From Bacteroidaceae bacterium (GTDB lineage Bacteria > Bacteroidota > Bacteroidia > Bacteroidales > Bacteroidaceae), in NCBI GenBank assembly GCA_024398435.1, contig JAKSJD010000013.1:1-57132 (forward strand): a stretch of 57,132 nt of DNA, given 5' to 3'. A program made the translations under genes and the position numbers. Each line of letters opens with the position of its first letter. The first letter of the stretch is position 1. Below the pieces are notes generated by a model. It did not search any database and was not told the origin of the DNA. It saw only the letters and a list, made by a program, of their open reading frames with translations. Of the stretch, positions 1 through 57,132 are shown in pieces.

Positions 1-3000
1 CGAGACTTGTGCAATCAGCGTTAGCAACAACCAATGTCATGTCAGAACCTGGAGTTGTCTGTGCCTTGCATGCTTCAATGAGAGCTGCCTCGATAGCTGC
101 GAGTTCTTCCTTACCGTCAGTGATTGATTCTTCTGCATAAGCATTGAGAGCATCTGCTGCGAGTTCAGCGAACTTAGCCTGACCTGCTGCATCGAATGCT
201 TCAGCCTTAGCTGCTTCGTTGTTGATGTTTGCATAGATGTCTGCACTTTCCTTAGCTGCAGGAAGGAGTTCTGAGAGAGCCTGATAGTCAGCGAGTGACT
301 TGCTTGCTGCGAGAGCTTCTGCTGCTGCATTTACTTCTGCCTTGAGTTCAGCATTGTAAGGAGTTTCAGGGATTGAAGCAATGAGAGTTTCAATCTGTTC
401 GTCGCTTACAGAGCTTGCAACGTAAGCCAACTGTACATTAGCCATCATCAACCAGCAGTCGCCTACAAAGCCTGGCTGACTGATTTCGAGAGCCAACTTG
501 CCGTCTTCACCTACGAATGCGTAAGTTTCGATAAGATACTTGCCTTCGTCGAAGAGAGCCTTAGCTTCTGCCATTGAGTTTGGCTTGTATGCAGTTCCGT
601 TCTGTTCTGCGTAAGCAGCCCAGTCTGCGAACTGAACCTTAGAACCGTTTGCACTGAGATAACCAGGAACGTTTACGATGCCTTGGTTATAGCGACCATA
701 TACATCACCATTGTGACCATCACGATAGAGAGCGTTCATGCTTACCTTATATATACCAGATGCGAGACCTTCAACTGTCTGAGTGAGAGCACCGCAACCC
801 TGCCATGTTTCAGCACCGTTTTCATTTGTAGCGATGTTGCCACCACGCTGGTAAGCTGTCCATGTCCAACCTGTAGTGCCATTGATGAGAGAAGCACTCT
901 GGATGCTGCTTGTCATATCAACATTTGCACAAAGTGCGAAGTCTTCTTCTGTCATTCCGGCAGCTTCGAGAACTGCGAGGAACTGATTTCTCTGATTAGC
1001 AGCAACGATTTCCATATAGTCTTCTGGACCTACGAGTTGCCATGTGCATACGTTTGCTGAGTCAACGAGAACGAGGTTGCCGTTTTCTGCGATGCCGAGG
1101 AACTTACCATTGAGGTTGAATGTAGCTTCACCTGTTTCTGCATCAAGAGCGAACTGCCAGTAAGTTGCATTGCCTATATCTGTGTACATGCCACCCTGTG
1201 CATCCAAGCCGAGGTTAGCATTTGTCCAGTCTGAGTACTTAATCTGAGTCTTGCCTTCAGCGTCAACATCGAGGATTACTGCATAACCGAAGTCGCCAGC
1301 AAAACCTGCTGTATTCCAAGCTGCACCGCGAGATGCGAACTTGTTAGATGCTTCGTTGTAGAGGTAGTAAGTACCGTCGTACATTGTTTCTGGAGTTCCG
1401 ATGTAGTAGAGTTCGAAGTTGTCCCATGTTGACCAAGTGTTGTTGCGTCCGCACTTAACACCGACCTTGAGAGTTCCGTCTGTTACTTCAACGAGGATTG
1501 GTTCTACCTGGTACTTACCAGCCAAGAATGCGTCTGAAAGCTGACCTAATGCATTTTCTCCATTAGTCATAAGTGGGAATGTTGCAGTTGCTTCGTTAGC
1601 GAATACTACTGGCAAGTCTGTTCCTACATTGTCGTAATCAGTAACGGCTGCCTGAGCATCGAGTACATAGAATCCGTTAGGAATGTCAGTCAAAGTCTGA
1701 TAGATAGTGAATGTAGAACGCCATGATTCAGCGCACATGTTATTCTGATTACCACCTGCAAGGTTCTTGTTCGAGCAGTCTTCAACTGTCCATACACCCT
1801 GGTTTCCACCGCGAGTGAAGTTAGGGTTTGTGATGAGGAATGTAGCGTCGACTGGGTCCTGAGCTGATGCGTTAGCGAATTCAGCGAGGAAGTCGGCCTT
1901 TGTTACGAGGGTCCACTGAGCTTCTGGAGCTGTCTTGTCCTGAACCTTAGCGATAACTGAAGTACCGTCGAATGCCATGAAGTTCACACCGTCGCGAGAG
2001 AACTGGTATGTTCCTTCTGTTTCGAAAATGAACCAGTTGCCTACTGGAGAGTCAACGAAGTAGCCACCCTGAGCATCTGTGTTGAGGAAGTGGTTGCCGT
2101 TGTTGCTTGGGTTGATGTGAGTGTCGATAGTGTAAGTACCGTCTGCATTCTGGGTGAGAGTTACAGGGAATCCGTGTTCACCGAATGAAGCCTGAGTACC
2201 CCATGAGTTGCCTGCGAAGAAGAACTGCTCTGCCTCTTCGTTGTAGAGATAGTAGTCACCGTCTTCGATCTTTGCATACATAACCTTTGCTGCTGCATTT
2301 TCGCCTGCCTTGAGAGCGTCGATAGCTGCTGCGAGGTCGTCGTAGCTTGCTACTGTCTCAACTGCTGCCTGTGCTGCTGCGATTGCTTCGCTGAGGATTG
2401 TGTAGCTTTCTGAACCTTCTGCATATCCTGCGAGAGTTTCCTGAGCTGCTGCGATTGCATCAGTAAGAGGAGTTGTGTCGATGCTTGTTACCTTTTCTAC
2501 TGTTACGTTGTCTACGAACAAGTGTGGCATTGCAGCGCTGCCTGCGTTAGCTGCAACATAACCGAGGCTGAAGGTTACGATTGTTCCGTCTTCAGCTACT
2601 GTGAATGGTACTGAGTACTCTGTCCATGCATTTACTGGGAATGTCTTAGCGTCTCCGTAGATAGCCTTGTCGCCTACGACTACACCGAAGTTGTTCTGGT
2701 CAACTGCATTTGTACCGCCTACATTGTAAACGAAATATGTGAAGTTGTAGTCACCTGCTGGCATGCTTACTTCCTGAGTGTAGACTGCCAGGCCTGTCCA
2801 TACGCCGAGGATACCGAGGCAACCGCCTTCAGATTCTCCTGCTGGGTCTGCTGCTGGAGCGACGTAACCAGCACCACCGATGAAGTTCTGGCTTCCGTAT
2901 GCGAATACGCCTGCTGCACGGGCATCACCGTTTGAAACGATTTCCCAACCACTTACTGGCTGCATCCATGCAACGTCTGTGCCTGTCTTGTCCTTTTCGT

Positions 3001-4138
3001 ATGTACGGACGTTTTCTGTAACAAGGTCAGCTGCATCATCGAATGTACCGTTCTGGAGTTCTGTTGGAATTACCTTTGGAGCTGTGTAGGTAAGGCCTTC
3101 CCAATCGCTTGGGCAAACTTCCTTAATGCCATTATATTCCTTCCAAAGACCCTTGACTGCACCTGTGATTGTACCGCCTGCTACCCATTCTTCTGGAACG
3201 TCATAAGCGTAGATTTCGATTGCTGTTGTGCCTGCTGTGAGGTAAACACCATTGCGCTTTTCTTTTGATGATACATAGATAGAGTCGATAACTGCGTTTT
3301 CGAGGTTGAGAACGATTGGCTGGTTTTCTGCTGCGAGTTCTTCAACTTCTGCAAGAGTGTAACTCTTTGCGATGAAGTACTTGGCAGAAATTTCTTCTGA
3401 CTTCTTGCCTTCGAGTTCTGCATAAGCTGTGATGAGAGCGTCAGCACTTACAACGAGAGGAGCAGTGTACTGAGTGAACTCTGCATCATCATTGAACTTG
3501 TACCAAATGTTAACACCTTCAACTTCTGAAGTGATTTCAACGTTCTGTGCTTCATAATAATTTCCTGCAGGAATGCTGAAAGATGGAGCATCCACTGCAT
3601 CATCGGCAACTTCTTGAAGACGATAGATTTCTGGAAGAACCATACTTACTGAAGTTGTAGTGTTATAACCGTAGTTCAAGAAACGTGGAGATTGCACATT
3701 GTACAAGAAGCGACCATAAGTTGAATCTGTACTAGCGATTGTAGCAAAACCATCTTCGTCGATGGAAATAGTCCATACATTTTTGTAACCTGTCTCATAA
3801 TTGAGGGTGAGAGCCTTAGCGGACATTGCCCAAACGTTTTTCCATTGGTCTCCATCTAATGTATTAAGGAGCCAAAGGTTTCCTGCCTGAACAAGAGTAA
3901 ACTGAATTGCATCTTCACATACAACTGTGTTGCCTGTGAAAGTAGCATTTACTGCTGAAAAGTACTTGTTACCTCCCAAAGCAGCTGCAGCTTTTCTCTG
4001 TGCAGATGATGCCAAAATGATAACATCACCTGTAGCAAGTTTGCTAGCGTCTGTCACCTTAACGAAAGCTGACTTTGCACTAACAAACAAAATGCATGCA
4101 AGGAATAAGCCAATGAAAGAAATAAATCTTTTAACCAT
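1..4138 (-). CDS. Large secreted modular protein, 3' end outside window
   Basis: The frame starts at ATG 4138 and stays open to base 1, giving at least 1379 residues with no stop. Residues 1-23 look like a signal peptide (basic VKR, then a hydrophobic core ending near SAKS). About 183-258 resembles the chitobiase C-terminal-like fold often attached to Bacteroidota surface proteins. From about 553 the protein alternates Ala/Glu-rich helical stretches (FIVAR-like, ~553-617 and ~1265-1360), ricin-like blocks beginning DGDYYLYN or DGTYYLYN (~620-745 and ~915-1040), and carbohydrate-binding-like beta domains (~460-550, ~770-910, ~1070-1240). Codon use is strongly biased (AAC, GAC, AAG, CTC, GCA), suggesting high expression. 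A consensus promoter lies 214 bases upstream. I infer an exported glycan-binding or structural protein; no catalytic motif is visible and the function is unknown. The C-terminus, where a sorting signal would sit, is missing. Confidence 0.85.
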   Translation of the reverse strand, partial: MVKRFISFIGLFLACILFVSAKSAFVKVTDASKLATGDVIILASSAQRKAAAALGGNKYFSAVNATFTGNTVVCEDAIQFTLVQAGNLWLLNTLDGDQWKNVWAMSAKALTLNYETGYKNVWTISIDEDGFATIASTDSTYGRFLYNVQSPRFLNYGYNTTTSVSMVLPEIYRLQEVADDAVDAPSFSIPAGNYYEAQNVEITSEVEGVNIWYKFNDDAEFTQYTAPLVVSADALITAYAELEGKKSEEISAKYFIAKSYTLAEVEELAAENQPIVLNLENAVIDSIYVSSKEKRNGVYLTAGTTAIEIYAYDVPEEWVAGGTITGAVKGLWKEYNGIKEVCPSDWEGLTYTAPKVIPTELQNGTFDDAADLVTENVRTYEKDKTGTDVAWMQPVSGWEIVSNGDARAAGVFAYGSQNFIGGAGYVAPAADPAGESEGGCLGILGVWTGLAVYTQEVSMPAGDYNFTYFVYNVGGTNAVDQNNFGVVVGDKAIYGDAKTFPVNAWTEYSVPFTVAEDGTIVTFSLGYVAANAGSAAMPHLFVDNVTVEKVTSIDTTPLTDAIAAAQETLAGYAEGSESYTILSEAIAAAQAAVETVASYDDLAAAIDALKAGENAAAKVMYAKIEDGDYYLYNEEAEQFFFAGNSWGTQASFGEHGFPVTLTQNADGTYTIDTHINPSNNGNHFLNTDAQGGYFVDSPVGNWFIFETEGTYQFSRDGVNFMAFDGTSVIAKVQDKTAPEAQWTLVTKADFLAEFANASAQDPVDATFLITNPNFTRGGNQGVWTVEDCSNKNLAGGNQNNMCAESWRSTFTIYQTLTDIPNGFYVLDAQAAVTDYDNVGTDLPVVFANEATATFPLMTNGENALGQLSDAFLAGKYQVEPILVEVTDGTLKVGVKCGRNNTWSTWDNFELYYIGTPETMYDGTYYLYNEASNKFASRGAAWNTAGFAGDFGYAVILDVDAEGKTQIKYSDWTNANLGLDAQGGMYTDIGNATYWQFALDAETGEATFNLNGKFLGIAENGNLVLVDSANVCTWQLVGPEDYMEIVAANQRNQFLAVLEAAGMTEEDFALCANVDMTSSIQSASLINGTTGWTWTAYQRGGNIATNENGAETWQGCGALTQTVEGLASGIYKVSMNALYRDGHNGDVYGRYNQGIVNVPGYLSANGSKVQFADWAAYAEQNGTAYKPNSMAEAKALFDEGKYLIETYAFVGEDGKLALEISQPGFVGDCWLMMANVQLAYVASSVSDEQIETLIASIPETPYNAELKAEVNAAAEALAASKSLADYQALSELLPAAKESADIYANINNEAAKAEAFDAAGQAKFAELAADALNAYAEESITDGKEELAAIEAALIEACKAQTTPGSDMTLVVANADCTSL

Positions 4139-4351
4139 GATTTTGAATTTGATTTGTTAATAAAATTAATAAAAAAGTTATTTAAAAAAATTATATTGTT
4201 TACGTATTCAGTTATTGTTGCTCAATAGGTTCGGCGTCTAAATATGCACTTGGTCTTTGGATTCAAGCTCCTCGATTTTCAATCATCTTTCATTCAATAG
4301 TTGCACATTATATTATATACGCATGCACACACTCGCGCATAATCGAGCTTG

Positions 4352-4384
4352 CAAATGTACGAAAAATATTTTAATATAAGCAAA
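4352..4384 (-). promoter_or_regulatory. Bacteroidota-type promoter for the large secreted protein
   Basis: On the minus strand TTTG (4384-4381) is followed after 21 bases by TACATTTG (4359-4352), the phylum -33/-7 consensus. It implies a leader of roughly 205 bases before ATG 4138. The leader shows no riboswitch I recognise. Confidence 0.8.
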
Positions 4385-4566
4385 CTTTTCTTAAAAAATA
4401 TTTCTTGTGTGGGCACACAGCGTTAAAAACGCAAGGAAAACGTCTGAAAACCTCATGAATATATATGCTGATTATTTACATAATGAGTTTGAAGGAAATA
4501 ATTCTCGAAGCTAGAAACCTTTCTTCTCAAAACCTAAAACATTTTATCCCGAAGCAAGGAAAATAA

Positions 4567-4654
4567 ATCGTACCAAACGCTAAGTACAATCGTACCAAAC
4601 ATTGAGTACAATTGTACCAAACATTAAGTACAATCATACCAAACGTTAAGTACA
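4567..4654. repeat. Four tandem copies of a 22-bp repeat
   Basis: Units at 4567-4588, 4589-4610, 4611-4632 and 4633-4654 share GTACCAAAC and AAGTACA (ATACCAAAC in unit 4, GAGTACA in unit 2) with a few substitutions. Each unit begins and ends near a GTAC word. The array lies between two divergent promoters (4352-4384 and 4753-4783). The rest of the 664-base gap contains only AT-rich sequence and the next array. Confidence 0.9.
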
Positions 4655-4675
4655 ATTAATTATTCAATGAAAAAG

Positions 4676-4719
4676 AGGTTTTGTTTGAGGCTTCGGAAAG
4701 TTTTGTTTGATAAGGAATC
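4676..4719. repeat. Second short 22-bp period array
   Basis: Two adjacent 22-bp units (4676-4697 and 4698-4719) share GTTTTGTTTGA. A weaker, slightly shifted copy begins near 4744. The unit sequence is unrelated to the array just to its left, but the period is the same. Confidence 0.6.
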
Positions 4720-4752
4720 ATATTTTTAATATGAAAGTTTTTGAAGATTTTC

Positions 4753-4783
4753 TTTGTGATTCGGCAGAAAATGATTAATTTTG
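4753..4783 (+). promoter_or_regulatory. Promoter of the prmC operon
   Basis: TTTG (4753-4756) and TAATTTTG (4776-4783) are separated by 19 bases, matching the Bacteroidota consensus. ATG of prmC follows 20 bases later. Confidence 0.8.
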
Positions 4784-4802
4784 CAAAGCAAAAGCAACGA
4801 AA

Positions 4803-5663
4803 ATGGGGAAACTCTATCGAAGAATAAAGGAACAACTCGCACAGACATACGACGAGGGAGAGAGCCAAACGATGGCAATGATGCTGTTGGAAGGGGTGGC
4901 AAACCTCAGCCGAACCGATGTATTGATGGACAGAGACGACCTGCTAAATCCCGATGAAATCGCCATTTTTGATAGTTTTTTGATGCGATTGGATAGGAAC
5001 GAACCGATTCAATACGTGTTGGGAAAAGCCGAATTTTGCGGAATGACTCTCTCGGTGGATAAGAACGTTTTGATTCCCCGCCCAGAGACAGAAGAACTGG
5101 TAAGAGTGGCTTGCCTCCACGAAGGCAAGGAAAGTGGTAAGATTCTCGATATCGGAACAGGCAGTGGTTGCATTGCCCTTGCCCTCAAGAGGAAATACCC
5201 AAAAGCCGAAGTGGAAGGATGGGACATAAGTGAAGATGCATTGCGAGTGGCACGGAAAAACGCCGATGAAATCGGGGAAAATGTAAGTTTTTCGTGCGTT
5301 GACATTCTGAAATGTGAGGATGAAAACGGGAATTCGGTTAGAACGAGTGGAAACGAATTCGACCTTATCGTGAGCAATCCACCTTATATTTGCAACGATG
5401 AAATCGAGGAAATGGAGAAGAATGTGGTAGATTTCGAGCCACATGGAGCTTTGTTCGTTCCCAACGAGAAGCCACTCCTATTCTATGAGGCAATCTCTCG
5501 ATTTGCCCGAAAGGCATTGAAAACGGGAGGAATGCTCTGTTTTGAGATTAACAGAAAATACGGAAACGAAACTGCCGAACTCATGAAAAAGGAAGGATTC
5601 CACGATGTAAGCATCGAAACCGACCAGTTTGGCAACGAAAGAATAGTAAAAGGATGGAAGTAA
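4803..5663 (+). CDS. prmC: Release factor glutamine methyltransferase PrmC
   Basis: A 286-residue protein of normal family length. PrmC methylates the glutamine of the GGQ motif in peptide-chain release factors RF1 and RF2, using S-adenosylmethionine, in the cytoplasm. The family signature IPRPETEELV is at 91-100, the SAM-binding motif DIGTGSG at 116-122 and the catalytic NPPY at 192-195. The start is set by a consensus promoter ending 20 bases upstream. Its 3' end overlaps recX by 10 bases, so the two are probably translationally coupled. It heads a four-gene run with recX, comF and dusB. The assignment is secure; HemK is an older name for the same family. Confidence 0.96.
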   Translation: MGKLYRRIKEQLAQTYDEGESQTMAMMLLEGVANLSRTDVLMDRDDLLNPDEIAIFDSFLMRLDRNEPIQYVLGKAEFCGMTLSVDKNVLIPRPETEELVRVACLHEGKESGKILDIGTGSGCIALALKRKYPKAEVEGWDISEDALRVARKNADEIGENVSFSCVDILKCEDENGNSVRTSGNEFDLIVSNPPYICNDEIEEMEKNVVDFEPHGALFVPNEKPLLFYEAISRFARKALKTGGMLCFEINRKYGNETAELMKKEGFHDVSIETDQFGNERIVKGWK

Positions 5664-6145
5664 GGAAACCAATAGCTGAGGAAGAAGCCTTCAACCGATT
5701 GGCAGCCAAGTGTGCCACAGCCGAATACTGCATTTTCGACATGAGAAGAAAGATGGAGAGATGGCTGTTGAAGGAAGGTGCCGAAGAGCGAATCATCGCC
5801 CGATTGCTGAAGGACAACTTCATCAACGAAGAGCGCTATGCCCATGCTTTCGTCCGTGATAAGTTTCGCTACAACCACTGGGGATGGGTGAGGATAGAGA
5901 GAGAACTGATGATGAGAGGCATTCCTCAGGAATACATAAATGAGGCACACGAGGAAATCGACCCATCGGACAATCTAGAATCGCTCAGGCAACTGATTGA
6001 GGCGAAGAAGCGTTCGGTGAAAGGAAAGAACGAATACGAAATCAAGGGAAAGCTCTTCCGGTTTGCCATTTCACGTGGGTTCAAGTACGATGATATCAAT
6101 CGAGTGCTCGATTCCCACTTCACCTTCGACCCTCAAGACGATTGA
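5654..6145 (+). CDS. recX: RecX family regulator
   Basis: This 163-residue protein has the helical RecX pattern, including NFINEERYAHAFVRDKF (about 55-71) and WGWVRIERELMMRGI (about 76-90), which are typical three-helix RecX repeats. RecX binds RecA filaments and limits their activity. ATG 5654 lies inside the end of prmC (10-base overlap); no better downstream start is needed, because the conserved N-terminal region begins near residue 10. comF follows after 10 bases. No recA is present in the window. The call rests on motif recognition and typical length. Confidence 0.88.
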   Translation: MEVRKPIAEEEAFNRLAAKCATAEYCIFDMRRKMERWLLKEGAEERIIARLLKDNFINEERYAHAFVRDKFRYNHWGWVRIERELMMRGIPQEYINEAHEEIDPSDNLESLRQLIEAKKRSVKGKNEYEIKGKLFRFAISRGFKYDDINRVLDSHFTFDPQDD

Positions 6146-6155
6146 CCAAACAAAT

Positions 6156-6881
6156 ATGGGCAATATTCTGACCGACATACTCAACCTTCTCCTTCCCCAT
6201 CATTGCAGCATTTGCGGAAGCCGGCTCAATGAGAACGAGAATTCCATCTGCCTTGCATGCCTGATGGATTTGCCTCGGACGAATGCCCACCTAATGGATG
6301 AAAATCCGATAGAGAAGTTGTTTTGGACCCATCTGCCAATCGAGCGAGCCACCTCGTTCATGTTTCACGAAGGTCAGAATTCCCGACTTTCTATCTACAA
6401 GACCAAATATTACGGTCGGCCAGAAGTGGGAAAAGCCTTGGCAAGAATAATGGCGAGGGAACTGATGGATACTGATTTCTTCGATGGAATCGACATTATC
6501 ATACCAATTCCACTCCATTGGAGGCGGCAAATGAGCAGAGGCTTCAACCAAAGCGACTACATAGCCGAAGGGATAAGCGAAGTGACCGGAATCAAGGTGG
6601 ACAAAAGCATCGTGAAGCGAGCCAACTACACCGAAAAGCAAGCCCTGAAGCATCTTGAAGAAAGAAAACGGAATGTGGAAGGTGCATTTAGGTTGGTTTG
6701 TCCCGAGAAAGTCAGTGGGAAGCACGTTCTTCTCGTTGACGATGTGATTACTACCGGTTCGACCACAATAGAATGCGGAAAGGAAATCTGCAAGAACAAT
6801 GATGTGAAAATTTCAATCATAAGCCTCAACTATGCGGGAGAGAAGTTTACAAGCGTCCAAGCAAACATGGAAGACGATTGA
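6156..6881 (+). CDS. ComF family phosphoribosyltransferase-like protein
   Basis: A 241-residue protein with the two-part ComF layout: an N-terminal zinc-ribbon-like segment (CSIC at about 16-19 and CLAC about 15 residues later) and a C-terminal phosphoribosyltransferase fold with the PRPP-loop motif LLVDDVITTGST. ComF proteins are linked to DNA uptake, but many genomes carry them without proven competence, so the role here is open. I chose ATG 6156, 10 bases after the recX stop. An upstream in-frame ATG at 6063 would run through most of the recX 3' region and adds no family-like sequence. dusB begins 27 bases after its stop. Confidence 0.9.
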   Translation: MGNILTDILNLLLPHHCSICGSRLNENENSICLACLMDLPRTNAHLMDENPIEKLFWTHLPIERATSFMFHEGQNSRLSIYKTKYYGRPEVGKALARIMARELMDTDFFDGIDIIIPIPLHWRRQMSRGFNQSDYIAEGISEVTGIKVDKSIVKRANYTEKQALKHLEERKRNVEGAFRLVCPEKVSGKHVLLVDDVITTGSTTIECGKEICKNNDVKISIISLNYAGEKFTSVQANMEDD

Positions 6882-6908
6882 CCACAACCCCAAACCAAAG
6901 ACAAAGAT

Positions 6909-7901
6909 ATGAAGATAGACAATATAGATTTAGGCAACCAACCAGTGATGCTCGCGCCAATGGAAGACGTGACCGACCAAGCCTTTCGCCTGCTTTGCAA
7001 GGAGTTTGGCGCCTCGATGGTCTATTCCGAGTTTGTGAGTTCCGATGCCCTGATTCGTTCGGTCAACCGTTCGTTGCAGAAGATAAAAGTGAACGATGAA
7101 GAGCGACCAGTGGCAGTTCAGATTTATGGCCGCGATGTTGATTCCATGGTAGAAGCTGCCCGAATCATCGAATCCGAAGCCCATCCCGATGTACTCGATA
7201 TCAATTTCGGATGTCCAGTAAAGAAAGTGGCAGGAAAAGGTGCGGGAGCGGGAATGCTGAAGAATATTCCGCTCATGCTCGAAATCACGAAAGCAGTGGT
7301 GGAAGCCGTAAAACTGCCCGTAACCGTGAAGACCCGTCTTGGTTGGGACCACGAAAACAAGATAATCGTCGACCTTGCCGAACAATTGCAGGATTGCGGA
7401 ATCAAGGCTCTCACCATTCATGGCCGAACCCGAAGTCAAATGTACACGGGCGAAGCCGATTGGACCCTCATTGGCAAAGTCAAGGAAAATCCACGCATGA
7501 ACATTCCAATCATCGGCAATGGCGACATCACCACTCCAGAGCGGGCAAAGGAATGTTTCGACCTTTATGGCGTTGACGGAATCATGGTAGGCAGAGCCAC
7601 ATTCGGCCGTCCTTGGATATTCAAGGAAATCCGCCACTATCTCGACACCGGCACACACCTTGAAGGCCTGACCAACCATTGGAAACTCGATGTATTGAGG
7701 AAGGAAGTGTTGAAAAGTGTAGAATGCAACGAAAAGGGCGAACTGTCCGGAATCATGCACGTCAGGCGCCATCTTGCATCGTCTCCCCTCTTCAAGGGAA
7801 TCTACGATTTCCGTCAGACACGAATCAAGATGCTCAGAGCCGAAACCGTCGAAGAGTTGTTCGCCATCATGGACGAAATAGAGGAACGCATCGGCGAATA
7901 A
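6909..7901 (+). CDS. dusB: tRNA-dihydrouridine synthase (DusB/NifR3 type)
   Basis: A 330-residue TIM-barrel flavoprotein that reduces uridines in the tRNA D-loop using FMN and NADPH. The FMN-binding start APMEDVTD is at 16-23, and the catalytic-cysteine motif INFGCPVKKV is near 98-107 (Cys102). Further support comes from KTRLGWD, TIHGRTRSQMYTG and GNGDITTPE, all typical of the DusB/NifR3 branch. It is the last gene of the prmC run; a new promoter follows at 7957. No fis-like gene is next to it, as expected outside the proteobacteria. Confidence 0.95.
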   Translation: MKIDNIDLGNQPVMLAPMEDVTDQAFRLLCKEFGASMVYSEFVSSDALIRSVNRSLQKIKVNDEERPVAVQIYGRDVDSMVEAARIIESEAHPDVLDINFGCPVKKVAGKGAGAGMLKNIPLMLEITKAVVEAVKLPVTVKTRLGWDHENKIIVDLAEQLQDCGIKALTIHGRTRSQMYTGEADWTLIGKVKENPRMNIPIIGNGDITTPERAKECFDLYGVDGIMVGRATFGRPWIFKEIRHYLDTGTHLEGLTNHWKLDVLRKEVLKSVECNEKGELSGIMHVRRHLASSPLFKGIYDFRQTRIKMLRAETVEELFAIMDEIEERIGE

Positions 7902-7956
7902 TGAGGAAAAAATCAGTTTTCATAGGCGTTTGACACACATTATTAAAAAATAATAG

Positions 7957-7964
7957 TAACTTTG
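7957..7964 (+). promoter_or_regulatory. -7 element for pyrE operon
   Basis: TAACTTTG at 7957-7964 is a perfect TAnnTTTG box. The nearest TTTG (7929-7932) is 24 bases upstream, longer than the usual 19-21, so the -33 element is uncertain. Confidence 0.65.
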
Positions 7965-7996
7965 CAGCCAAAATCAACTTAACATAAAAAACAAAC

Positions 7997-8629
7997 ATGA
8001 ATACATTAGAAACCATTTTCGCAGCTAAATTGCTCGAAGTAGAGGCTATCAAATTGCAGCCAAACAACCCATTCACATGGGCATCAGGATGGAAATCACC
8101 ATTTTATTGCGACAACCGCAAGACCCTTGCATTCCCTGCTCTCCGTAGTTTCGTGAAGACAGAGCTCACTCGTCTGGTCATGGAAAACTTCCCAGAGGCA
8201 GAGGCAGTTGCAGGAGTTGCAACGGGTGCAATCGCTCAGGGAGCCTTGGTAGCCGATGCAATGGGAATGCCATTCTCTTATGTCCGTTCAAAACCAAAGG
8301 ACCACGGACTTGCCAACCTTATCGAAGGTGAGGTTCGCCCAGGCATGAAGGTAGTGGTGGTTGAAGACCTTATCTCAACGGGTGGAAGTAGCTTGAAGGC
8401 CGTAGAAGCTCTTCGTCAGGCAGGATGTGAGGTAGTCGGAATGGTTGCTTCATACACATACGGTTTCCCAATAGCAGAGCAAGCCTTCAAGGATGCCGAC
8501 GTGAAACTCATCACACTCACCAACTATGAGGCAGTGCTCGAAGTAGCTCAACAGACAGGTTATATTACAGCAGAGCAGATTCCTACACTCAACGAGTGGA
8601 GAAAAGACCCAGCAAACTGGATGAAATAA
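7997..8629 (+). CDS. pyrE: Orotate phosphoribosyltransferase
   Basis: A 210-residue enzyme of pyrimidine synthesis that joins orotate to PRPP to form orotidine monophosphate. The PRPP-binding loop VVVEDLISTGGSS lies at 120-132, and the substrate region (WKSPFYCDNRK, 32-42) matches PyrE. A strong -7 box lies 33 bases upstream of ATG 7997. SRPBCC and argH genes follow closely (16 and 23 bases), so pyrimidine and arginine genes appear to be co-transcribed here. Both pathways draw on carbamoyl phosphate, which may be why they sit together; that last point is inference. Confidence 0.96.
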   Translation: MNTLETIFAAKLLEVEAIKLQPNNPFTWASGWKSPFYCDNRKTLAFPALRSFVKTELTRLVMENFPEAEAVAGVATGAIAQGALVADAMGMPFSYVRSKPKDHGLANLIEGEVRPGMKVVVVEDLISTGGSSLKAVEALRQAGCEVVGMVASYTYGFPIAEQAFKDADVKLITLTNYEAVLEVAQQTGYITAEQIPTLNEWRKDPANWMK

Positions 8630-8645
8630 GAAAAAAAGATAGAAG

Positions 8646-9116
8646 ATGAAATTAGAAAGTGAAATAAAGCAAGTTGGATTCCCACAGGACAATGTTTATG
8701 CCAAACTGTCCGACCTCAGCAATCTCTCAGCCGTAAAGGAGAAGTTCGACGATCCATCAGCACAGGAACAGCTCAAGCAGCATCTTGGCGAGGACAAGAT
8801 GAACAAGGTGAAGGAGAATCTGCAGTCGTTGGCATTCGATTCCGACAGTGTGAGCATGAACATAGATCCAGTTGGAAATATCGCCATCAAGATAATCGAA
8901 CGCCAGCCAGCCAAGTGCATCAAGTTTGAGTCGACCAATTCGCCAATCAAGTTCAATCTCTGGATTCAGATGCTTCCAGTGACTGATTCTACAAGTAAGA
9001 TGAAGTTGACGGTCGATGCCGATGTACCTTTCTTCCTCAAGGGAATGATTGAAAAGCCATTGAAGGAAGGAATCAACAAACTGGCAGATATGCTTTCGAG
9101 CATGCCATACGAATAA
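8646..9116 (+). CDS. SRPBCC-fold (START/polyketide-cyclase-like) protein
   Basis: A small 156-residue cytoplasmic protein with no signal peptide. The opening MKLES followed by KLSDLSNL, a central segment predicting beta strands (SVSMNIDPVGNIAIKII) and a final helix (LKEGINKLADMLSSM) match the START-like SRPBCC fold, which binds hydrophobic ligands in a helix-grip pocket. I recall such a gene next to pyrE or argH in other Bacteroidales, but cannot confirm that here. The ligand is unknown. It sits 16 bases after pyrE and 23 bases before argH. Confidence 0.75.
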   Translation: MKLESEIKQVGFPQDNVYAKLSDLSNLSAVKEKFDDPSAQEQLKQHLGEDKMNKVKENLQSLAFDSDSVSMNIDPVGNIAIKIIERQPAKCIKFESTNSPIKFNLWIQMLPVTDSTSKMKLTVDADVPFFLKGMIEKPLKEGINKLADMLSSMPYE

Positions 9117-9139
9117 AGCAACAACCCAAAACACGAAAT

Positions 9140-10480
9140 ATGAGTAAAGACAAACTTTGGACAAAGAATGTCCAGATGACCGATGAAATCGAGAAATTCA
9201 CGGTAGGAAAAGACCGTGAGATGGACCTCTATCTGGCTAAGTACGATGTACTTGGTTCGATGGCTCACATCACTATGCTCGAAACCATTGGTCTGCTTAC
9301 GAAGGAAGAACTCGCCACTCTGCTTGCAAGCCTGAAGGAAATCTACACCGAAGCCGATGCAGGCCGATTCTGCATTGAGGAAGGTGTGGAAGACGTTCAT
9401 TCACAAGTGGAACTGATGCTCACTCGCAAGCTTGGCGATGTGGGAAAGAAGATTCATTCGGGTCGCTCTCGCAACGATCAGGTATTGCTCGACCTCAAGC
9501 TCTTCATCCGCGACCAACTTCGTGAAGTAGTGGAACTCACAGCCGACCTCTTCGGCGAACTCATTAAGAAGAGCGAGGAATACAAGAACGTGCTCATGCC
9601 TGGCTACACTCATCTTCAAGTGGCAATGCCATCATCATTCGGTCTTTGGTTCGGTGCCTATGCAGAGAGCCTTGCCGACGATATGCAATATCTCCTTGCA
9701 GCTTGGAAGATAACCAACCGCAACCCACTCGGTTCGGCAGCAGGATACGGAAGTTCGTTCCCACTCAACCGCCAACTCACGACCGACCTGCTCGGTTTCG
9801 ACTCGATGGACTACAACGTGGTCTATGCCCAGATGGGACGAGGAAAGACAGAGCGCAACGTGGCCTTCTCAATGGCAAGCGTTGCAGGCACATTGGCCAA
9901 GTTGGCATTCGATGCATGTATGTTCAACAGCCAAAACTTCGGATTCGTGAAGTTGCCCGACGACTGTACGACGGGTTCGAGCATCATGCCTCACAAGAAA
10001 AATCCTGATGTGTTTGAACTGACAAGGGCAAAGTGCAATAAACTTCAAGCCTTGCCACAGACCATCACGATGATAATGAACAATCTGCCTTGCGGCTATT
10101 TCCGCGACCTTCAGATTATCAAGGAGGCATTCCTTCCATCGTTCGATGAATTGAAGGACTGTCTGAAGATGGTCATCTATATCATCAGCAAGATAAAGGT
10201 GAACGAGAACATACTCTCGAATCCAATCTACGACCCTATGTTCAGTGTAGAGGAAGTCAACCGACTTGCCCGCGAAGGTATGCCATTCCGCGATGCCTAC
10301 AAGAAGGTGGGATTGGATATCGAGGCAGGACTGTTCACTCCCGACAAGAACATCCACCACACCCACGAGGGCAGTATCGGCAATCTCTGCAACGACCGCA
10401 TCTCGGCTCTCATGGAATCCACACTCAAGCAATTCGACTTCAACAAGATAGACAATGCAATACAATCGCTGCGGAAATAG
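9140..10480 (+). CDS. argH: Argininosuccinate lyase
   Basis: A 446-residue enzyme that splits argininosuccinate into arginine and fumarate, the last step of arginine synthesis. HSGRSRNDQ (106-114), the catalytic-region TH pair (157-158) and the superfamily signature GSSIMPHKKNPD (279-290) are all intact. No other arg genes are in the window. The final 26 bases overlap the start of the aldo/keto reductase gene, an unusually long overlap. Confidence 0.96.
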   Translation: MSKDKLWTKNVQMTDEIEKFTVGKDREMDLYLAKYDVLGSMAHITMLETIGLLTKEELATLLASLKEIYTEADAGRFCIEEGVEDVHSQVELMLTRKLGDVGKKIHSGRSRNDQVLLDLKLFIRDQLREVVELTADLFGELIKKSEEYKNVLMPGYTHLQVAMPSSFGLWFGAYAESLADDMQYLLAAWKITNRNPLGSAAGYGSSFPLNRQLTTDLLGFDSMDYNVVYAQMGRGKTERNVAFSMASVAGTLAKLAFDACMFNSQNFGFVKLPDDCTTGSSIMPHKKNPDVFELTRAKCNKLQALPQTITMIMNNLPCGYFRDLQIIKEAFLPSFDELKDCLKMVIYIISKIKVNENILSNPIYDPMFSVEEVNRLAREGMPFRDAYKKVGLDIEAGLFTPDKNIHHTHEGSIGNLCNDRISALMESTLKQFDFNKIDNAIQSLRK

Positions 10481-11426
10481 CGGAATCCAGTTGCCTGCCC
10501 TCTCGCTCGGCCTTTGGCACAATTTCGGTGATGTTGACGATTTCAATGTTGCCACTCGGATGGTGCTCACAGCCTTTGAGAAAGGTATCTGCCATTTCGA
10601 CCTTGCCAACAACTACGGACCACCTCCAGGCAGTGCCGAAACCAATTTCGGCAAGATTCTCCGCACCCAACTTGCCAGTCATCGCGATGAGATGTTCATC
10701 TCGAGCAAGGCAGGGCACGATATGTGGCCAGGCGTCTATGGTACTGGTTCTTCCCGAAAGAATCTGATGGCATCCATCGACCAAAGTCTCAGGCGTACAG
10801 GTCTCGACTATTTCGATGTGTTCTACAGCCATCGCTACGACCCATCCACTCCAATCGAGGAAACCATGCAAGCCCTGATTGATATTGTCAGAAGCGGAAA
10901 GGCCCTCTATGCAGGTATCTCGAAATATCCAGCCGAGCAACAGCAACGCGCCTACGACATTCTGAAAGAGGCAAAGGTTCCTTGTCTGCTCAGCCAGTAC
11001 CGATGCTCCATGTTCGACCTCAAGGCAAAGACTAACAATTTCCAATGTGCAGCCGACAATGGTTCGGGCATCATTTGCTTCTCCCCTCTTGCAGGCGGCC
11101 TGCTTTCGGGCAAATACGTTAGTGGCATTCCAGATGGAAGCAGGGTGGCAAAGGGAAGTCCGTTCCTCACTCCTTCCCACATCACGGCTGAGAGAGTGGA
11201 AGCAACGCGAAAACTCGATGAAATCGCGAAAAACCGCAATCAAACGCTTGCGCAGATGGCTCTCGCATGGGTATTGGCCGACAGTCGAGTTACATCCGTA
11301 ATCATCGGAACATCTTCCGAGCAGCAACTTCTCGACAATCTCCGTGCCCTCGATTCTGCGGCATTCACGACCGACGAACTCAAGGCCATCGAGTCAATCA
11401 TCTCTGAGCCTTCGCTCTCGTTCTAA
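10455..11426 (+). CDS. Aldo/keto reductase, YghZ/GpR-like
   Basis: A 323-residue NADPH-dependent oxidoreductase. The catalytic tetrad appears as Asp49, Tyr54, Lys85 and His126. The stretch NNYGPPPGSAETNFG and the AGHDMWPGVYGTG segment closely match the E. coli YghZ (L-glyceraldehyde 3-phosphate reductase) branch, which detoxifies reactive aldehydes. The chosen ATG lies inside argH. Starting later would remove the first beta strand (NRCGNSGIQLPALSLGLW), so the overlap is probably real. The substrate in this organism is not proven. Confidence 0.88.
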   Translation: MQYNRCGNSGIQLPALSLGLWHNFGDVDDFNVATRMVLTAFEKGICHFDLANNYGPPPGSAETNFGKILRTQLASHRDEMFISSKAGHDMWPGVYGTGSSRKNLMASIDQSLRRTGLDYFDVFYSHRYDPSTPIEETMQALIDIVRSGKALYAGISKYPAEQQQRAYDILKEAKVPCLLSQYRCSMFDLKAKTNNFQCAADNGSGIICFSPLAGGLLSGKYVSGIPDGSRVAKGSPFLTPSHITAERVEATRKLDEIAKNRNQTLAQMALAWVLADSRVTSVIIGTSSEQQLLDNLRALDSAAFTTDELKAIESIISEPSLSF

Positions 11427-11458
11427 TTCATTTCCCACCCCGACTACAATTCCTCTAT

Positions 11459-11998
11459 ATGAAGAAAATAGCACTTATCCTTTCTGTAATGGTTCTCCTG
11501 ATGGCATGCGAAGACGAGGCCACTTCCACCTTCTCGAAGAAATATCGTGTACGCTTCTATTTCGAGATTCAGCAAAGCAGCGAACTCTACAATGCCATCG
11601 GCAATCCTGGGCAGTTCGTGACTATCCGCCCTCTCAATGGTAAGGTAAGGATAGAGAACACGCTTGGAGGCAACGATTATGCGCTCTCACAGATTGGAAG
11701 CCGCGACTTCGAATACGGACTTGGCGGACTTATCGTCGGCACGAGCAGCACTCCCAACATGCAGAACAATTTCGAGATTGTGGCCTACGACCTTGCCTGT
11801 CCCAACTGCGACCGCCAGAGTTATCGCCTCAAGTTGAAGGACGACGGTTCGGCCTCATGCGGACATTGCGGCATAACCTACGACCTCAACAACTTCGGAT
11901 GGATTCTCAATGCCGCCGTCAATCAGGATAAGGAACTTCGCGGATTGTATCGCTATCGAGTTGTCTTCAACGGAATGGCAGTCAATATCACTAACTAA
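11459..11998 (+). CDS. Lipoprotein with four-cysteine Rieske-like C-terminal domain
   Basis: A 179-residue lipoprotein: the signal peptide ends in LMAC with lipid cysteine at residue 17, followed by acidic residues (EDE) that could favour surface display. The C-terminal half has CPNC (114-117) and CGHC (134-137) followed by GITYDLNNFGWIL. That spacing and the C-terminal motif resemble a Rieske domain (CxH...CxxH followed by a Y/F-D-L strand), but both ligand histidine positions carry cysteine. A zinc- or iron-binding rubredoxin-like knuckle is therefore more likely than a [2Fe-2S] Rieske cluster. Function unknown. It lies between the aldo/keto reductase and the flippase (22-base gap). Confidence 0.82.
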   Translation: MKKIALILSVMVLLMACEDEATSTFSKKYRVRFYFEIQQSSELYNAIGNPGQFVTIRPLNGKVRIENTLGGNDYALSQIGSRDFEYGLGGLIVGTSSTPNMQNNFEIVAYDLACPNCDRQSYRLKLKDDGSASCGHCGITYDLNNFGWILNAAVNQDKELRGLYRYRVVFNGMAVNITN

Positions 11999-12019
11999 AA
12001 CCAACCAACCAAAAACTGA

Positions 12020-13480
12020 ATGTCTCAGGAAAGTCTGAAAGAGAAAACGGCCAAGGGCCTGTTCTGGGGAGCGATGAACAGTAGCCTCATGCAGATACTC
12101 AATGCAGTGTTTGGCATGATACTTCTGTGGATTCTCGATCCAGAGGACTATGGAATGGTCGGTGTGCTCGGCATCTATTCGGCCATTGCCCAAAACATTC
12201 AGGAGAGCGGTTTCATCTCGGCCCTCATCAACAGGAAGAATGCCACACAGAGGGATTTCAGTTCCGTCTTTTGGTTCAATATCGTCGTAGGCATCTGCAT
12301 CTACATCATCCTTTGGATGTGTGCACCACTCATAGCCGACTACAACCACGACGACCGCCTCATCTGGCTTTCCCGCTACACGTTCCTCGGATTCTTCTGT
12401 GCCAGTTTTTCCATCGTTCCAAGGGCAAAACTGATGAAGGAGATGAAGGCCAAGGAACTTACCTACGTCACGATTGCAGCCCTTCTCACATCCGACATTC
12501 TCGGCATCGTGATGGCTCTCTGCGGCATGAAATATTGGGGAATTGCCAGTCAGGCCATCATCTACGTCAGCATGGTGTCTATCCTCAGTTGGGCCTACTC
12601 CCATTGGCGTCCGTCGTTCCAGTTCAGCATTCAGCCAATCAAGGAGATGTTTGGCTTCAGTTGCAAGATTCTCATCACCAACATATTCGAGAATGTCAAC
12701 AAGTACGCCTTCGAGACCTTCCTTGCAGGTTCGTTCAGTAAGCGTCAGATAGGTTTCTACACCAATGCCAACAAGTGGAACCTGATGGGCAGTCAGACGG
12801 TCACAGGAATGGTGCAGGACATTGCCCAGCCGATGTTCGTGCAAGTGGGCGACGATCCCGAGCGCCTTCGCCGTGCCTTCAGCAAGATGCTTCGCTTCAC
12901 CTCGTTCGTAGCCTTCCCTGCCATGTTTGGCTTTGCCCTCATAGCGCCTGAGATTGTACGAGGAATCATGGGCGACAAGTGGGCCAATTCCATTCCGTTG
13001 CTCCGACTTCTCTGCATCGGCGGAGCCTTTCTCCCCATCTCACGCCTCTATTCGAAATACATCATCAGCCGTGGCAAGTCGGGCATATATATGTGGAACA
13101 CCATCATCATCAGCCTTCTCGTGATAGTCGACCTTCTGTGCGTATCGCGTTTCCACTGGTCGTTCCTCGGTTTCGAGGGCATCGAACTGATGATTCTCAT
13201 CTACGTGAGCATCAACATCCTATGGTTGCTCGTATGGCACTGGTTCGTATGGCGCGACATCCGTCTCGGTTTCTTCAAGTCGTTCATCGACATTCTGCCA
13301 TTCCTGCTGCTCTCCATCGCCACGATGCTTGCCACCCACGTCATCACCATAGCCATCACCAATGTCTACATATTGCTCATTGCCAAAATCATCATAGCAG
13401 CAGCCATCTATGTAGGAGTACTCTGGTTCATGAAGTCGGACATGCTGCGCGAGTCGGTTGATTTTTTGAGGAAGAAATGA
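12020..13480 (+). CDS. Wzx/WzxC-like polysaccharide flippase
   Basis: A 486-residue integral membrane protein of the MOP exporter superfamily, with about twelve to fourteen hydrophobic segments. It opens with KEKTAKGLFWGAMNS, a family-typical amphipathic start, and carries DPEDYG near the end of helix 1 and SFSKRQIGFYTNANKWN around residue 240. Such proteins move lipid-linked sugar repeat units across the inner membrane. The stop overlaps the next gene by four bases (ATGA), so flippase and acyltransferase are coupled. No polymerase or glycosyltransferases are adjacent, so which polymer it serves is not clear. Confidence 0.9.
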   Translation: MSQESLKEKTAKGLFWGAMNSSLMQILNAVFGMILLWILDPEDYGMVGVLGIYSAIAQNIQESGFISALINRKNATQRDFSSVFWFNIVVGICIYIILWMCAPLIADYNHDDRLIWLSRYTFLGFFCASFSIVPRAKLMKEMKAKELTYVTIAALLTSDILGIVMALCGMKYWGIASQAIIYVSMVSILSWAYSHWRPSFQFSIQPIKEMFGFSCKILITNIFENVNKYAFETFLAGSFSKRQIGFYTNANKWNLMGSQTVTGMVQDIAQPMFVQVGDDPERLRRAFSKMLRFTSFVAFPAMFGFALIAPEIVRGIMGDKWANSIPLLRLLCIGGAFLPISRLYSKYIISRGKSGIYMWNTIIISLLVIVDLLCVSRFHWSFLGFEGIELMILIYVSINILWLLVWHWFVWRDIRLGFFKSFIDILPFLLLSIATMLATHVITIAITNVYILLIAKIIIAAAIYVGVLWFMKSDMLRESVDFLRKK

Positions 13481-14529
13481 AAGAACGAAACCATACATTT
13501 GATTTTCTGTGCGGCATCTGCATAATGCGCATGATGTGCAACCACGCCATCAGCATGTGCGGCCTGCGCAACGAGCACATCCTCGGCATCACATGGTACG
13601 AACTGATGGGATGGACCTTCTTCTTCATGTGTTTCTTCTTCTTTAAGGCAGGATATTTTAACAAGACGGTATCGGGTAATTCCGTTGAGTACTGCAAAGA
13701 CCGCGTGAAGCGCCTGCTCGTGCCCTACATCTCATGGAGCATCATCGGAGCCATCATATTCCTAGGCTTCATCTGGTTTGTTCCAGGCATCTACGAACCA
13801 GGCAAGATGGTGGAAATCAAATGGTCGCACCTTTGGAGAACGAGCCACAGTTACGGCAACGGCCCGTGCTGGTTTCTCATGTCGTTCTTCACGGCCTACA
13901 TAGCCATCCACTTCATCGAGAAAGTGAAACATCTCCATTGGATTATCTTCCTCTTCCCATTCATCTCCTATTGGCTCTACACGATCGGCAGTCCGCTATG
14001 GCTCAGCCTCGACAACGTGTTCATGGGCATATTCTTCTTTTTCCTTGGCAGAGTCTGGAAAGTCGTCATGCAGAAGTTGCGCCGCACGCGCACCATCATC
14101 TTCTCCTCTCTGCTCGTCATCGTCTTCATCATAGGCAACATCTATTTCCACGGCGAATACACGATGAGCACCAACGACTGGGACGGCAACATGTGGGGCA
14201 TCCTCGTCAACACCATATCCATCCTCTGCGGCCTTTCGGGCATCCTGCTCTCGCTGCCATTGGGGCGTGTGCCAGTGGTCAACTACATAGGCGAGCACAG
14301 CATGGTATATTTCGTGGCGCACTATCCATTGATGTATCTCTACATCTTCACCCACAAGGCCTTTGGTCAGCAGTTCAAGCACAACTGGGGCGAGTGCCTG
14401 ATTCTCATTGCCCTCATGTTCATTGTCTGCACTTGGCTCGTGCCATATGTGGAGCGCGTACCATGGTTGAGCGGACGCTGGAAGAAAAAAGATACAAGCC
14501 CCTTCTTACCCCCAAGGGGGAAGGATTGA
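13477..14529 (+). CDS. Membrane acyltransferase (acyltransferase-3 family), copy 1
   Basis: A 350-residue multi-spanning protein (about ten hydrophobic segments) beginning MKERNHTFDFLCGICIMR. The arrangement, with CKDRVKRLLVPYISWS and GPCWFLMSFFTAYIA, fits the acyltransferase-3 group that O-acetylates surface sugars. It starts within the flippase stop codon. It is a paralogue of the gene at 19098-20093; both begin MKERNHTFDFLCG and share VPWLSGR near the end. After VPWLSGR this copy has an extra tail (TSPFLPPRGKD) encoded by a G/C-run repeat found four more times in the window. Sugar substrate and acyl donor are unknown. Confidence 0.87.
   Translation: MKERNHTFDFLCGICIMRMMCNHAISMCGLRNEHILGITWYELMGWTFFFMCFFFFKAGYFNKTVSGNSVEYCKDRVKRLLVPYISWSIIGAIIFLGFIWFVPGIYEPGKMVEIKWSHLWRTSHSYGNGPCWFLMSFFTAYIAIHFIEKVKHLHWIIFLFPFISYWLYTIGSPLWLSLDNVFMGIFFFFLGRVWKVVMQKLRRTRTIIFSSLLVIVFIIGNIYFHGEYTMSTNDWDGNMWGILVNTISILCGLSGILLSLPLGRVPVVNYIGEHSMVYFVAHYPLMYLYIFTHKAFGQQFKHNWGECLILIALMFIVCTWLVPYVERVPWLSGRWKKKDTSPFLPPRGKD
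14496..14525. repeat. G/C-run 3'-end repeat, copy 1
   Basis: First of five copies of an element with a C-run, a short spacer, then C5-6 and G5-6 able to fold back. In gene orientation it opens AAGCCCC and ends GGGGGAA. This copy overlaps the last codons of the acyltransferase gene. Confidence 0.85.
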
Positions 14530-14657
14530 GATTACGGAAATCAATAATTACGAATCACAAAAATCACATTTTTGCATTTGGATTCAGAGGCGGAACCTCT
14601 GAACACCAAACAAATATTCGAAGGTATATTTGTACATTGTATTTGGAAATTGTATAT

Positions 14658-14811
14658 GAAGCGCGGTGTTTTGCATCATGAACCGCGGTTCTCGAGCCAA
14701 TTTCTATAGGTTCGGAAGGGCGTTTCTCTATAGAAACTAGGGCATTTCTATATAAGTTTTACCTCATTTATTATATTGTTTTGGAACAAACATTATAATG
14801 TATTTTCGTGG
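14658..14811. repeat. Seven-unit degenerate array, 22-bp period
   Basis: Units start at 14658, 14680, 14702, 14724, 14746, 14768 and 14790. Units 1 and 2 share GAA-CGCGGT; units 3 to 5 share TTCTATA/TTCTCTATA and similar ends (GGGCGT, GGGCAT, CCTCAT). Later units keep the phase while the sequence drifts. Unit 7 contains ACATTATAA, also the core of the array at 32425. Confidence 0.65.
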
Positions 14812-14862
14812 GTTTCAAATTGAGTATTGCAGGTTTTGTTTTGCAATCATGTAGTTGAAAAC

Positions 14863-15028
14863 GAATTTTTGCAAAAACTTGTCAGTTGTCAGGTTGGACC
14901 TCTAAACTATTGTGACACAATTGTTTAAGTGGCTGACAGGTTTCCCAAAACCTGTCAGTCACCTAACTCACAGACACACAAAGAGTTATACCCCAAAACT
15001 GACGGCTGACAGGTTTTTCACAAAATTC
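14863..15028. mobile_element. 166-bp element with terminal inverted repeats (MITE-like candidate)
   Basis: Ends 14863-14892 and 14999-15028 are imperfect inverted repeats of about 30 bases, each built on CTGACA-GTTTTT...CAAAA-TTC. Inside lies a 15-bp stem, 14929-14943 with 14948-14962, with a four-base loop (CCCA). No transposase is encoded. A lone end-like copy lies at 32192-32230. A 93-codon frame across it has no family features. No target-site duplication was identified. Confidence 0.55.
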
Positions 15029-15221
15029 TTTTTTCTCATAAGAAAGACTTCTCTCCCAATTTGCAATAATAATGTTACCTTCAGCAAACATAGAGACATG
15101 TTCCTTCCATTGGTCGCTGATGTGACAAACAAAATCCTTGGAAAAACCATCTCAACAACATATTTTCATTACTTTTTGAAAAAAAAATCATAATATTGAT
15201 ACATTATATTATATTTATCAC

Positions 15222-15229
15222 TATCTTTG
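15222..15229 (+). promoter_or_regulatory. -7 element ahead of candidate structured RNA
   Basis: TATCTTTG is a perfect TAnnTTTG box. A weak TTG is 23 bases upstream (15196-15198). A dyad GCAGCG (15229-15234) with CGCTGC (15249-15254) spans the expected transcription start. Confidence 0.6.
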
Positions 15230-15235
15230 CAGCGC

Positions 15236-15440
15236 ATCGAAATAATTTCGCTGCAGACATATTGAAGAAGCGTTGTGCTTTCTTGTGAGTTGAAAACCTA
15301 GGAAACTTTCAATAAAGAGATACAAGAGATGGCACGATGGCTCCATTGCTTCATCGGCGTGGACTGCTATCACCATATTCGTATCTCGGGTTTTCCTAGG
15401 ACCTACAACTTACAATATGGATAGTTAGTGCCACGTTTTT
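15236..15440 (+). ncRNA. Candidate structured non-coding RNA of about 200 nt
   Basis: No plausible protein is encoded, yet nested complementary segments form a long rod: 15258-15262 with 15415-15419, 15283-15292 with 15406-15415 (ten pairs, one G-U), CCTAGGAAA 15297-15305 with TTTCCTAGG 15392-15400, and GAGATAC 15317-15323 with GTATCTC 15381-15387. The first two pairings compete for base 15415. The apex holds a hairpin, CACGATG with CATCG-GC-GTG. TGGCAC (15330-15335) can also pair with GTGCCA (15428-15433), just before a run of six T, as a pseudoknot or alternative terminator stem. A TAnnTTTG box precedes it. Length and rod shape recall 6S RNA, but I cannot align it to any family. Start and end are estimates. 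Confidence 0.5.
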
Positions 15441-15545
15441 TATTGGAACTAATTGGAGAGGTGATGTATGAAATGCAAATTCGTATGAAAAAATGCTAAA
15501 AACCACGATTTCATCGGGGTTTGCGCAACGGCCAGGAAATTCAGA

Positions 15546-15613
15546 GGTGTACTTTTGGTGTACTTTTTTTTGCTCAAATAATTTGGTGGTTACAGATAAA
15601 TGTCATAAATTTG
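15546..15613 (+). promoter_or_regulatory. Promoter cassette with GGTGTACT direct repeats
   Basis: GGTGTACT at 15546-15553 and 15557-15564 precedes TTTG (15582-15585), 20 bases, then TAAATTTG (15606-15613): a perfect Bacteroidota promoter. It leads into the lipoprotein pair starting at 15706. A second, inverted copy is at 31929-31996. Confidence 0.75.
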
Positions 15614-15705
15614 CCGCCGAAACCTAGCAAAATTGCAGTTGCATGTCACAAATTGCACTGCTTATTTGTAGATAATAACAGAGAATAATATTAATAATTA
15701 AATAT

Positions 15706-16173
15706 ATGAATATGAAAAAGCTCAGTTTTTTAATGGTTCTGCTCATGATTGGTTTCGTGGCCACATCGTGCGACAAAGACGACGACAAAGAAGATGTGGT
15801 AGACCCAGATTTCGAGTATGTTGAATGCAACGGAAAATGGTTTTTCAATGTTAATGACTTTGCACATATAAGTAATTTACATTCAGACGAAGCAAATGCA
15901 ATCTACGACAAACTCAGTGCCCGTACTGAAAAGGTTCTTGGAAAGACATTCATGTTTGGCGTAACTGACAATAAGGCAAAAGCTTATAGATACGTGAAAG
16001 ATTTCATAACAAAACTCAAAAAAGATAAGGAGACTTATTCGTACCTTAAATATTTCCTTCAATTAAGAGACGAGAATGGCTTAAATGACGTCAATTACAT
16101 GGTTTTCATTATCTATAACAATGAAACTGGACATGAAATTGCCAACATCGCTATTTCAGAAAAGGATTTATAA
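15706..16173 (+). CDS. Small lipoprotein, function unknown
   Basis: A 155-residue protein with a lipoprotein leader MNMKKLSFLMVLLMIGF and lipobox ATSC (lipid Cys22), followed by a highly acidic tether (DKDDDKEDVVDPD) typical of Bacteroidota surface lipoproteins. ATG 15712, two codons in, is an equally good start. The remaining 120 residues show no motif I recognise. The leader and tether are nearly identical, at DNA level too, to those of the next gene, 25 bases downstream. A strong promoter cassette ends 92 bases upstream. Confidence 0.8.
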   Translation: MNMKKLSFLMVLLMIGFVATSCDKDDDKEDVVDPDFEYVECNGKWFFNVNDFAHISNLHSDEANAIYDKLSARTEKVLGKTFMFGVTDNKAKAYRYVKDFITKLKKDKETYSYLKYFLQLRDENGLNDVNYMVFIIYNNETGHEIANIAISEKDL

Positions 16174-16198
16174 TAAATACATATCAAAATATATAAAT

Positions 16199-17020
16199 AT
16201 GAAAAAGCTCAGTTATTTAATCATTCTGCTCATGATTGGCTTCGTGGCCACATCATGCAACAAAGACGACGACAAAGAAGAAGTGGTAGATCCAAATGAA
16301 GTGGTAGCAAATGGCAGTTGCGGAGACAATTTGGAATGGAAACTGACGGCTGGTGGCGTTCTAACCATCTCTGGAAGTGGTAAAATGCATATCGATATTT
16401 TAGCTTTAGCTCCATGGAAAGATTACAATGATAAAATTGAAACAGTGGTAATTGAAGATGGATGTACGAAAATCGCAGACAGGGCATTTGCATTATGCAC
16501 GGCTATGACATCAGCCACTATCCCAAACACTGTCACTGAAATCGGAAAGGCTGCATTTTCTAATTGCATATCACTGAAGTCAATCACACTGCCCAACACT
16601 CTCAAGGAAATGGGCTGGAGCGTATTCCGTGGCTGCAAGAGTTTAACATCAATTGAAATTCCAAGTACTCTTACATATATCCCAATGGAAACGTTTACTG
16701 AATGTTCTGCTCTGAAATCTGTTAAGATTCCAAATACAACAACATCCATCGATGTAGCTGCATTCGCCGTCTGTACAAGTTTGGAATCAGTTGATATTCC
16801 AATTTCAGTCAATAAAATAAATAATCAGGCATTCTTCAATTGTTCAAGTCTTAAAGATGTGTATGTACATTGGGCAAAACCTTTGCGAATCGAAGAACGC
16901 ACTTTCATTAATAAGACTGGCGTATTCGACCATATTCTCCATGTACCTGCAGGAACAAAGAGCAAGTACGAAGCAGCTGATTATTGGAAGGAATTCAAGG
17001 AAATCGTGGAAGAGGATTAA
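16199..17020 (+). CDS. BspA-like leucine-rich-repeat surface lipoprotein
   Basis: A 273-residue lipoprotein: leader MKKLSYLIILLMIGF, lipobox ATSC, acidic tether, a cap beginning GSCGDNLEWKLTAGGVLTISG, then about six 23-residue repeats of the BspA/LRR_5 type (for example TSATIPNTVTEIGKAAFSNC and KSITLPNTLKEMG), and a final strand segment HILHVPAGTKSKYEAADYW. BspA proteins bind host matrix or other bacteria. I chose ATG 16199, the leader start; an upstream in-frame ATG at 16085 lies inside the preceding gene. The same cap motif recurs in the larger BspA protein at 50256-51953. A terminator follows at 17063. Confidence 0.9.
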   Translation: MKKLSYLIILLMIGFVATSCNKDDDKEEVVDPNEVVANGSCGDNLEWKLTAGGVLTISGSGKMHIDILALAPWKDYNDKIETVVIEDGCTKIADRAFALCTAMTSATIPNTVTEIGKAAFSNCISLKSITLPNTLKEMGWSVFRGCKSLTSIEIPSTLTYIPMETFTECSALKSVKIPNTTTSIDVAAFAVCTSLESVDIPISVNKINNQAFFNCSSLKDVYVHWAKPLRIEERTFINKTGVFDHILHVPAGTKSKYEAADYWKEFKEIVEED

Positions 17021-17062
17021 TCACGAAATCTGATTCGCACCAACTCAAATAAGCAAACGAAA

Positions 17063-17126
17063 GGGCAACCCAACGTCGATGTACAGTTTGCAATGTACAA
17101 AGTATGATTTTGGGATTGCCTTTTTT
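17063..17126 (+). terminator. Intrinsic terminator after lipoprotein pair
   Basis: GGCAACCCA (17064-17072) can pair with TGGGATTGCC (17111-17120), one bulged base, followed by six T. The loop is long (38 bases) and contains a repeated ATGTACA-type word. Confidence 0.65.
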
Positions 17127-17210
17127 CTGTGTTTTTCCCACTTCAGTTACACAAATTAGGGGTAGAAATGACAAAAAGACAATATTTTTTCAATTTTTTC
17201 CACTAAATAC

Positions 17211-17241
17211 TTGCACACAATTAAAAAAATGCCTACTTTTG
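17211..17241 (+). promoter_or_regulatory. Promoter of AsnC/Lrp regulator gene
   Basis: TTG (17211-17213), 20 bases, then TACTTTTG (17234-17241). ATG 17277 follows 35 bases later. Since transcription would begin near 17248, this favours ATG 17277 over an upstream in-frame TTG at 17250. Confidence 0.75.
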
Positions 17242-17276
17242 CTTACTAATTGAAAGCAACCAAATATAAATACACA

Positions 17277-17744
17277 ATGGAAAAAATTGACAACCTCGAC
17301 AAAAGAATCATGGAGATTATCTCCGTGAATGCCCGCATCCCATTCAAGGACGTTGCGGCTGAATGTGGCGTTTCACGTGCTGCCATCCATCAGAGAGTGC
17401 AGCGACTCATCGACACTGGCGTTATCACTGGCTCTGGCTATCATGTCAACCCAAAGAGCCTTGGATATTCTACTTGCACCTTCGTTGGCATCAAACTCGA
17501 AAAGGGCTTGTTGTACAATCAGGTGGTGGAAGAAATCAAAAACATACCTGAAGTAGTGGAATGCCACTGCACCACAGGCCACTATTCGATGTTCCTCAAG
17601 ATGTATGCCCGCGACAACCAACAGTTGATGGACATCCTCAACAATCAGATTCAGGGCATTCCTGGAGTCGACTCTACCGAGACACTCATTTCGCTCGAAC
17701 AGAGCATCAAGAAGGAAGTGCCTATCATAATCAGCGAAGAATAG
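17277..17744 (+). CDS. Lrp/AsnC family transcriptional regulator
   Basis: A 155-residue regulator beginning MEKIDNLDKRIMEIISVNAR, the typical AsnC/Lrp opening, with a winged helix-turn-helix at about 20-55 (FKDVAAECGVSRAAIHQRVQ) and a C-terminal RAM ligand-binding domain (about 75-145). Lrp/AsnC proteins sense amino acids and form dimers or octamers. The next gene starts two bases after its stop, so it is co-transcribed with the PagL-like gene. Its effector and targets are unknown; control of the lipid A and surface genes downstream is possible but only inferred from position. Confidence 0.92.
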   Translation: MEKIDNLDKRIMEIISVNARIPFKDVAAECGVSRAAIHQRVQRLIDTGVITGSGYHVNPKSLGYSTCTFVGIKLEKGLLYNQVVEEIKNIPEVVECHCTTGHYSMFLKMYARDNQQLMDILNNQIQGIPGVDSTETLISLEQSIKKEVPIIISEE

Positions 17745-17745
17745 A

Positions 17746-19101
17746 ATGCATTTTGATGGTTTACTTATCGGAATCTGCACGTTTCTCATCATCGGCATTT
17801 TCCATCCCATCGTAATCAAAACGGAATACTATACCGGCACCCGCCTTTGGTGGGTGTTTCTGTTGGTGGGCATGTCTGTTGCTGCAGCACACGCCACGGA
17901 ACTGCCCGACACTACTCGTAACGACAGTTGCAGGGCCCGCTATGCCTTTGGCGCCACTGCCAACATAGCCACATTGCTCGGCAGGGAGGATTATGGCGTC
18001 GACCTCGTGAAGCGGCATGGATGTCAGTTCTACTCCATCTACATGGATTTCCTCTCCAATCCTTCCGATGGAAACGAATACGAACGCCTCTATGGCTATC
18101 CTACGTTTGAGGCAGGACTGATGCTTGGCGACTTCCACAATGTGCGCCTCCGTCGCGACAATCCGCCTACTCCCTACTATTCTGGCCTTGGCTACGAACT
18201 GACTGCCTATGGGGCTTTTCGCCGTGATATAGTCAGGACCAACCGCCTTTCCCTAGGCTATGGTTTGGAACAGGGATTGGGAATATGCACCCGACCATAC
18301 AACCGCCACGATAATGTGGACAACGAATTCATCGGTTCGCGCATATCTATATATATAGGTATCGATCTCTATGCAGGCTATCGCCTCAGCAGGGAATGGG
18401 AGGCAGGAATGGGATTGGAATTCAAACACTACTCGAACAGTGCGCTCGACCGACCAAACAAGGGTGCCAATGCCATCGGACTTTCGGCCCGACTGACCTA
18501 CACTCCCGATGCTGCTCCCGCTCAATACATCCATAAGTACGAAAACGAAAACGAAGGCGAATCAAGCAAAAAGGTGTACACCTACACTGACATTTCGGCT
18601 TCGTGGGGCGGTAAGGCATTGCTCGACGATTGGATAATCTACTATTACAACAAACCTGCCGACGACCCCAACTACAAGACGAGCCACTTCAAGATTCGCA
18701 GCGTGTGGGGCATTTCGGCAGCGCAGATGTTTCGCTATTCAAGGAAATACGCCTCGGGCATAGGGCTCGACTATTGGTATGCCACCTATTCCGACCGCAT
18801 CCGCGAGGTGGACAAGCAGAGAGGATTCACGAGTGGCTACAAGTACGACAACCACATCCTCGGCCTCTCGCTCCGCCACGAGGCATTCTATAAGAACATA
18901 TCCCTGGCAATGGGCCTTGGAGTGTATCTCCACCGCCAGATGGGATTCATCGGAAAGAACGATGAAAAACCATATTACGAAACCGTGGGACTTCGCTACT
19001 ATCCTGCATTCCTCCGCCACAGGGCCTACATCGGCTACAACGTGAAGGCTCATCTCATGAAGGCCGATTGCATGGAAGTAAAGATGGGAGTGTGTCTATG
19101 A
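17746..19101 (+). CDS. PagL-like lipid A 3-O-deacylase (acyloxyacyl hydrolase) with DUF4491-like N-terminus
   Basis: A 451-residue predicted outer-membrane protein. Residues about 1-42 (GLLIGICTFLIIGIFHPIVI, then KTEYYTG-RLWWVFLLVG) match the first half of the small membrane family DUF4491; the sequence then moves through AAAHA, a plausible signal peptidase site, into a beta-barrel. HYSNSALDRPNKGAN (His228, Ser230) matches the PagL catalytic region, in which His and Ser act with Glu to remove the 3-O acyl chain of lipid A. The C-terminal half (about 270-451) is rich in aromatic strands. The DUF4491 half appears fused or co-opted as an export signal. Its stop overlaps the next ATG by four bases, coupling it to an acyltransferase. 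Confidence 0.83.
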   Translation: MHFDGLLIGICTFLIIGIFHPIVIKTEYYTGTRLWWVFLLVGMSVAAAHATELPDTTRNDSCRARYAFGATANIATLLGREDYGVDLVKRHGCQFYSIYMDFLSNPSDGNEYERLYGYPTFEAGLMLGDFHNVRLRRDNPPTPYYSGLGYELTAYGAFRRDIVRTNRLSLGYGLEQGLGICTRPYNRHDNVDNEFIGSRISIYIGIDLYAGYRLSREWEAGMGLEFKHYSNSALDRPNKGANAIGLSARLTYTPDAAPAQYIHKYENENEGESSKKVYTYTDISASWGGKALLDDWIIYYYNKPADDPNYKTSHFKIRSVWGISAAQMFRYSRKYASGIGLDYWYATYSDRIREVDKQRGFTSGYKYDNHILGLSLRHEAFYKNISLAMGLGVYLHRQMGFIGKNDEKPYYETVGLRYYPAFLRHRAYIGYNVKAHLMKADCMEVKMGVCL

Positions 19102-20093
19102 AAGAAAGAAACCATACATTCGATTTCCTGTGCGGATTGTGCATCCTCAGGATGATTTTGCTCCATGTGGTCAGTATGTGTGGCCACAGGGCCGACCCGT
19201 GGATGGGCAAGGTGATGGCATGGACATTCTTCTTCATGTGTTTCTTCTTCTTCAAGGCAGGCTATTTCAACAAGACGGTGGCTGGCAATTCGTGGGAATA
19301 CTGCAAGGACCGTGCGAAGCGCCTGCTCGTGCCCTACTTCGTGTGGGGAGCCATCGGCAGCATCATCTACTTCGGTTTCCACTATCTCTATCCCGACACC
19401 ATCAAACTGGTGTTCAACCCTACCCACATCTACCGCTACAGCCACTTCTACGGCAATCCTCCGTGTTGGTTCCTCTTCTCATTCTTCACGGCCTACATCG
19501 TCATTCATTTCATCAATAAGGTGAAGCATCTGCAATGGATTATCATCGTATTCCCATTCGTTTCCTACTGGCTCTACACCCAGCACAACCCTCTGTGGAT
19601 GAGCCTCGACAATGTGTTCATGGGACTTTATTGCTTCCTGTTGGGAAAGATTTGGCATTGGGTGCAGGACCATATCGACCACTCTTGGCAACTTATCATC
19701 GCAGTGGTGTTCATCGCTTTCTTCGTCTATGGCAACCGCCACTTCCACGGAGAATATGACATGAGCCTCAACAAGTGGGTGCAAAGGCCATGGGGCGCAG
19801 GCATCAACGTGACTTTCGCCCTTTGCGGCATTTCGGGATTGCTCATGCTTCTGCCTCAGAGGAGAGTGCCTCTCATCGGATTCATCGGTGAACACAGCAT
19901 GGTGTTCTTCGTTGTCCACTACCCACTCATATTCTTATATAAGTATATCCACCTCATCAATCATCACAGCATACGAAACTATGCCGACATGATATTCCTC
20001 CTCATCTTCATCCTCACCGTGTGTGCCTTGCTCGTGCCTCATATCGAGAGTGTACCATGGCTGAGCGGAAGATTAAGGAAAAGGAAACAATAA
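19098..20093 (+). CDS. Membrane acyltransferase (acyltransferase-3 family), copy 2
   Basis: A 331-residue multi-spanning protein, clearly paralogous to the product of 13477-14529: the same MKERNHTFDFLCG start, FFFMCFFFFKAGYFNKTV, CKDR-KRLLVPY, PPCWFLFSFFTAYI and VPWLSGR end. ATG 19098 overlaps the PagL-like stop (ATGA); an in-frame ATG at 19068 lies inside that gene and adds residues not shared with the paralogue. It probably acylates a surface sugar. Coupling to a lipid A deacylase suggests remodelling of LPS, an inference from position. It ends RLRKRKQ, without the repeat-encoded tail of copy 1. Confidence 0.88.
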   Translation: MKERNHTFDFLCGLCILRMILLHVVSMCGHRADPWMGKVMAWTFFFMCFFFFKAGYFNKTVAGNSWEYCKDRAKRLLVPYFVWGAIGSIIYFGFHYLYPDTIKLVFNPTHIYRYSHFYGNPPCWFLFSFFTAYIVIHFINKVKHLQWIIIVFPFVSYWLYTQHNPLWMSLDNVFMGLYCFLLGKIWHWVQDHIDHSWQLIIAVVFIAFFVYGNRHFHGEYDMSLNKWVQRPWGAGINVTFALCGISGLLMLLPQRRVPLIGFIGEHSMVFFVVHYPLIFLYKYIHLINHHSIRNYADMIFLLIFILTVCALLVPHIESVPWLSGRLRKRKQ

Positions 20094-20150
20094 ATACAAA
20101 GTATTTGCGTTATAATAACAGAATCAACAATAATAATCAACCGAGATTAT

Positions 20151-21026
20151 ATGAAAGGAATAGTATTAGCAGGAGGTTCGGGCACACGCCTCTACCCAAT
20201 CACAAAAGGCATCAGCAAGCAATTGATTCCTATATTCGACAAGCCAATGGTGTATTATCCTATCTCCGTCCTGATGATGGCAGGAATAAGGGATATCCTC
20301 ATCATTTCCACTCCTCACGACCTTCCCGGATTCCGTCGTCTGCTTGGCGATGGCAGCGACTATGGAGTAAGATTTGAATATGCAGAGCAACCAAGTCCTG
20401 ACGGATTGGCTCAGGCTTTCATCATAGGCGAGCAGTTCGTGGGCAACGACTCTGTTTGCCTCGTTCTTGGCGACAATATCTTCCATGGAAGCGGATTCAA
20501 CCAAATGTTGAAGGAGGCTGTGGAGAATGCAGAAAACGAACAAAAGGCTACAGTATTCGGATATTGGGTGAGCGACCCTGAGCGCTATGGTGTGGCTGAA
20601 TTCGACGCCGACGGAAATTGCCTCAGCATTGAGGAAAAACCAAAGGAACCAAAGAGCAACTATGCTGTTGTAGGACTTTATTTCTATCCTAACAAGGTGG
20701 TGGAAGTGGCTAAGAACATCAAGCCATCGGCTCGAGGCGAACTCGAAATCACTACCGTCAACCAGACTTTCCTCGACGACCATCAGTTGAAGGTGCAGAC
20801 TCTCGGACAGGGCTTTGCATGGCTCGACACTGGTACCCACGATTCATTGAGTGAGGCCAGTACATTCATCGAAGTGCTCGAAAAGCGTACGGGCGTGAAG
20901 ATTGCATGTCTCGAAGCCATCGCATACGAAAAGGGTTGGATTGACAAGGAGAAACTCCGCGAATTGGCAAAGCCAATGCTGAAGAATCAGTACGGACAAT
21001 ATCTCCAAAAACTCTCTGAGCAATAA
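20151..21026 (+). CDS. rmlA: Glucose-1-phosphate thymidylyltransferase
   Basis: A 291-residue enzyme making dTDP-glucose from dTTP and glucose 1-phosphate, the first step to dTDP-rhamnose. The nucleotide-binding signature [13 protein letters not shown] lies at 8-20; [21 protein letters not shown] and [18 protein letters not shown] are hallmark segments. Length is normal. It follows the acyltransferase by 57 AT-rich bases and ends 42 bases before a bidirectional terminator. rmlB, rmlC and rmlD are not in the window. Confidence 0.96.
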
Positions 21027-21068
21027 CGAAAAGACGAAAACGAAGACGGAAAACGAAAAACATATACG

Positions 21069-21100
21069 AATAAAGCCACTCAATATCGGGCGGCTTTATT
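21069..21100. terminator. Bidirectional terminator between rmlA and SGNH gene
   Basis: AATAAAGCC (21069-21077) pairs with GGCTTTATT (21092-21100), with T-rich DNA on one side and A-rich on the other. The stop codon of the minus-strand gene starts at 21101, directly against it. Confidence 0.85.
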
Positions 21101-22411
21101 TTATTTCCATAAGGTTGAAACTTCCTTCACGACATTCTCGGCCAGATAACGCCCTCCCACTTCGTTTGGATGGAGAAGGTCACCCGTTTCGCGAGTTGGC
21201 ACATTATATATAAATGGTTTGGAAGCCGAACCGTTGCCTGTTCCCTTCGAGTTGTTGAACACAAACGACAATCGACCTTCACGATCCCAATCGATGGTAG
21301 GCAATCCAAGAAGATTGGCAGCCTTGCGGATTTGGTCGCTCTTCACGATGAAATCGAACGGATGGTCGGTATGGCCATAATATAAGCCTCCTGGAGTGAC
21401 CACGAATATCTTTGCCTGCGGGAATCTATCACGGAGATTCTTCACGATATAAGCCAAAGCCCCTGCAAAGGTGGTGCGCTTTACATCTCGGATGCATTCA
21501 TCGTATTTGTCCACAAACCGCTGTTGGTCGGCTTCGTCGTTTATTCCGCCTTCGAGCAGAATGACATCAGGCGTGTTGCCCTTTGGTATGCTTCGGAGTT
21601 GATTGCCAAGTGTGTTGGTGTTGCCGTTGGTCTTTTCCTTGAGAGTGGCACTCGTCTTTCCGAGATTGGTCAGACTTACTTCGGCTATCTGTTCCAACTG
21701 CGCTGTCCATTTCCGAGTGAAACAATAACTGTCGCCTATGAGAAGCATCTTGCCAAGTTTTGGCTTTCTCTTTGTCCAGATGAAATCATACGCCTTCACC
21801 ATATCTATATTGTCGGCAAAGGGAATGCAAAGCATGTTGGCCACGGCCTTCAATTGACTGATTCGCCCCATTTCATCGGGAGAAAGTGTCTTTCCGTATG
21901 GCATTGGGGAAAGGAAGAAAATGCGAGTGTCGGGCGATGATTCGCGGATGAACTTCACGATGCGATAGAGCGAACCTGCGAAATTGGCGTTGGAGATTTG
22001 AGTGTCTTCCTTCGAAACGGCTATGTTCTTCGTCCGTGGATTGGCTCCCTTCGAATTCTGCACACGTCCATAAGGATAGTCGAAGAGTGTCTGCTCGTAT
22101 GCCTTGAATGACTCTTCAGAGTCGGCCTCATCGTTGCAACCAAGTTGGAGAAACACCACATCGGGCTTTTCCACACTCATATTGGCCATCGAGAGAATGC
22201 GCTGAACATCGGCCGACATTCCTTTCTCGCTCACGAGGCGGCAATCATAGCATGTAGTGATGCGCTTTACCTGCAAACCAAGTTCGGGGGAGAAACACCA
22301 CGACCACGAATCCTCCACTTGCTTATTGTCGGAAATGTACAAGGCATTCCCTTCTGCCATCATCATCGACGGCATCATCAGCATCAGGATTCGTAGGAGG
22401 GTGCGCTTCAT
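21101..22411 (-). CDS. Secreted tandem SGNH/GDSL hydrolase
   Basis: A 436-residue protein with an N-terminal signal peptide (MKRTLLRILMLMMPSMMMA). The C-terminal half is a complete SGNH esterase: IGDSY with Ser228, the block with Asn291 (GGIND) and DLLHPNE with Asp411/His414. The N-terminal half looks like a second copy: a block-III-like LGCND (90-94), but ISDN (26-29) where the catalytic GDS should be, and no clear DxxH. It is probably an inactive duplicate. Such enzymes deacetylate glycans, for example xylan or host sialic acids; the substrate is not evident. The gene lies three bases downstream of the protease gene, forming a minus-strand pair. Confidence 0.82.
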   Translation of the reverse strand: MKRTLLRILMLMMPSMMMAEGNALYISDNKQVEDSWSWCFSPELGLQVKRITTCYDCRLVSEKGMSADVQRILSMANMSVEKPDVVFLQLGCNDEADSEESFKAYEQTLFDYPYGRVQNSKGANPRTKNIAVSKEDTQISNANFAGSLYRIVKFIRESSPDTRIFFLSPMPYGKTLSPDEMGRISQLKAVANMLCIPFADNIDMVKAYDFIWTKRKPKLGKMLLIGDSYCFTRKWTAQLEQIAEVSLTNLGKTSATLKEKTNGNTNTLGNQLRSIPKGNTPDVILLEGGINDEADQQRFVDKYDECIRDVKRTTFAGALAYIVKNLRDRFPQAKIFVVTPGGLYYGHTDHPFDFIVKSDQIRKAANLLGLPTIDWDREGRLSFVFNNSKGTGNGSASKPFIYNVPTRETGDLLHPNEVGGRYLAENVVKEVSTLWK

Positions 22412-22413
22412 CT

Positions 22414-24486
22414 TTATCTCACTAAATATTTCTTTCCGTCGATGATATAGAGGCCTCGAGGCAGATTGTCCTTCGATGGATATCGGCGTCCGCTGAGGTC
22501 GAAGATTCCATTGATTGGATTGGTTGGCTTTTCGGCTACAACCTCTTCGATTCCGGCTGGAATGCCACCGATAAACACATGGAATATAATCTTTGCACGA
22601 CCTATCTTGCCTTCGCCATTCTTATATTGGAGAGCCTGACCGAAGGTGAACGAATTGCCTTTCTTACACTTGTCGGGATACTGACCTACAGTGAATGTAA
22701 GTGTGGCTGGGTCGAACTCTGAATACACATAGGAAGAAGTTCCCCAACTTACGCATGTTCCACTGTTTGAGAACCAATGACCATAACCGTTTGCGGTTGA
22801 GCCCTTGTTCACGGTCGACAAAGTGGATGGATTGAGCGGAAGGAGGAAGATTGAGTTGTTCGACTGGCTCGACGACCATGTCTTCATCAATCCGTTCACA
22901 TCGCCTGGTTGCAAGCGAAGTGCCTCGCCTATTGCTCTCAATTCGCCTGTTCCCAACTGATAAGCCACACTTCCGTAAACTCCTCCGGTTGAAGGGTCGA
23001 GACCTATATAGGCATTGATGATTGTATCTTTTGGAAGGATTGTTGGATCGCTGAGGTCGATATAAGGAATGAGTCCCTTGACTGATGTCTGTTCGAATCG
23101 AACTCGATAAGGCCACTGGTCGTCGTTCTTGATGTTGTCGTCCCACTTGTGGACAATATAACTCTTTGGAGCAGGACTTACGACAAACCAAAGTTGCTGA
23201 GTACCTTCCGGTACGACGAAATAAGTGGAGTCGGCTTTTGTAACGGTTCCACGGGCATAAACGGTATCAACCGATTCATATACTCGGGTTCCATCGTTGA
23301 GGAGAGCCACATAACCATGACGGAATCCTCGCTTCGACTTGTCGGAGAATGTGTTGTAGTTGGTCACTCCAGCCTTTGAATATACGCTGTTACCATCGAG
23401 ATATTCGCCTGGGTCGCCTTTTGCAAGGGCACAACCAGGGGCAAGAGCCGTGAAGACAGTCTTTATCTTTGTTCCGGCTGCTGGTACTTCGAGTGGAATC
23501 ACATTGAATCCAGTACTTTGAGGGCAACTTGAATAAGCCACTTGAACTTCGCCTCCGCCAAGATCCACGCAATTGTATGTGTACTGACCGATTGAGCCTT
23601 TACCATAGTTTCTGATTTCATCGATATCATAGGTTACCATCTTGCAGGCATAGTCGAAGTATTCCTTGAAGAGTTCATCTACTGAAACATTGAACACGGA
23701 CATATAAACCTGATTAGGGTCCTGACCTGCTTGCTTTCCGCCTCGCCATACTCGGCCAACGGCATCTATGCCATACTTATCCACCCAATAATAGTGGAGC
23801 CAATAACTCTGATAGCGTTGCCATTCGTGGGTGAATGCATAGTTGTGGGAATTCTTCCAAACTCCGATGCTTTGGGAAATCATCAAGTCGGGATAAACCT
23901 CAACCGATTGCCACTGAGCCGTCTGTTCCCAGAATGTGGAACCACTGCCAATGGCATCGCGGAAACCTGCATAGCCGCCAAGGTCGCAATAAACCTGATA
24001 CTGGAAGGCATGACCGATTTCGTGGGCAATTGTCTGACCCACTGGGTGGCAAGTGCTTGGAGTGACCCAAAGGGCACCGATGCTGTTGTCGTAGCCCGAA
24101 CCAGTTGCTGTCCAACCAGTGTCGTAGAGCAACACGATAATCATCTTATATGTGTTGAGTTTCGACTTTGTTGCAAGGTCGGCAAACTTCAGTTTATTAA
24201 CATATGTGTCGAAAAACATCTCTGCCTTTTCGAGCAAGTCGGGCACATTCACATAGAGTGCATTGCTTGAGGCAAGTTTTTCGGGAGGAGTAGTTCCATA
24301 ACCCGTGCCATAATAAACGTCAAAGTGCTGACTACTAAGCGAATGCTTGTACATCTCAAGTCCGTCGGCTTGGCGGTAAACACCTGTCGAGGAATTGTAC
24401 GACCAACTTGGTGGAATGAATGTTTTCTGTGCCTTCACTGTCAAGGCAAGAACTAAAAGAAGCGATAGTGTGTAAAATTTTCTCAT
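22414..24486 (-). CDS. Secreted HExxH metalloprotease with T9SS-like C-terminal tail
   Basis: A 690-residue exported protein with signal peptide MRKFYTLSLLLVLALTVKA. AHEIGHAFQYQVYCD places zinc ligands at His155 and His159, with Glu156 as catalytic base; FWEQTAQWQS about 30 residues on may supply the third ligand. This resembles the DUF6055-like peptidase group, but I am not certain. The last ~45 residues (INGIFDLSGRRYPSK, LPRGLYIIDGKKYLVR) form the C-terminal domain that T9SS uses for outer-membrane export in Prevotella. A consensus promoter with a perfect dyad lies just upstream. Confidence 0.82.
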   Translation of the reverse strand: MRKFYTLSLLLVLALTVKAQKTFIPPSWSYNSSTGVYRQADGLEMYKHSLSSQHFDVYYGTGYGTTPPEKLASSNALYVNVPDLLEKAEMFFDTYVNKLKFADLATKSKLNTYKMIIVLLYDTGWTATGSGYDNSIGALWVTPSTCHPVGQTIAHEIGHAFQYQVYCDLGGYAGFRDAIGSGSTFWEQTAQWQSVEVYPDLMISQSIGVWKNSHNYAFTHEWQRYQSYWLHYYWVDKYGIDAVGRVWRGGKQAGQDPNQVYMSVFNVSVDELFKEYFDYACKMVTYDIDEIRNYGKGSIGQYTYNCVDLGGGEVQVAYSSCPQSTGFNVIPLEVPAAGTKIKTVFTALAPGCALAKGDPGEYLDGNSVYSKAGVTNYNTFSDKSKRGFRHGYVALLNDGTRVYESVDTVYARGTVTKADSTYFVVPEGTQQLWFVVSPAPKSYIVHKWDDNIKNDDQWPYRVRFEQTSVKGLIPYIDLSDPTILPKDTIINAYIGLDPSTGGVYGSVAYQLGTGELRAIGEALRLQPGDVNGLMKTWSSSQSNNSIFLLPLNPSTLSTVNKGSTANGYGHWFSNSGTCVSWGTSSYVYSEFDPATLTFTVGQYPDKCKKGNSFTFGQALQYKNGEGKIGRAKIIFHVFIGGIPAGIEEVVAEKPTNPINGIFDLSGRRYPSKDNLPRGLYIIDGKKYLVR

Positions 24487-24511
24487 GTTTCTGCGATTTG
24501 ATTATTTGTTG

Positions 24512-24542
24512 CAAAGATAGTGATTTATCACTAACTGGCAAA
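24512..24542 (-). promoter_or_regulatory. Promoter with embedded palindrome, HExxH protease
   Basis: TTTG (24542-24539), 19 bases, then TATCTTTG (24519-24512). A perfect dyad TAGTGAT-TT-ATCACTA (24518-24533) fills most of the spacer, a good position for a repressor operator. Confidence 0.75.
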
Positions 24543-24709
24543 TAAACTTTAACATTTATTTCAAAATTCGGGCAAAAATGCTCTCAAACTACAATCTAAA
24601 TCCCCAAAAAGAGAGGACTAAACTGCCATAACACTTTGTTTCAGAGCCTTCATCCAAAGTCTTTCCATCCTATGCTAATTCTCTCATTTCCCCATAAATA
24701 TTTCAGAGT

Positions 24710-24796
24710 CATAAGTTATGATTTCAAAGACATAAGGTTATGACTACAACGACATAATGTTGTGACTTTAAAGTCATAAGTTATGATTCTAAAAGT
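24710..24796. repeat. Four-unit array, 22-bp period, CATAA-TTATG type
   Basis: Units at 24710 (21 bp), 24731, 24753 and 24775, each beginning CATAA and most containing TTATGA. TCATAAGTTATGA is a perfect dyad occurring twice. It lies in the divergent gap between the HExxH protease and DPP-IV genes. Confidence 0.85.
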
Positions 24797-24834
24797 GAAA
24801 CATAAAAACCGAGAAATATCAGTGGCGGTTTAAT

Positions 24835-24943
24835 CAAATAGAAATAGATTATTCGGCAAATAGCGATGGAACATTCTGCAAATGGCGATGGAACATTCTG
24901 CAAATGGCAATGAATCATTCATCAAACAACAATGGATTATTGG
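24835..24943. repeat. Five-unit array, 22-bp period, CAAATGGC type
   Basis: Units at 24835, 24857, 24879, 24901 and 24923 (the last 21 bp). Units 2 and 3 differ by one base. It is unrelated in sequence to the array 38 bases to its left but has the same period. Confidence 0.9.
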
Positions 24944-25030
24944 CAAAGCCAAACTGCACCCATCAATCCATCCAACCGAGTAAACTATCCACCGGAAAAA
25001 GTGGCTTTTTCACTTCTTTTTAAAATATTT

Positions 25031-25072
25031 CGCCTTTTACAAGGCGTAAGTCACAATTATTTCTTATCTTTG
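25031..25072 (+). promoter_or_regulatory. DPP-IV promoter region with hairpin at -33
   Basis: TATCTTTG (25065-25072) is a perfect -7 box 19 bases before ATG 25092. Where the -33 would lie there is instead a dyad CGCCTT-TTAC-AAGGCG (25031-25046). It could be an operator or an activator site. Confidence 0.6.
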
Positions 25073-25091
25073 CAGAATAAATCATCACAAT

Positions 25092-27266
25092 ATGAAATCT
25101 ATCCTCATTATGTCTATGGCTCTGATTATGGCTGCCGACACGATGGCTCAAGAGAAACGACTCTTCACCATCGACGACCTCGTCAGTGGCGGTTCGACTT
25201 ATTACGACTGCCAACCCGAAAGAATGTACACCGAATGGTGGGGCGACGAACTCGTGAAACTTGGTGTCGACGAATGCTCGGTAATAGATAAAGTGACGGG
25301 AAACGCCACACAATTGGTTTCGCTCTCCGAGGTGAATGCCATTCTCCGCAGTTATGGAAAGCGCCAGTTGAGCCATCTGCTCAGGGTGAAATTCCCTTAT
25401 CCCGGCAAGTCGCTCCTCATGGCCGAAATGCCCGACGAGCAAGTGATTGTCGACTGGAAAGAGGCTAACATCCATTCTTCCATCAAGTTTGGCAACAAGG
25501 CAGAAAATAAGGATTGGGAACCGACTTCCAATCAAATAGCATATACGGATGGCTACAATCTTTGCGTTGCCAAGGCCGACGGAAAGACTTATGATATCAG
25601 TCAGGACGGAACGATTGACCTCGTCTACGGACAGAGCGTCCATCGCAACGAATTCGGCATAGAGAAAGGCACATTCTGGAGTCCTTCGGGCAAGTATCTC
25701 GCCTTCTATCGAATGGACCAATCGATGGTGACCACCTATCCACAGGTAGATATTTCGCCTCGAGTTGCCGAACTCGCACCCGACAAATACCCAATGGCAG
25801 GAATGAACAGCCACAAGGTAACCGTTGGAATCTACAATGCCGAAACTCAGAAGATTGTATATCTCAATGCCGGCGACCCTACCAATCGCTACTTCACGAA
25901 TATCGCTTGGAGCCCAGATGAGAAGTCGGTCTATATGATTGAACTCAATCGCGACCAAAACCATGCCCAACTCATCCAATACAATGCCCTGAACGGTCAG
26001 AAGGAGAAGGTTTTGTTCGAGGAGAAAAACGATAAGTATGTGGAACCAATGCACCCAATCCGCTTCCTTCCTTGGGACAGCGAAAAGTTCGTGTACCTCA
26101 CTCGAAAAGACGGTTTCCTACACATATATTTATATAATACGGAAGGCAAGGAATTGGCACAACTCACAAAAGGCGAGTTCGAAGTCATCGATTTCCTTGG
26201 TTTCGACAAGAAGCACAAGGCCATTCTCTACACGAGCAACGAAGCCAATCTCATACAAAACAACCTCTACAAAGTGGACATGAAAGGCCACAGAACCCTT
26301 CTCGGCAATGCCACAGGATGGCATCGACCAACCATTTCATCGAGTGGAAGTTTTGTTTGCGACGAATATTCTTCGCCTGAGATTGCACGCAATATCGACC
26401 TCATCGAAACAGGCAAGGGCAAGCAACTGAACCTTCTCACAGCTTCCGACCCTTGGGATGCATTCCAAGTGCCAGAGATGAAGGTGGGAACAATCAAGGC
26501 AGCCGATGGAGTGACCGACCTCTATTATCGATTGACACTCCCAACCAATTTCGACCCCAACAAGAAATATCCAGCCGTCGTCTATGTATATGGAGGTCCT
26601 CACGCTCACAATGTAGATGCCTCGCTCCACTGGGGAATCCGCGGATGGGACGTCTTCATGGCTCAGCAAGGCTACATCATGTTCTCGCTCGACAACCGAG
26701 GAAGCGAACACAGAGGACTTGCATTCGAGCAAGCCACATTCCGTCATCTTGGCGATGTTGAAATGGCCGACCAGATGAAAGGCGTGGAATTCCTCAAGAG
26801 CCTTCCATACGTCGATGCCGACCGCCTCGGAGTGGACGGTTGGAGTTTCGGTGGATTCATGACCATCAATCTCATCACTTCCTTCCCAGAGACATTCAAG
26901 GTAGGCGTGGCCGGAGGTCCTGTGGTCGATTGGAAATACTACGAAGTGATGTATGGCGAGAGATACATGGACACACCTCAGACAAATCCAGAAGGCTATG
27001 CAAGTTCATCGCTTCTGTCAAAGGCAAAGAACCTCAAGGGCCGACTCCTCGTCATCTATGGCGGCAACGACCCAACCTGTGTGCCTCAGCATACACTTTC
27101 GTTCATCCGTGCCTGCATCGATGCCGGAACCTATCCCGACCTCTTCACCTATCCAGGCGATGAACACAACATGAGAGGAACCGACCGAGTGCATCTTGAA
27201 AACAAGATTACACGCTACTTCAACGATTTCCTCCGTCCGCTCAATAAAGACAATAACAACAAATAA
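25092..27266 (+). CDS. dpp4: Dipeptidyl peptidase IV (S9B)
   Basis: A 724-residue exported serine peptidase that removes X-Pro dipeptides from peptide N-termini. Signal peptide MKSILIMSMALIMAADTMA; then an eight-bladed propeller (about 40-460) and an alpha/beta-hydrolase domain. The catalytic triad is Ser585 (GWSFGGF), Asp660 (YGGNDPTCV) and His692 (DEHNMRG). Proline-specific peptidases of this kind feed Bacteroidales that live on proteins, including collagen; this fits the hydroxyproline dehydratase elsewhere in the window. purD follows after 15 bases and is probably co-transcribed. Confidence 0.95.
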   Translation: MKSILIMSMALIMAADTMAQEKRLFTIDDLVSGGSTYYDCQPERMYTEWWGDELVKLGVDECSVIDKVTGNATQLVSLSEVNAILRSYGKRQLSHLLRVKFPYPGKSLLMAEMPDEQVIVDWKEANIHSSIKFGNKAENKDWEPTSNQIAYTDGYNLCVAKADGKTYDISQDGTIDLVYGQSVHRNEFGIEKGTFWSPSGKYLAFYRMDQSMVTTYPQVDISPRVAELAPDKYPMAGMNSHKVTVGIYNAETQKIVYLNAGDPTNRYFTNIAWSPDEKSVYMIELNRDQNHAQLIQYNALNGQKEKVLFEEKNDKYVEPMHPIRFLPWDSEKFVYLTRKDGFLHIYLYNTEGKELAQLTKGEFEVIDFLGFDKKHKAILYTSNEANLIQNNLYKVDMKGHRTLLGNATGWHRPTISSSGSFVCDEYSSPEIARNIDLIETGKGKQLNLLTASDPWDAFQVPEMKVGTIKAADGVTDLYYRLTLPTNFDPNKKYPAVVYVYGGPHAHNVDASLHWGIRGWDVFMAQQGYIMFSLDNRGSEHRGLAFEQATFRHLGDVEMADQMKGVEFLKSLPYVDADRLGVDGWSFGGFMTINLITSFPETFKVGVAGGPVVDWKYYEVMYGERYMDTPQTNPEGYASSSLLSKAKNLKGRLLVIYGGNDPTCVPQHTLSFIRACIDAGTYPDLFTYPGDEHNMRGTDRVHLENKITRYFNDFLRPLNKDNNNK

Positions 27267-27281
27267 AAACATATAACAACG

Positions 27282-28553
27282 ATGAAAATACTTCTTTTAG
27301 GTAGCGGTGGCCGCGAACATGCCCTCGCATGGAAGATTGCTCAAAGCAAGAAAGTAGAAAAACTCTTCATTGCACCCGGTAATGCCGGAACACTGGGAGT
27401 GGGTGAAAACGTCAATATCAGTGTGGAAGACTTCGATGGAATCGGACGTTTTGCACTCGACAACCAGATAGACATGGTGGTTGTAGGTCCTGAAAATCCA
27501 TTGGTAAAGGGCATCTACGACTATTTCAAGAGCAACGACCAATTGAAGGACATTCCAGTTATCGGTCCGTCAAAACAAGGAGCCGTACTCGAAGGTTCGA
27601 AGGACTTTGCCAAGGGATTCATGATGCGCCACAACATTCCAACAGCCGCATATCGTAGTTTCGACGGCACTTGCATCGAGGAAGGATTGAAATTCCTCGA
27701 GACACTTCGTCCTCCTTATGTTCTCAAGGCCGACGGATTGTGTGCCGGCAAGGGCGTTCTCATCGTTCCTACTCTCGAAGAGGCAAAGGCCGAATTCAAG
27801 GACATGCTCGGTGGTATGTTTGGCAATGCCAGTGCCACAGTCGTCATCGAGGAATTCCTCTCAGGCATCGAATGTTCAGTGTTCGTACTGACCGACGGCA
27901 CCCACTATAAGATTCTCCCAGAAGCAAAGGACTATAAGCGCATAGGCGAAGGCGATACAGGTCTCAACACAGGCGGTATGGGTTCGGTAAGTCCTGTTCC
28001 GTTTGCCACAAAGGAATGGATGGGCAAGGTGGAAGAGCGCATCATCCGTCCTACCGTTGAAGGTCTTGCAGCCGAAGGCATCGACTATAAGGGCTTCATC
28101 TTCTTCGGACTTATCAATGTCGGAGGCGATCCAATGGTCATCGAATACAATGTACGCATGGGCGATCCAGAGACAGAGAGCGTTATGCTTCGATTGAAGA
28201 GTGATATTGTCGATTTGTTTGAAGGTGTTGCCGCTGGCAATCTCGACCAGCACACCATCGAATTCGACGACCGTTCAGCCGTTTGTGTGATGCTCGTATC
28301 GGGAGGCTACCCAGGTCATTATGCCAAGGGTTACCCAATCAGTGGCATTGACAAGGTGGAAGGAAGCATCGTGTTCCATGCAGGTACAGCCCTTTCAGCC
28401 GAAGGCGAAGTAGTCACAGCCGGTGGCCGTGTCATCGCCGTCAGTTCCTACGGAAACAACAAGGCCGAAGCTCTTGCCAAATCATTTGCCGAAGCACAGA
28501 AGATTCAGTTCACCGACAAGTATTTCCGAAGCGATATAGGTAAGGACCTTTAG
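27282..28553 (+). CDS. purD: Phosphoribosylamine-glycine ligase
   Basis: A 423-residue ATP-grasp enzyme joining phosphoribosylamine and glycine in purine synthesis. It begins [19 protein letters not shown], the PurD signature, and keeps [21 protein letters not shown] and [11 protein letters not shown]. Length is normal. It follows DPP-IV closely, a pairing without obvious metabolic logic. Directly after the stop is a small GCAGC-TTC-GCTGC hairpin without a T-run, then a long 7-bp periodic array. Confidence 0.96.
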
Positions 28554-28564
28554 CAGCTTCGCTG

Positions 28565-28662
28565 CAGTTAACGGTTAATGGTTATCGGTTAATGGTTAAA
28601 AGAGACTGAAAGCTGACCGCTGATAGCTGACTTAATAATAATTGTAAATAGTAAATAACACT
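28565..28662. repeat. Heptad-period array, about 14 units
   Basis: Reading in steps of seven from 28565 gives CAGTTAA, CGGTTAA, TGGTTAT, CGGTTAA, TGGTTAA, then TGAAAGC, TGACCGC, TGATAGC, TGACTTA, then TTGTAAA, TAGTAAA. Three different words follow one another in constant 7-bp phase. The array ends exactly at the likely GTG start of the next gene. Confidence 0.8.
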
Positions 28663-29646
28663 GTGTTTGGAAGATACCAGAGAAGACTTGCAATGAGTAC
28701 GCTTTCGCTCCACACGATTGTGGTAGCGGTAGTAGTTTTGTGGCTTATCGCTGGCGGTACGCCTACCGAAACCGTCTACAACGATTCGGGCCTATGGCAT
28801 CTTGTGCCCGATGGAGTGAGAAACGATGGATGGTTCAACACACTGATGGCCCTGTTCACGGTGGCATGCTCCATTTACGTACTTGCCGAACTCAACGTGT
28901 CGCACGTGCTTTTGCGCCTCAATTCCAGGGCAATCAGCATCGTCTTTGCGGCCTTGTTCCTAATGTTCACTGACATTCACGCCTTCGGTCCCGGATATGT
29001 TGTGATGTTCCTGATGTTGTTGGCATGTTTCAGCCTTTTCAGTTGCTACCAACTCGAAAACTCGTCAAGTTTCACCTACGTCACATTCCTCTACCTCGGC
29101 ATTTCGTTCCTGCTCATTCCTCAGATGCTCTGGATGGCCATCATCTTCTGGTTGTCGCTCTATCTGCTCCACACCATCAACGTGAAGAGCCTCTGTGCCT
29201 CCGTTCTCGGATTGTTCACCCCCGTTTGGCTCGTTGGCTGCATCGCATTCTGCATCAACCGGATGAATCTCGTTTGGGATTTGTTTGTTCAGTCGGTCAA
29301 CTTCCATTTCTCGGGTTTTGCATCGTGGAACCACACCACATGGATAAGCGTCGGCCTCTTGTTCCTCATTTGGTTGGTCAGTATAGGCGACTTCTATTCG
29401 AGGGCTTATCTCGACAAAAACCGCACACGCACACTCTTCCAAGTCATTGCCCTTCATGGAGTGGCTTATTTCCTGTTGCTCGTACTCTCCCCAGCCAACA
29501 TCAACCTCTTGTTGCCAATCATCATACTCAACACATCCATCATGGGAGGCCACTATGTGGCAAACGACCAAACCCAACTGTCGAACACCCTCGTATGGAT
29601 TGCCACCGTTGGCATAGTGATGATGTTCATACTAAACGGATTCTAA
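28663..29646 (+). CDS. Multi-spanning membrane protein, function unknown
   Basis: A 327-residue hydrophobic protein with roughly ten membrane segments and no soluble domain. The frame begins at GTG 28663 (giving MFGRYQRRLAMSTL); ATG 28693 is the alternative. I favour the GTG because FGRYQRRLA makes a sensible positively charged cytoplasmic start, but no ribosome-binding site decides it. I recognise no family motif; the product resembles uncharacterised Bacteroidales membrane proteins. The stop is 9 bases before the DedA-like gene, so the two are probably co-expressed. Confidence 0.75.
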   Translation: MFGRYQRRLAMSTLSLHTIVVAVVVLWLIAGGTPTETVYNDSGLWHLVPDGVRNDGWFNTLMALFTVACSIYVLAELNVSHVLLRLNSRAISIVFAALFLMFTDIHAFGPGYVVMFLMLLACFSLFSCYQLENSSSFTYVTFLYLGISFLLIPQMLWMAIIFWLSLYLLHTINVKSLCASVLGLFTPVWLVGCIAFCINRMNLVWDLFVQSVNFHFSGFASWNHTTWISVGLLFLIWLVSIGDFYSRAYLDKNRTRTLFQVIALHGVAYFLLLVLSPANINLLLPIIILNTSIMGGHYVANDQTQLSNTLVWIATVGIVMMFILNGF

Positions 29647-29655
29647 CTCTCGCAA

Positions 29656-30111
29656 ATGAACGATTTCTTCATAGAATATGGCTATTGGGGCATGGGAATG
29701 GCATCGTTCCTTGCCGGCACATTCTTCCCCTTCTCCAGTGAGGCAGTGATGATTGCCTTGTTGGCAGCGAGTGGGATGGACCCCGTTCTGACCGTTACAA
29801 GCGGAACGATAGGCAATGTGCTTGGTTCGATGGTCAACTATTATATCGGTTCGTTTGCATCGCCACGCACCATCTCCCGATGGTTCCGCATCAAGCCAAA
29901 ACACATGGAAGCCGCTCAGAAATATGTGAGCAAATACGGATCGTGGATGGGATTCTTCTCGTTCATACCGATTCTCGGCACCGCCATCAGCATAGCCCTC
30001 GGAGTGTTGAGGGCCAACCTCTGGGGAACGTTCCTCAGCACATTCCTCGGCAAATGTCTGCGCTACGTCTTCGTGGCATGGTCGTTCCTGCTGTGCAAGG
30101 AGTTGATGTAG
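29656..30111 (+). CDS. DedA/YqaA-like membrane protein
   Basis: A 151-residue membrane protein with the YqaA/DedA (SNARE-associated/VTT) pattern: FFIEYGYWGMGMASFLAGTFFPFSSE near the start, a reentrant-type GTIGNVLGSMVNYYIG, and KYGSWMGFFSFIPILGTAISI. DedA-type proteins are linked to lipid transbilayer movement and membrane stress resistance. At 151 residues it fits the short YqaA branch. It lies 9 bases after the unknown membrane protein. Confidence 0.87.
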   Translation: MNDFFIEYGYWGMGMASFLAGTFFPFSSEAVMIALLAASGMDPVLTVTSGTIGNVLGSMVNYYIGSFASPRTISRWFRIKPKHMEAAQKYVSKYGSWMGFFSFIPILGTAISIALGVLRANLWGTFLSTFLGKCLRYVFVAWSFLLCKELM

Positions 30112-30120
30112 TGTTCGGAT

Positions 30121-30197
30121 GGTTAGAGGTTAGATCGCAGTTAAAAGATATTAGATATAAGTTAATCCTGAATCCTGAATCCTGCATTCTGCATTTA
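30121..30197. repeat. Heptad-period array, 11 units
   Basis: Steps of seven from 30121: GGTTAGA twice, then TATTAGA, TATAAGT, TAATCCT, GAATCCT twice, GCATTCT, GCATTTA. Words change, phase does not. It fills nearly all of the 101-base gap before the GH43 gene; no clear promoter is visible. Confidence 0.8.
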
Positions 30198-30212
30198 AAA
30201 AATATATATGTT

Positions 30213-31814
30213 ATGAAACAATTGCGCTTATTAATCCTATTGATGGTCAGTATGGCCACAGCTGCGGCAAACGCCCAGAACCCCTATCTCCCATTGTGGG
30301 AATACATCCCCGATGGCGAACCCTACGTGTTTGAAGACCCCGACTGCCCAGGCAAGTTCCGCGTCTATGTCTATGGTTCCCACGATTCGCTCATCAAGGA
30401 ATATTGTGGACTCGAACAAGTAGTGTGGTCAGCACCAGTCGACGACCTCACCAATTGGCGCTACGACGGAATCATCTTCAAGGCCGATGCCGATGCCAAT
30501 GGCCGCAAGTTCCGCCCCGACGGAAAGGGCGACCTGCTCTATGCCCCCGATGTAGCCGTCACTACCGATGCCACAGGCAAGAAGACTTACTATCTCTATC
30601 CCAACAATCAAGTGGGCGGCCGCCAAGGCATGGTGGCAAAGTCCGACCGACCAGATGGCCCATTCGTAGTGTGCAACTGGAGCAAGCAGAATCCAGGCGT
30701 TACGGATGGCGTACTTCGTTTCGACCCAGGAGTGTTTGTCGACGATGACGGCCGAGTATATGGTTATTGGGGATTTGAAGAGTCGTGGGGAGCCGAACTC
30801 GACCCTCAGACGATGGCCACAGTCAAGCCAGGCACCGAAGCCATCAAGGACATGGTGTCCAACTACCATCAAGAGGGCATCTTCCGATTCTTCGAAGCAT
30901 CGTCAATCCGCAAGATAGAAGATAAATACGTGTTCATCTACAGTCGTTGGACAGAGGAAGGCGAATTCGGACTTCCAACCACCAACTACACCCTCGCCTA
31001 TGCCTATGGCGACAGTCCGCTCGGCCCTTGGACCTATGGCGGAACCATCATCGACGGACGCGCCCGCGGCACCGACCTCTCAGGCAAGACAGTTCCGACA
31101 GCCCACCCAACAGGCAACACCCACGGCAGCATCTGCAAGATAGCAGGCAAGTGGTGGGTATTCTATCATCGCCAGTCGGGCCTCGACGAGTTTGCACGTC
31201 AGGCAATGGTAGCACCTATCACGGTGAAGGTAGAGAAAGGCAAAGGCGGAAAAGTGTATATCAGCGAAGGTGAAGTGACATCCGAAGGATTCCAAACCGA
31301 CGGACTCAACCCACTCTGCAAGACACCAGCCGGCATCGCATGCTATTATGTAGGTCCAAAACCAGCCTACAACGACTATCCAAAGTTCATCTTCTCCGGT
31401 TCACACACACAGCCAACCTATCGTGATGAAAACTCCTACGAAGGACCGTTCAATCAGAAGCAGCCATTCACACCGATGGTCAATAACACCAACGGTTCGA
31501 CCATAGGCTACAAATACTTCAATCTCAACCATCTCAACCGCAAGTCGCCAGCATCCATTCTCTTCCACCTTGTTCCGGAAGGCACCGAAGGCACCATCCG
31601 CATCCTCCTCGGCAGTCCATGGACAAGCAAAGGCGGCAAGGAAATCGGCCGACTCACCGTCAGTGGCAATGCCCCTGAAGAGATGACAGCCATGACAGCC
31701 AAGATCGACGGATGGCAGAAGCTGAAAGGCAAGCAAGCCCTCTACTTCGTGTTCGAGTCGTCCACATCCGACAAATCCATCTGCCGACTCTACGACTTCC
31801 AGTTCATACAGTAA
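30213..31814 (+). CDS. Secreted glycoside hydrolase family 43 enzyme
   Basis: A 533-residue protein with signal peptide MKQLRLLILLMVSMATAAANA and a five-bladed propeller typical of GH43 (arabinofuranosidases, xylosidases, galactanases). Likely catalytic residues are Asp in the N-terminal YIPDGEPYVF-EDPD region, Asp in LLYAPDVAV and Glu in FFEASSIRK; HPTGNTHGSICKIAGKWWVFYH is the late GH43 signature. The last ~140 residues form a beta-rich accessory domain (carbohydrate-binding, CBM6-like). I used ATG 30213, which gives a proper signal peptide; a long in-frame extension to 29880 lies in the DedA gene. It acts on plant-type glycans; the exact linkage is unknown. Confidence 0.9.
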   Translation: MKQLRLLILLMVSMATAAANAQNPYLPLWEYIPDGEPYVFEDPDCPGKFRVYVYGSHDSLIKEYCGLEQVVWSAPVDDLTNWRYDGIIFKADADANGRKFRPDGKGDLLYAPDVAVTTDATGKKTYYLYPNNQVGGRQGMVAKSDRPDGPFVVCNWSKQNPGVTDGVLRFDPGVFVDDDGRVYGYWGFEESWGAELDPQTMATVKPGTEAIKDMVSNYHQEGIFRFFEASSIRKIEDKYVFIYSRWTEEGEFGLPTTNYTLAYAYGDSPLGPWTYGGTIIDGRARGTDLSGKTVPTAHPTGNTHGSICKIAGKWWVFYHRQSGLDEFARQAMVAPITVKVEKGKGGKVYISEGEVTSEGFQTDGLNPLCKTPAGIACYYVGPKPAYNDYPKFIFSGSHTQPTYRDENSYEGPFNQKQPFTPMVNNTNGSTIGYKYFNLNHLNRKSPASILFHLVPEGTEGTIRILLGSPWTSKGGKEIGRLTVSGNAPEEMTAMTAKIDGWQKLKGKQALYFVFESSTSDKSICRLYDFQFIQ

Positions 31815-31824
31815 AAGTAAAGTA

Positions 31825-31852
31825 AAGAGCAACCTCGTGTGAGGTTGCTCTT
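31825..31852 (+). terminator. Terminator of GH43 gene (AGAGCAACCTC type)
   Basis: AAGAGCAACCTC (31825-31836), loop GTGT, GAGGTTGCTCTT (31841-31852), a perfect 12-bp stem followed by CTTGTT. Nearly the same hairpin recurs at 42739-42764. Confidence 0.85.
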
Positions 31853-31853
31853 C

Positions 31854-31909
31854 TTGTTCAAAGTTCAAAGCCCAACGTATCTTTTATAACTTTTGAACTC
31901 TTATAACTT
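31854..31909. repeat. Heptad-period array, 8 units
   Basis: Steps of seven: TTGTTCA, AAGTTCA, AAGCCCA, ACGTATC, TTTTATA, ACTTTTG, AACTCTT, ATAACTT. Starts directly after the terminator. Confidence 0.65.
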
Positions 31910-31928
31910 ATTTTTTCGATTTCGGTGG

Positions 31929-31996
31929 CAAATATATAATTATTATCAATACCAACCAAATTTTTTTATGTTAAAAAAGTACACCAAGAGTACACC
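31929..31996 (-). promoter_or_regulatory. Orphan copy of the GGTGTACT promoter cassette
   Basis: On the minus strand GGTGTACT (31996-31989) and GGTGTACT (31985-31978) precede TTTG (31960-31957), 20 bases, then TATATTTG (31936-31929). The layout equals that of 15546-15613. It points at the 3' end of the GH43 gene on the opposite strand, and no minus-strand gene follows. Confidence 0.75.
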
Positions 31997-32136
31997 TTGC
32001 GCCAAAATCCACGATTTGGCATCCGTCGAACCTCGAAAATTCTCGGTTTCATCGGGTTTTCACGGACACCTCCAAAACACAATTTTTCTCATTTTCACAC
32101 TCTAAGTTGCAACGATGCCCATTTTTATTGAAGGGG

Positions 32137-32170
32137 AAGGCCCCCTCCTGCCCCCCTCAAAGGAGGAAGA
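32137..32170. repeat. G/C-run 3'-end repeat, copy 2
   Basis: AAGGCCCCCTCCT, then CCCCCC and a weaker GGAGGAAGA end. Same orientation relative to the upstream GH43 gene as the other copies relative to theirs, but 320 bases past the stop. Confidence 0.7.
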
Positions 32171-32191
32171 TTAGTTGTTTTTAGAAGAAAA

Positions 32192-32230
32192 CTGAAGGCT
32201 GACAGGTTTTTGCAAAAATTCGTTTTCTCC
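32192..32230. repeat. Solo copy of the 14.9-kb element's terminal repeat
   Basis: CTGAAGGCTGACAGG followed by TTTTTGCAAAAATTCGTTTT matches the ends of the 14863-15028 element closely. No partner end was seen nearby. Confidence 0.65.
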
Positions 32231-32272
32231 TGAATGATTGCAAAGCAAAACTTTGCAACACGGAACACTATT

Positions 32273-32307
32273 CATGTACAAAGGACCATGTACAAGGTAC
32301 AATTTTT
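32273..32307. repeat. Heptad-period array, 5 units
   Basis: CATGTAC, AAAGGAC, CATGTAC, AAGGTAC, AATTTTT in 7-bp steps. The same CATGTAC word heads the arrays at 42683 and appears in the one at 46093. Confidence 0.75.
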
Positions 32308-32353
32308 TCGCGGTTCAAAGCATCACGAAGCATAGCTTCAAAGGGCAAAACTC

Positions 32354-32379
32354 CGCGCTTCGTGACCTCTCGAAGCGCG
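32354..32379. other. GC-rich hairpin in AT-rich intergenic DNA
   Basis: CGCGCTTCG (32354-32362) and CGAAGCGCG (32371-32379) form a perfect 9-bp stem with an 8-base loop. No T-run follows. A smaller GAAGC-ATA-GCTTC hairpin lies just to its left. No role is evident. Confidence 0.55.
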
Positions 32380-32424
32380 CTCCGTTTCATCATTGTTACA
32401 TACTTATTATTGCAATGTAAAAAA

Positions 32425-32512
32425 ACATTATAAGGAATTGGGTAATACATTATAAGAAATGACCCCAAACATTATAAGAAATTGCCTCATGTCTTATAAG
32501 AAAAAAGGGCCA
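32425..32512. repeat. Four-unit array, 22-bp period, ACATTATAAG type
   Basis: Units at 32425, 32447, 32469 and 32491; the first three begin ACATTATAAG, the last GTCTTATAAG. Its right end merges into the terminator stem at 32501-32534. The rest of the 31815-32545 gap holds only the repeats and sites listed here. Confidence 0.85.
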
Positions 32513-32534
32513 ACACATAAAGTGCTGACCCTTC
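32501..32534 (-). terminator. Terminator of the giant LamG protein gene
   Basis: On the minus strand AAGGGTCAGCAC, a short loop, then GTGTTGGCCCTT followed by T. The two non-Watson-Crick positions are G-U in minus-strand RNA but A-C mismatches in plus-strand RNA, which assigns the terminator to the minus strand. Confidence 0.8.
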
Positions 32535-32545
32535 TTTTATAGCTT

Positions 32546-35500
32546 TTACTTCACAAGTACTTTCTTGGTCGTGCCATCGGATGAGCGGATGATGTTGATG
32601 CCGCGCTGGAGTTGCTGCTGGCGGATTCCGCTGGTGGTGAAGATTTCGGTTGCACCATCGCTGTCGCCACTGACTTCGTGGATGCCATCGGCTGTTGTGG
32701 CACTGATGACGAATGGACTGTCTGGAAGTCCGTAGTGGCTGTTGCTGATGTAGACGAGTGGCTCGGAGGTTGTGGCTTCGAGTTCCTGTCCGTCGGCATA
32801 GAAGCGGAATGTGAGCGGGTCGGCTTCTTCGCCTGGAATGGTGAGGAAGTAGAGGTCGCCCGTTGCCTTGGCTGCTTCGCGGCATTCGCTGCCTGCAAAT
32901 ACGCCTATTTCTACATCGTTGCGCACTGTGCCGTCGATCTCTACTTGTGCAAGGATGGTCATGTTGGTTGGGTAGAGATTGGCTGCCACTGGTGTGAAGT
33001 GGTAGGTATCTTCGGTTGCCATTGGTCGGCTCGACTTGACATTGACTGTCTGAGCGTCGTCGTCGGCATCGTATGTGACTACGAAGTTGACATCTTCCTC
33101 GGCATTCGACTTGTACATGTAGCCGCGTCCTGGTTCGAGGGCTGTGAGGGTGCCGTCCCATGCTCCGTTGTAGATGGCGAAGGCGTTCTGGCTCTTCACT
33201 ACATCGCCGTCCTTTGGATGGAGGTTGGCAAATGTGCGTACTACGGATATGCTTTCGGCTGAATTGAATCCTATCCAGTTCCATCCCTTCGAGATGTCGA
33301 TTGGTGTGTCGACCATGTTGATGGCCTTACCGATGATGCTGAGTTCGGCTGGTGCCGACATCTTGACCATGTACATCTTGCCTACTTCGGCATCGAGGTT
33401 TGAGCTGTACCATTCGCCTGCGCGGGTGATATCGAATGATGTGTCGTTCTTTATCATCACTGCACTTTCGGCTACTGGTGAGAAGAGGTTGCTGATTTTC
33501 TTTTCCTGTGGCTCAACGAAGAACGAAATCCATGTCCATGCTGGCTGGAGGGATAGTGTCTGCTCTACATCGTCGGTTGTGTTGAAGATGACAGGTTTGA
33601 CGTAGCTTCCCCAGATGTTGTTCGAGCGGAATGTGATGGCTGTGTCGTCCATGATGACTGGATAGATTATGCCTGTCTTTCCGTCCCAGAACTTGAATGT
33701 GACGGTCTTGCCTGCGTCTTTCGTTCCGTCGCCATACACTGTCATCGAGAGGAGATAAGTGTCGTAGCGCTTGTTGTATTCAGGATAAGCCACTCCGACT
33801 ATCGTGCCATCGATGAATGCTGCAAGGCATGATTGCTCGTTGTCGTTGAGGATTCCGTTGACATAGGCCTTTCCGACGATGTTCATGTTGGCATCGAACT
33901 GCGAACCGTCGACAAACCATTGTGGTTGGTCTTTATATACATTGACTACGACTGGGAGCGGAATGCTGATGCCTTCGCTGTCGAAGAGATAGATGCCTTC
34001 GGTGACGCTGCTGGTTGGCTTTGGTGCCTGGAGCGTGAACTTGAGGGTGACGGTGCTGAGTGGGCCGATTCTGCCCGACTCTTCGTTTACGGTCAACCAT
34101 GATGGAAGGCCTTCAAGATGCCAGCTGACGGTTTCGGCTGTCGTGTTCTTGAACGAAACCGAAGATTCCTCGCCTATCATAGTGTCGAATGAATAGAATT
34201 TGAGTTGGTCAGTGGTCCATTCGAGTGAATGCATGTCGACATAGAAGTTCCAGTTGATGTCGTTGGAGATGTTCTCGTGGCGGTCGGAAATGTCGCGCAG
34301 AGCCACCTTGACGGTGTTGCCCTGAAGGCGTGACGGTGCATCACGGAGGGTGATGACAACTGAACGCTCTGTAGTGGTGAAATCGAAATCGAGGCGCTGG
34401 AGAACGGCAACCGACTTGAGGCCTGGAGTGGATTCTGCCTCTGAATAGCCATTGCCAGTGGCTGCTCCGCATTGGCTGGTGCTAATGTCGAGGAGTGAGA
34501 ACGATGTGATGTTGTCCTTCGTCTGCTCGAACGGATAATATGCTACAAGGCCATTGACTGTCTTTGGATCGAGACGCTCGAAGCGCTGCTGATTGACGTA
34601 GTTGCCCGTGAGTGTACCCTTCCAGATGCGGAACTCGTCGATGTCGCCTGCGAAGTGGCCCACATAATCGATTGGTTCGGTCACAGCCGTACTGCTGTCG
34701 AGCGAGTGGCGGGCTCCGATTGTCACTTCGTTAGAACCGAATACAGGAATGTCGGTCGACTGGAGCTGTGCCATTTCGCGGCCATCGATATAGAGGTTGG
34801 TGCTTCCGTTGCGATGCATATTGAGAGCGAAATGGTGCCAATTACCATCGAGAACGGAATCGCTGCTCATCCAGATGCGACGGCCCGAAGCATAGAACTC
34901 AAGGCTGCCTGTGGTGGATGTTTCGAGTGAGAGCATTCGTCCGTTGGCCGACCAGATGGATGCATTGGCCTGTGGCAATGCCTTGAACCATGTTTCGACC
35001 GTGTAGTTGTCGTATTCGCCGATGTTGCAAGGGTCGATATTGACAGAGAGCTGACCGGTTCCGTCGAGCTTAAGAGCCTTGTTTGGTGCATTGATATACC
35101 AATTGACCACAGGCGCATTGAGGTCGTAGCCATGAATGTCGTCGTGGACAACATTGCCCATGCCTTCGTCCATTGGCCAATATGCCACAAGTCCTGGAGT
35201 GAACATCTCCTTGGTGGTGTACATCTGGCTCTGACTTTCAGTCATCGAGCGGGCCTTGTTCCATAAGGCGAGTTCATGGATTGCTCCAGAGAAATTCTTA
35301 CCTATCTGGATTGGGCCGTTGGCACTGTAGGAAACGACTGGCAAATTCTCGAAGAGGCGTGTTGTGCCATAATCGTCGGCTATCTGTGCATTGAACACAC
35401 TCTGACCCGAACCTTCGAAATCGTCGATATAGTTGCAAGAGAAGTATGTCCAGTTGCCAAAGTCGATGGTCTTCTCCGAAACGACGCGCTCGCCACCGAA

Positions 35501-38500
35501 GACGAGTACGAGATGGCCGTCGGCATCGACATTGATTGAGAATCCATTCTCGGCAATACCATGACTGACAATGGAAGCCTCATCCGTTGGCTTATTGAGC
35601 AAGAGCCAGCATTCGCCGGAGAAGTCGTGGTTGTAGAGGTCGAACTTGGCATCGGTAGTAGGACTGTTCTCTGTGCCGTTGAGCTGAAGAGCCGTTGCAT
35701 GGTTGACCTGAGCTCCGTTGAGTTCGCCCATGATGATGATGTTGTCGGCCGTTATCTTATCGTTTTCGATATCTTCGTTGAACTGAACACTGATTACATC
35801 GCCCTTATTGAGCACATAGTCGCTTGGCGATGGATTGCCCACCACTGCAGGGCGCTGAGTGTCCTTCGTGATGATGAGAGGCTCGGAATCGCGCCAAACC
35901 TGGTCGCTGCCTTCGCCTGCATAGGTGCGGACAATGAATGTGTACTTGCCATCAGGGAACACGGTCTTGTCCTTCATATTGATTTCGTAGTTGAACGAAG
36001 TGGTTTCAGGAAGCAACTTCTTGCCCTCCACCGACTTTATCGTCCATTCGTCGGCAAGGGTGTAGTTGGCCTCGCTGCCATACTTATAGAGGAGTTCCAC
36101 ACGCTGAAGGCCTGCGAAATCGCGGTCGTAACCAGAAATCTTGATTGGCAAATCAGTGCCTGAAGCGATGTTGATAACGTCCTCAGTCGATGTAATGACG
36201 GATGGACTGCTGGTTGGCTTGTATTCGGCAATGATTACATGAGTATCACCAATGACTCCGACTGGAGTGAGTGGGTCGTTCTGTCCTGGCGACATGAAGA
36301 GGAGTGTGGCTTCGAGTCGCTGCTCGGAAAGGTCGGTTTGAGTCATCGTCACATATTTCACCACTTCTTCCTTTGGAGGAATGATGAACGACAACTGATT
36401 GAACTTGGCTCCATCGACCTCAACATTTGGCTTGCCCACACTGTCCTGGCCCTTGAGAGAGAAGAGGTACTTCACTGTATCGTTCGACTCTGATTCGTTG
36501 CGGAGGTGAACCTCAAATGTGGCAGGACTGCCCGGTTCGAGACCTGTGAGATGGTCGACCTTCACAGAGATAGAAGGCTTCTCCATCTGCATTGTGGCTG
36601 TCATGATAGTGGTGCCTGGCTGATAGAAGAGTGTCTTCTTCTCGCCTTCGTATGGGTCGTGAGTGACTCCGGCACGTGTGACGAAGATAGGACTTCCCCA
36701 TGGTCCCTCAATCTTATCACCTTCTTCCATAATGTTGTAGATATCTACTGTCAGACGGTCGGCTTCGTTTGGCTTGATGGTGTAAGAGAACTTGCGGGTT
36801 GTGGCATCGGTGGTGTTGTGGTCCTCGTCGAACTTACCCATGATGTGCACACCATTGGTGTTGACGGTTCCTACATAGTTGAACTGGAAACCCCACTTCA
36901 ATACGGCTGATGCCTCATAAGAATGAGTCCATGTATGACCTGAACTTTCAGATGTAGTCACACTTTGTTCGCCAGTGTATTGCGAACCCGTACCGACTGA
37001 AATATTTGAAGGTTGCGAGCTGCCATTGATGGCCTCAACCTTTCGCTGCTCGTTTGCCTTAATGGCATCCTTCCAATCGCGTACATAGCAGTTGCAGAGG
37101 TGAACCGTGTTTTCGTACAATATGCCGTTGATGGCATTCGTAGGGAGAATCATCTTATAACTTGGACCCTCCATCTCGTTGTCGCTGGCAAGACTGCCCC
37201 AAACGAGGGAGTCGGTGTTGTCGGAACCATAACGAGGGTCGGATGGGTCGAGAGATGTGACGAAGATAGCATTGTCGATGCAATCACGAGTGTAACCAGT
37301 GTTTGGCTTGTAGTTGGCATCGTAAATCAAGAGGCTGTCGCGACGCTGAAGGATGATTGGAATCACTTCGTTGAGAATTTCGTACTGAGTGTAGTCGAAT
37401 GTTGTGGCAAATCGACTGCCCATACCCATCTCTTCCTCAAGACCTACATAGAATCGGCCCTGCGAATCGCGGTGAAGACCGATGGTGCGCATCATTCCAT
37501 AGACATTGTTGTAGCTTGTACCGAAATAAACATCGGCATCTGGACCTACAAAGTTCTTGCTGGATGACGTAGTGATGGCCGTTGTGGTAGTGATTGAATA
37601 CGAACTGGCATCATGGTAGGTGTAGTAGGCTCCATACTTGGCATCGGAATTGATTTCGCTCTTGGCTTGAGATGTGTTTACAAGAAGCATACCCAGACCT
37701 GTAGCCACCTTCACTTCAGGACCTAAATAGAGATTGGTAGTTCCCTTGTAGCCACCACCGCCTTGCTTGCTGTGGGAAGTGGTTACGGTAAATGTATTGT
37801 CTTCCTTGAACGAAGCTGAAGAACCAGCGCCTGGTGGGTCACGGAGCACCATAAGAATGTCGGAAGGACCTTCGGTGAGGAAGTTGCTACCCGTTGGCAG
37901 ACCTCCGAACACAAGGACATTGAACTCGCCATTCTTGTCCCAAGGCATTGTGCGGTCGCCGAGATGCAGAATGATATTCAGATTGCGGGTGAATGGAGAA
38001 ACGATATTTGGATAGCCGGCAACGAAACGATAACGGGCATTTCCGAGTGAATCGAGTTCGATATCGCGTACAATGAGTGAATCAGGACAAACCGAACCGT
38101 CTTCGAGCATTACAATCTGCTCGCCACAATATTCGTTGGTAATATCGACAGTGGCTCCAACGAGTGGGTCTTCATAGACAACGGTGTCGCCCGAGTCGTA
38201 GTTGAAATATTTCTCGGCTGCATGAATCTCATATTCGTATTCGCGTGCTATCGTATAAACCGGATAATTGTAGGTATACTTCACTGTGCCATCATCTGCT
38301 ACTTCATAGAGTGGCAATGTAGTCACTTCACCGGTTGTCTTATCCACATAATCGAAAGCATCATCGCCAAAGGCACCATCGTTGTTGGTCACTTCGGTCA
38401 GTTCGATAACTGCATCCGACAAGTAGTTGAGAGTGTAGTTCTCAACAAACTCCACGCTTCGTAAAATACTGTCAACCTCAACTGAATCTGCCTGCAAAAC

Positions 38501-41500
38501 TCCGACATTTGTAGCGTCGAGGCGTGGAAGCGTAACGAACTCAATATCTGGATTGTGGAGCAAACGGGCACTCTCTACCTTATAGTTGCAAGGAGGGAGC
38601 AATGCAAGGAACTCACCTGTGACGGAGTCGGTGATGATATGAAGTTTCTTCACTTCTTCCGTACTTCCTCCACCTACATAGGCACGGCTGTGAACATATT
38701 TCTGGGATTTCTCAGGAATAGCATATATGAGGGTTGAATCAGCATTGTGTGAAACTCCAAGTTCGTCGTATGTCACATTGAACTTATAGTCGCCAACCGA
38801 AAGAACGAGTTCGGCAATACCGATATTATTCGTACCAACGCCACATCCGGCTGTAAGTGTATCCTGAACTTCACCTCCGGCTACACGACCAACTACTGGT
38901 ACCAATGTGTTGTCGAAGAACTGAAGGCCCTTGATTTCCTGGTCGAAATAGAACTTGGTCTTTTCTTCGCCATCAGTTTGGGCTGGCCAAATACCATCGG
39001 CCACGAATGTGTGGTAGTCTTTCTTCACCTCAATGAAGTGGTTGCCGATAGGAACATCGATTGAGAAATGACCGTTATCGTCGGTTTCAAGCATCTTACC
39101 GTCCTTCGAACAGATATTTCCGTCGACATACAACTTGGCTCCCGTTACAGGAATGGTAGTTCCCTCGAAGAATACATCTCCACTTACTGGGAAACTTGAA
39201 ACATCCGTGAAGTCAACATTATTGTGATTGAGCGATGTGGCACTTACATAACAGTTCTTGATGCTTGGACTGAACTCATGGATTCCAAACGTTGGAGTAA
39301 CGGTATAGTTCGTACCATTACTTGCAAACGGAACACCACGAATGAGGTAATTACCATTGGAATCGGTAATGCCATAAATCTTGAGGTCGGCTGGAACGAA
39401 ATCCGACATCTTACCCGAACCAACACTTCCATGATGGTTGTTTGGAACGCCTCCTGTGGCACTGTAGTCGTAGGCACTTGTGATTCCAGTGATTCCTTCA
39501 TCCATTGGAATGTAGAGTGCCAACTGGTCTTCCTGACCCGTAAGGAGATGGTCGTAGTTGGCCAAGATTTCTTCGTTGGTCAGTTGCTTCTTCCACAGAC
39601 GAAGGTCGTCGATATAGCCGGCAAACGAATTGCCAATGCTATCGTGTGGCATTGCAAAGGTAACAGTCGAAACATTCACGGCTGGATTCTCTTCTCCACT
39701 TGAGATAGATGCACCTTCCACCGTCTGGAAGTCCTTCACCTTCAATACCTGCCATGAAGATTTTCCATCACATGTGATATTCAGATGAGTGTACTCGTTA
39801 GGAGTGAGTGTGATGTCGGTCGGCGACTTCTCATAAACAATTTCTGTACCGTCAGTTGATGTCGCCACTGCAAGCATCAAATCATATCCCTCACCACTCT
39901 CTTGGCGTTCGGCATAGAGATGGACAAGACCAGGAATCTCGAAAAGGCTTGAACGAACCACTGGTTCCACGTTTTTGCCTTCATAGATGTCCTTATCGAT
40001 TGCCACCCACATCTGAACAGAGAATGGCTGATTGGCAGCAAAGAGGCTGTGAATGGTGTCGGTAACGTTCACACCACCTGCACCATCGTTGACACGAAGT
40101 GAATAGAAGGCTGGAGTGAGGTCTTGGTCGTCGTGCTTCTCAAGCGAAACCTTTACATCCTTCACTGCTGTTCCCGAACCAAATGTAATCTGACCACCGA
40201 TTGAACCGGATGCCTGACAGAAACCTTCGTCAATCTTTCGCATATCAGAAGTTTGTTCGTTAGTGTCGGAACAAGTAGTGCGGGAAAGCACCTTATACTG
40301 ATAGTAACCACCAACGGCTACATTATTGTCATCGTAAGTGTATGAAGTGGCAGTTCCAGAAACGGAATAAATCATTGCCCAATCCGACTCATTGTTCGAA
40401 CTGAGTGGACGACGATACACTTCATAGTTTGTTTGGGCAGTACCATACTGCTCTGCATTCCATTTCAACTTCACGCTTCCCGCATAGGTTCCCTTTGAGA
40501 CATCAAGTCGGGTGATGTGGCTTGTTCCCTGGATAACGGCAGGAATAGTGTCGGAATAGAATGTCATATCGAGCATATTGATTGCAATTCGATAGTTGTA
40601 GATATCACACGAACTGGTGATGTCCCTATGTGTGAACGAGTGTTCCTTGGCTGAAGTAGAACGAAGTCGGACCGAACCGGCTGTCTGCCATTCTTCCTCT
40701 GCATTGAGTTGGTACTCAACCAAGAATTCCAGATTGCCACTGAGTGGAATCTGTGGATGTGTCCATGTGAGCTTGATGGCGCTCTTGCCTTCCTCGGCAG
40801 AAAGGTGGATTGGAACATCGCGTACAATAGCAACATCGATAGAGCGGGTGATGTCGCTGTATGATTGTTTTGCATCCCATTCGTTTGGAACGAACACCAC
40901 ATCGTATGTGTAAGAAGTGTCGTATTCAAGGGCTACATCAGTGTCGGTGTATGTGCGTTGGGATTCTTCGAGTGTGGCAATCAAAATACGATTGGTATCA
41001 TCATCGCCCTTCACCCTACGATAAACATACCACTTTCCAGGAAACACCGTTGTCTGTGTCGAGCGATCCCAACTGAGGGTAATAGTCTTTTTCCAGATGT
41101 TGTAGTCGCCTCTCAGATTTGTTGGATAAAGCATTGGTTCCACCGAAATTGTCTGGTATGGAATGTAGTAGCGTTGTTCGATGCGAGCCGACTCGTCTAT
41201 GGCGTTTTTGATGCTGAATGACTTATAAACATCCATTCCCGCATAGAAGAGGAGCGAATCGGCATTACTGAATGTTTTTGACAATTTCAAAACGGAAGTA
41301 CTGTCGGTGGTAGTCTTTGAGAACAAAGCGCCTTTACCGTTTGGCTGAGAATAAAGAGCATACAACACAGTGTAGCCATTCTTCGTATATTGACCAAGAG
41401 GAATTTGCTTATCTTTAGCCACACCTCCATCAAAACGATATTCGATTGTTTGGTCGCCAACACGCTTCACCTGTGCAACAACAGTAGGTGTATACAATTC

Positions 41501-41998
41501 GCATTCGAGTTCCTTCATGAATGTCCTATCACGACTTCCGTTATCGTCGATGTCCCATTCTCCAGTAACACTAATGCCCCTGAAACCTTTTTGTATCGTT
41601 TTTGTGGAAGGATAGAAACGGTATTTGCCAATCTCATGGTCGCCTCTGTCGTCGTGGCCAAGATATTGCAACAGACCATAGGTTTCATTATACAGAGTTG
41701 CCACCGCATGGTTCTTTGAACAGTTTGGATAATTGTAGATCTGTGTTTTAGTTCCATCCTTTGCGATGACGTAGAAATTAAGGTTGTGCATCACGTCATC
41801 GAATCCATGGAAGTCTTGGAATATTACCTCAAACTCGAAATACGGATGGTCAGGCGTAATCTTTGCCTCTCCGCGAATCTTCACATAATCCTGAGGATTC
41901 TTCGTATCAGCCATTGCATTGGTTGCAAAAGCCAATCCAACCAACATTGCCATCACAATGCGGCAGCAATGTCTCAATTCATAAAAACTCTTTTTCAT
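32546..41998 (-). CDS. Giant secreted LamG/fibronectin-type protein with T9SS-like tail
   Basis: A 3150-residue exported protein. I chose ATG 41998, which gives a signal peptide (MKKSFYELRHCCRIVMAML, ending ATNAMA); an in-frame ATG at 42217 lies upstream of the promoter. Domains in order: beta-rich start; three fibronectin-III-like modules (about 290-590); a LamG/concanavalin-like domain (about 630-825); carboxypeptidase-regulatory-like inserts (near 610 and 930-1010); a long unassigned centre (about 1010-2040) with a Gly/Ser/Thr-rich part; a Big_5-like domain (about 2050-2090); two more LamG domains (about 2100-2270 and 2310-2490); and a final sorting tail, IFTTSGIRQQQLQRGINIIR then KKVLVK. 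Such proteins are usually adhesins or polymer binders at the cell surface. No catalytic motif was recognised. Confidence 0.9.
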   Translation of the reverse strand: MKKSFYELRHCCRIVMAMLVGLAFATNAMADTKNPQDYVKIRGEAKITPDHPYFEFEVIFQDFHGFDDVMHNLNFYVIAKDGTKTQIYNYPNCSKNHAVATLYNETYGLLQYLGHDDRGDHEIGKYRFYPSTKTIQKGFRGISVTGEWDIDDNGSRDRTFMKELECELYTPTVVAQVKRVGDQTIEYRFDGGVAKDKQIPLGQYTKNGYTVLYALYSQPNGKGALFSKTTTDSTSVLKLSKTFSNADSLLFYAGMDVYKSFSIKNAIDESARIEQRYYIPYQTISVEPMLYPTNLRGDYNIWKKTITLSWDRSTQTTVFPGKWYVYRRVKGDDDTNRILIATLEESQRTYTDTDVALEYDTSYTYDVVFVPNEWDAKQSYSDITRSIDVAIVRDVPIHLSAEEGKSAIKLTWTHPQIPLSGNLEFLVEYQLNAEEEWQTAGSVRLRSTSAKEHSFTHRDITSSCDIYNYRIAINMLDMTFYSDTIPAVIQGTSHITRLDVSKGTYAGSVKLKWNAEQYGTAQTNYEVYRRPLSSNNESDWAMIYSVSGTATSYTYDDNNVAVGGYYQYKVLSRTTCSDTNEQTSDMRKIDEGFCQASGSIGGQITFGSGTAVKDVKVSLEKHDDQDLTPAFYSLRVNDGAGGVNVTDTIHSLFAANQPFSVQMWVAIDKDIYEGKNVEPVVRSSLFEIPGLVHLYAERQESGEGYDLMLAVATSTDGTEIVYEKSPTDITLTPNEYTHLNITCDGKSSWQVLKVKDFQTVEGASISSGEENPAVNVSTVTFAMPHDSIGNSFAGYIDDLRLWKKQLTNEEILANYDHLLTGQEDQLALYIPMDEGITGITSAYDYSATGGVPNNHHGSVGSGKMSDFVPADLKIYGITDSNGNYLIRGVPFASNGTNYTVTPTFGIHEFSPSIKNCYVSATSLNHNNVDFTDVSSFPVSGDVFFEGTTIPVTGAKLYVDGNICSKDGKMLETDDNGHFSIDVPIGNHFIEVKKDYHTFVADGIWPAQTDGEEKTKFYFDQEIKGLQFFDNTLVPVVGRVAGGEVQDTLTAGCGVGTNNIGIAELVLSVGDYKFNVTYDELGVSHNADSTLIYAIPEKSQKYVHSRAYVGGGSTEEVKKLHIITDSVTGEFLALLPPCNYKVESARLLHNPDIEFVTLPRLDATNVGVLQADSVEVDSILRSVEFVENYTLNYLSDAVIELTEVTNNDGAFGDDAFDYVDKTTGEVTTLPLYEVADDGTVKYTYNYPVYTIAREYEYEIHAAEKYFNYDSGDTVVYEDPLVGATVDITNEYCGEQIVMLEDGSVCPDSLIVRDIELDSLGNARYRFVAGYPNIVSPFTRNLNIILHLGDRTMPWDKNGEFNVLVFGGLPTGSNFLTEGPSDILMVLRDPPGAGSSASFKEDNTFTVTTSHSKQGGGGYKGTTNLYLGPEVKVATGLGMLLVNTSQAKSEINSDAKYGAYYTYHDASSYSITTTTAITTSSSKNFVGPDADVYFGTSYNNVYGMMRTIGLHRDSQGRFYVGLEEEMGMGSRFATTFDYTQYEILNEVIPIILQRRDSLLIYDANYKPNTGYTRDCIDNAIFVTSLDPSDPRYGSDNTDSLVWGSLASDNEMEGPSYKMILPTNAINGILYENTVHLCNCYVRDWKDAIKANEQRKVEAINGSSQPSNISVGTGSQYTGEQSVTTSESSGHTWTHSYEASAVLKWGFQFNYVGTVNTNGVHIMGKFDEDHNTTDATTRKFSYTIKPNEADRLTVDIYNIMEEGDKIEGPWGSPIFVTRAGVTHDPYEGEKKTLFYQPGTTIMTATMQMEKPSISVKVDHLTGLEPGSPATFEVHLRNESESNDTVKYLFSLKGQDSVGKPNVEVDGAKFNQLSFIIPPKEEVVKYVTMTQTDLSEQRLEATLLFMSPGQNDPLTPVGVIGDTHVIIAEYKPTSSPSVITSTEDVINIASGTDLPIKISGYDRDFAGLQRVELLYKYGSEANYTLADEWTIKSVEGKKLLPETTSFNYEINMKDKTVFPDGKYTFIVRTYAGEGSDQVWRDSEPLIITKDTQRPAVVGNPSPSDYVLNKGDVISVQFNEDIENDKITADNIIIMGELNGAQVNHATALQLNGTENSPTTDAKFDLYNHDFSGECWLLLNKPTDEASIVSHGIAENGFSINVDADGHLVLVFGGERVVSEKTIDFGNWTYFSCNYIDDFEGSGQSVFNAQIADDYGTTRLFENLPVVSYSANGPIQIGKNFSGAIHELALWNKARSMTESQSQMYTTKEMFTPGLVAYWPMDEGMGNVVHDDIHGYDLNAPVVNWYINAPNKALKLDGTGQLSVNIDPCNIGEYDNYTVETWFKALPQANASIWSANGRMLSLETSTTGSLEFYASGRRIWMSSDSVLDGNWHHFALNMHRNGSTNLYIDGREMAQLQSTDIPVFGSNEVTIGARHSLDSSTAVTEPIDYVGHFAGDIDEFRIWKGTLTGNYVNQQRFERLDPKTVNGLVAYYPFEQTKDNITSFSLLDISTSQCGAATGNGYSEAESTPGLKSVAVLQRLDFDFTTTERSVVITLRDAPSRLQGNTVKVALRDISDRHENISNDINWNFYVDMHSLEWTTDQLKFYSFDTMIGEESSVSFKNTTAETVSWHLEGLPSWLTVNEESGRIGPLSTVTLKFTLQAPKPTSSVTEGIYLFDSEGISIPLPVVVNVYKDQPQWFVDGSQFDANMNIVGKAYVNGILNDNEQSCLAAFIDGTIVGVAYPEYNKRYDTYLLSMTVYGDGTKDAGKTVTFKFWDGKTGIIYPVIMDDTAITFRSNNIWGSYVKPVIFNTTDDVEQTLSLQPAWTWISFFVEPQEKKISNLFSPVAESAVMIKNDTSFDITRAGEWYSSNLDAEVGKMYMVKMSAPAELSIIGKAINMVDTPIDISKGWNWIGFNSAESISVVRTFANLHPKDGDVVKSQNAFAIYNGAWDGTLTALEPGRGYMYKSNAEEDVNFVVTYDADDDAQTVNVKSSRPMATEDTYHFTPVAANLYPTNMTILAQVEIDGTVRNDVEIGVFAGSECREAAKATGDLYFLTIPGEEADPLTFRFYADGQELEATTSEPLVYISNSHYGLPDSPFVISATTADGIHEVSGDSDGATEIFTTSGIRQQQLQRGINIIRSSDGTTKKVLVK

Positions 41999-42110
41999 AT
42001 TCTTTTTTATTTGTACTTCGTAAGGAAAAAGGTTTGTCACCGACTTACGGTCGGTTACATTTCTTTCAATTCTACACCTTATTATATTTATTATACTATA
42101 TTTAAGGCTG

Positions 42111-42140
42111 CAAATATACAATATTTCTACAAAACGACAA
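42111..42140 (-). promoter_or_regulatory. Promoter of the giant LamG protein gene
   Basis: On the minus strand TTG (42140-42138), 19 bases, then TATATTTG (42118-42111). It implies a leader of about 105 bases and excludes the upstream ATG at 42217. Confidence 0.7.
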
Positions 42141-42344
42141 TAATCACATTGGTTTTTTATGCGAGAAACATACAAAATCACCCATGAAGGTCTATTTTCC
42201 ACTCTTCCAAACAACAAGCTGACTACCTCCTTTATCTGGTTAGATTCATGGGGCTTATAATCCCAAATATTGGCAAAGAAACGTTTTTTCTCAACAAATT
42301 TTCAAATTATTCTCATTTTTTCATGTCATATTACAAATTATTAT

Positions 42345-42352
42345 TATCTTTG
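42345..42352 (+). promoter_or_regulatory. -7 element ahead of the His-tailed small protein
   Basis: TATCTTTG is a perfect -7 box; no TTTG is visible 19-21 bases upstream. The gene starts 110 bases later. The divergent gap 42141-42344 otherwise shows nothing notable. Confidence 0.5.
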
Positions 42353-42461
42353 CCAATGAATTAAGTAATGTATGATGACTTTGAAGGGCATGAAAAGCAG
42401 TATTTGACTATAATATACGCAAACAAATCAACTAAGCAACAACCGATAAATAAAAACAAAC

Positions 42462-42662
42462 ATGATAAAATTCCTGTTCTCTCGCCACTGTGCGACCTAC
42501 ATCCGTATTGCCAAACGTTATGGATGTTGGCCAGAAAAAGTATATAAACTTGCACACAAACCCAATTCCGTTCTCTTCGACGAAACGGACGAGCAAATCA
42601 TGCACGATCTGAAAGTGGAAGGCGTGATTCAAAGAAAGAAGCACCATCATCACCATCATTAA
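42462..42662 (+). CDS. 66-residue protein with natural C-terminal hexahistidine
   Basis: A small basic protein beginning MIKFLFSRHCATYIRIAKRYG and ending RKKHHHHHH. The six histidines are encoded by mixed CAC/CAT codons right before TAA and are flanked by native sequence. The middle (PEKVYKLAHKPNSVLFDETD, then EQIMHDLKVEGVIQ) looks like two helices and could be a small DNA- or RNA-binding fold; I cannot name a family. The tail may bind Ni, Zn or Cu. It has a -7 box upstream and lies alone between two minus-strand genes. Codon use suggests it is real; no signal peptide or membrane segment is present. Confidence 0.7.
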   Translation: MIKFLFSRHCATYIRIAKRYGCWPEKVYKLAHKPNSVLFDETDEQIMHDLKVEGVIQRKKHHHHHH

Positions 42663-42682
42663 ACTACTATAAGAATCATTTT

Positions 42683-42738
42683 CATGTACAATGTACAATT
42701 TAAAACTTTGAACATTGAACTTTGAACTTAAAAACAAG
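42683..42738. repeat. Heptad-period array, 8 units
   Basis: CATGTAC, AATGTAC, AATTTAA, AACTTTG, AACATTG, AACTTTG, AACTTAA, AAACAAG in 7-bp steps, running into the terminator. Confidence 0.8.
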
Positions 42739-42768
42739 AAGAGCAACCTCATGAGATTGCTCTTCTTC
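42736..42768 (-). terminator. Terminator of M6 protease gene (AGAGCAACCTC type)
   Basis: Stem 42739-42750 with 42753-42764. The single mismatch is G-U in minus-strand RNA but C-A on the plus strand, and minus-strand T-rich sequence follows, so it belongs to the leftward M6 gene. It is nearly the same hairpin as at 31825. Confidence 0.8.
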
Positions 42769-42786
42769 TATTAGATATAATCCCAT

Positions 42787-42820
42787 CATTCCCCCTTGGG
42801 GGGAACAGGAAGGGGGCTTG
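42787..42820. repeat. G/C-run 3'-end repeat, copy 3
   Basis: Immediately after the M6 protease stop codon (gene runs leftward). In gene orientation: AAGCCCCCTTCC, CCCCCC, AAGGGGGAATGA. Confidence 0.85.
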
Positions 42821-42826
42821 AAGCTT

Positions 42827-45247
42827 TTATTTCACCAAATACTTCTTGCCATTCTGGATGAAGATGCCACGACCCAGAGGACGAACCACCTTCTGACCCA
42901 TAAGGTTGTAGATTTCAGATTTGCCAACCTTCATATCATCCGACATTTCAATGCCCTTGATTCCGGCTGCAAGGTCTACTGCCACACTGTTCGACCACTG
43001 ACTTGTTCCTTCTCCAGCGCATGCCTGTACCTGATAAGTATAATAGTGGTCGAAGTCGAGATTCTGGAACATATAGTCGGTTGATGTGATGCCAGTGATT
43101 GTAGTCACTTCCTTCTTCACACCACCACCTGTTGTAATCTTAATGTCGTCGAGATAGTAGCGGCACTTAGGGTTTTCCACATAGAAATCTACACAGAATG
43201 TCTCTGGAACATCCTCAAACACGAGAGTGTGGCTTTCGCCCGTTGCTTCCACTTCCTGATACATGATAGCCTCATCGTCGCCATCGAGAATCCATACACT
43301 GATTGTGGCTGCATCGGTGTTGTATGGTTCTTCACGGAACGAAACTGTAACTGTACCTGACGATGTCTGAAGATAAGGAGTTGCGAACTCGCTTCCATAC
43401 TTTGACGAACCGAGACGAATCTTGCCCACGGCTTCGAACACTTTGTAGTAGTACCAACCTGTGGTGTGCATCTTGCTCGACTCGTTGGTTTCGCTTACTT
43501 CAGCACTTTCTGCCGAATTGTTCATCAGACTGAAATCTTCTTCGAGAAGTGTAGTCTCTGCTGTTTCAGTTGGGTTCTTCTCTACCGAAGTGAGTTGGAT
43601 TGTATAGCTTTCAGCACCTTCTACAGCCGACCATGTGGCCTTGAAACTATTGGCTGTGGCATTCTGTGCTTCATTTGCTACAGGGGCATCGATATCAATT
43701 CCTCCCATGAATGAGAATGAAATCAAGCCATCCTGAGATTCTGCGATATTCTCTATTGGACGACCCAAGAACTTGCGACCGTCCTTTGCTGCAGTGAAGA
43801 GAGTTGCTGCTGGTTTCGACGTGTCGGTGAGAGCTGTATTGTTTGTAGTGCCAGGATAAGGGTCGCCTTCGAGGTCTTCTACTGTAGCATATGTATAACC
43901 CATATAACGTCCAGTGGCAAAAGTGCCATCGGCTGGAACGATTGTGTAGCGCTGGTGAGAACCATCGTTGTTGACTGTGCCCATATACCAAGCATATTCA
44001 TCATAATCAATGTGGGTTATGAGCATACCATGACCATAGGCATAAGTGTCCCAACTCGTTTGCTGATGGTTTTCGAGAAGATAGAATTCGTCCTTGTTGG
44101 CATCGTTATAGATGATGTATGCATCTTTTGCTTCCGTGATAGGTTTCATGCCCTCTACCTTGCAACCATGTTCGAGCACTGTTGGTTCAATCCAACCACA
44201 GAACATACGTTCATAAGCTGTGTAAGGAGCAGGAACACTGCCCTGATAGTCGTTGTTTTCGTTGAAGTAAGGACCATTGTAGCTTCCATAGTCGAGTACA
44301 CTCCAACTATCCATACCAAAGTTGCCTTCATCGCCTGTATCGTAAGCATCAGGAAGTCCGAGGCAGTGGCTGAACTCATGAACAGCCGAACCGATTCCGT
44401 CCATTCGAGTGCCTGATGCGCCCCAAAGTTCGCTACTGCAAGCATAAATATCGATGATTGTCTGGTCGAGTGTGAGGTAGTTGTTGTAGTCGGATGAATA
44501 CAAATCCCATTCGTGAGGCCAAACAGTGTTCTCATCATCTGATGATGACTCTGAATATCCTGCATAGATTACATAGACTTGCTCCACTTCTCCATCACCA
44601 TTCCAGTCGTAATCGCGGAAGTTGACATCATTATCAGCTTTCTGACAAGCCTCTGCAATCATAGCACCTGGACGCAAGTCATCTCCGTTTCTGTTGTTGC
44701 CTCCATAGTAAGCCATATTCTGAGAGAGTGTGTAAGGACCTACGACATCAAAATCGATGGTGAGCTGTCCGTAACTCTGGTCGTAGAAGTAGTCGCGTAC
44801 ACTGCCGATATGTTTGTTCTTGCTGTAGCCCTTCTTGTTGAACATATCGTCGAATTCACTGCGAGTGTTGAGTGAGTTGAACTTGACATCCTTGAAGTTG
44901 ACCAAGATCACAAGACCTTTCTTTTCGCCAGTGGTAGCATCATTGAGGCGACGCTTTACCATACGCTGTGCGCGGTGGTCGTTGCGAGCTTTCAGTTTCT
45001 TGCTCCAATTGGCCTGCATGTTCTTTGCCTCGAAGACAGTTGCCTCACGGTAAGTACCATCTGCCTGATGCATCAATGGTTTGCCTTCTTTTGTTGAATA
45101 ATAGTGGAAATTCTCATCACCACGGAGCATTGCTGTGATTGTGCTCCCATCGGATGCCTTGAGAGTAGTAGTTCTTCTGCGTGCAGGAATTGCAAGCACT
45201 GAAAGTCCTACAGAAAGCATCACTGCCATCAAAATTAATTTCTTCAT
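42827..45247 (-). CDS. Secreted M6-family metalloprotease with T9SS-like tail
   Basis: An 806-residue exported protease. A signal peptide (MKKLILMAVMLSVGLSVLA) precedes a propeptide-like region and the M6 catalytic domain, with zinc motif HEFSHCLGLPD (His290, His294, Asp300). M6 proteins (immune inhibitor A, Prevotella interpain-neighbour types) degrade host or dietary proteins. After residue ~530 come a fibronectin-like module and a beta-sandwich that may bind substrate. The end (SEIYNLMGQKVVRPLGRGIF, then QNGKKYLVK) is the T9SS-type sorting tail. It begins about 59 bases downstream of the ABC ATPase gene; no promoter was seen in that gap, which is filled by a heptad array. Confidence 0.9.
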   Translation of the reverse strand: MKKLILMAVMLSVGLSVLAIPARRRTTTLKASDGSTITAMLRGDENFHYYSTKEGKPLMHQADGTYREATVFEAKNMQANWSKKLKARNDHRAQRMVKRRLNDATTGEKKGLVILVNFKDVKFNSLNTRSEFDDMFNKKGYSKNKHIGSVRDYFYDQSYGQLTIDFDVVGPYTLSQNMAYYGGNNRNGDDLRPGAMIAEACQKADNDVNFRDYDWNGDGEVEQVYVIYAGYSESSSDDENTVWPHEWDLYSSDYNNYLTLDQTIIDIYACSSELWGASGTRMDGIGSAVHEFSHCLGLPDAYDTGDEGNFGMDSWSVLDYGSYNGPYFNENNDYQGSVPAPYTAYERMFCGWIEPTVLEHGCKVEGMKPITEAKDAYIIYNDANKDEFYLLENHQQTSWDTYAYGHGMLITHIDYDEYAWYMGTVNNDGSHQRYTIVPADGTFATGRYMGYTYATVEDLEGDPYPGTTNNTALTDTSKPAATLFTAAKDGRKFLGRPIENIAESQDGLISFSFMGGIDIDAPVANEAQNATANSFKATWSAVEGAESYTIQLTSVEKNPTETAETTLLEEDFSLMNNSAESAEVSETNESSKMHTTGWYYYKVFEAVGKIRLGSSKYGSEFATPYLQTSSGTVTVSFREEPYNTDAATISVWILDGDDEAIMYQEVEATGESHTLVFEDVPETFCVDFYVENPKCRYYLDDIKITTGGGVKKEVTTITGITSTDYMFQNLDFDHYYTYQVQACAGEGTSQWSNSVAVDLAAGIKGIEMSDDMKVGKSEIYNLMGQKVVRPLGRGIFIQNGKKYLVK

Positions 45248-45251
45248 CTTG

Positions 45252-45307
45252 TATTATTTACTATTTAACAATTTACTATCTGATAACTGGTATCTTGTTA
45301 TTTCGTT
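45252..45307. repeat. Heptad-period array, about 8 units
   Basis: Words such as TATTATT, TACTATT, TTACTAT, CTGATAA, CTGGTAT, CTTGTTA step by seven through the entire gap between the ABC ATPase stop and the M6 start. Low complexity makes the phase less certain here. Confidence 0.5.
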
Positions 45308-46088
45308 ATTTATCTACCACAAAGAACGAACGCTTCCCGCGGTCGAATCCTATGTTGTCGCTACTGACCAAGCGTTCGATGGTTCCGTCGCCCGAAAGGT
45401 CGGCAGGGCGACCGCTTATCACGTTTCCGTCGGCATTCATGAAGAGGATTCCATCTGCCACCTGGAGTGCAAGGTCGATATCATGAACCGACATCAATAT
45501 GCATTTGTTCATTTCGTGAGCCAAGCGTCGGAGCAAGAGCATCATTGCCACCTTGTTGGGATAGTAGAGGAAAGCCGTCGGTTCGTCGAGCAGAACGATG
45601 GGAGTTTGTTGTGCAATGGCCTTTGCTATCATCACTCTCTGACGCTCTCCGTCACTCAGTGTCTGGAAGTTTCGTTCGGCCACATTCTCGGCTCCCACCC
45701 ATTCGATGCATTGGTTGACAATCTTCTCGTCGGCATCGGAAAGTCGTCCCCAGAATCCCGTGTAAGGCATTCGTCCCATTGCCACCACCTCGAAAGCTGT
45801 GAGGTCGTGGATATGACTGTTGTCGGTCAATACCACACTCAGTTCCTTTGCCATTTCGTCGGCTGTATATGCATCGCTTTTCTTTCCGTGGAGCAACACT
45901 TCGCCTTGCAATGCTGGTTGGAATCGTGCAATGGTTCGCAGAAGAGTTGATTTGCCGGCTCCGTTCGGACCAATCAGACAAATGAGTTCGCCCGAATGCA
46001 AACATACATTCAGGTCCTTGCTCACCACTCTTTCTTCGTTTCCGCTCCTATAGCCGGTGGTTATGCCGTTCAATTCTACTGCTATCAT
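45306..46088 (-). CDS. FecE/BtuD-like ABC transporter ATPase, orphan
   Basis: A 260-residue ATPase of the iron-siderophore/cobalamin importer type. Walker A GPNGAGKST (40-48), Q-loop region, signature LSDGERQ (144-150), Walker B IVLLDEP (164-170) and the switch histidine (SVHDIDLAL) are present. The D-loop position after Walker B reads TAFLYYPNK, with Tyr where Asp is usual. The permease and binding-protein genes that normally adjoin it are absent: the activase gene lies upstream and the M6 protease downstream. It may serve a permease encoded elsewhere. Confidence 0.88.
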   Translation of the reverse strand: MIAVELNGITTGYRSGNEERVVSKDLNVCLHSGELICLIGPNGAGKSTLLRTIARFQPALQGEVLLHGKKSDAYTADEMAKELSVVLTDNSHIHDLTAFEVVAMGRMPYTGFWGRLSDADEKIVNQCIEWVGAENVAERNFQTLSDGERQRVMIAKAIAQQTPIVLLDEPTAFLYYPNKVAMMLLLRRLAHEMNKCILMSVHDIDLALQVADGILFMNADGNVISGRPADLSGDGTIERLVSSDNIGFDRGKRSFFVVDK

Positions 46089-46092
46089 CTTG

Positions 46093-46141
46093 TGTACAAT
46101 CCTTTACATGTATAATTGACCATGTACAAAAGTACATTTTT
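46093..46141. repeat. Heptad-period array, 7 units
   Basis: TGTACAA, TCCTTTA, CATGTAT, AATTGAC, CATGTAC, AAAAGTA, CATTTTT in 7-bp steps, in the gap between the activase and ABC ATPase genes. Confidence 0.6.
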
Positions 46142-46146
46142 TAAGT

Positions 46147-46179
46147 CGCCCCTATGGGGGGAGATTTAGAGGGGGCTTA
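46147..46179. repeat. G/C-run 3'-end repeat, copy 4
   Basis: Seven bases after the activase stop (gene runs leftward). In gene orientation: AAGCCCCCTCTAAATC, CCCCCC, ATAGGGGCGA. Confidence 0.85.
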
Positions 46180-46186
46180 TCCTCAA

Positions 46187-47119
46187 TCACCCTCCAATTA
46201 TCGCTTTGATTCCATATTTCCCGAACTGGCGAATGCATCTCTGCTGTTCGGCCTCGGAAGGAGTAGCCATCGGCAGATTCTCGGGGTTGTAGGTCGAACC
46301 CAATTTCTCGTGCTTGCCCTTGCCGATATCATGGTAAGGCAGAAGATTGACTGTCTTTCTTGCCCAAGGAATTGAAGCAAGGAACTGAGCCGACTGCTCA
46401 ATATTCTCTTCGTCGGCATTCACTCCGTCAATCAACGGAATGCGGATGAAGAAGTCGATGCCTCTTTCAGCCAAGAAACGGATGTTGCTGAGAATCTTTT
46501 CGTTGCCGACACCCGTGAATTCCTTGTGCTTCTTCGAGTCCATGTGCTTCAGGTCGACGAGGAACAACTCGCAATTCTGAGCCACTTCCTCCACCACTTC
46601 CTGTGAGGAGAACAATGTTGTGTCCACGCATCGGTGGAATCCTCTCCGTCCCAGTTCTTTCAAGAGTTCGAGCAAATACTGATAGTGCATCAGCGGTTCG
46701 CCTCCACAGATGGTTACGCCTCCGCCCTCGCTGTCTTCCATCACCTTGCGTTCTTTCTCCACCACCTCCATCAGTTGGTCCATTTCCCATTCTTTTCCGC
46801 CTATTCGCATGGCGAGGGTTGGACACACTTCGGCACACTTGCCACACATCTGGCACACTTCCTCATTGGCTTTGATTCCGTCGGGTGTGAGGGTCAGGGC
46901 CTTTTGTGGACAGGCTTCAATGCACGACTTGCATCCGATACATTTCTTCTTCGTGTACATCCGCTGTGGGCGTTCGTCCCAACCCTCTGGATTGTGACAC
47001 CACACACATCGAAGCGGACAACCCTTCATGAAGATGGTCGTACGAATGCCTGGACCGTCGTTGATGGCAAAGCGTTTTATGTCGAAGATTTTAGAACTCG
47101 TCATTCTCTGTTCGGGCAA
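46187..47119 (-). CDS. Glycyl radical enzyme activase (for hydroxyproline dehydratase)
   Basis: A 310-residue radical-SAM protein that installs the glycyl radical on its partner. The SAM cluster motif CPLRCVWC has Cys34, Cys38 and Cys41. An inserted double ferredoxin domain carries CIGCKSCIEAC (60-70) and CQMCGKCAEVC (89-99), as in activases of the non-pyruvate formate-lyase type. GGGVTICGGEPLMH is the conserved SAM-binding strand. The start at 47119 overlaps the dehydratase gene by 29 bases; ATG 47104 (MTSSKIF) is an alternative. The partner gene lies directly upstream, so the pairing is firm. In clostridia the equivalent is called HypE. Confidence 0.93.
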   Translation of the reverse strand: MPEQRMTSSKIFDIKRFAINDGPGIRTTIFMKGCPLRCVWCHNPEGWDERPQRMYTKKKCIGCKSCIEACPQKALTLTPDGIKANEEVCQMCGKCAEVCPTLAMRIGGKEWEMDQLMEVVEKERKVMEDSEGGGVTICGGEPLMHYQYLLELLKELGRRGFHRCVDTTLFSSQEVVEEVAQNCELFLVDLKHMDSKKHKEFTGVGNEKILSNIRFLAERGIDFFIRIPLIDGVNADEENIEQSAQFLASIPWARKTVNLLPYHDIGKGKHEKLGSTYNPENLPMATPSEAEQQRCIRQFGKYGIKAIIGG

Positions 47120-49490
47120 TAATCTCGTTTTGAAGTTGTTCGGTCATATCGTTGAAGTAGTCGCTGTAGCCAGCCACTCTGACGAGCAAGTCCTTATAGT
47201 TGTCAGGATTTTTCTGAGCATCGAGCAGTGTGGCAGTGTCGACGATATTAAACTGAATATGGTGTCCTCCCAGAGAGAAGTAAGTGCGGATAAGGCTTGC
47301 CAACTTCTTGAGGTCTTCCTCGCGCTTCATGAGGTTAGGCACGAATCTCACGTTGAGCAACGTACCGCCACTCTTTGTCTGGTCGAGTTTGCCGAGCGAC
47401 TTGATGACCGATGTAGGTCCTTGAGTGTCGGCACCGTGAGCAGGGGAAGTTCCGTCGGAAATGGCAAAGTGTGCCAATCGTCCGTTAGGAGTGGCACAGC
47501 AGACACTGCCGAAATAGTTGTGGCAAGTGGTGCTGAGCATATTGAGATAAGTCTTTCCGCCTCGAGTGTTTGGTCGGCCCTCGATGGCATTGACCAAGTC
47601 GTTATATACTCGAACAGCGATTGAGTCGGCATATTCATCGTCGTTGCCGAAGAAAGGCGTGTGGTTGATGATGTATTGGCGCATCTTTTCCTCGCCCTCG
47701 AAGTTCTTCTTCATGGCATCCATCAACTCTTCAATCGTGAATCGCTTGTCCTCGATGACGTGTTTCTTGATTGTAGTGAAGCAGTCGGTGATGGTGCCGA
47801 GGCCAGTACACTGGATGTAGGTCGTGTTGTAGCGGGCACCTCCGCTGTAGTAGTCCTTGCCCTTTGCTATGCAGTCGTCGATGAACAGACTGAGGAATGT
47901 GGCAGGGGCATAGAGTGAGAACATGCGCTCGATATAGTTGTTGACAGCCAATTTGAGGTTGACGAAATATTCCATCTGGCGCTTCCAAGCATCGTAGAAC
48001 TGCTCGAACGTGGTGAATGTGCGAGGGTCGCCCGTTTCGATTCCGAGACGTTTGCCCGTGTTAGGGTCGATTCCGTTGCCGAGCATGATTTCGAGAATCT
48101 TCGGAGTGTTGAGATAACCTGTGAGGATGTAGGCCTCCTTACCGAATGCACCCACTTCGATGCATCCCGAGCAACCGCCTTCGTTGGCATCGCCCTGAGT
48201 CTTGCCCTGACGAACGAGTTCCTTGGTGTAGGTGTCGGGATTGAACACAGATGGATAGCCGAAGCCTTGACGGATGACCTTGCAGCCAGCAATGAGGAAA
48301 TCATCTGGAGTCACCTTGCTGATATGGATTGACAGACCTGGCTGCAATTCGTGGAGCTCTTCCTGCACCTCAAGCATGATGTATGAGAGTTCGTTGGTTG
48401 CATCGTTACCGTCGCGGTCGATTCCGCCTATGTTGATATTCGTGAAGTCGTTGTATGTACCCGATTCCAGAGCTGTGATTCCCACCTTTGGAGGAGCAGG
48501 TTGGTTGTTGAACTTAATCCAGAAGCAACTGATGAGTTCCTTCGCCTTCTCGCGAGTCATCGTTCCGTCCTCAATTCCCTTCTGATAGAAAGGCCAGAGG
48601 TGTTGGTCGATGTGTCCTGGATTCATGCAGTCCCATCCATTGAGTTCGGTCACGGTACCGAGGTGGACGAACCAATACATCTGAATGGCTTCCCACATGT
48701 CGCGAGGAGCATAGGCAGGTACGTGATGACAAACGTCGGCAATTTTCAGGAGTTCGGCCTTGCGCTGGGCATCCTCACATTCGGCAGCCATCTTCTCAGC
48801 CAACTGTGCATGACGCTCTGCAAACAGGATGGCAGCATCACACGAGATGGCCATTGCCTCCAGTTCCTGCTGCTTGTCGGTAGCCTCAGGGTCGTGGATA
48901 TAGTCGAGGTTCTGGATGTTCTCCTCGATCATTCGCTTGCAGTCGAGCAATCCGCGGCGATACATCTTGCCGTCCATTGCCGTGTGTCCGCCGGCACGCT
49001 GTTCCATGAATTCGGTGAACACGCCACTGTGGTAAGCTTCTTCCCATTCCTTGCTCACGTGGCCGAAGATTCTCTCTCTCTGAGTCTGTCCCTGCCAATA
49101 AGGAATCACGTCGCGCTCATACTGGTCGATGTCAGCCTGAGAGATGTGGTAAGGCTGGAGTTCACGAGTGTCGAGCACGTGGAGGTCGTCCACAGAGTGG
49201 CAAGTGAGTTCAGGGAAAGTAGGCACAGCCTTAGGCACCGGTCCTCTCTCGCCCACGATGAGTTCGTCATCACCGATATATATGGTTTTCTTCTTGCAGA
49301 TTTCGTAGAAGTTCTTAGCGCGGAGTACGGCAATAGGCCATTTTCCCTCGTTCTCACGGTAGAAAGCCGTTTCGATGAGAGCACGTTCGATAGAGAGTGT
49401 AGTAGGAGTGTCCAGACTGAGCTGGTGTAGACGTTTGATGCGGTCGTTCATACCGCCGTCGTTGTTCGGATACTTAAGAGGAAAATTCAT
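47091..49490 (-). CDS. hypD: trans-4-hydroxy-L-proline dehydratase (glycyl radical enzyme)
   Basis: A 799-residue glycyl radical enzyme. The radical site is Gly774 in RVAGYSDYF. The active site GGCSGCIEVGAFGKEAY gives Cys443 and Glu445, the Cys-x-Glu pair of the hydroxyproline dehydratase branch; RPNTRGGKTYLNMLSTTCH and GGTLLNVRFVP also match it as I recall the clostridial enzyme. It removes water from trans-4-hydroxyproline to form pyrroline-5-carboxylate, which ProC reduces to proline. proC is not in the window. ATG 49490 is used; ATG 49451 is possible. This is not the hydrogenase-maturation HypD. Choline or glycerol dehydratase are less likely by these motifs. Confidence 0.88.
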   Translation of the reverse strand: MNFPLKYPNNDGGMNDRIKRLHQLSLDTPTTLSIERALIETAFYRENEGKWPIAVLRAKNFYEICKKKTIYIGDDELIVGERGPVPKAVPTFPELTCHSVDDLHVLDTRELQPYHISQADIDQYERDVIPYWQGQTQRERIFGHVSKEWEEAYHSGVFTEFMEQRAGGHTAMDGKMYRRGLLDCKRMIEENIQNLDYIHDPEATDKQQELEAMAISCDAAILFAERHAQLAEKMAAECEDAQRKAELLKIADVCHHVPAYAPRDMWEAIQMYWFVHLGTVTELNGWDCMNPGHIDQHLWPFYQKGIEDGTMTREKAKELISCFWIKFNNQPAPPKVGITALESGTYNDFTNINIGGIDRDGNDATNELSYIMLEVQEELHELQPGLSIHISKVTPDDFLIAGCKVIRQGFGYPSVFNPDTYTKELVRQGKTQGDANEGGCSGCIEVGAFGKEAYILTGYLNTPKILEIMLGNGIDPNTGKRLGIETGDPRTFTTFEQFYDAWKRQMEYFVNLKLAVNNYIERMFSLYAPATFLSLFIDDCIAKGKDYYSGGARYNTTYIQCTGLGTITDCFTTIKKHVIEDKRFTIEELMDAMKKNFEGEEKMRQYIINHTPFFGNDDEYADSIAVRVYNDLVNAIEGRPNTRGGKTYLNMLSTTCHNYFGSVCCATPNGRLAHFAISDGTSPAHGADTQGPTSVIKSLGKLDQTKSGGTLLNVRFVPNLMKREEDLKKLASLIRTYFSLGGHHIQFNIVDTATLLDAQKNPDNYKDLLVRVAGYSDYFNDMTEQLQNEIIARTENDEF

Positions 49491-49513
49491 ATCACATTAG
49501 TTTTTTTAGTGTG

Positions 49514-49521
49514 CAAATATA
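49514..49521 (-). promoter_or_regulatory. -7 element for hydroxyproline dehydratase operon
   Basis: TATATTTG on the minus strand, 23 bases before ATG 49490. No convincing TTTG 19-21 bases upstream; the operon may need an activator. Confidence 0.55.
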
Positions 49522-50160
49522 GTGCAAATTCCCGACATACAGCACACAAAATAAAAATATTCAGTATTTTTATATTGAAATAGGCTTTATTGGCTTTTCA
49601 GTTCAAGATTCAAAGTAGTTTTTTCTCTTTGATTTTAGTTTTGGATTTTTTAGAAAATAAACCATAAAAACACCTTGCAAGAGCCTTTTTCCTTCGGAGA
49701 ATCCTGTTGCCTATTCATCTTGTCAAATTATGAATAAATTCCCATTTGTCAATCTGAACAGACATCAGCCGTGCTTCGCACTTTGCAGGCTCTTCCAAAG
49801 CCATAAACAATCGCTTCGCTCAAAACAAATTCAACCTTAACGATAACGATAAAAGTGTAGAGTTCAGAGTTTAGAGTGGAGAGAAATTTTAATTCGACGA
49901 AGTCAATTCAACTACTATCTTCTATCTAATATCTGCTAACTGACACCTACTATCTTCTATCTACTAACTGCTGAAAGCCTGTTTAATTTTGTTTATCGTT
50001 TGGAATGTGTGCGGAGCAATCAGGATTGCAGAGGTGGTGGCAGTGGCTTCTTCATGGGAACTTGTTCACGATGGAGAAGGTGATGCCGACGCATCTATGC
50101 CCAAAGGGCAGCACACATTACAAAGGTTTTTTAGGTTTTTGTTCAAATAAAATTTTCAAA
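49522..50160. other. Gene-free interval with heptad arrays and a GC-richer island
   Basis: No supported gene in 49522-50160. Heptad arrays lie at 49855-49882 (GTGTAGA, GTTCAGA, GTTTAGA, GTGGAGA) and 49914-49976 (ACTATCT, TCTATCT, AATATCT, GCTAACT, GACACCT, ACTATCT, TCTATCT, ACTAACT). AACGATAACGAT words near 49838 recur near 52028. A GC-richer stretch at about 50003-50125 reads like decayed coding DNA but matches nothing I know. Confidence 0.55.
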
Positions 50161-50164
50161 GTTC

Positions 50165-50195
50165 AAAAAAAGCCGACACACTCGAAGTGTGCCGA
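50165..50195 (-). terminator. Terminator of BspA-like gene (GTCGGCACAC type)
   Basis: Minus-strand stem AGTCGGCACACT with AGTGTGTCGGCT followed by seven T. Two positions are G-U in minus RNA but mismatched on plus. The same stem recurs at 52112-52137. Confidence 0.85.
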
Positions 50196-50216
50196 CTCAC
50201 TGATAACGAACCCATC

Positions 50217-50249
50217 TTCCCCCCTTGTGGGGGGATAAGAGGGGGGCTT
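50217..50249. repeat. G/C-run 3'-end repeat, copy 5
   Basis: Six bases after the BspA-like stop (gene runs leftward). In gene orientation: AAAGCCCCCCTC, CCCCCC, CAAGGGGGGAAG. Confidence 0.85.
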
Positions 50250-50255
50250 TGACCT

Positions 50256-51953
50256 TTAATGACTCAGAATATAATTATATATCTGCATCACGTCGGTGGC
50301 ATTCACCTTTCCGTCGCTGTTCACATCCTCCGATTCGCCGGCAGCGATTGGGAAGTAGTTAGCAGCTTTGCCCCATTGTTCCTTTAATTGTGGGATTACA
50401 CTTTGCTTTGCAAATATATACGCATTTGTCACACAATTAATTTCATACCCTAACGATTCAAAGTTGTTGGATAGGCACATGATGAATTTAAGATTTGTAT
50501 ATAAAAATGCGAATTGCTCGATTGTTGTGACTGTCTCAGGAATAAACAAGCATGTAATGCCTTCCATCAAAGCATATTTACGAATTCCGGTAACAGGCTT
50601 GCCGTTCACAGTGGAAGCGATTTCCACAATTTGCGATGCAGGTGAGACAAGAAATACAGAATAAGATTTGTTGTCCTTCGTATAGTACAATATCGTGCCT
50701 TCTCCCTTATAGCCCAGTTCCGGCAAATCGATGTTCAAGTTGGTCAGGTTGTTGCAGTATGCAAAGTACCTGCTTTTATTTTCATCATACGTCAGGCTTT
50801 TCACCTTTGCAGTGGAAGGGATAGTCAGCGACTTCAGATTTGCACAATAATCAAAAATACGCAAATCTACAGTTGCCCAATCCGAAGGGTTGATAACGAC
50901 ATCAGTAAAGCCGGAGTTATTCACCAGCCACGACAAGTCCACAGAAGAATCAATATCCCCTGTGCCTTCAAAGATTATTGTCGATCCGTCGCATTCCGAA
51001 AACATTTTCTTCATTATGCGTACGAAGTCGGCCATTGATGCAGCGTAATAAAACTTGGAATCAGTGCAGCGTTTGAATGCATTTTCATCAATTGTGATAC
51101 TGTTCACATGAGGTATGTGTATTTCCAGATGATGGTTATAAGAAAACGCATTCTTTCCTATGCTTGTCACCGTTTTAGGAATATAGACGCACATTTCGTC
51201 ACATATCATAGAGAAAGCATAGTCCCCAATGTGAGTGACACCTTCCTCGATGTTTACAGCCGTAATAGTCTTATCATGCCAAGGCTCATAGTTGTTGTTG
51301 TAATCCTTCATCTTTCCCTTTCCATAGATAGTGAGCACACCATTCACCAGCGACCAATTGACATTATCACCGCAATTGCCACCATCGAATGTTTCGATGT
51401 TCGTGAAGTTCTTCCATGTATCAGCAGCCTTATAAGCCGAAGCAGCACCAAGAGGCACATAGAGGGTGCAGCTGCTCATGTCCACATTCTGAAAAGTATT
51501 GCTGCTAATCGATACCGGACTTGCCATTTTTGCAGCGACCGACTTCAATCCCGTGCAACGCATGAATGCTGCAGTTCCGATTTTCACCACCGAACTCGGA
51601 ATTTCAATGCTTGTCAAGCCGGTGCAACCAGAGAATGCACACATTCCGATCTTCTGAATTGTGGAAGAAAGAAACACGGAAGTCAATTCCTCACATCCAT
51701 AGAATGCATATTCGTCGATTCCGACCACCGAATAAGAGTATCCGCCAATCGAAACACTGTTTGGAACAGCCACATTGCCCATGTAATGAGCATCGCCCGC
51801 CACCACTACAAGCGTACGGCTCGTAGCATTATCGACACTATAACAAATCTCCACACCTTCAGCATTCGCCACCTTATAGTCGTAGTCAGACTCCGCGAAG
51901 GCATTAGTCATTCCAGCCAGTGCAAGGCCAATGATGAGTAAAAGTTTCTTCAT
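50256..51953 (-). CDS. BspA-like leucine-rich-repeat secreted protein with dockerin-like end
   Basis: A 565-residue exported protein with signal peptide MKKLLLIIGLALAGMTNAFA. Three blocks of 23-residue BspA/LRR_5 repeats follow (about 70-160, 225-310 and 350-510), separated by caps such as GGNCGDNVNWSLVNGVLTIYG, which is also found in the lipoprotein at 16199. The C-terminus EDVNSDGKVNATDVMQIYNY is a single calcium-binding repeat of dockerin type (D-x-N-x-D-G). A lone repeat of this kind is common at the ends of Bacteroidales secreted proteins and need not mean a cellulosome. There is no T9SS-type tail. Probable role: adhesion. Confidence 0.88.
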   Translation of the reverse strand: MKKLLLIIGLALAGMTNAFAESDYDYKVANAEGVEICYSVDNATSRTLVVVAGDAHYMGNVAVPNSVSIGGYSYSVVGIDEYAFYGCEELTSVFLSSTIQKIGMCAFSGCTGLTSIEIPSSVVKIGTAAFMRCTGLKSVAAKMASPVSISSNTFQNVDMSSCTLYVPLGAASAYKAADTWKNFTNIETFDGGNCGDNVNWSLVNGVLTIYGKGKMKDYNNNYEPWHDKTITAVNIEEGVTHIGDYAFSMICDEMCVYIPKTVTSIGKNAFSYNHHLEIHIPHVNSITIDENAFKRCTDSKFYYAASMADFVRIMKKMFSECDGSTIIFEGTGDIDSSVDLSWLVNNSGFTDVVINPSDWATVDLRIFDYCANLKSLTIPSTAKVKSLTYDENKSRYFAYCNNLTNLNIDLPELGYKGEGTILYYTKDNKSYSVFLVSPASQIVEIASTVNGKPVTGIRKYALMEGITCLFIPETVTTIEQFAFLYTNLKFIMCLSNNFESLGYEINCVTNAYIFAKQSVIPQLKEQWGKAANYFPIAAGESEDVNSDGKVNATDVMQIYNYILSH

Positions 51954-52009
51954 AATTTCAAAGTTTTTATTATTTACAAATTAGTTATCCGATTTATACT
52001 TTCACGGTG

Positions 52010-52017
52010 CGAAGTTA
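52010..52017 (-). promoter_or_regulatory. Possible -7 element for BspA-like gene
   Basis: TAACTTCG on the minus strand, one mismatch from TAnnTTTG, 57 bases before ATG 51953. The -33 region carries TTATCGTTATCGTT repeats instead of TTTG. Confidence 0.35.
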
Positions 52018-52105
52018 CGAAAAAAAAACGATAACGATAACGTTAACCAACAACTTTTTTACGAATTGACAGCAAATGGTACAAATTTTCAAGGTTCAAG
52101 GGTCT

Positions 52106-52138
52106 ATAAAAAGCCGACACACTTGATGTGTGCCGACT
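52106..52138 (-). terminator. Terminator downstream of the PIN-like gene (GTCGGCACAC type)
   Basis: Minus-strand AGTCGGCACACA, loop TCAA, GTGTGTCGGCT, then TTTTTAT. It lies about 120 bases past the PIN-like stop at 52257; the intervening DNA (52139-52256) shows no gene. Confidence 0.75.
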
Positions 52139-52256
52139 CCCAATTCAATATTATGAAGTAAGTCTCGTCTCACGACGAAATAGTGAAAAAATTATCAAAT
52201 ATTATTTTATTGTCGAATCAGGTACCTGAGTCTTGAACCGAGTCAATCCACTTTTT

Positions 52257-53615
52257 TCACCACTCAATCAACAACAATGGCCAAAATTGGTATTCTTTAT
52301 CCCCTGCCAATATCATAATATTCCATTTATGAAAATTAGTCTGAAATTTGACAGTCTTTATAATTTCTGTATCGCGAGTTGCATATTTGTCTTCAACCTC
52401 TTTCGTAAAAACATCGATAATATCACCATGCAACAAACTCTTGCACAAATTAAAGAAGTGCTCTAACTCAAAATAATCTAAACCATTTCTACGAGATATA
52501 TCCACATAAAAATATGACATATTAGTTTTCTCAGGAACAAAGACGGTTCCACAGAAACGATATAGTCCAAATATTGGAGACGGCAATTCAACTATATTGT
52601 GTCTATTTTCATCAACATTTATTGGCAGATGGCATTGGGGTATTATACATCTAGCGATGTAGCTTAATGAATACCCATACTTATACTCCGATTTCAAACA
52701 AGATTCAAGATTATCTAATCTGCATATTTTTGTCGGAATATTTCGGGCGGCATAAATTAGCTGCGCCTTCTTTATAACCCCTTCATCATTTGTCACCAAC
52801 ATATCACAATATGATGCATAATATGCATGTATCGCATCAGTGATAATATTTACCATTGATTTTTTTTTGTCTCTACTATATCCATTTAACGCTAATGCTA
52901 CATATTCCGCTATGAATACACTTTCATCATTATTGAAATTACTTTTTTCTATTGCGCTTTTTAATATTTTAGAAATATCTTTTTTCTCATCATTAGCATA
53001 CAATTGCTTAAGTTGTTGACTTCGTTGATTAACCGGCAACCTATTAATATGGCTTAATGCTTTGTCCAATTCAGATGTTCTAATAGATTTAAGTACTATT
53101 GACTCCATATGTTCATCTGTAAGAATTGTGGATAACGTTTGTAAAAGCACGCTTAACCATTGATTGCAATTCTTTGATTCACAGTCATTAGTATTTGATA
53201 GCAGATTAGGAAAAGGTATTTCTCCTATGACATTCATACAAAAATTATATAATTCATCTCCCAACAATTGCCTTAAATATTGACATACGAGCTTCGGTTC
53301 GAAACCTTTATTAAACAATTCTATAAAAATATTATCATTACAAAACAATCTTTCAGGTGAAATTTTGCGCATATACATAGTATTGTTTGAGCAATCAAAA
53401 TCCAGATAGTGTTGACCACAAATTTGCGAAATTGTAGCTATGTCTTGTTTATACTTTTCTGTATTGGCATTTGACCTTTTGAGATCCAGAATATGAGCTT
53501 TAGAATAAGAGAATATGAAATAATCTTTATATTGTATTAACGCATCGTATTCCGTCTTATATCTTTCTGATTTTAAATATGACACTATATTTTCATCCAA
53601 ATATATTGTTAACAT
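52257..53615 (-). CDS. PIN-like nuclease-fold protein beside restriction enzyme
   Basis: A 452-residue protein, AT-rich and Lys/Asn/Ile-rich unlike the housekeeping genes. It opens MLTIYLDENIVSYLK (Asp7, Glu8), has FSYSKAHILDLKR (Ser38, His41, Asp44) and later SYCDMLVTNDEGVIKKA (Asp271, Asp277). That order of acidic residues on strand ends is what PIN-like metal-dependent nucleases show. I cannot assign a named family, and the last ~150 residues (after about 300) have no match I know. It lies 33 bases downstream of the restriction-methylation gene on the same strand, so it is very likely part of the same operon. A nuclease or toxin role in defence is inferred. Confidence 0.72.
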   Translation of the reverse strand: MLTIYLDENIVSYLKSERYKTEYDALIQYKDYFIFSYSKAHILDLKRSNANTEKYKQDIATISQICGQHYLDFDCSNNTMYMRKISPERLFCNDNIFIELFNKGFEPKLVCQYLRQLLGDELYNFCMNVIGEIPFPNLLSNTNDCESKNCNQWLSVLLQTLSTILTDEHMESIVLKSIRTSELDKALSHINRLPVNQRSQQLKQLYANDEKKDISKILKSAIEKSNFNNDESVFIAEYVALALNGYSRDKKKSMVNIITDAIHAYYASYCDMLVTNDEGVIKKAQLIYAARNIPTKICRLDNLESCLKSEYKYGYSLSYIARCIIPQCHLPINVDENRHNIVELPSPIFGLYRFCGTVFVPEKTNMSYFYVDISRRNGLDYFELEHFFNLCKSLLHGDIIDVFTKEVEDKYATRDTEIIKTVKFQTNFHKWNIMILAGDKEYQFWPLLLIEW

Positions 53616-53648
53616 AATAAATTGATTGTTACATTCATAAACTATAGA

Positions 53649-56600
53649 TTATGATTTTCCTTCTACTATTTTGATTTCTTCTTCTGTGAGACCATATAAT
53701 TGATATACACGACTGTTGATTTCCTCTTCGGTAGATTCAATCTGATTACGTATCTCCATACATTTCTGTTGGCTGTTTAAGAAATAGTCCTCCCATTCAT
53801 CTTGCTGACTAAGTGTAAGACGGACCTTCTGTTTTTTCAACTCTTTCTTCAATTCTGCAAAATCCAACATGTCAAATTCTGCTAAAGCCGCACTGACTTT
53901 CTCTATTCCTAAATTCTCTTGAATGCGCCTAACGAATCTTGCTCTCTGTTTCTGAAGGTCGGAATTGAGGTTCAGCATCTTGTCTGCAAGTGCCGACAAA
54001 TCGGATGAATCAGATAAATCAGGGATTGGAATTTGTTCGAAATACTGTGGTTTCACTTCGATATATCCGCCATTACGCACAACGCAAATACTTGTAAGGA
54101 AAAACCAAACAATGCGGGAATTGAGAACGCATAGCAATGATTTGCTTTCTGTTGGAAGCATACATGCCGGTGCTGAGATTATGGTTCCCGTTGTATCAAA
54201 ACTAAATTTGCCCTTATTCTGCAAGTTACCCCAAATGATTTTAGGTTGATAGAATAGATTATGATACGCACAATTTCTCAAATTGTAAGGTGTATTGCCT
54301 TTATCATATCTGGCGCTCAACTTTGGTTCGAAAGCCTCCAAGTGTCCCTTTATTGCAGGATATTCGTCAATATTAATTGCTGGTATATCATCATAACCAT
54401 TGTGAGTGCAAATTAGATATTTTTCAATTGGGATATTACTCCACTGACATAAGTCTTTTCCTTCATACACACTCTTTATGATTTCAGCTGACTTGGCATC
54501 GACAGAAATAATTCTCTCTTTTGTAGGGCCGTCAACAATGAAAGCTTCATTTAAAGCAGTCTTTACTCCATAATAACTTTTTCCATATACATTTCTGATT
54601 GGTTTAAATGTGGAAATCTTCTTCTTGATTGCAACGGCTTCCACCGGATGGAAACTCCAACTACTCGAATCCAACGAATCTTGCTCAACCATTGTGGTAT
54701 TCACGGCTGCTATCTCTACGTTTCCTTGCATTGAATGTGGAATCTTTATATATGGAAAGACATTGCCACTATTGTTTTGCTTGCTTAATATAAGAATTAT
54801 TGGATAGGTGGTAGCACCTTCAAAGATTTGGACTTCAGTAAAGTCCACGCATGTTTCAACCTTCGTCTTTTGAGAAATGTATTGTCGTAAATTTTGCCCA
54901 GCAGTCGTTTTATCGAATGTATTGGAAATGAATCCGAAGATTCCACTTGACTTCAATATGTTCATTCCATGATTATAAAAGTAGGAGAACAAATCGCCAT
55001 CAGGGGTATATACTTCATATGATTTTTTATAGTATTCTATTTCTTTTGCAGACAGCAACTCGGCCCGGACATACGGAGGATTGCCGATAACTACATCAAA
55101 TCCACCATTGATAAAGACTTGTGGGAATTCAGCTTGCCAATCGAAGGCTTTTTCTCCTGCAACATCTGGGTCGGATATCAAAGAATTGCCACACTTGATA
55201 TTATTGTTTAATGACGACAATTTCCTATTTGGCTTAGCAGTACGAAGCCATAAAGACAAACGAGCAATTTCTACGCTTTCTTCGTTAATATCAACTCCGA
55301 ACAAATTGTTTTCGAGGATGGAGTTTTCTATATTTTGGAATACTATTTGTGAACCTGTAATTCGTGCTTGCATCTCATCTATTTTATGGTGTTCATCCAT
55401 CAAGAACCGCAGAGCGGCATTGAGAAAGGCACCGCTACCACATGCGGGATCGCAAATTGTGATGTGCAATAGCCATTCACGATAAGTATCCAAAAGCTCC
55501 AGCATCTTTTGCTTTGTAGCCTTCTGACGGTTGCGGTCATCAAGAAACTTCTCTTCTGCAATACCGAGTTCCGCCATCTTCTCGGAACAAAGCTTGCCTA
55601 CTGTGTTTTCAACTATATATTTTGTAATATACTGCGGAGTATAAAACACTCCATCTTTCTTGCGTTTCGAAACAGCTGGACCTTCACCCCTCTGAAGTTG
55701 GTTGGTCACATCCTCTATTTCTGTAAGGGAGTTTTCAAATATATGTCCAAGGATATTTACATCTACTTCGCTGACAAAATCATATTCACTCAATCGACGT
55801 GTGTGGGTTGCTAATAATTCGTCGGATATCGTGATACTATCCAGCACCTCGTCTGGCTTGAACATTCCACCGTTGTAGGCAAATATATCATATTCCTTCC
55901 CATGGAAACCCGTATCAAGATAGCCGAAATACTTGCGAATACGGCTATAAAGACTGATATTTTCATCCAAATCAAGTAGTTGTCGCCATTGGTCAATTAT
56001 TTTTACCATTGAATTGGGAGGCAACAATCCTTCGTCTTCTGCAAAGAAAATGAATAGCAGGCGGTCAAGCAACTTCTGGGTTTTCTTGAAAAGCAATATT
56101 TTCCATTCAGCAGTGCTATGCACCCCTTCTTCCGTCGTGTTGTTTTGCAATATATCATCAAACAATTCACGTTTGAAGGCAATATAGTCTTTATAGAGTT
56201 TATTGGTTATCTGTTCCTCGCTTGATACACTTTCACTCTTTATGGATTTAGGTAAGTTACGCTTTATGTTTTCATAACTGAGACACAACCATAATATGTC
56301 AAACTCCTCACGAGAAAGCGAAAACAAATTCCATTCTATATAATCAACGGCATTGTCTATGTAAAAACGTAGTTTCTGAAAGTTTGAGATAACTACATAT
56401 GTCGCATTTCTATGTTGGTTCTTGTAGCCAAATGCTTGACTCTCCACTTTGTCGATATCAGGCGTTTTCATATCTTTCAATTCTATTACGCCCACCACAT
56501 CATTATTCACGAGTATGGCACCATCCGACTTTTTTGAATCTTTCACATCTTTTTTCTCTCTAACAAGATTATATTCGGAATCTGGTTTTAGCGTATATCC

Positions 56601-56786
56601 AAGTATGTTTACAAAAAGGTCTCGGAGAAAGCCATCTTGAAACTCTTCTTCTTTTATCGTCTTGATGATATTCTGTCTTTGTACATCATGGAAATATGAA
56701 CAAAACTTTGAATATGCAACATCAAGTTCTTTGCTATTAAGCAAAGCAACATATTTGTTTAAGATGTTATTCTGAAATAATGCCAT
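53649..56786 (-). CDS. Type IIG-like restriction enzyme/DNA adenine methyltransferase
   Basis: A 1045-residue single-chain protein. N-terminal PD-(D/E)xK nuclease: Asp88, then GVIELKD with Glu102 and Lys104. A helical linker follows. The methyltransferase core has SAM motif DPACGSGAF (Asp446) and catalytic NPPY (569-572), typical of N6-adenine methylation. From about 740 a TaqI-like specificity domain (IKSVYEGKDLCQWSNI, NGGYIEVKPQYFEQIPIP) reads the DNA target, then a coiled-coil tail. So cutting, methylation and recognition lie in one polypeptide. A -7 box lies 25 bases before ATG. AT-rich codon use suggests horizontal transfer. The PIN-like gene follows in the same operon. Confidence 0.92.
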   Translation of the reverse strand: MALFQNNILNKYVALLNSKELDVAYSKFCSYFHDVQRQNIIKTIKEEEFQDGFLRDLFVNILGYTLKPDSEYNLVREKKDVKDSKKSDGAILVNNDVVGVIELKDMKTPDIDKVESQAFGYKNQHRNATYVVISNFQKLRFYIDNAVDYIEWNLFSLSREEFDILWLCLSYENIKRNLPKSIKSESVSSEEQITNKLYKDYIAFKRELFDDILQNNTTEEGVHSTAEWKILLFKKTQKLLDRLLFIFFAEDEGLLPPNSMVKIIDQWRQLLDLDENISLYSRIRKYFGYLDTGFHGKEYDIFAYNGGMFKPDEVLDSITISDELLATHTRRLSEYDFVSEVDVNILGHIFENSLTEIEDVTNQLQRGEGPAVSKRKKDGVFYTPQYITKYIVENTVGKLCSEKMAELGIAEEKFLDDRNRQKATKQKMLELLDTYREWLLHITICDPACGSGAFLNAALRFLMDEHHKIDEMQARITGSQIVFQNIENSILENNLFGVDINEESVEIARLSLWLRTAKPNRKLSSLNNNIKCGNSLISDPDVAGEKAFDWQAEFPQVFINGGFDVVIGNPPYVRAELLSAKEIEYYKKSYEVYTPDGDLFSYFYNHGMNILKSSGIFGFISNTFDKTTAGQNLRQYISQKTKVETCVDFTEVQIFEGATTYPIILILSKQNNSGNVFPYIKIPHSMQGNVEIAAVNTTMVEQDSLDSSSWSFHPVEAVAIKKKISTFKPIRNVYGKSYYGVKTALNEAFIVDGPTKERIISVDAKSAEIIKSVYEGKDLCQWSNIPIEKYLICTHNGYDDIPAINIDEYPAIKGHLEAFEPKLSARYDKGNTPYNLRNCAYHNLFYQPKIIWGNLQNKGKFSFDTTGTIISAPACMLPTESKSLLCVLNSRIVWFFLTSICVVRNGGYIEVKPQYFEQIPIPDLSDSSDLSALADKMLNLNSDLQKQRARFVRRIQENLGIEKVSAALAEFDMLDFAELKKELKKQKVRLTLSQQDEWEDYFLNSQQKCMEIRNQIESTEEEINSRVYQLYGLTEEEIKIVEGKS

Positions 56787-56810
56787 ATGAATTTGATTTG
56801 TTCTTGCCTA

Positions 56811-56818
56811 CAAATATA
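56811..56818 (-). promoter_or_regulatory. -7 element for restriction/PIN operon
   Basis: TATATTTG on the minus strand, 25 bases before ATG 56786. No TTTG at the usual distance. Confidence 0.55.
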
Positions 56819-57132
56819 CACAAATAATTAATAATGTGTAATGGAGAATGGAGAATTTCTTATTATTTTCAACTAATTGGATACATGAATGGGGCAAAAT
56901 GGTAAAGGGTGAACGAAAATGGGGAGTCTCATAGGGTGCTGCAAATATGAAATTGACAATTGACTTTTGACTTTTGATTCGCGAGGCATGGACATAGTTC
57001 AAACGAGTTTGACTCTGCTCATGCTTCGTTCGTCATTTGTCAGCCCCGAAAATGTATCAACAAAACCGAACTTCGAGCAAAAATTTTGACCAATATACCG
57101 ATTTGCACATATATAGAGTGCAAACGGTTGAT
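56819..57132. other. Gene-free right edge with heptad arrays and an inverted repeat
   Basis: No supported gene. Heptad arrays at 56836-56863 (GTGTAAT, GGAGAAT, GGAGAAT, TTCTTAT) and 56951-56978 (AATTGAC, AATTGAC, TTTTGAC, TTTTGAT). TTTGCAC (57102-57108) and GTGCAAA (57118-57124) form an inverted repeat around AT-rich DNA close to the window edge. Confidence 0.55.

Follow-up and report, generated by a model that had tools for sequence, protein, structure and literature searches.

A putative split-PIN nuclease gene lies directly behind a type IIG restriction-modification gene in the genome of a Bacteroidaceae bacterium. In the subclade to which this PIN protein belongs, every member adjoins restriction-modification genes, and these belong to several unrelated types. 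As the nearest relatives found also stand beside varied restriction genes, the protein appears to be a portable second layer of defence against phages and not half of a fixed two-gene machine. We lean, with some reserve, towards an endoribonuclease that works as one protein without an antitoxin and that would be a portable abortive companion of the restriction enzyme.

The locus and its gene order

The window, by which we mean the whole stretch of DNA analysed, is one entire contig of 57,132 bases from an incomplete genome (completeness 77.56%). Its right end contains two intact open reading frames, both on the minus strand: the type IIG gene (53649–56786) and, downstream of it, the PIN gene (52257–53615). 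The gap between them is 33 bases (53616–53648, minus strand) and no terminator-like site was found in it on that strand. The two genes are probably co-transcribed. An earlier note on this DNA had placed a same-strand protein of 452 residues 33 bases after the enzyme, and both of its reading frames proved exact. The GC content is 37.8% for the type IIG gene and 30.9% for the PIN gene, and 46.0% for the entire window. Among the 17 genomes of the genus that were examined, the window's own genome is the only one with the PIN gene, which is therefore accessory.

Other genes in the window include what we take to be a glycyl-radical enzyme and its activating enzyme (46187–49490). Of the 17 genus genomes, 9 (the window's own included) contain a match to the gene at 47091–49490 at E 1e-100 or better. 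At 50256–51953 is presumably a leucine-rich-repeat-like secreted protein with a dockerin-like motif at its end. A secreted-looking reading frame of 3223 residues, with a TTG start in the ORF listing, is on the minus strand at 32546–42217.

The type IIG enzyme

The restriction-modification gene encodes a protein of 1045 aa (P0002), recognised from its reading frame and by PADLOC and Pfam. It matches the PADLOC model REase_MTase_IIG over its full length (E 2.8e-283, residues 1–1042). Pfam finds Eco57I (E 1.5e-45), N6_Mtase and TaqI_C domains, with Eco57I and TaqI_C above cut-off. The SAM-binding motif DPACGSG is at residues 446–452 (55431–55451, minus strand). The catalytic motif of the methyltransferase, NPPY, is at residues 569–572 (55071–55082, minus strand), assigned by its position and the Eco57I domain. 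The TaqI_C specificity domain covers residues 834–921 (54024–54287, minus strand; E 1e-12). A nuclease-like motif, SDGAIL from residue 87 and IELK from residue 101, supplies D88 and E102-L-K104 (56475–56525, minus strand), which we take to be of the PD-(D/E)xK type. The Pfam domain HSDR_N falls at residues 83–145, below its cut-off (18.6 vs 25.1 bits). These features mark P0002 as a complete type IIG enzyme, a single chain that contains a nuclease (by motif alone), a methyltransferase and a specificity domain. The earlier note had also called it a complete type IIG-like enzyme, and the full-length model match, the Eco57I and TaqI_C domains and the DPACGSG, NPPY and nuclease-like motifs bear this out.

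A predicted PIN-like fold split by an insertion

The PIN gene encodes P0001, of 452 aa, which is assigned by its predicted model and a fold match. The N-terminal half of the predicted fold is made up of residues 1–90 (53346–53615, minus strand), including D7, S38, H41 and D44. The C-terminal half is made up of residues 240–320 (52656–52898, minus strand), including D260, H263, C270, D271, D277 and K283. These blocks were modelled with pLDDT of 84–96 and 74–96, respectively. Between them is a helical insertion (residues 91–239; 52899–53345, minus strand) for which model confidence is mostly low, and a further C-terminal domain follows (residues 321–452; 52260–52655, minus strand). The whole-model pLDDT is 71.8 and the best Foldseek match has an E of 0.39, weak by itself.

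Conservation was assessed in 64 aligned sequences. D7 and D44 are each present in 63 of these, with one gap, H41 in 62, and at position 38 there are 57 sequences with S and 6 with T. D260, H263, C270, D271, D277 and K283 are present in all 64. The aligned relatives are only 17–26% identical to the window's protein, and therefore this conservation is not chance. Proteins of the PIN-like nuclease superfamily have three or four conserved acidic residues, and P0001 has D7, D44, D260, D271 and D277, conserved in 63–64 of the 64. The model and these residues support a PIN-like fold, split by the helical insertion. All six residues listed earlier as PIN-like motifs (Asp7, Ser38, His41, Asp44, Asp271 and Asp277) are at the positions given and are near-invariant; Asp260, just as conserved, had been overlooked. 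Structure prediction had been proposed as a check on the 452-residue protein, and its outcome, a PIN-like model with near-invariant acidic residues, agrees with the proposal.

Family libraries do not recognise this protein. The four that were searched, Pfam and PADLOC among them, returned no usable family match for P0001, nor any match to an ATPase or HEPN family. No Pfam PIN family matches P0001 or, at E 0.01, any of the 64 aligned sequences, and a PDB sequence search found no match to a PIN protein. There is no match between P0001 and the PADLOC models at E 1 or less, PDC and HEC models included. The best PDC or HEC match among the 64 sequences is to PDC-M11A, in 2 members at E 5.3e-4, and was taken as chance.

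Is there an antitoxin? In the window no same-strand gene of at least 60 aa that might encode one is present upstream or downstream of the PIN gene before the next gene. No small neighbour of at least 70 aa recurs in 3 or more of 73 PIN loci.

Relatives of the type IIG enzyme and their partners

Relatives of P0002 at E 1e-50 or better are found in 80 of 393 genomes of the order and 8 of 301 genomes of the family, own included, with at most two candidates scored per genome. The related loci that were compared are the best-scoring 40 of more than 100 matches, and several of these stretches are cut short by the end of a contig. No PIN turned up in these best 40 loci with a profile made from the 64 aligned sequences. 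In 38 shorter loci (L093–L130, partly overlapping the 40) a PIN profile found the window's own copy alone. The only pairing seen outside the window with a full-length P0002 relative (37.7% identity) is in genome G016 (public record JAOZVK; locus L083). There the order is reversed with respect to the window, with PIN first, 11 bases upstream. The row of genes at L083:2664–11541 consists of PIN, type IIG, an AAA_15/OLD-TOPRIM gene and a helicase-like gene; it looks Gabija-like, the labels UvrD and Gabija being our assumption. The closest full-length relative among the matches listed (L131:722–5071) is 62% identical to P0002 and has a DUF4062 gene 24 bases downstream instead of PIN.

A same-strand gene is present within 100 bases downstream in 14 of the 32 relatives with enough downstream DNA, and in 76 of 197 background genes. 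A close downstream partner as a special trait of the type IIG group found no support, being no commoner than in the background. The statement that type IIG enzymes normally act alone found no contrast in these counts. A close upstream neighbour is present in 1 of 34 relatives, where it is the enzyme's own N-terminal piece, and since such neighbours are nearly absent the type IIG gene looks first in its unit. The 14 close downstream partners mostly differ from each other. By Pfam there is one each of DUF4062, HD-CE, Cap4 nuclease with STAND pieces, AAA_15, methyltransferase and Mrr_cat_2. Of the others, one contains DsrE, one has AAA below cut-off and six have no match. DsrE is not, to our knowledge, a defence family. 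With a rate close to background and such varied Pfam matches, we claim no enrichment for defence genes.

The PIN family and its restriction neighbours

Relatives of the PIN protein were gathered by a contig scan with one degenerate pattern, which relatives lacking the pattern escape, and are mostly from Bacteroidota records. Restriction genes were called by motifs and by similarity to seeds. Some of the seeds were taken from the PIN loci themselves and given their names by eye, including the L020 genes HsdR and HsdM. Pfam confirmed the L020 HsdS gene and those of L021, L022, L023, L024 and L017. In 7 of the 73 relatives, the window excluded, a restriction gene is the next gene within 500 bases. 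L024, in which a IIG-like gene is upstream with a 148-aa reading frame between, was left out of this count. For comparison, 21 of 578 other same-strand reading frames in the PIN loci adjoin a restriction gene (odds ratio 2.8, p 0.028), so that the family-wide excess of restriction neighbours is modest. The remaining 66 of 73 without an adjacent restriction gene are an upper bound, since several PIN loci break off on one side where the contig ends. A restriction gene is present anywhere in the stretch examined in 14 of the 73. Many neighbours look, by eye, unconnected with defence. One PIN relative overlaps by 4 bases the gene of a 1250-aa protein that has no Pfam match (L068:4301–9513).

Genomes drawn blind to their neighbours (393 and 301, partly overlapping) contain a PIN relative in 8 cases, and in 6 of these (G000, G016, G048, G145, G377 and G625) restriction genes are beside it. 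In G048 and in G145 the PIN gene is present as a broken remnant. No restriction gene is beside PIN in G520, nor is there one in the 10 kb examined in G531, which begins 780 bases before the PIN gene at a contig end.

The 64-sequence alignment (A2) and the tree omit 10 of the 73 PIN reading frames, which are cut off or outside 400–520 aa. In the maximum-likelihood tree the window's protein groups with L020–L023 with support of 100/99. The long branches of the window and L023 meet, and the group survives the removal of either (SH-aLRT 95 and 99). This subclade has five members, L020 and L022 being close relatives, and all five adjoin restriction-modification genes. The window's neighbour is its type IIG gene. 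In L023 a DUF7149/DUF7814-type IIG gene, identified by Pfam, is 56 bases downstream. The PIN gene of L020 has a type I HsdS gene 46 bases upstream; the operon also includes an AIPR gene and two genes that were identified by eye as HsdR- and HsdM-like. In L021 a methylase with an M.Eco57I_C domain is 160 bases upstream and is itself preceded by an Eco57I-like enzyme, and in L022 HsdR is 12 bases upstream. The restriction systems that accompany the PIN proteins of this subclade are thus of several unrelated types. Over the whole tree the restriction-adjacent label (8 rows) requires 4 changes compared with 7.7 in shuffles, and 0 of 500 shuffles were as low.

Beyond the PIN gene in three of these loci, at 1–15 bases, is a convergent gene (L020:11396–12232, L021:11364–12341 and L022:11411–12310). 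It is Mrr-like by Pfam in L020, and the L021 and L022 copies are similar by clustering. Because the convergent gene is shared while the upstream restriction genes differ, L020–L022 seem to have exchanged their restriction genes and retained the PIN and Mrr-like genes. In L023 a 533-aa protein without a Pfam match is encoded 6 bases upstream of PIN (L023:6262–7863), and the IIG enzyme follows PIN.

A fixed two-gene system was therefore rejected: PIN is absent from the best 40 of more than 100 type IIG loci and 66 of 73 PIN relatives show no adjacent restriction gene. The earlier note had proposed the pair as a possible undescribed defence module, to be checked by asking whether the homologues are rarely adjacent. 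Rarely adjacent they are for the pair in general, and the exact IIG-PIN pair was not upheld, but this is not so for the window's PIN subclade. The description was too strong for the pair; it is justified for a PIN-like family that the libraries searched do not contain and that has one restriction-linked lineage. The RNA-level or abortive layer that the note suggested is a plausible hypothesis.

Comparison with known systems

VapC of VapBC, the partner of which is VapB, has a continuous PIN fold in chains about 132 residues long; P0001 has 452 aa with an insertion and an extra domain. It is not a small stand-alone PIN toxin of that kind, and no VapB-like partner was seen. The minimal protein-only RNase P (HARP), a tRNA processing enzyme, is a 169-residue chain and is also shorter than P0001. 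Immune operons that contain embedded defence genes are reportedly described in a 2024 preprint by Payne et al. TgvAB, which is GmrSD-like, is embedded in a type I restriction cluster (PMC11411939). As far as these accounts go, such embedded genes resemble the window in that extra defence genes are in or beside restriction operons, although the genes differ.

The DefensePredictor system DS-3 is a one-protein PIN phage defence system with no cognate antitoxin. One part of its PIN domain is at the N terminus and the other at the C terminus, and mutation of the catalytic residues abolishes defence (PMC13092281). P0001 is likewise a single protein with a PIN fold split between its termini and no antitoxin seen, a likeness of layout only. 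The available text on DS-3 mentions no restriction companion, and DS-3 defence was assayed whereas P0001 is known from its sequence and a model. PDC-S70, found by embedding, is a single-gene candidate defence protein with a PIN nuclease domain (PMC12988326). By that description P0001 is similar as a one-gene PIN candidate, yet it matches no PADLOC model at E 1.

In 2012 immunity genes, those for restriction among them, were proposed to be coupled with suicide or dormancy nucleases (PMC3506569), and coupling to restriction has been described for HEPN RNases (PMC3710099). PrrC, with the type Ic system PrrI, resembles the arrangement proposed for the window in that an RNase is encoded with a restriction-modification system as a second defence layer (PMC3506569, PMC3710099). 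As described there, PrrC is a HEPN RNase with an ABC ATPase, not a PIN protein, and its partner is type I, not IIG. The latency of PrrC via the restriction complex is established, while the window's pair is known from sequence. The accessible text of the open-licence PMC literature yielded no report of the PIN family or of IIG-PIN pairing.

What the pair may do

The reading we favour draws on what was computed here: intact genes, the PIN fold of the predicted model, near-invariant acidic residues and the adjacency of the subclade to several restriction types. The type IIG enzyme would be the first layer, methylating host DNA and cutting unmodified phage DNA. The PIN protein would be kept silent, probably by its helical insertion and C-terminal domain. 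When infection disturbs the cell it would cut host or phage RNA and phage production would stop, a second, abortive layer that may benefit the cell against phages that evade the type IIG enzyme. An auto-inhibited RNase firing on infection is the simplest scheme because there is no visible antitoxin and most relatives are without a restriction neighbour. The authors of the DS-3 study suggest such auto-inhibition until infection for their protein (PMC13092281).

Could the enzyme itself hold the PIN protein inactive? As in PrrC, contact with the restriction enzyme would silence the RNase, phage inhibition of restriction would free it, and the two would be one functional system. PrrC with PrrI is a proven precedent, coupling has been proposed as general (PMC3506569, PMC3710099), and both the same-strand adjacency in the window and the five of five subclade members beside restriction genes are consistent with it. 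However, the partners are a window-type IIG enzyme, a DUF7149/DUF7814-type IIG enzyme, type I and Eco57I-like systems, and a single conserved PIN contact with such different enzymes is hard to imagine. The broader PIN family is mostly without an adjacent restriction gene, and the best 40 of more than 100 type IIG relatives are without PIN. With partners so unrelated, we regard contact control as unlikely. A distinctly doubtful variant is a guard that is indifferent to the restriction system. Here the split-PIN lineage would always accompany restriction-modification genes, whatever their type, and would fire on a common signal of failed restriction, such as unmodified DNA left uncut, free ends or an anti-restriction protein.

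The pair may instead be two mobile genes with separate functions that adjoin by accident in a defence island. The background rate of close downstream genes (76 of 197, beside 14 of 32 in type IIG relatives), the dissimilar partners of these relatives and the modest family-wide excess all allow this. Chance is harder to reconcile with a subclade in which five of five members are beside restriction genes and with the 6 of 8 PIN-bearing genomes of the neighbour-blind draws that have restriction genes adjoining, and we think it improbable. An addiction module, in which the PIN toxin would serve to stabilise the restriction cassette without acting directly against phages, would recall VapBC, whose toxins are PIN domains (PMC13092281), and HipA-like genes are near some PIN relatives (3 of 76 close neighbours). 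The window has no same-strand gene of at least 60 aa for an antitoxin on either side before the next gene, and a protein of 452 aa is far from the 132-residue chains of VapC; we give this explanation very little credence.

Conclusions

If the guard indifferent to restriction type were true, one portable insurance effector would serve many restriction systems. The portable, antitoxin-less PIN companion that we prefer belongs to a PIN-like family unrecognised by the four libraries searched, one lineage of which is linked to several unrelated restriction types. The family is a direct test case for the coupling of immunity genes with suicide or dormancy nucleases as it is set out in the available text of the proposal (PMC3506569), a case in which the RNase would be a PIN protein instead of a HEPN one and would have no fixed restriction partner.
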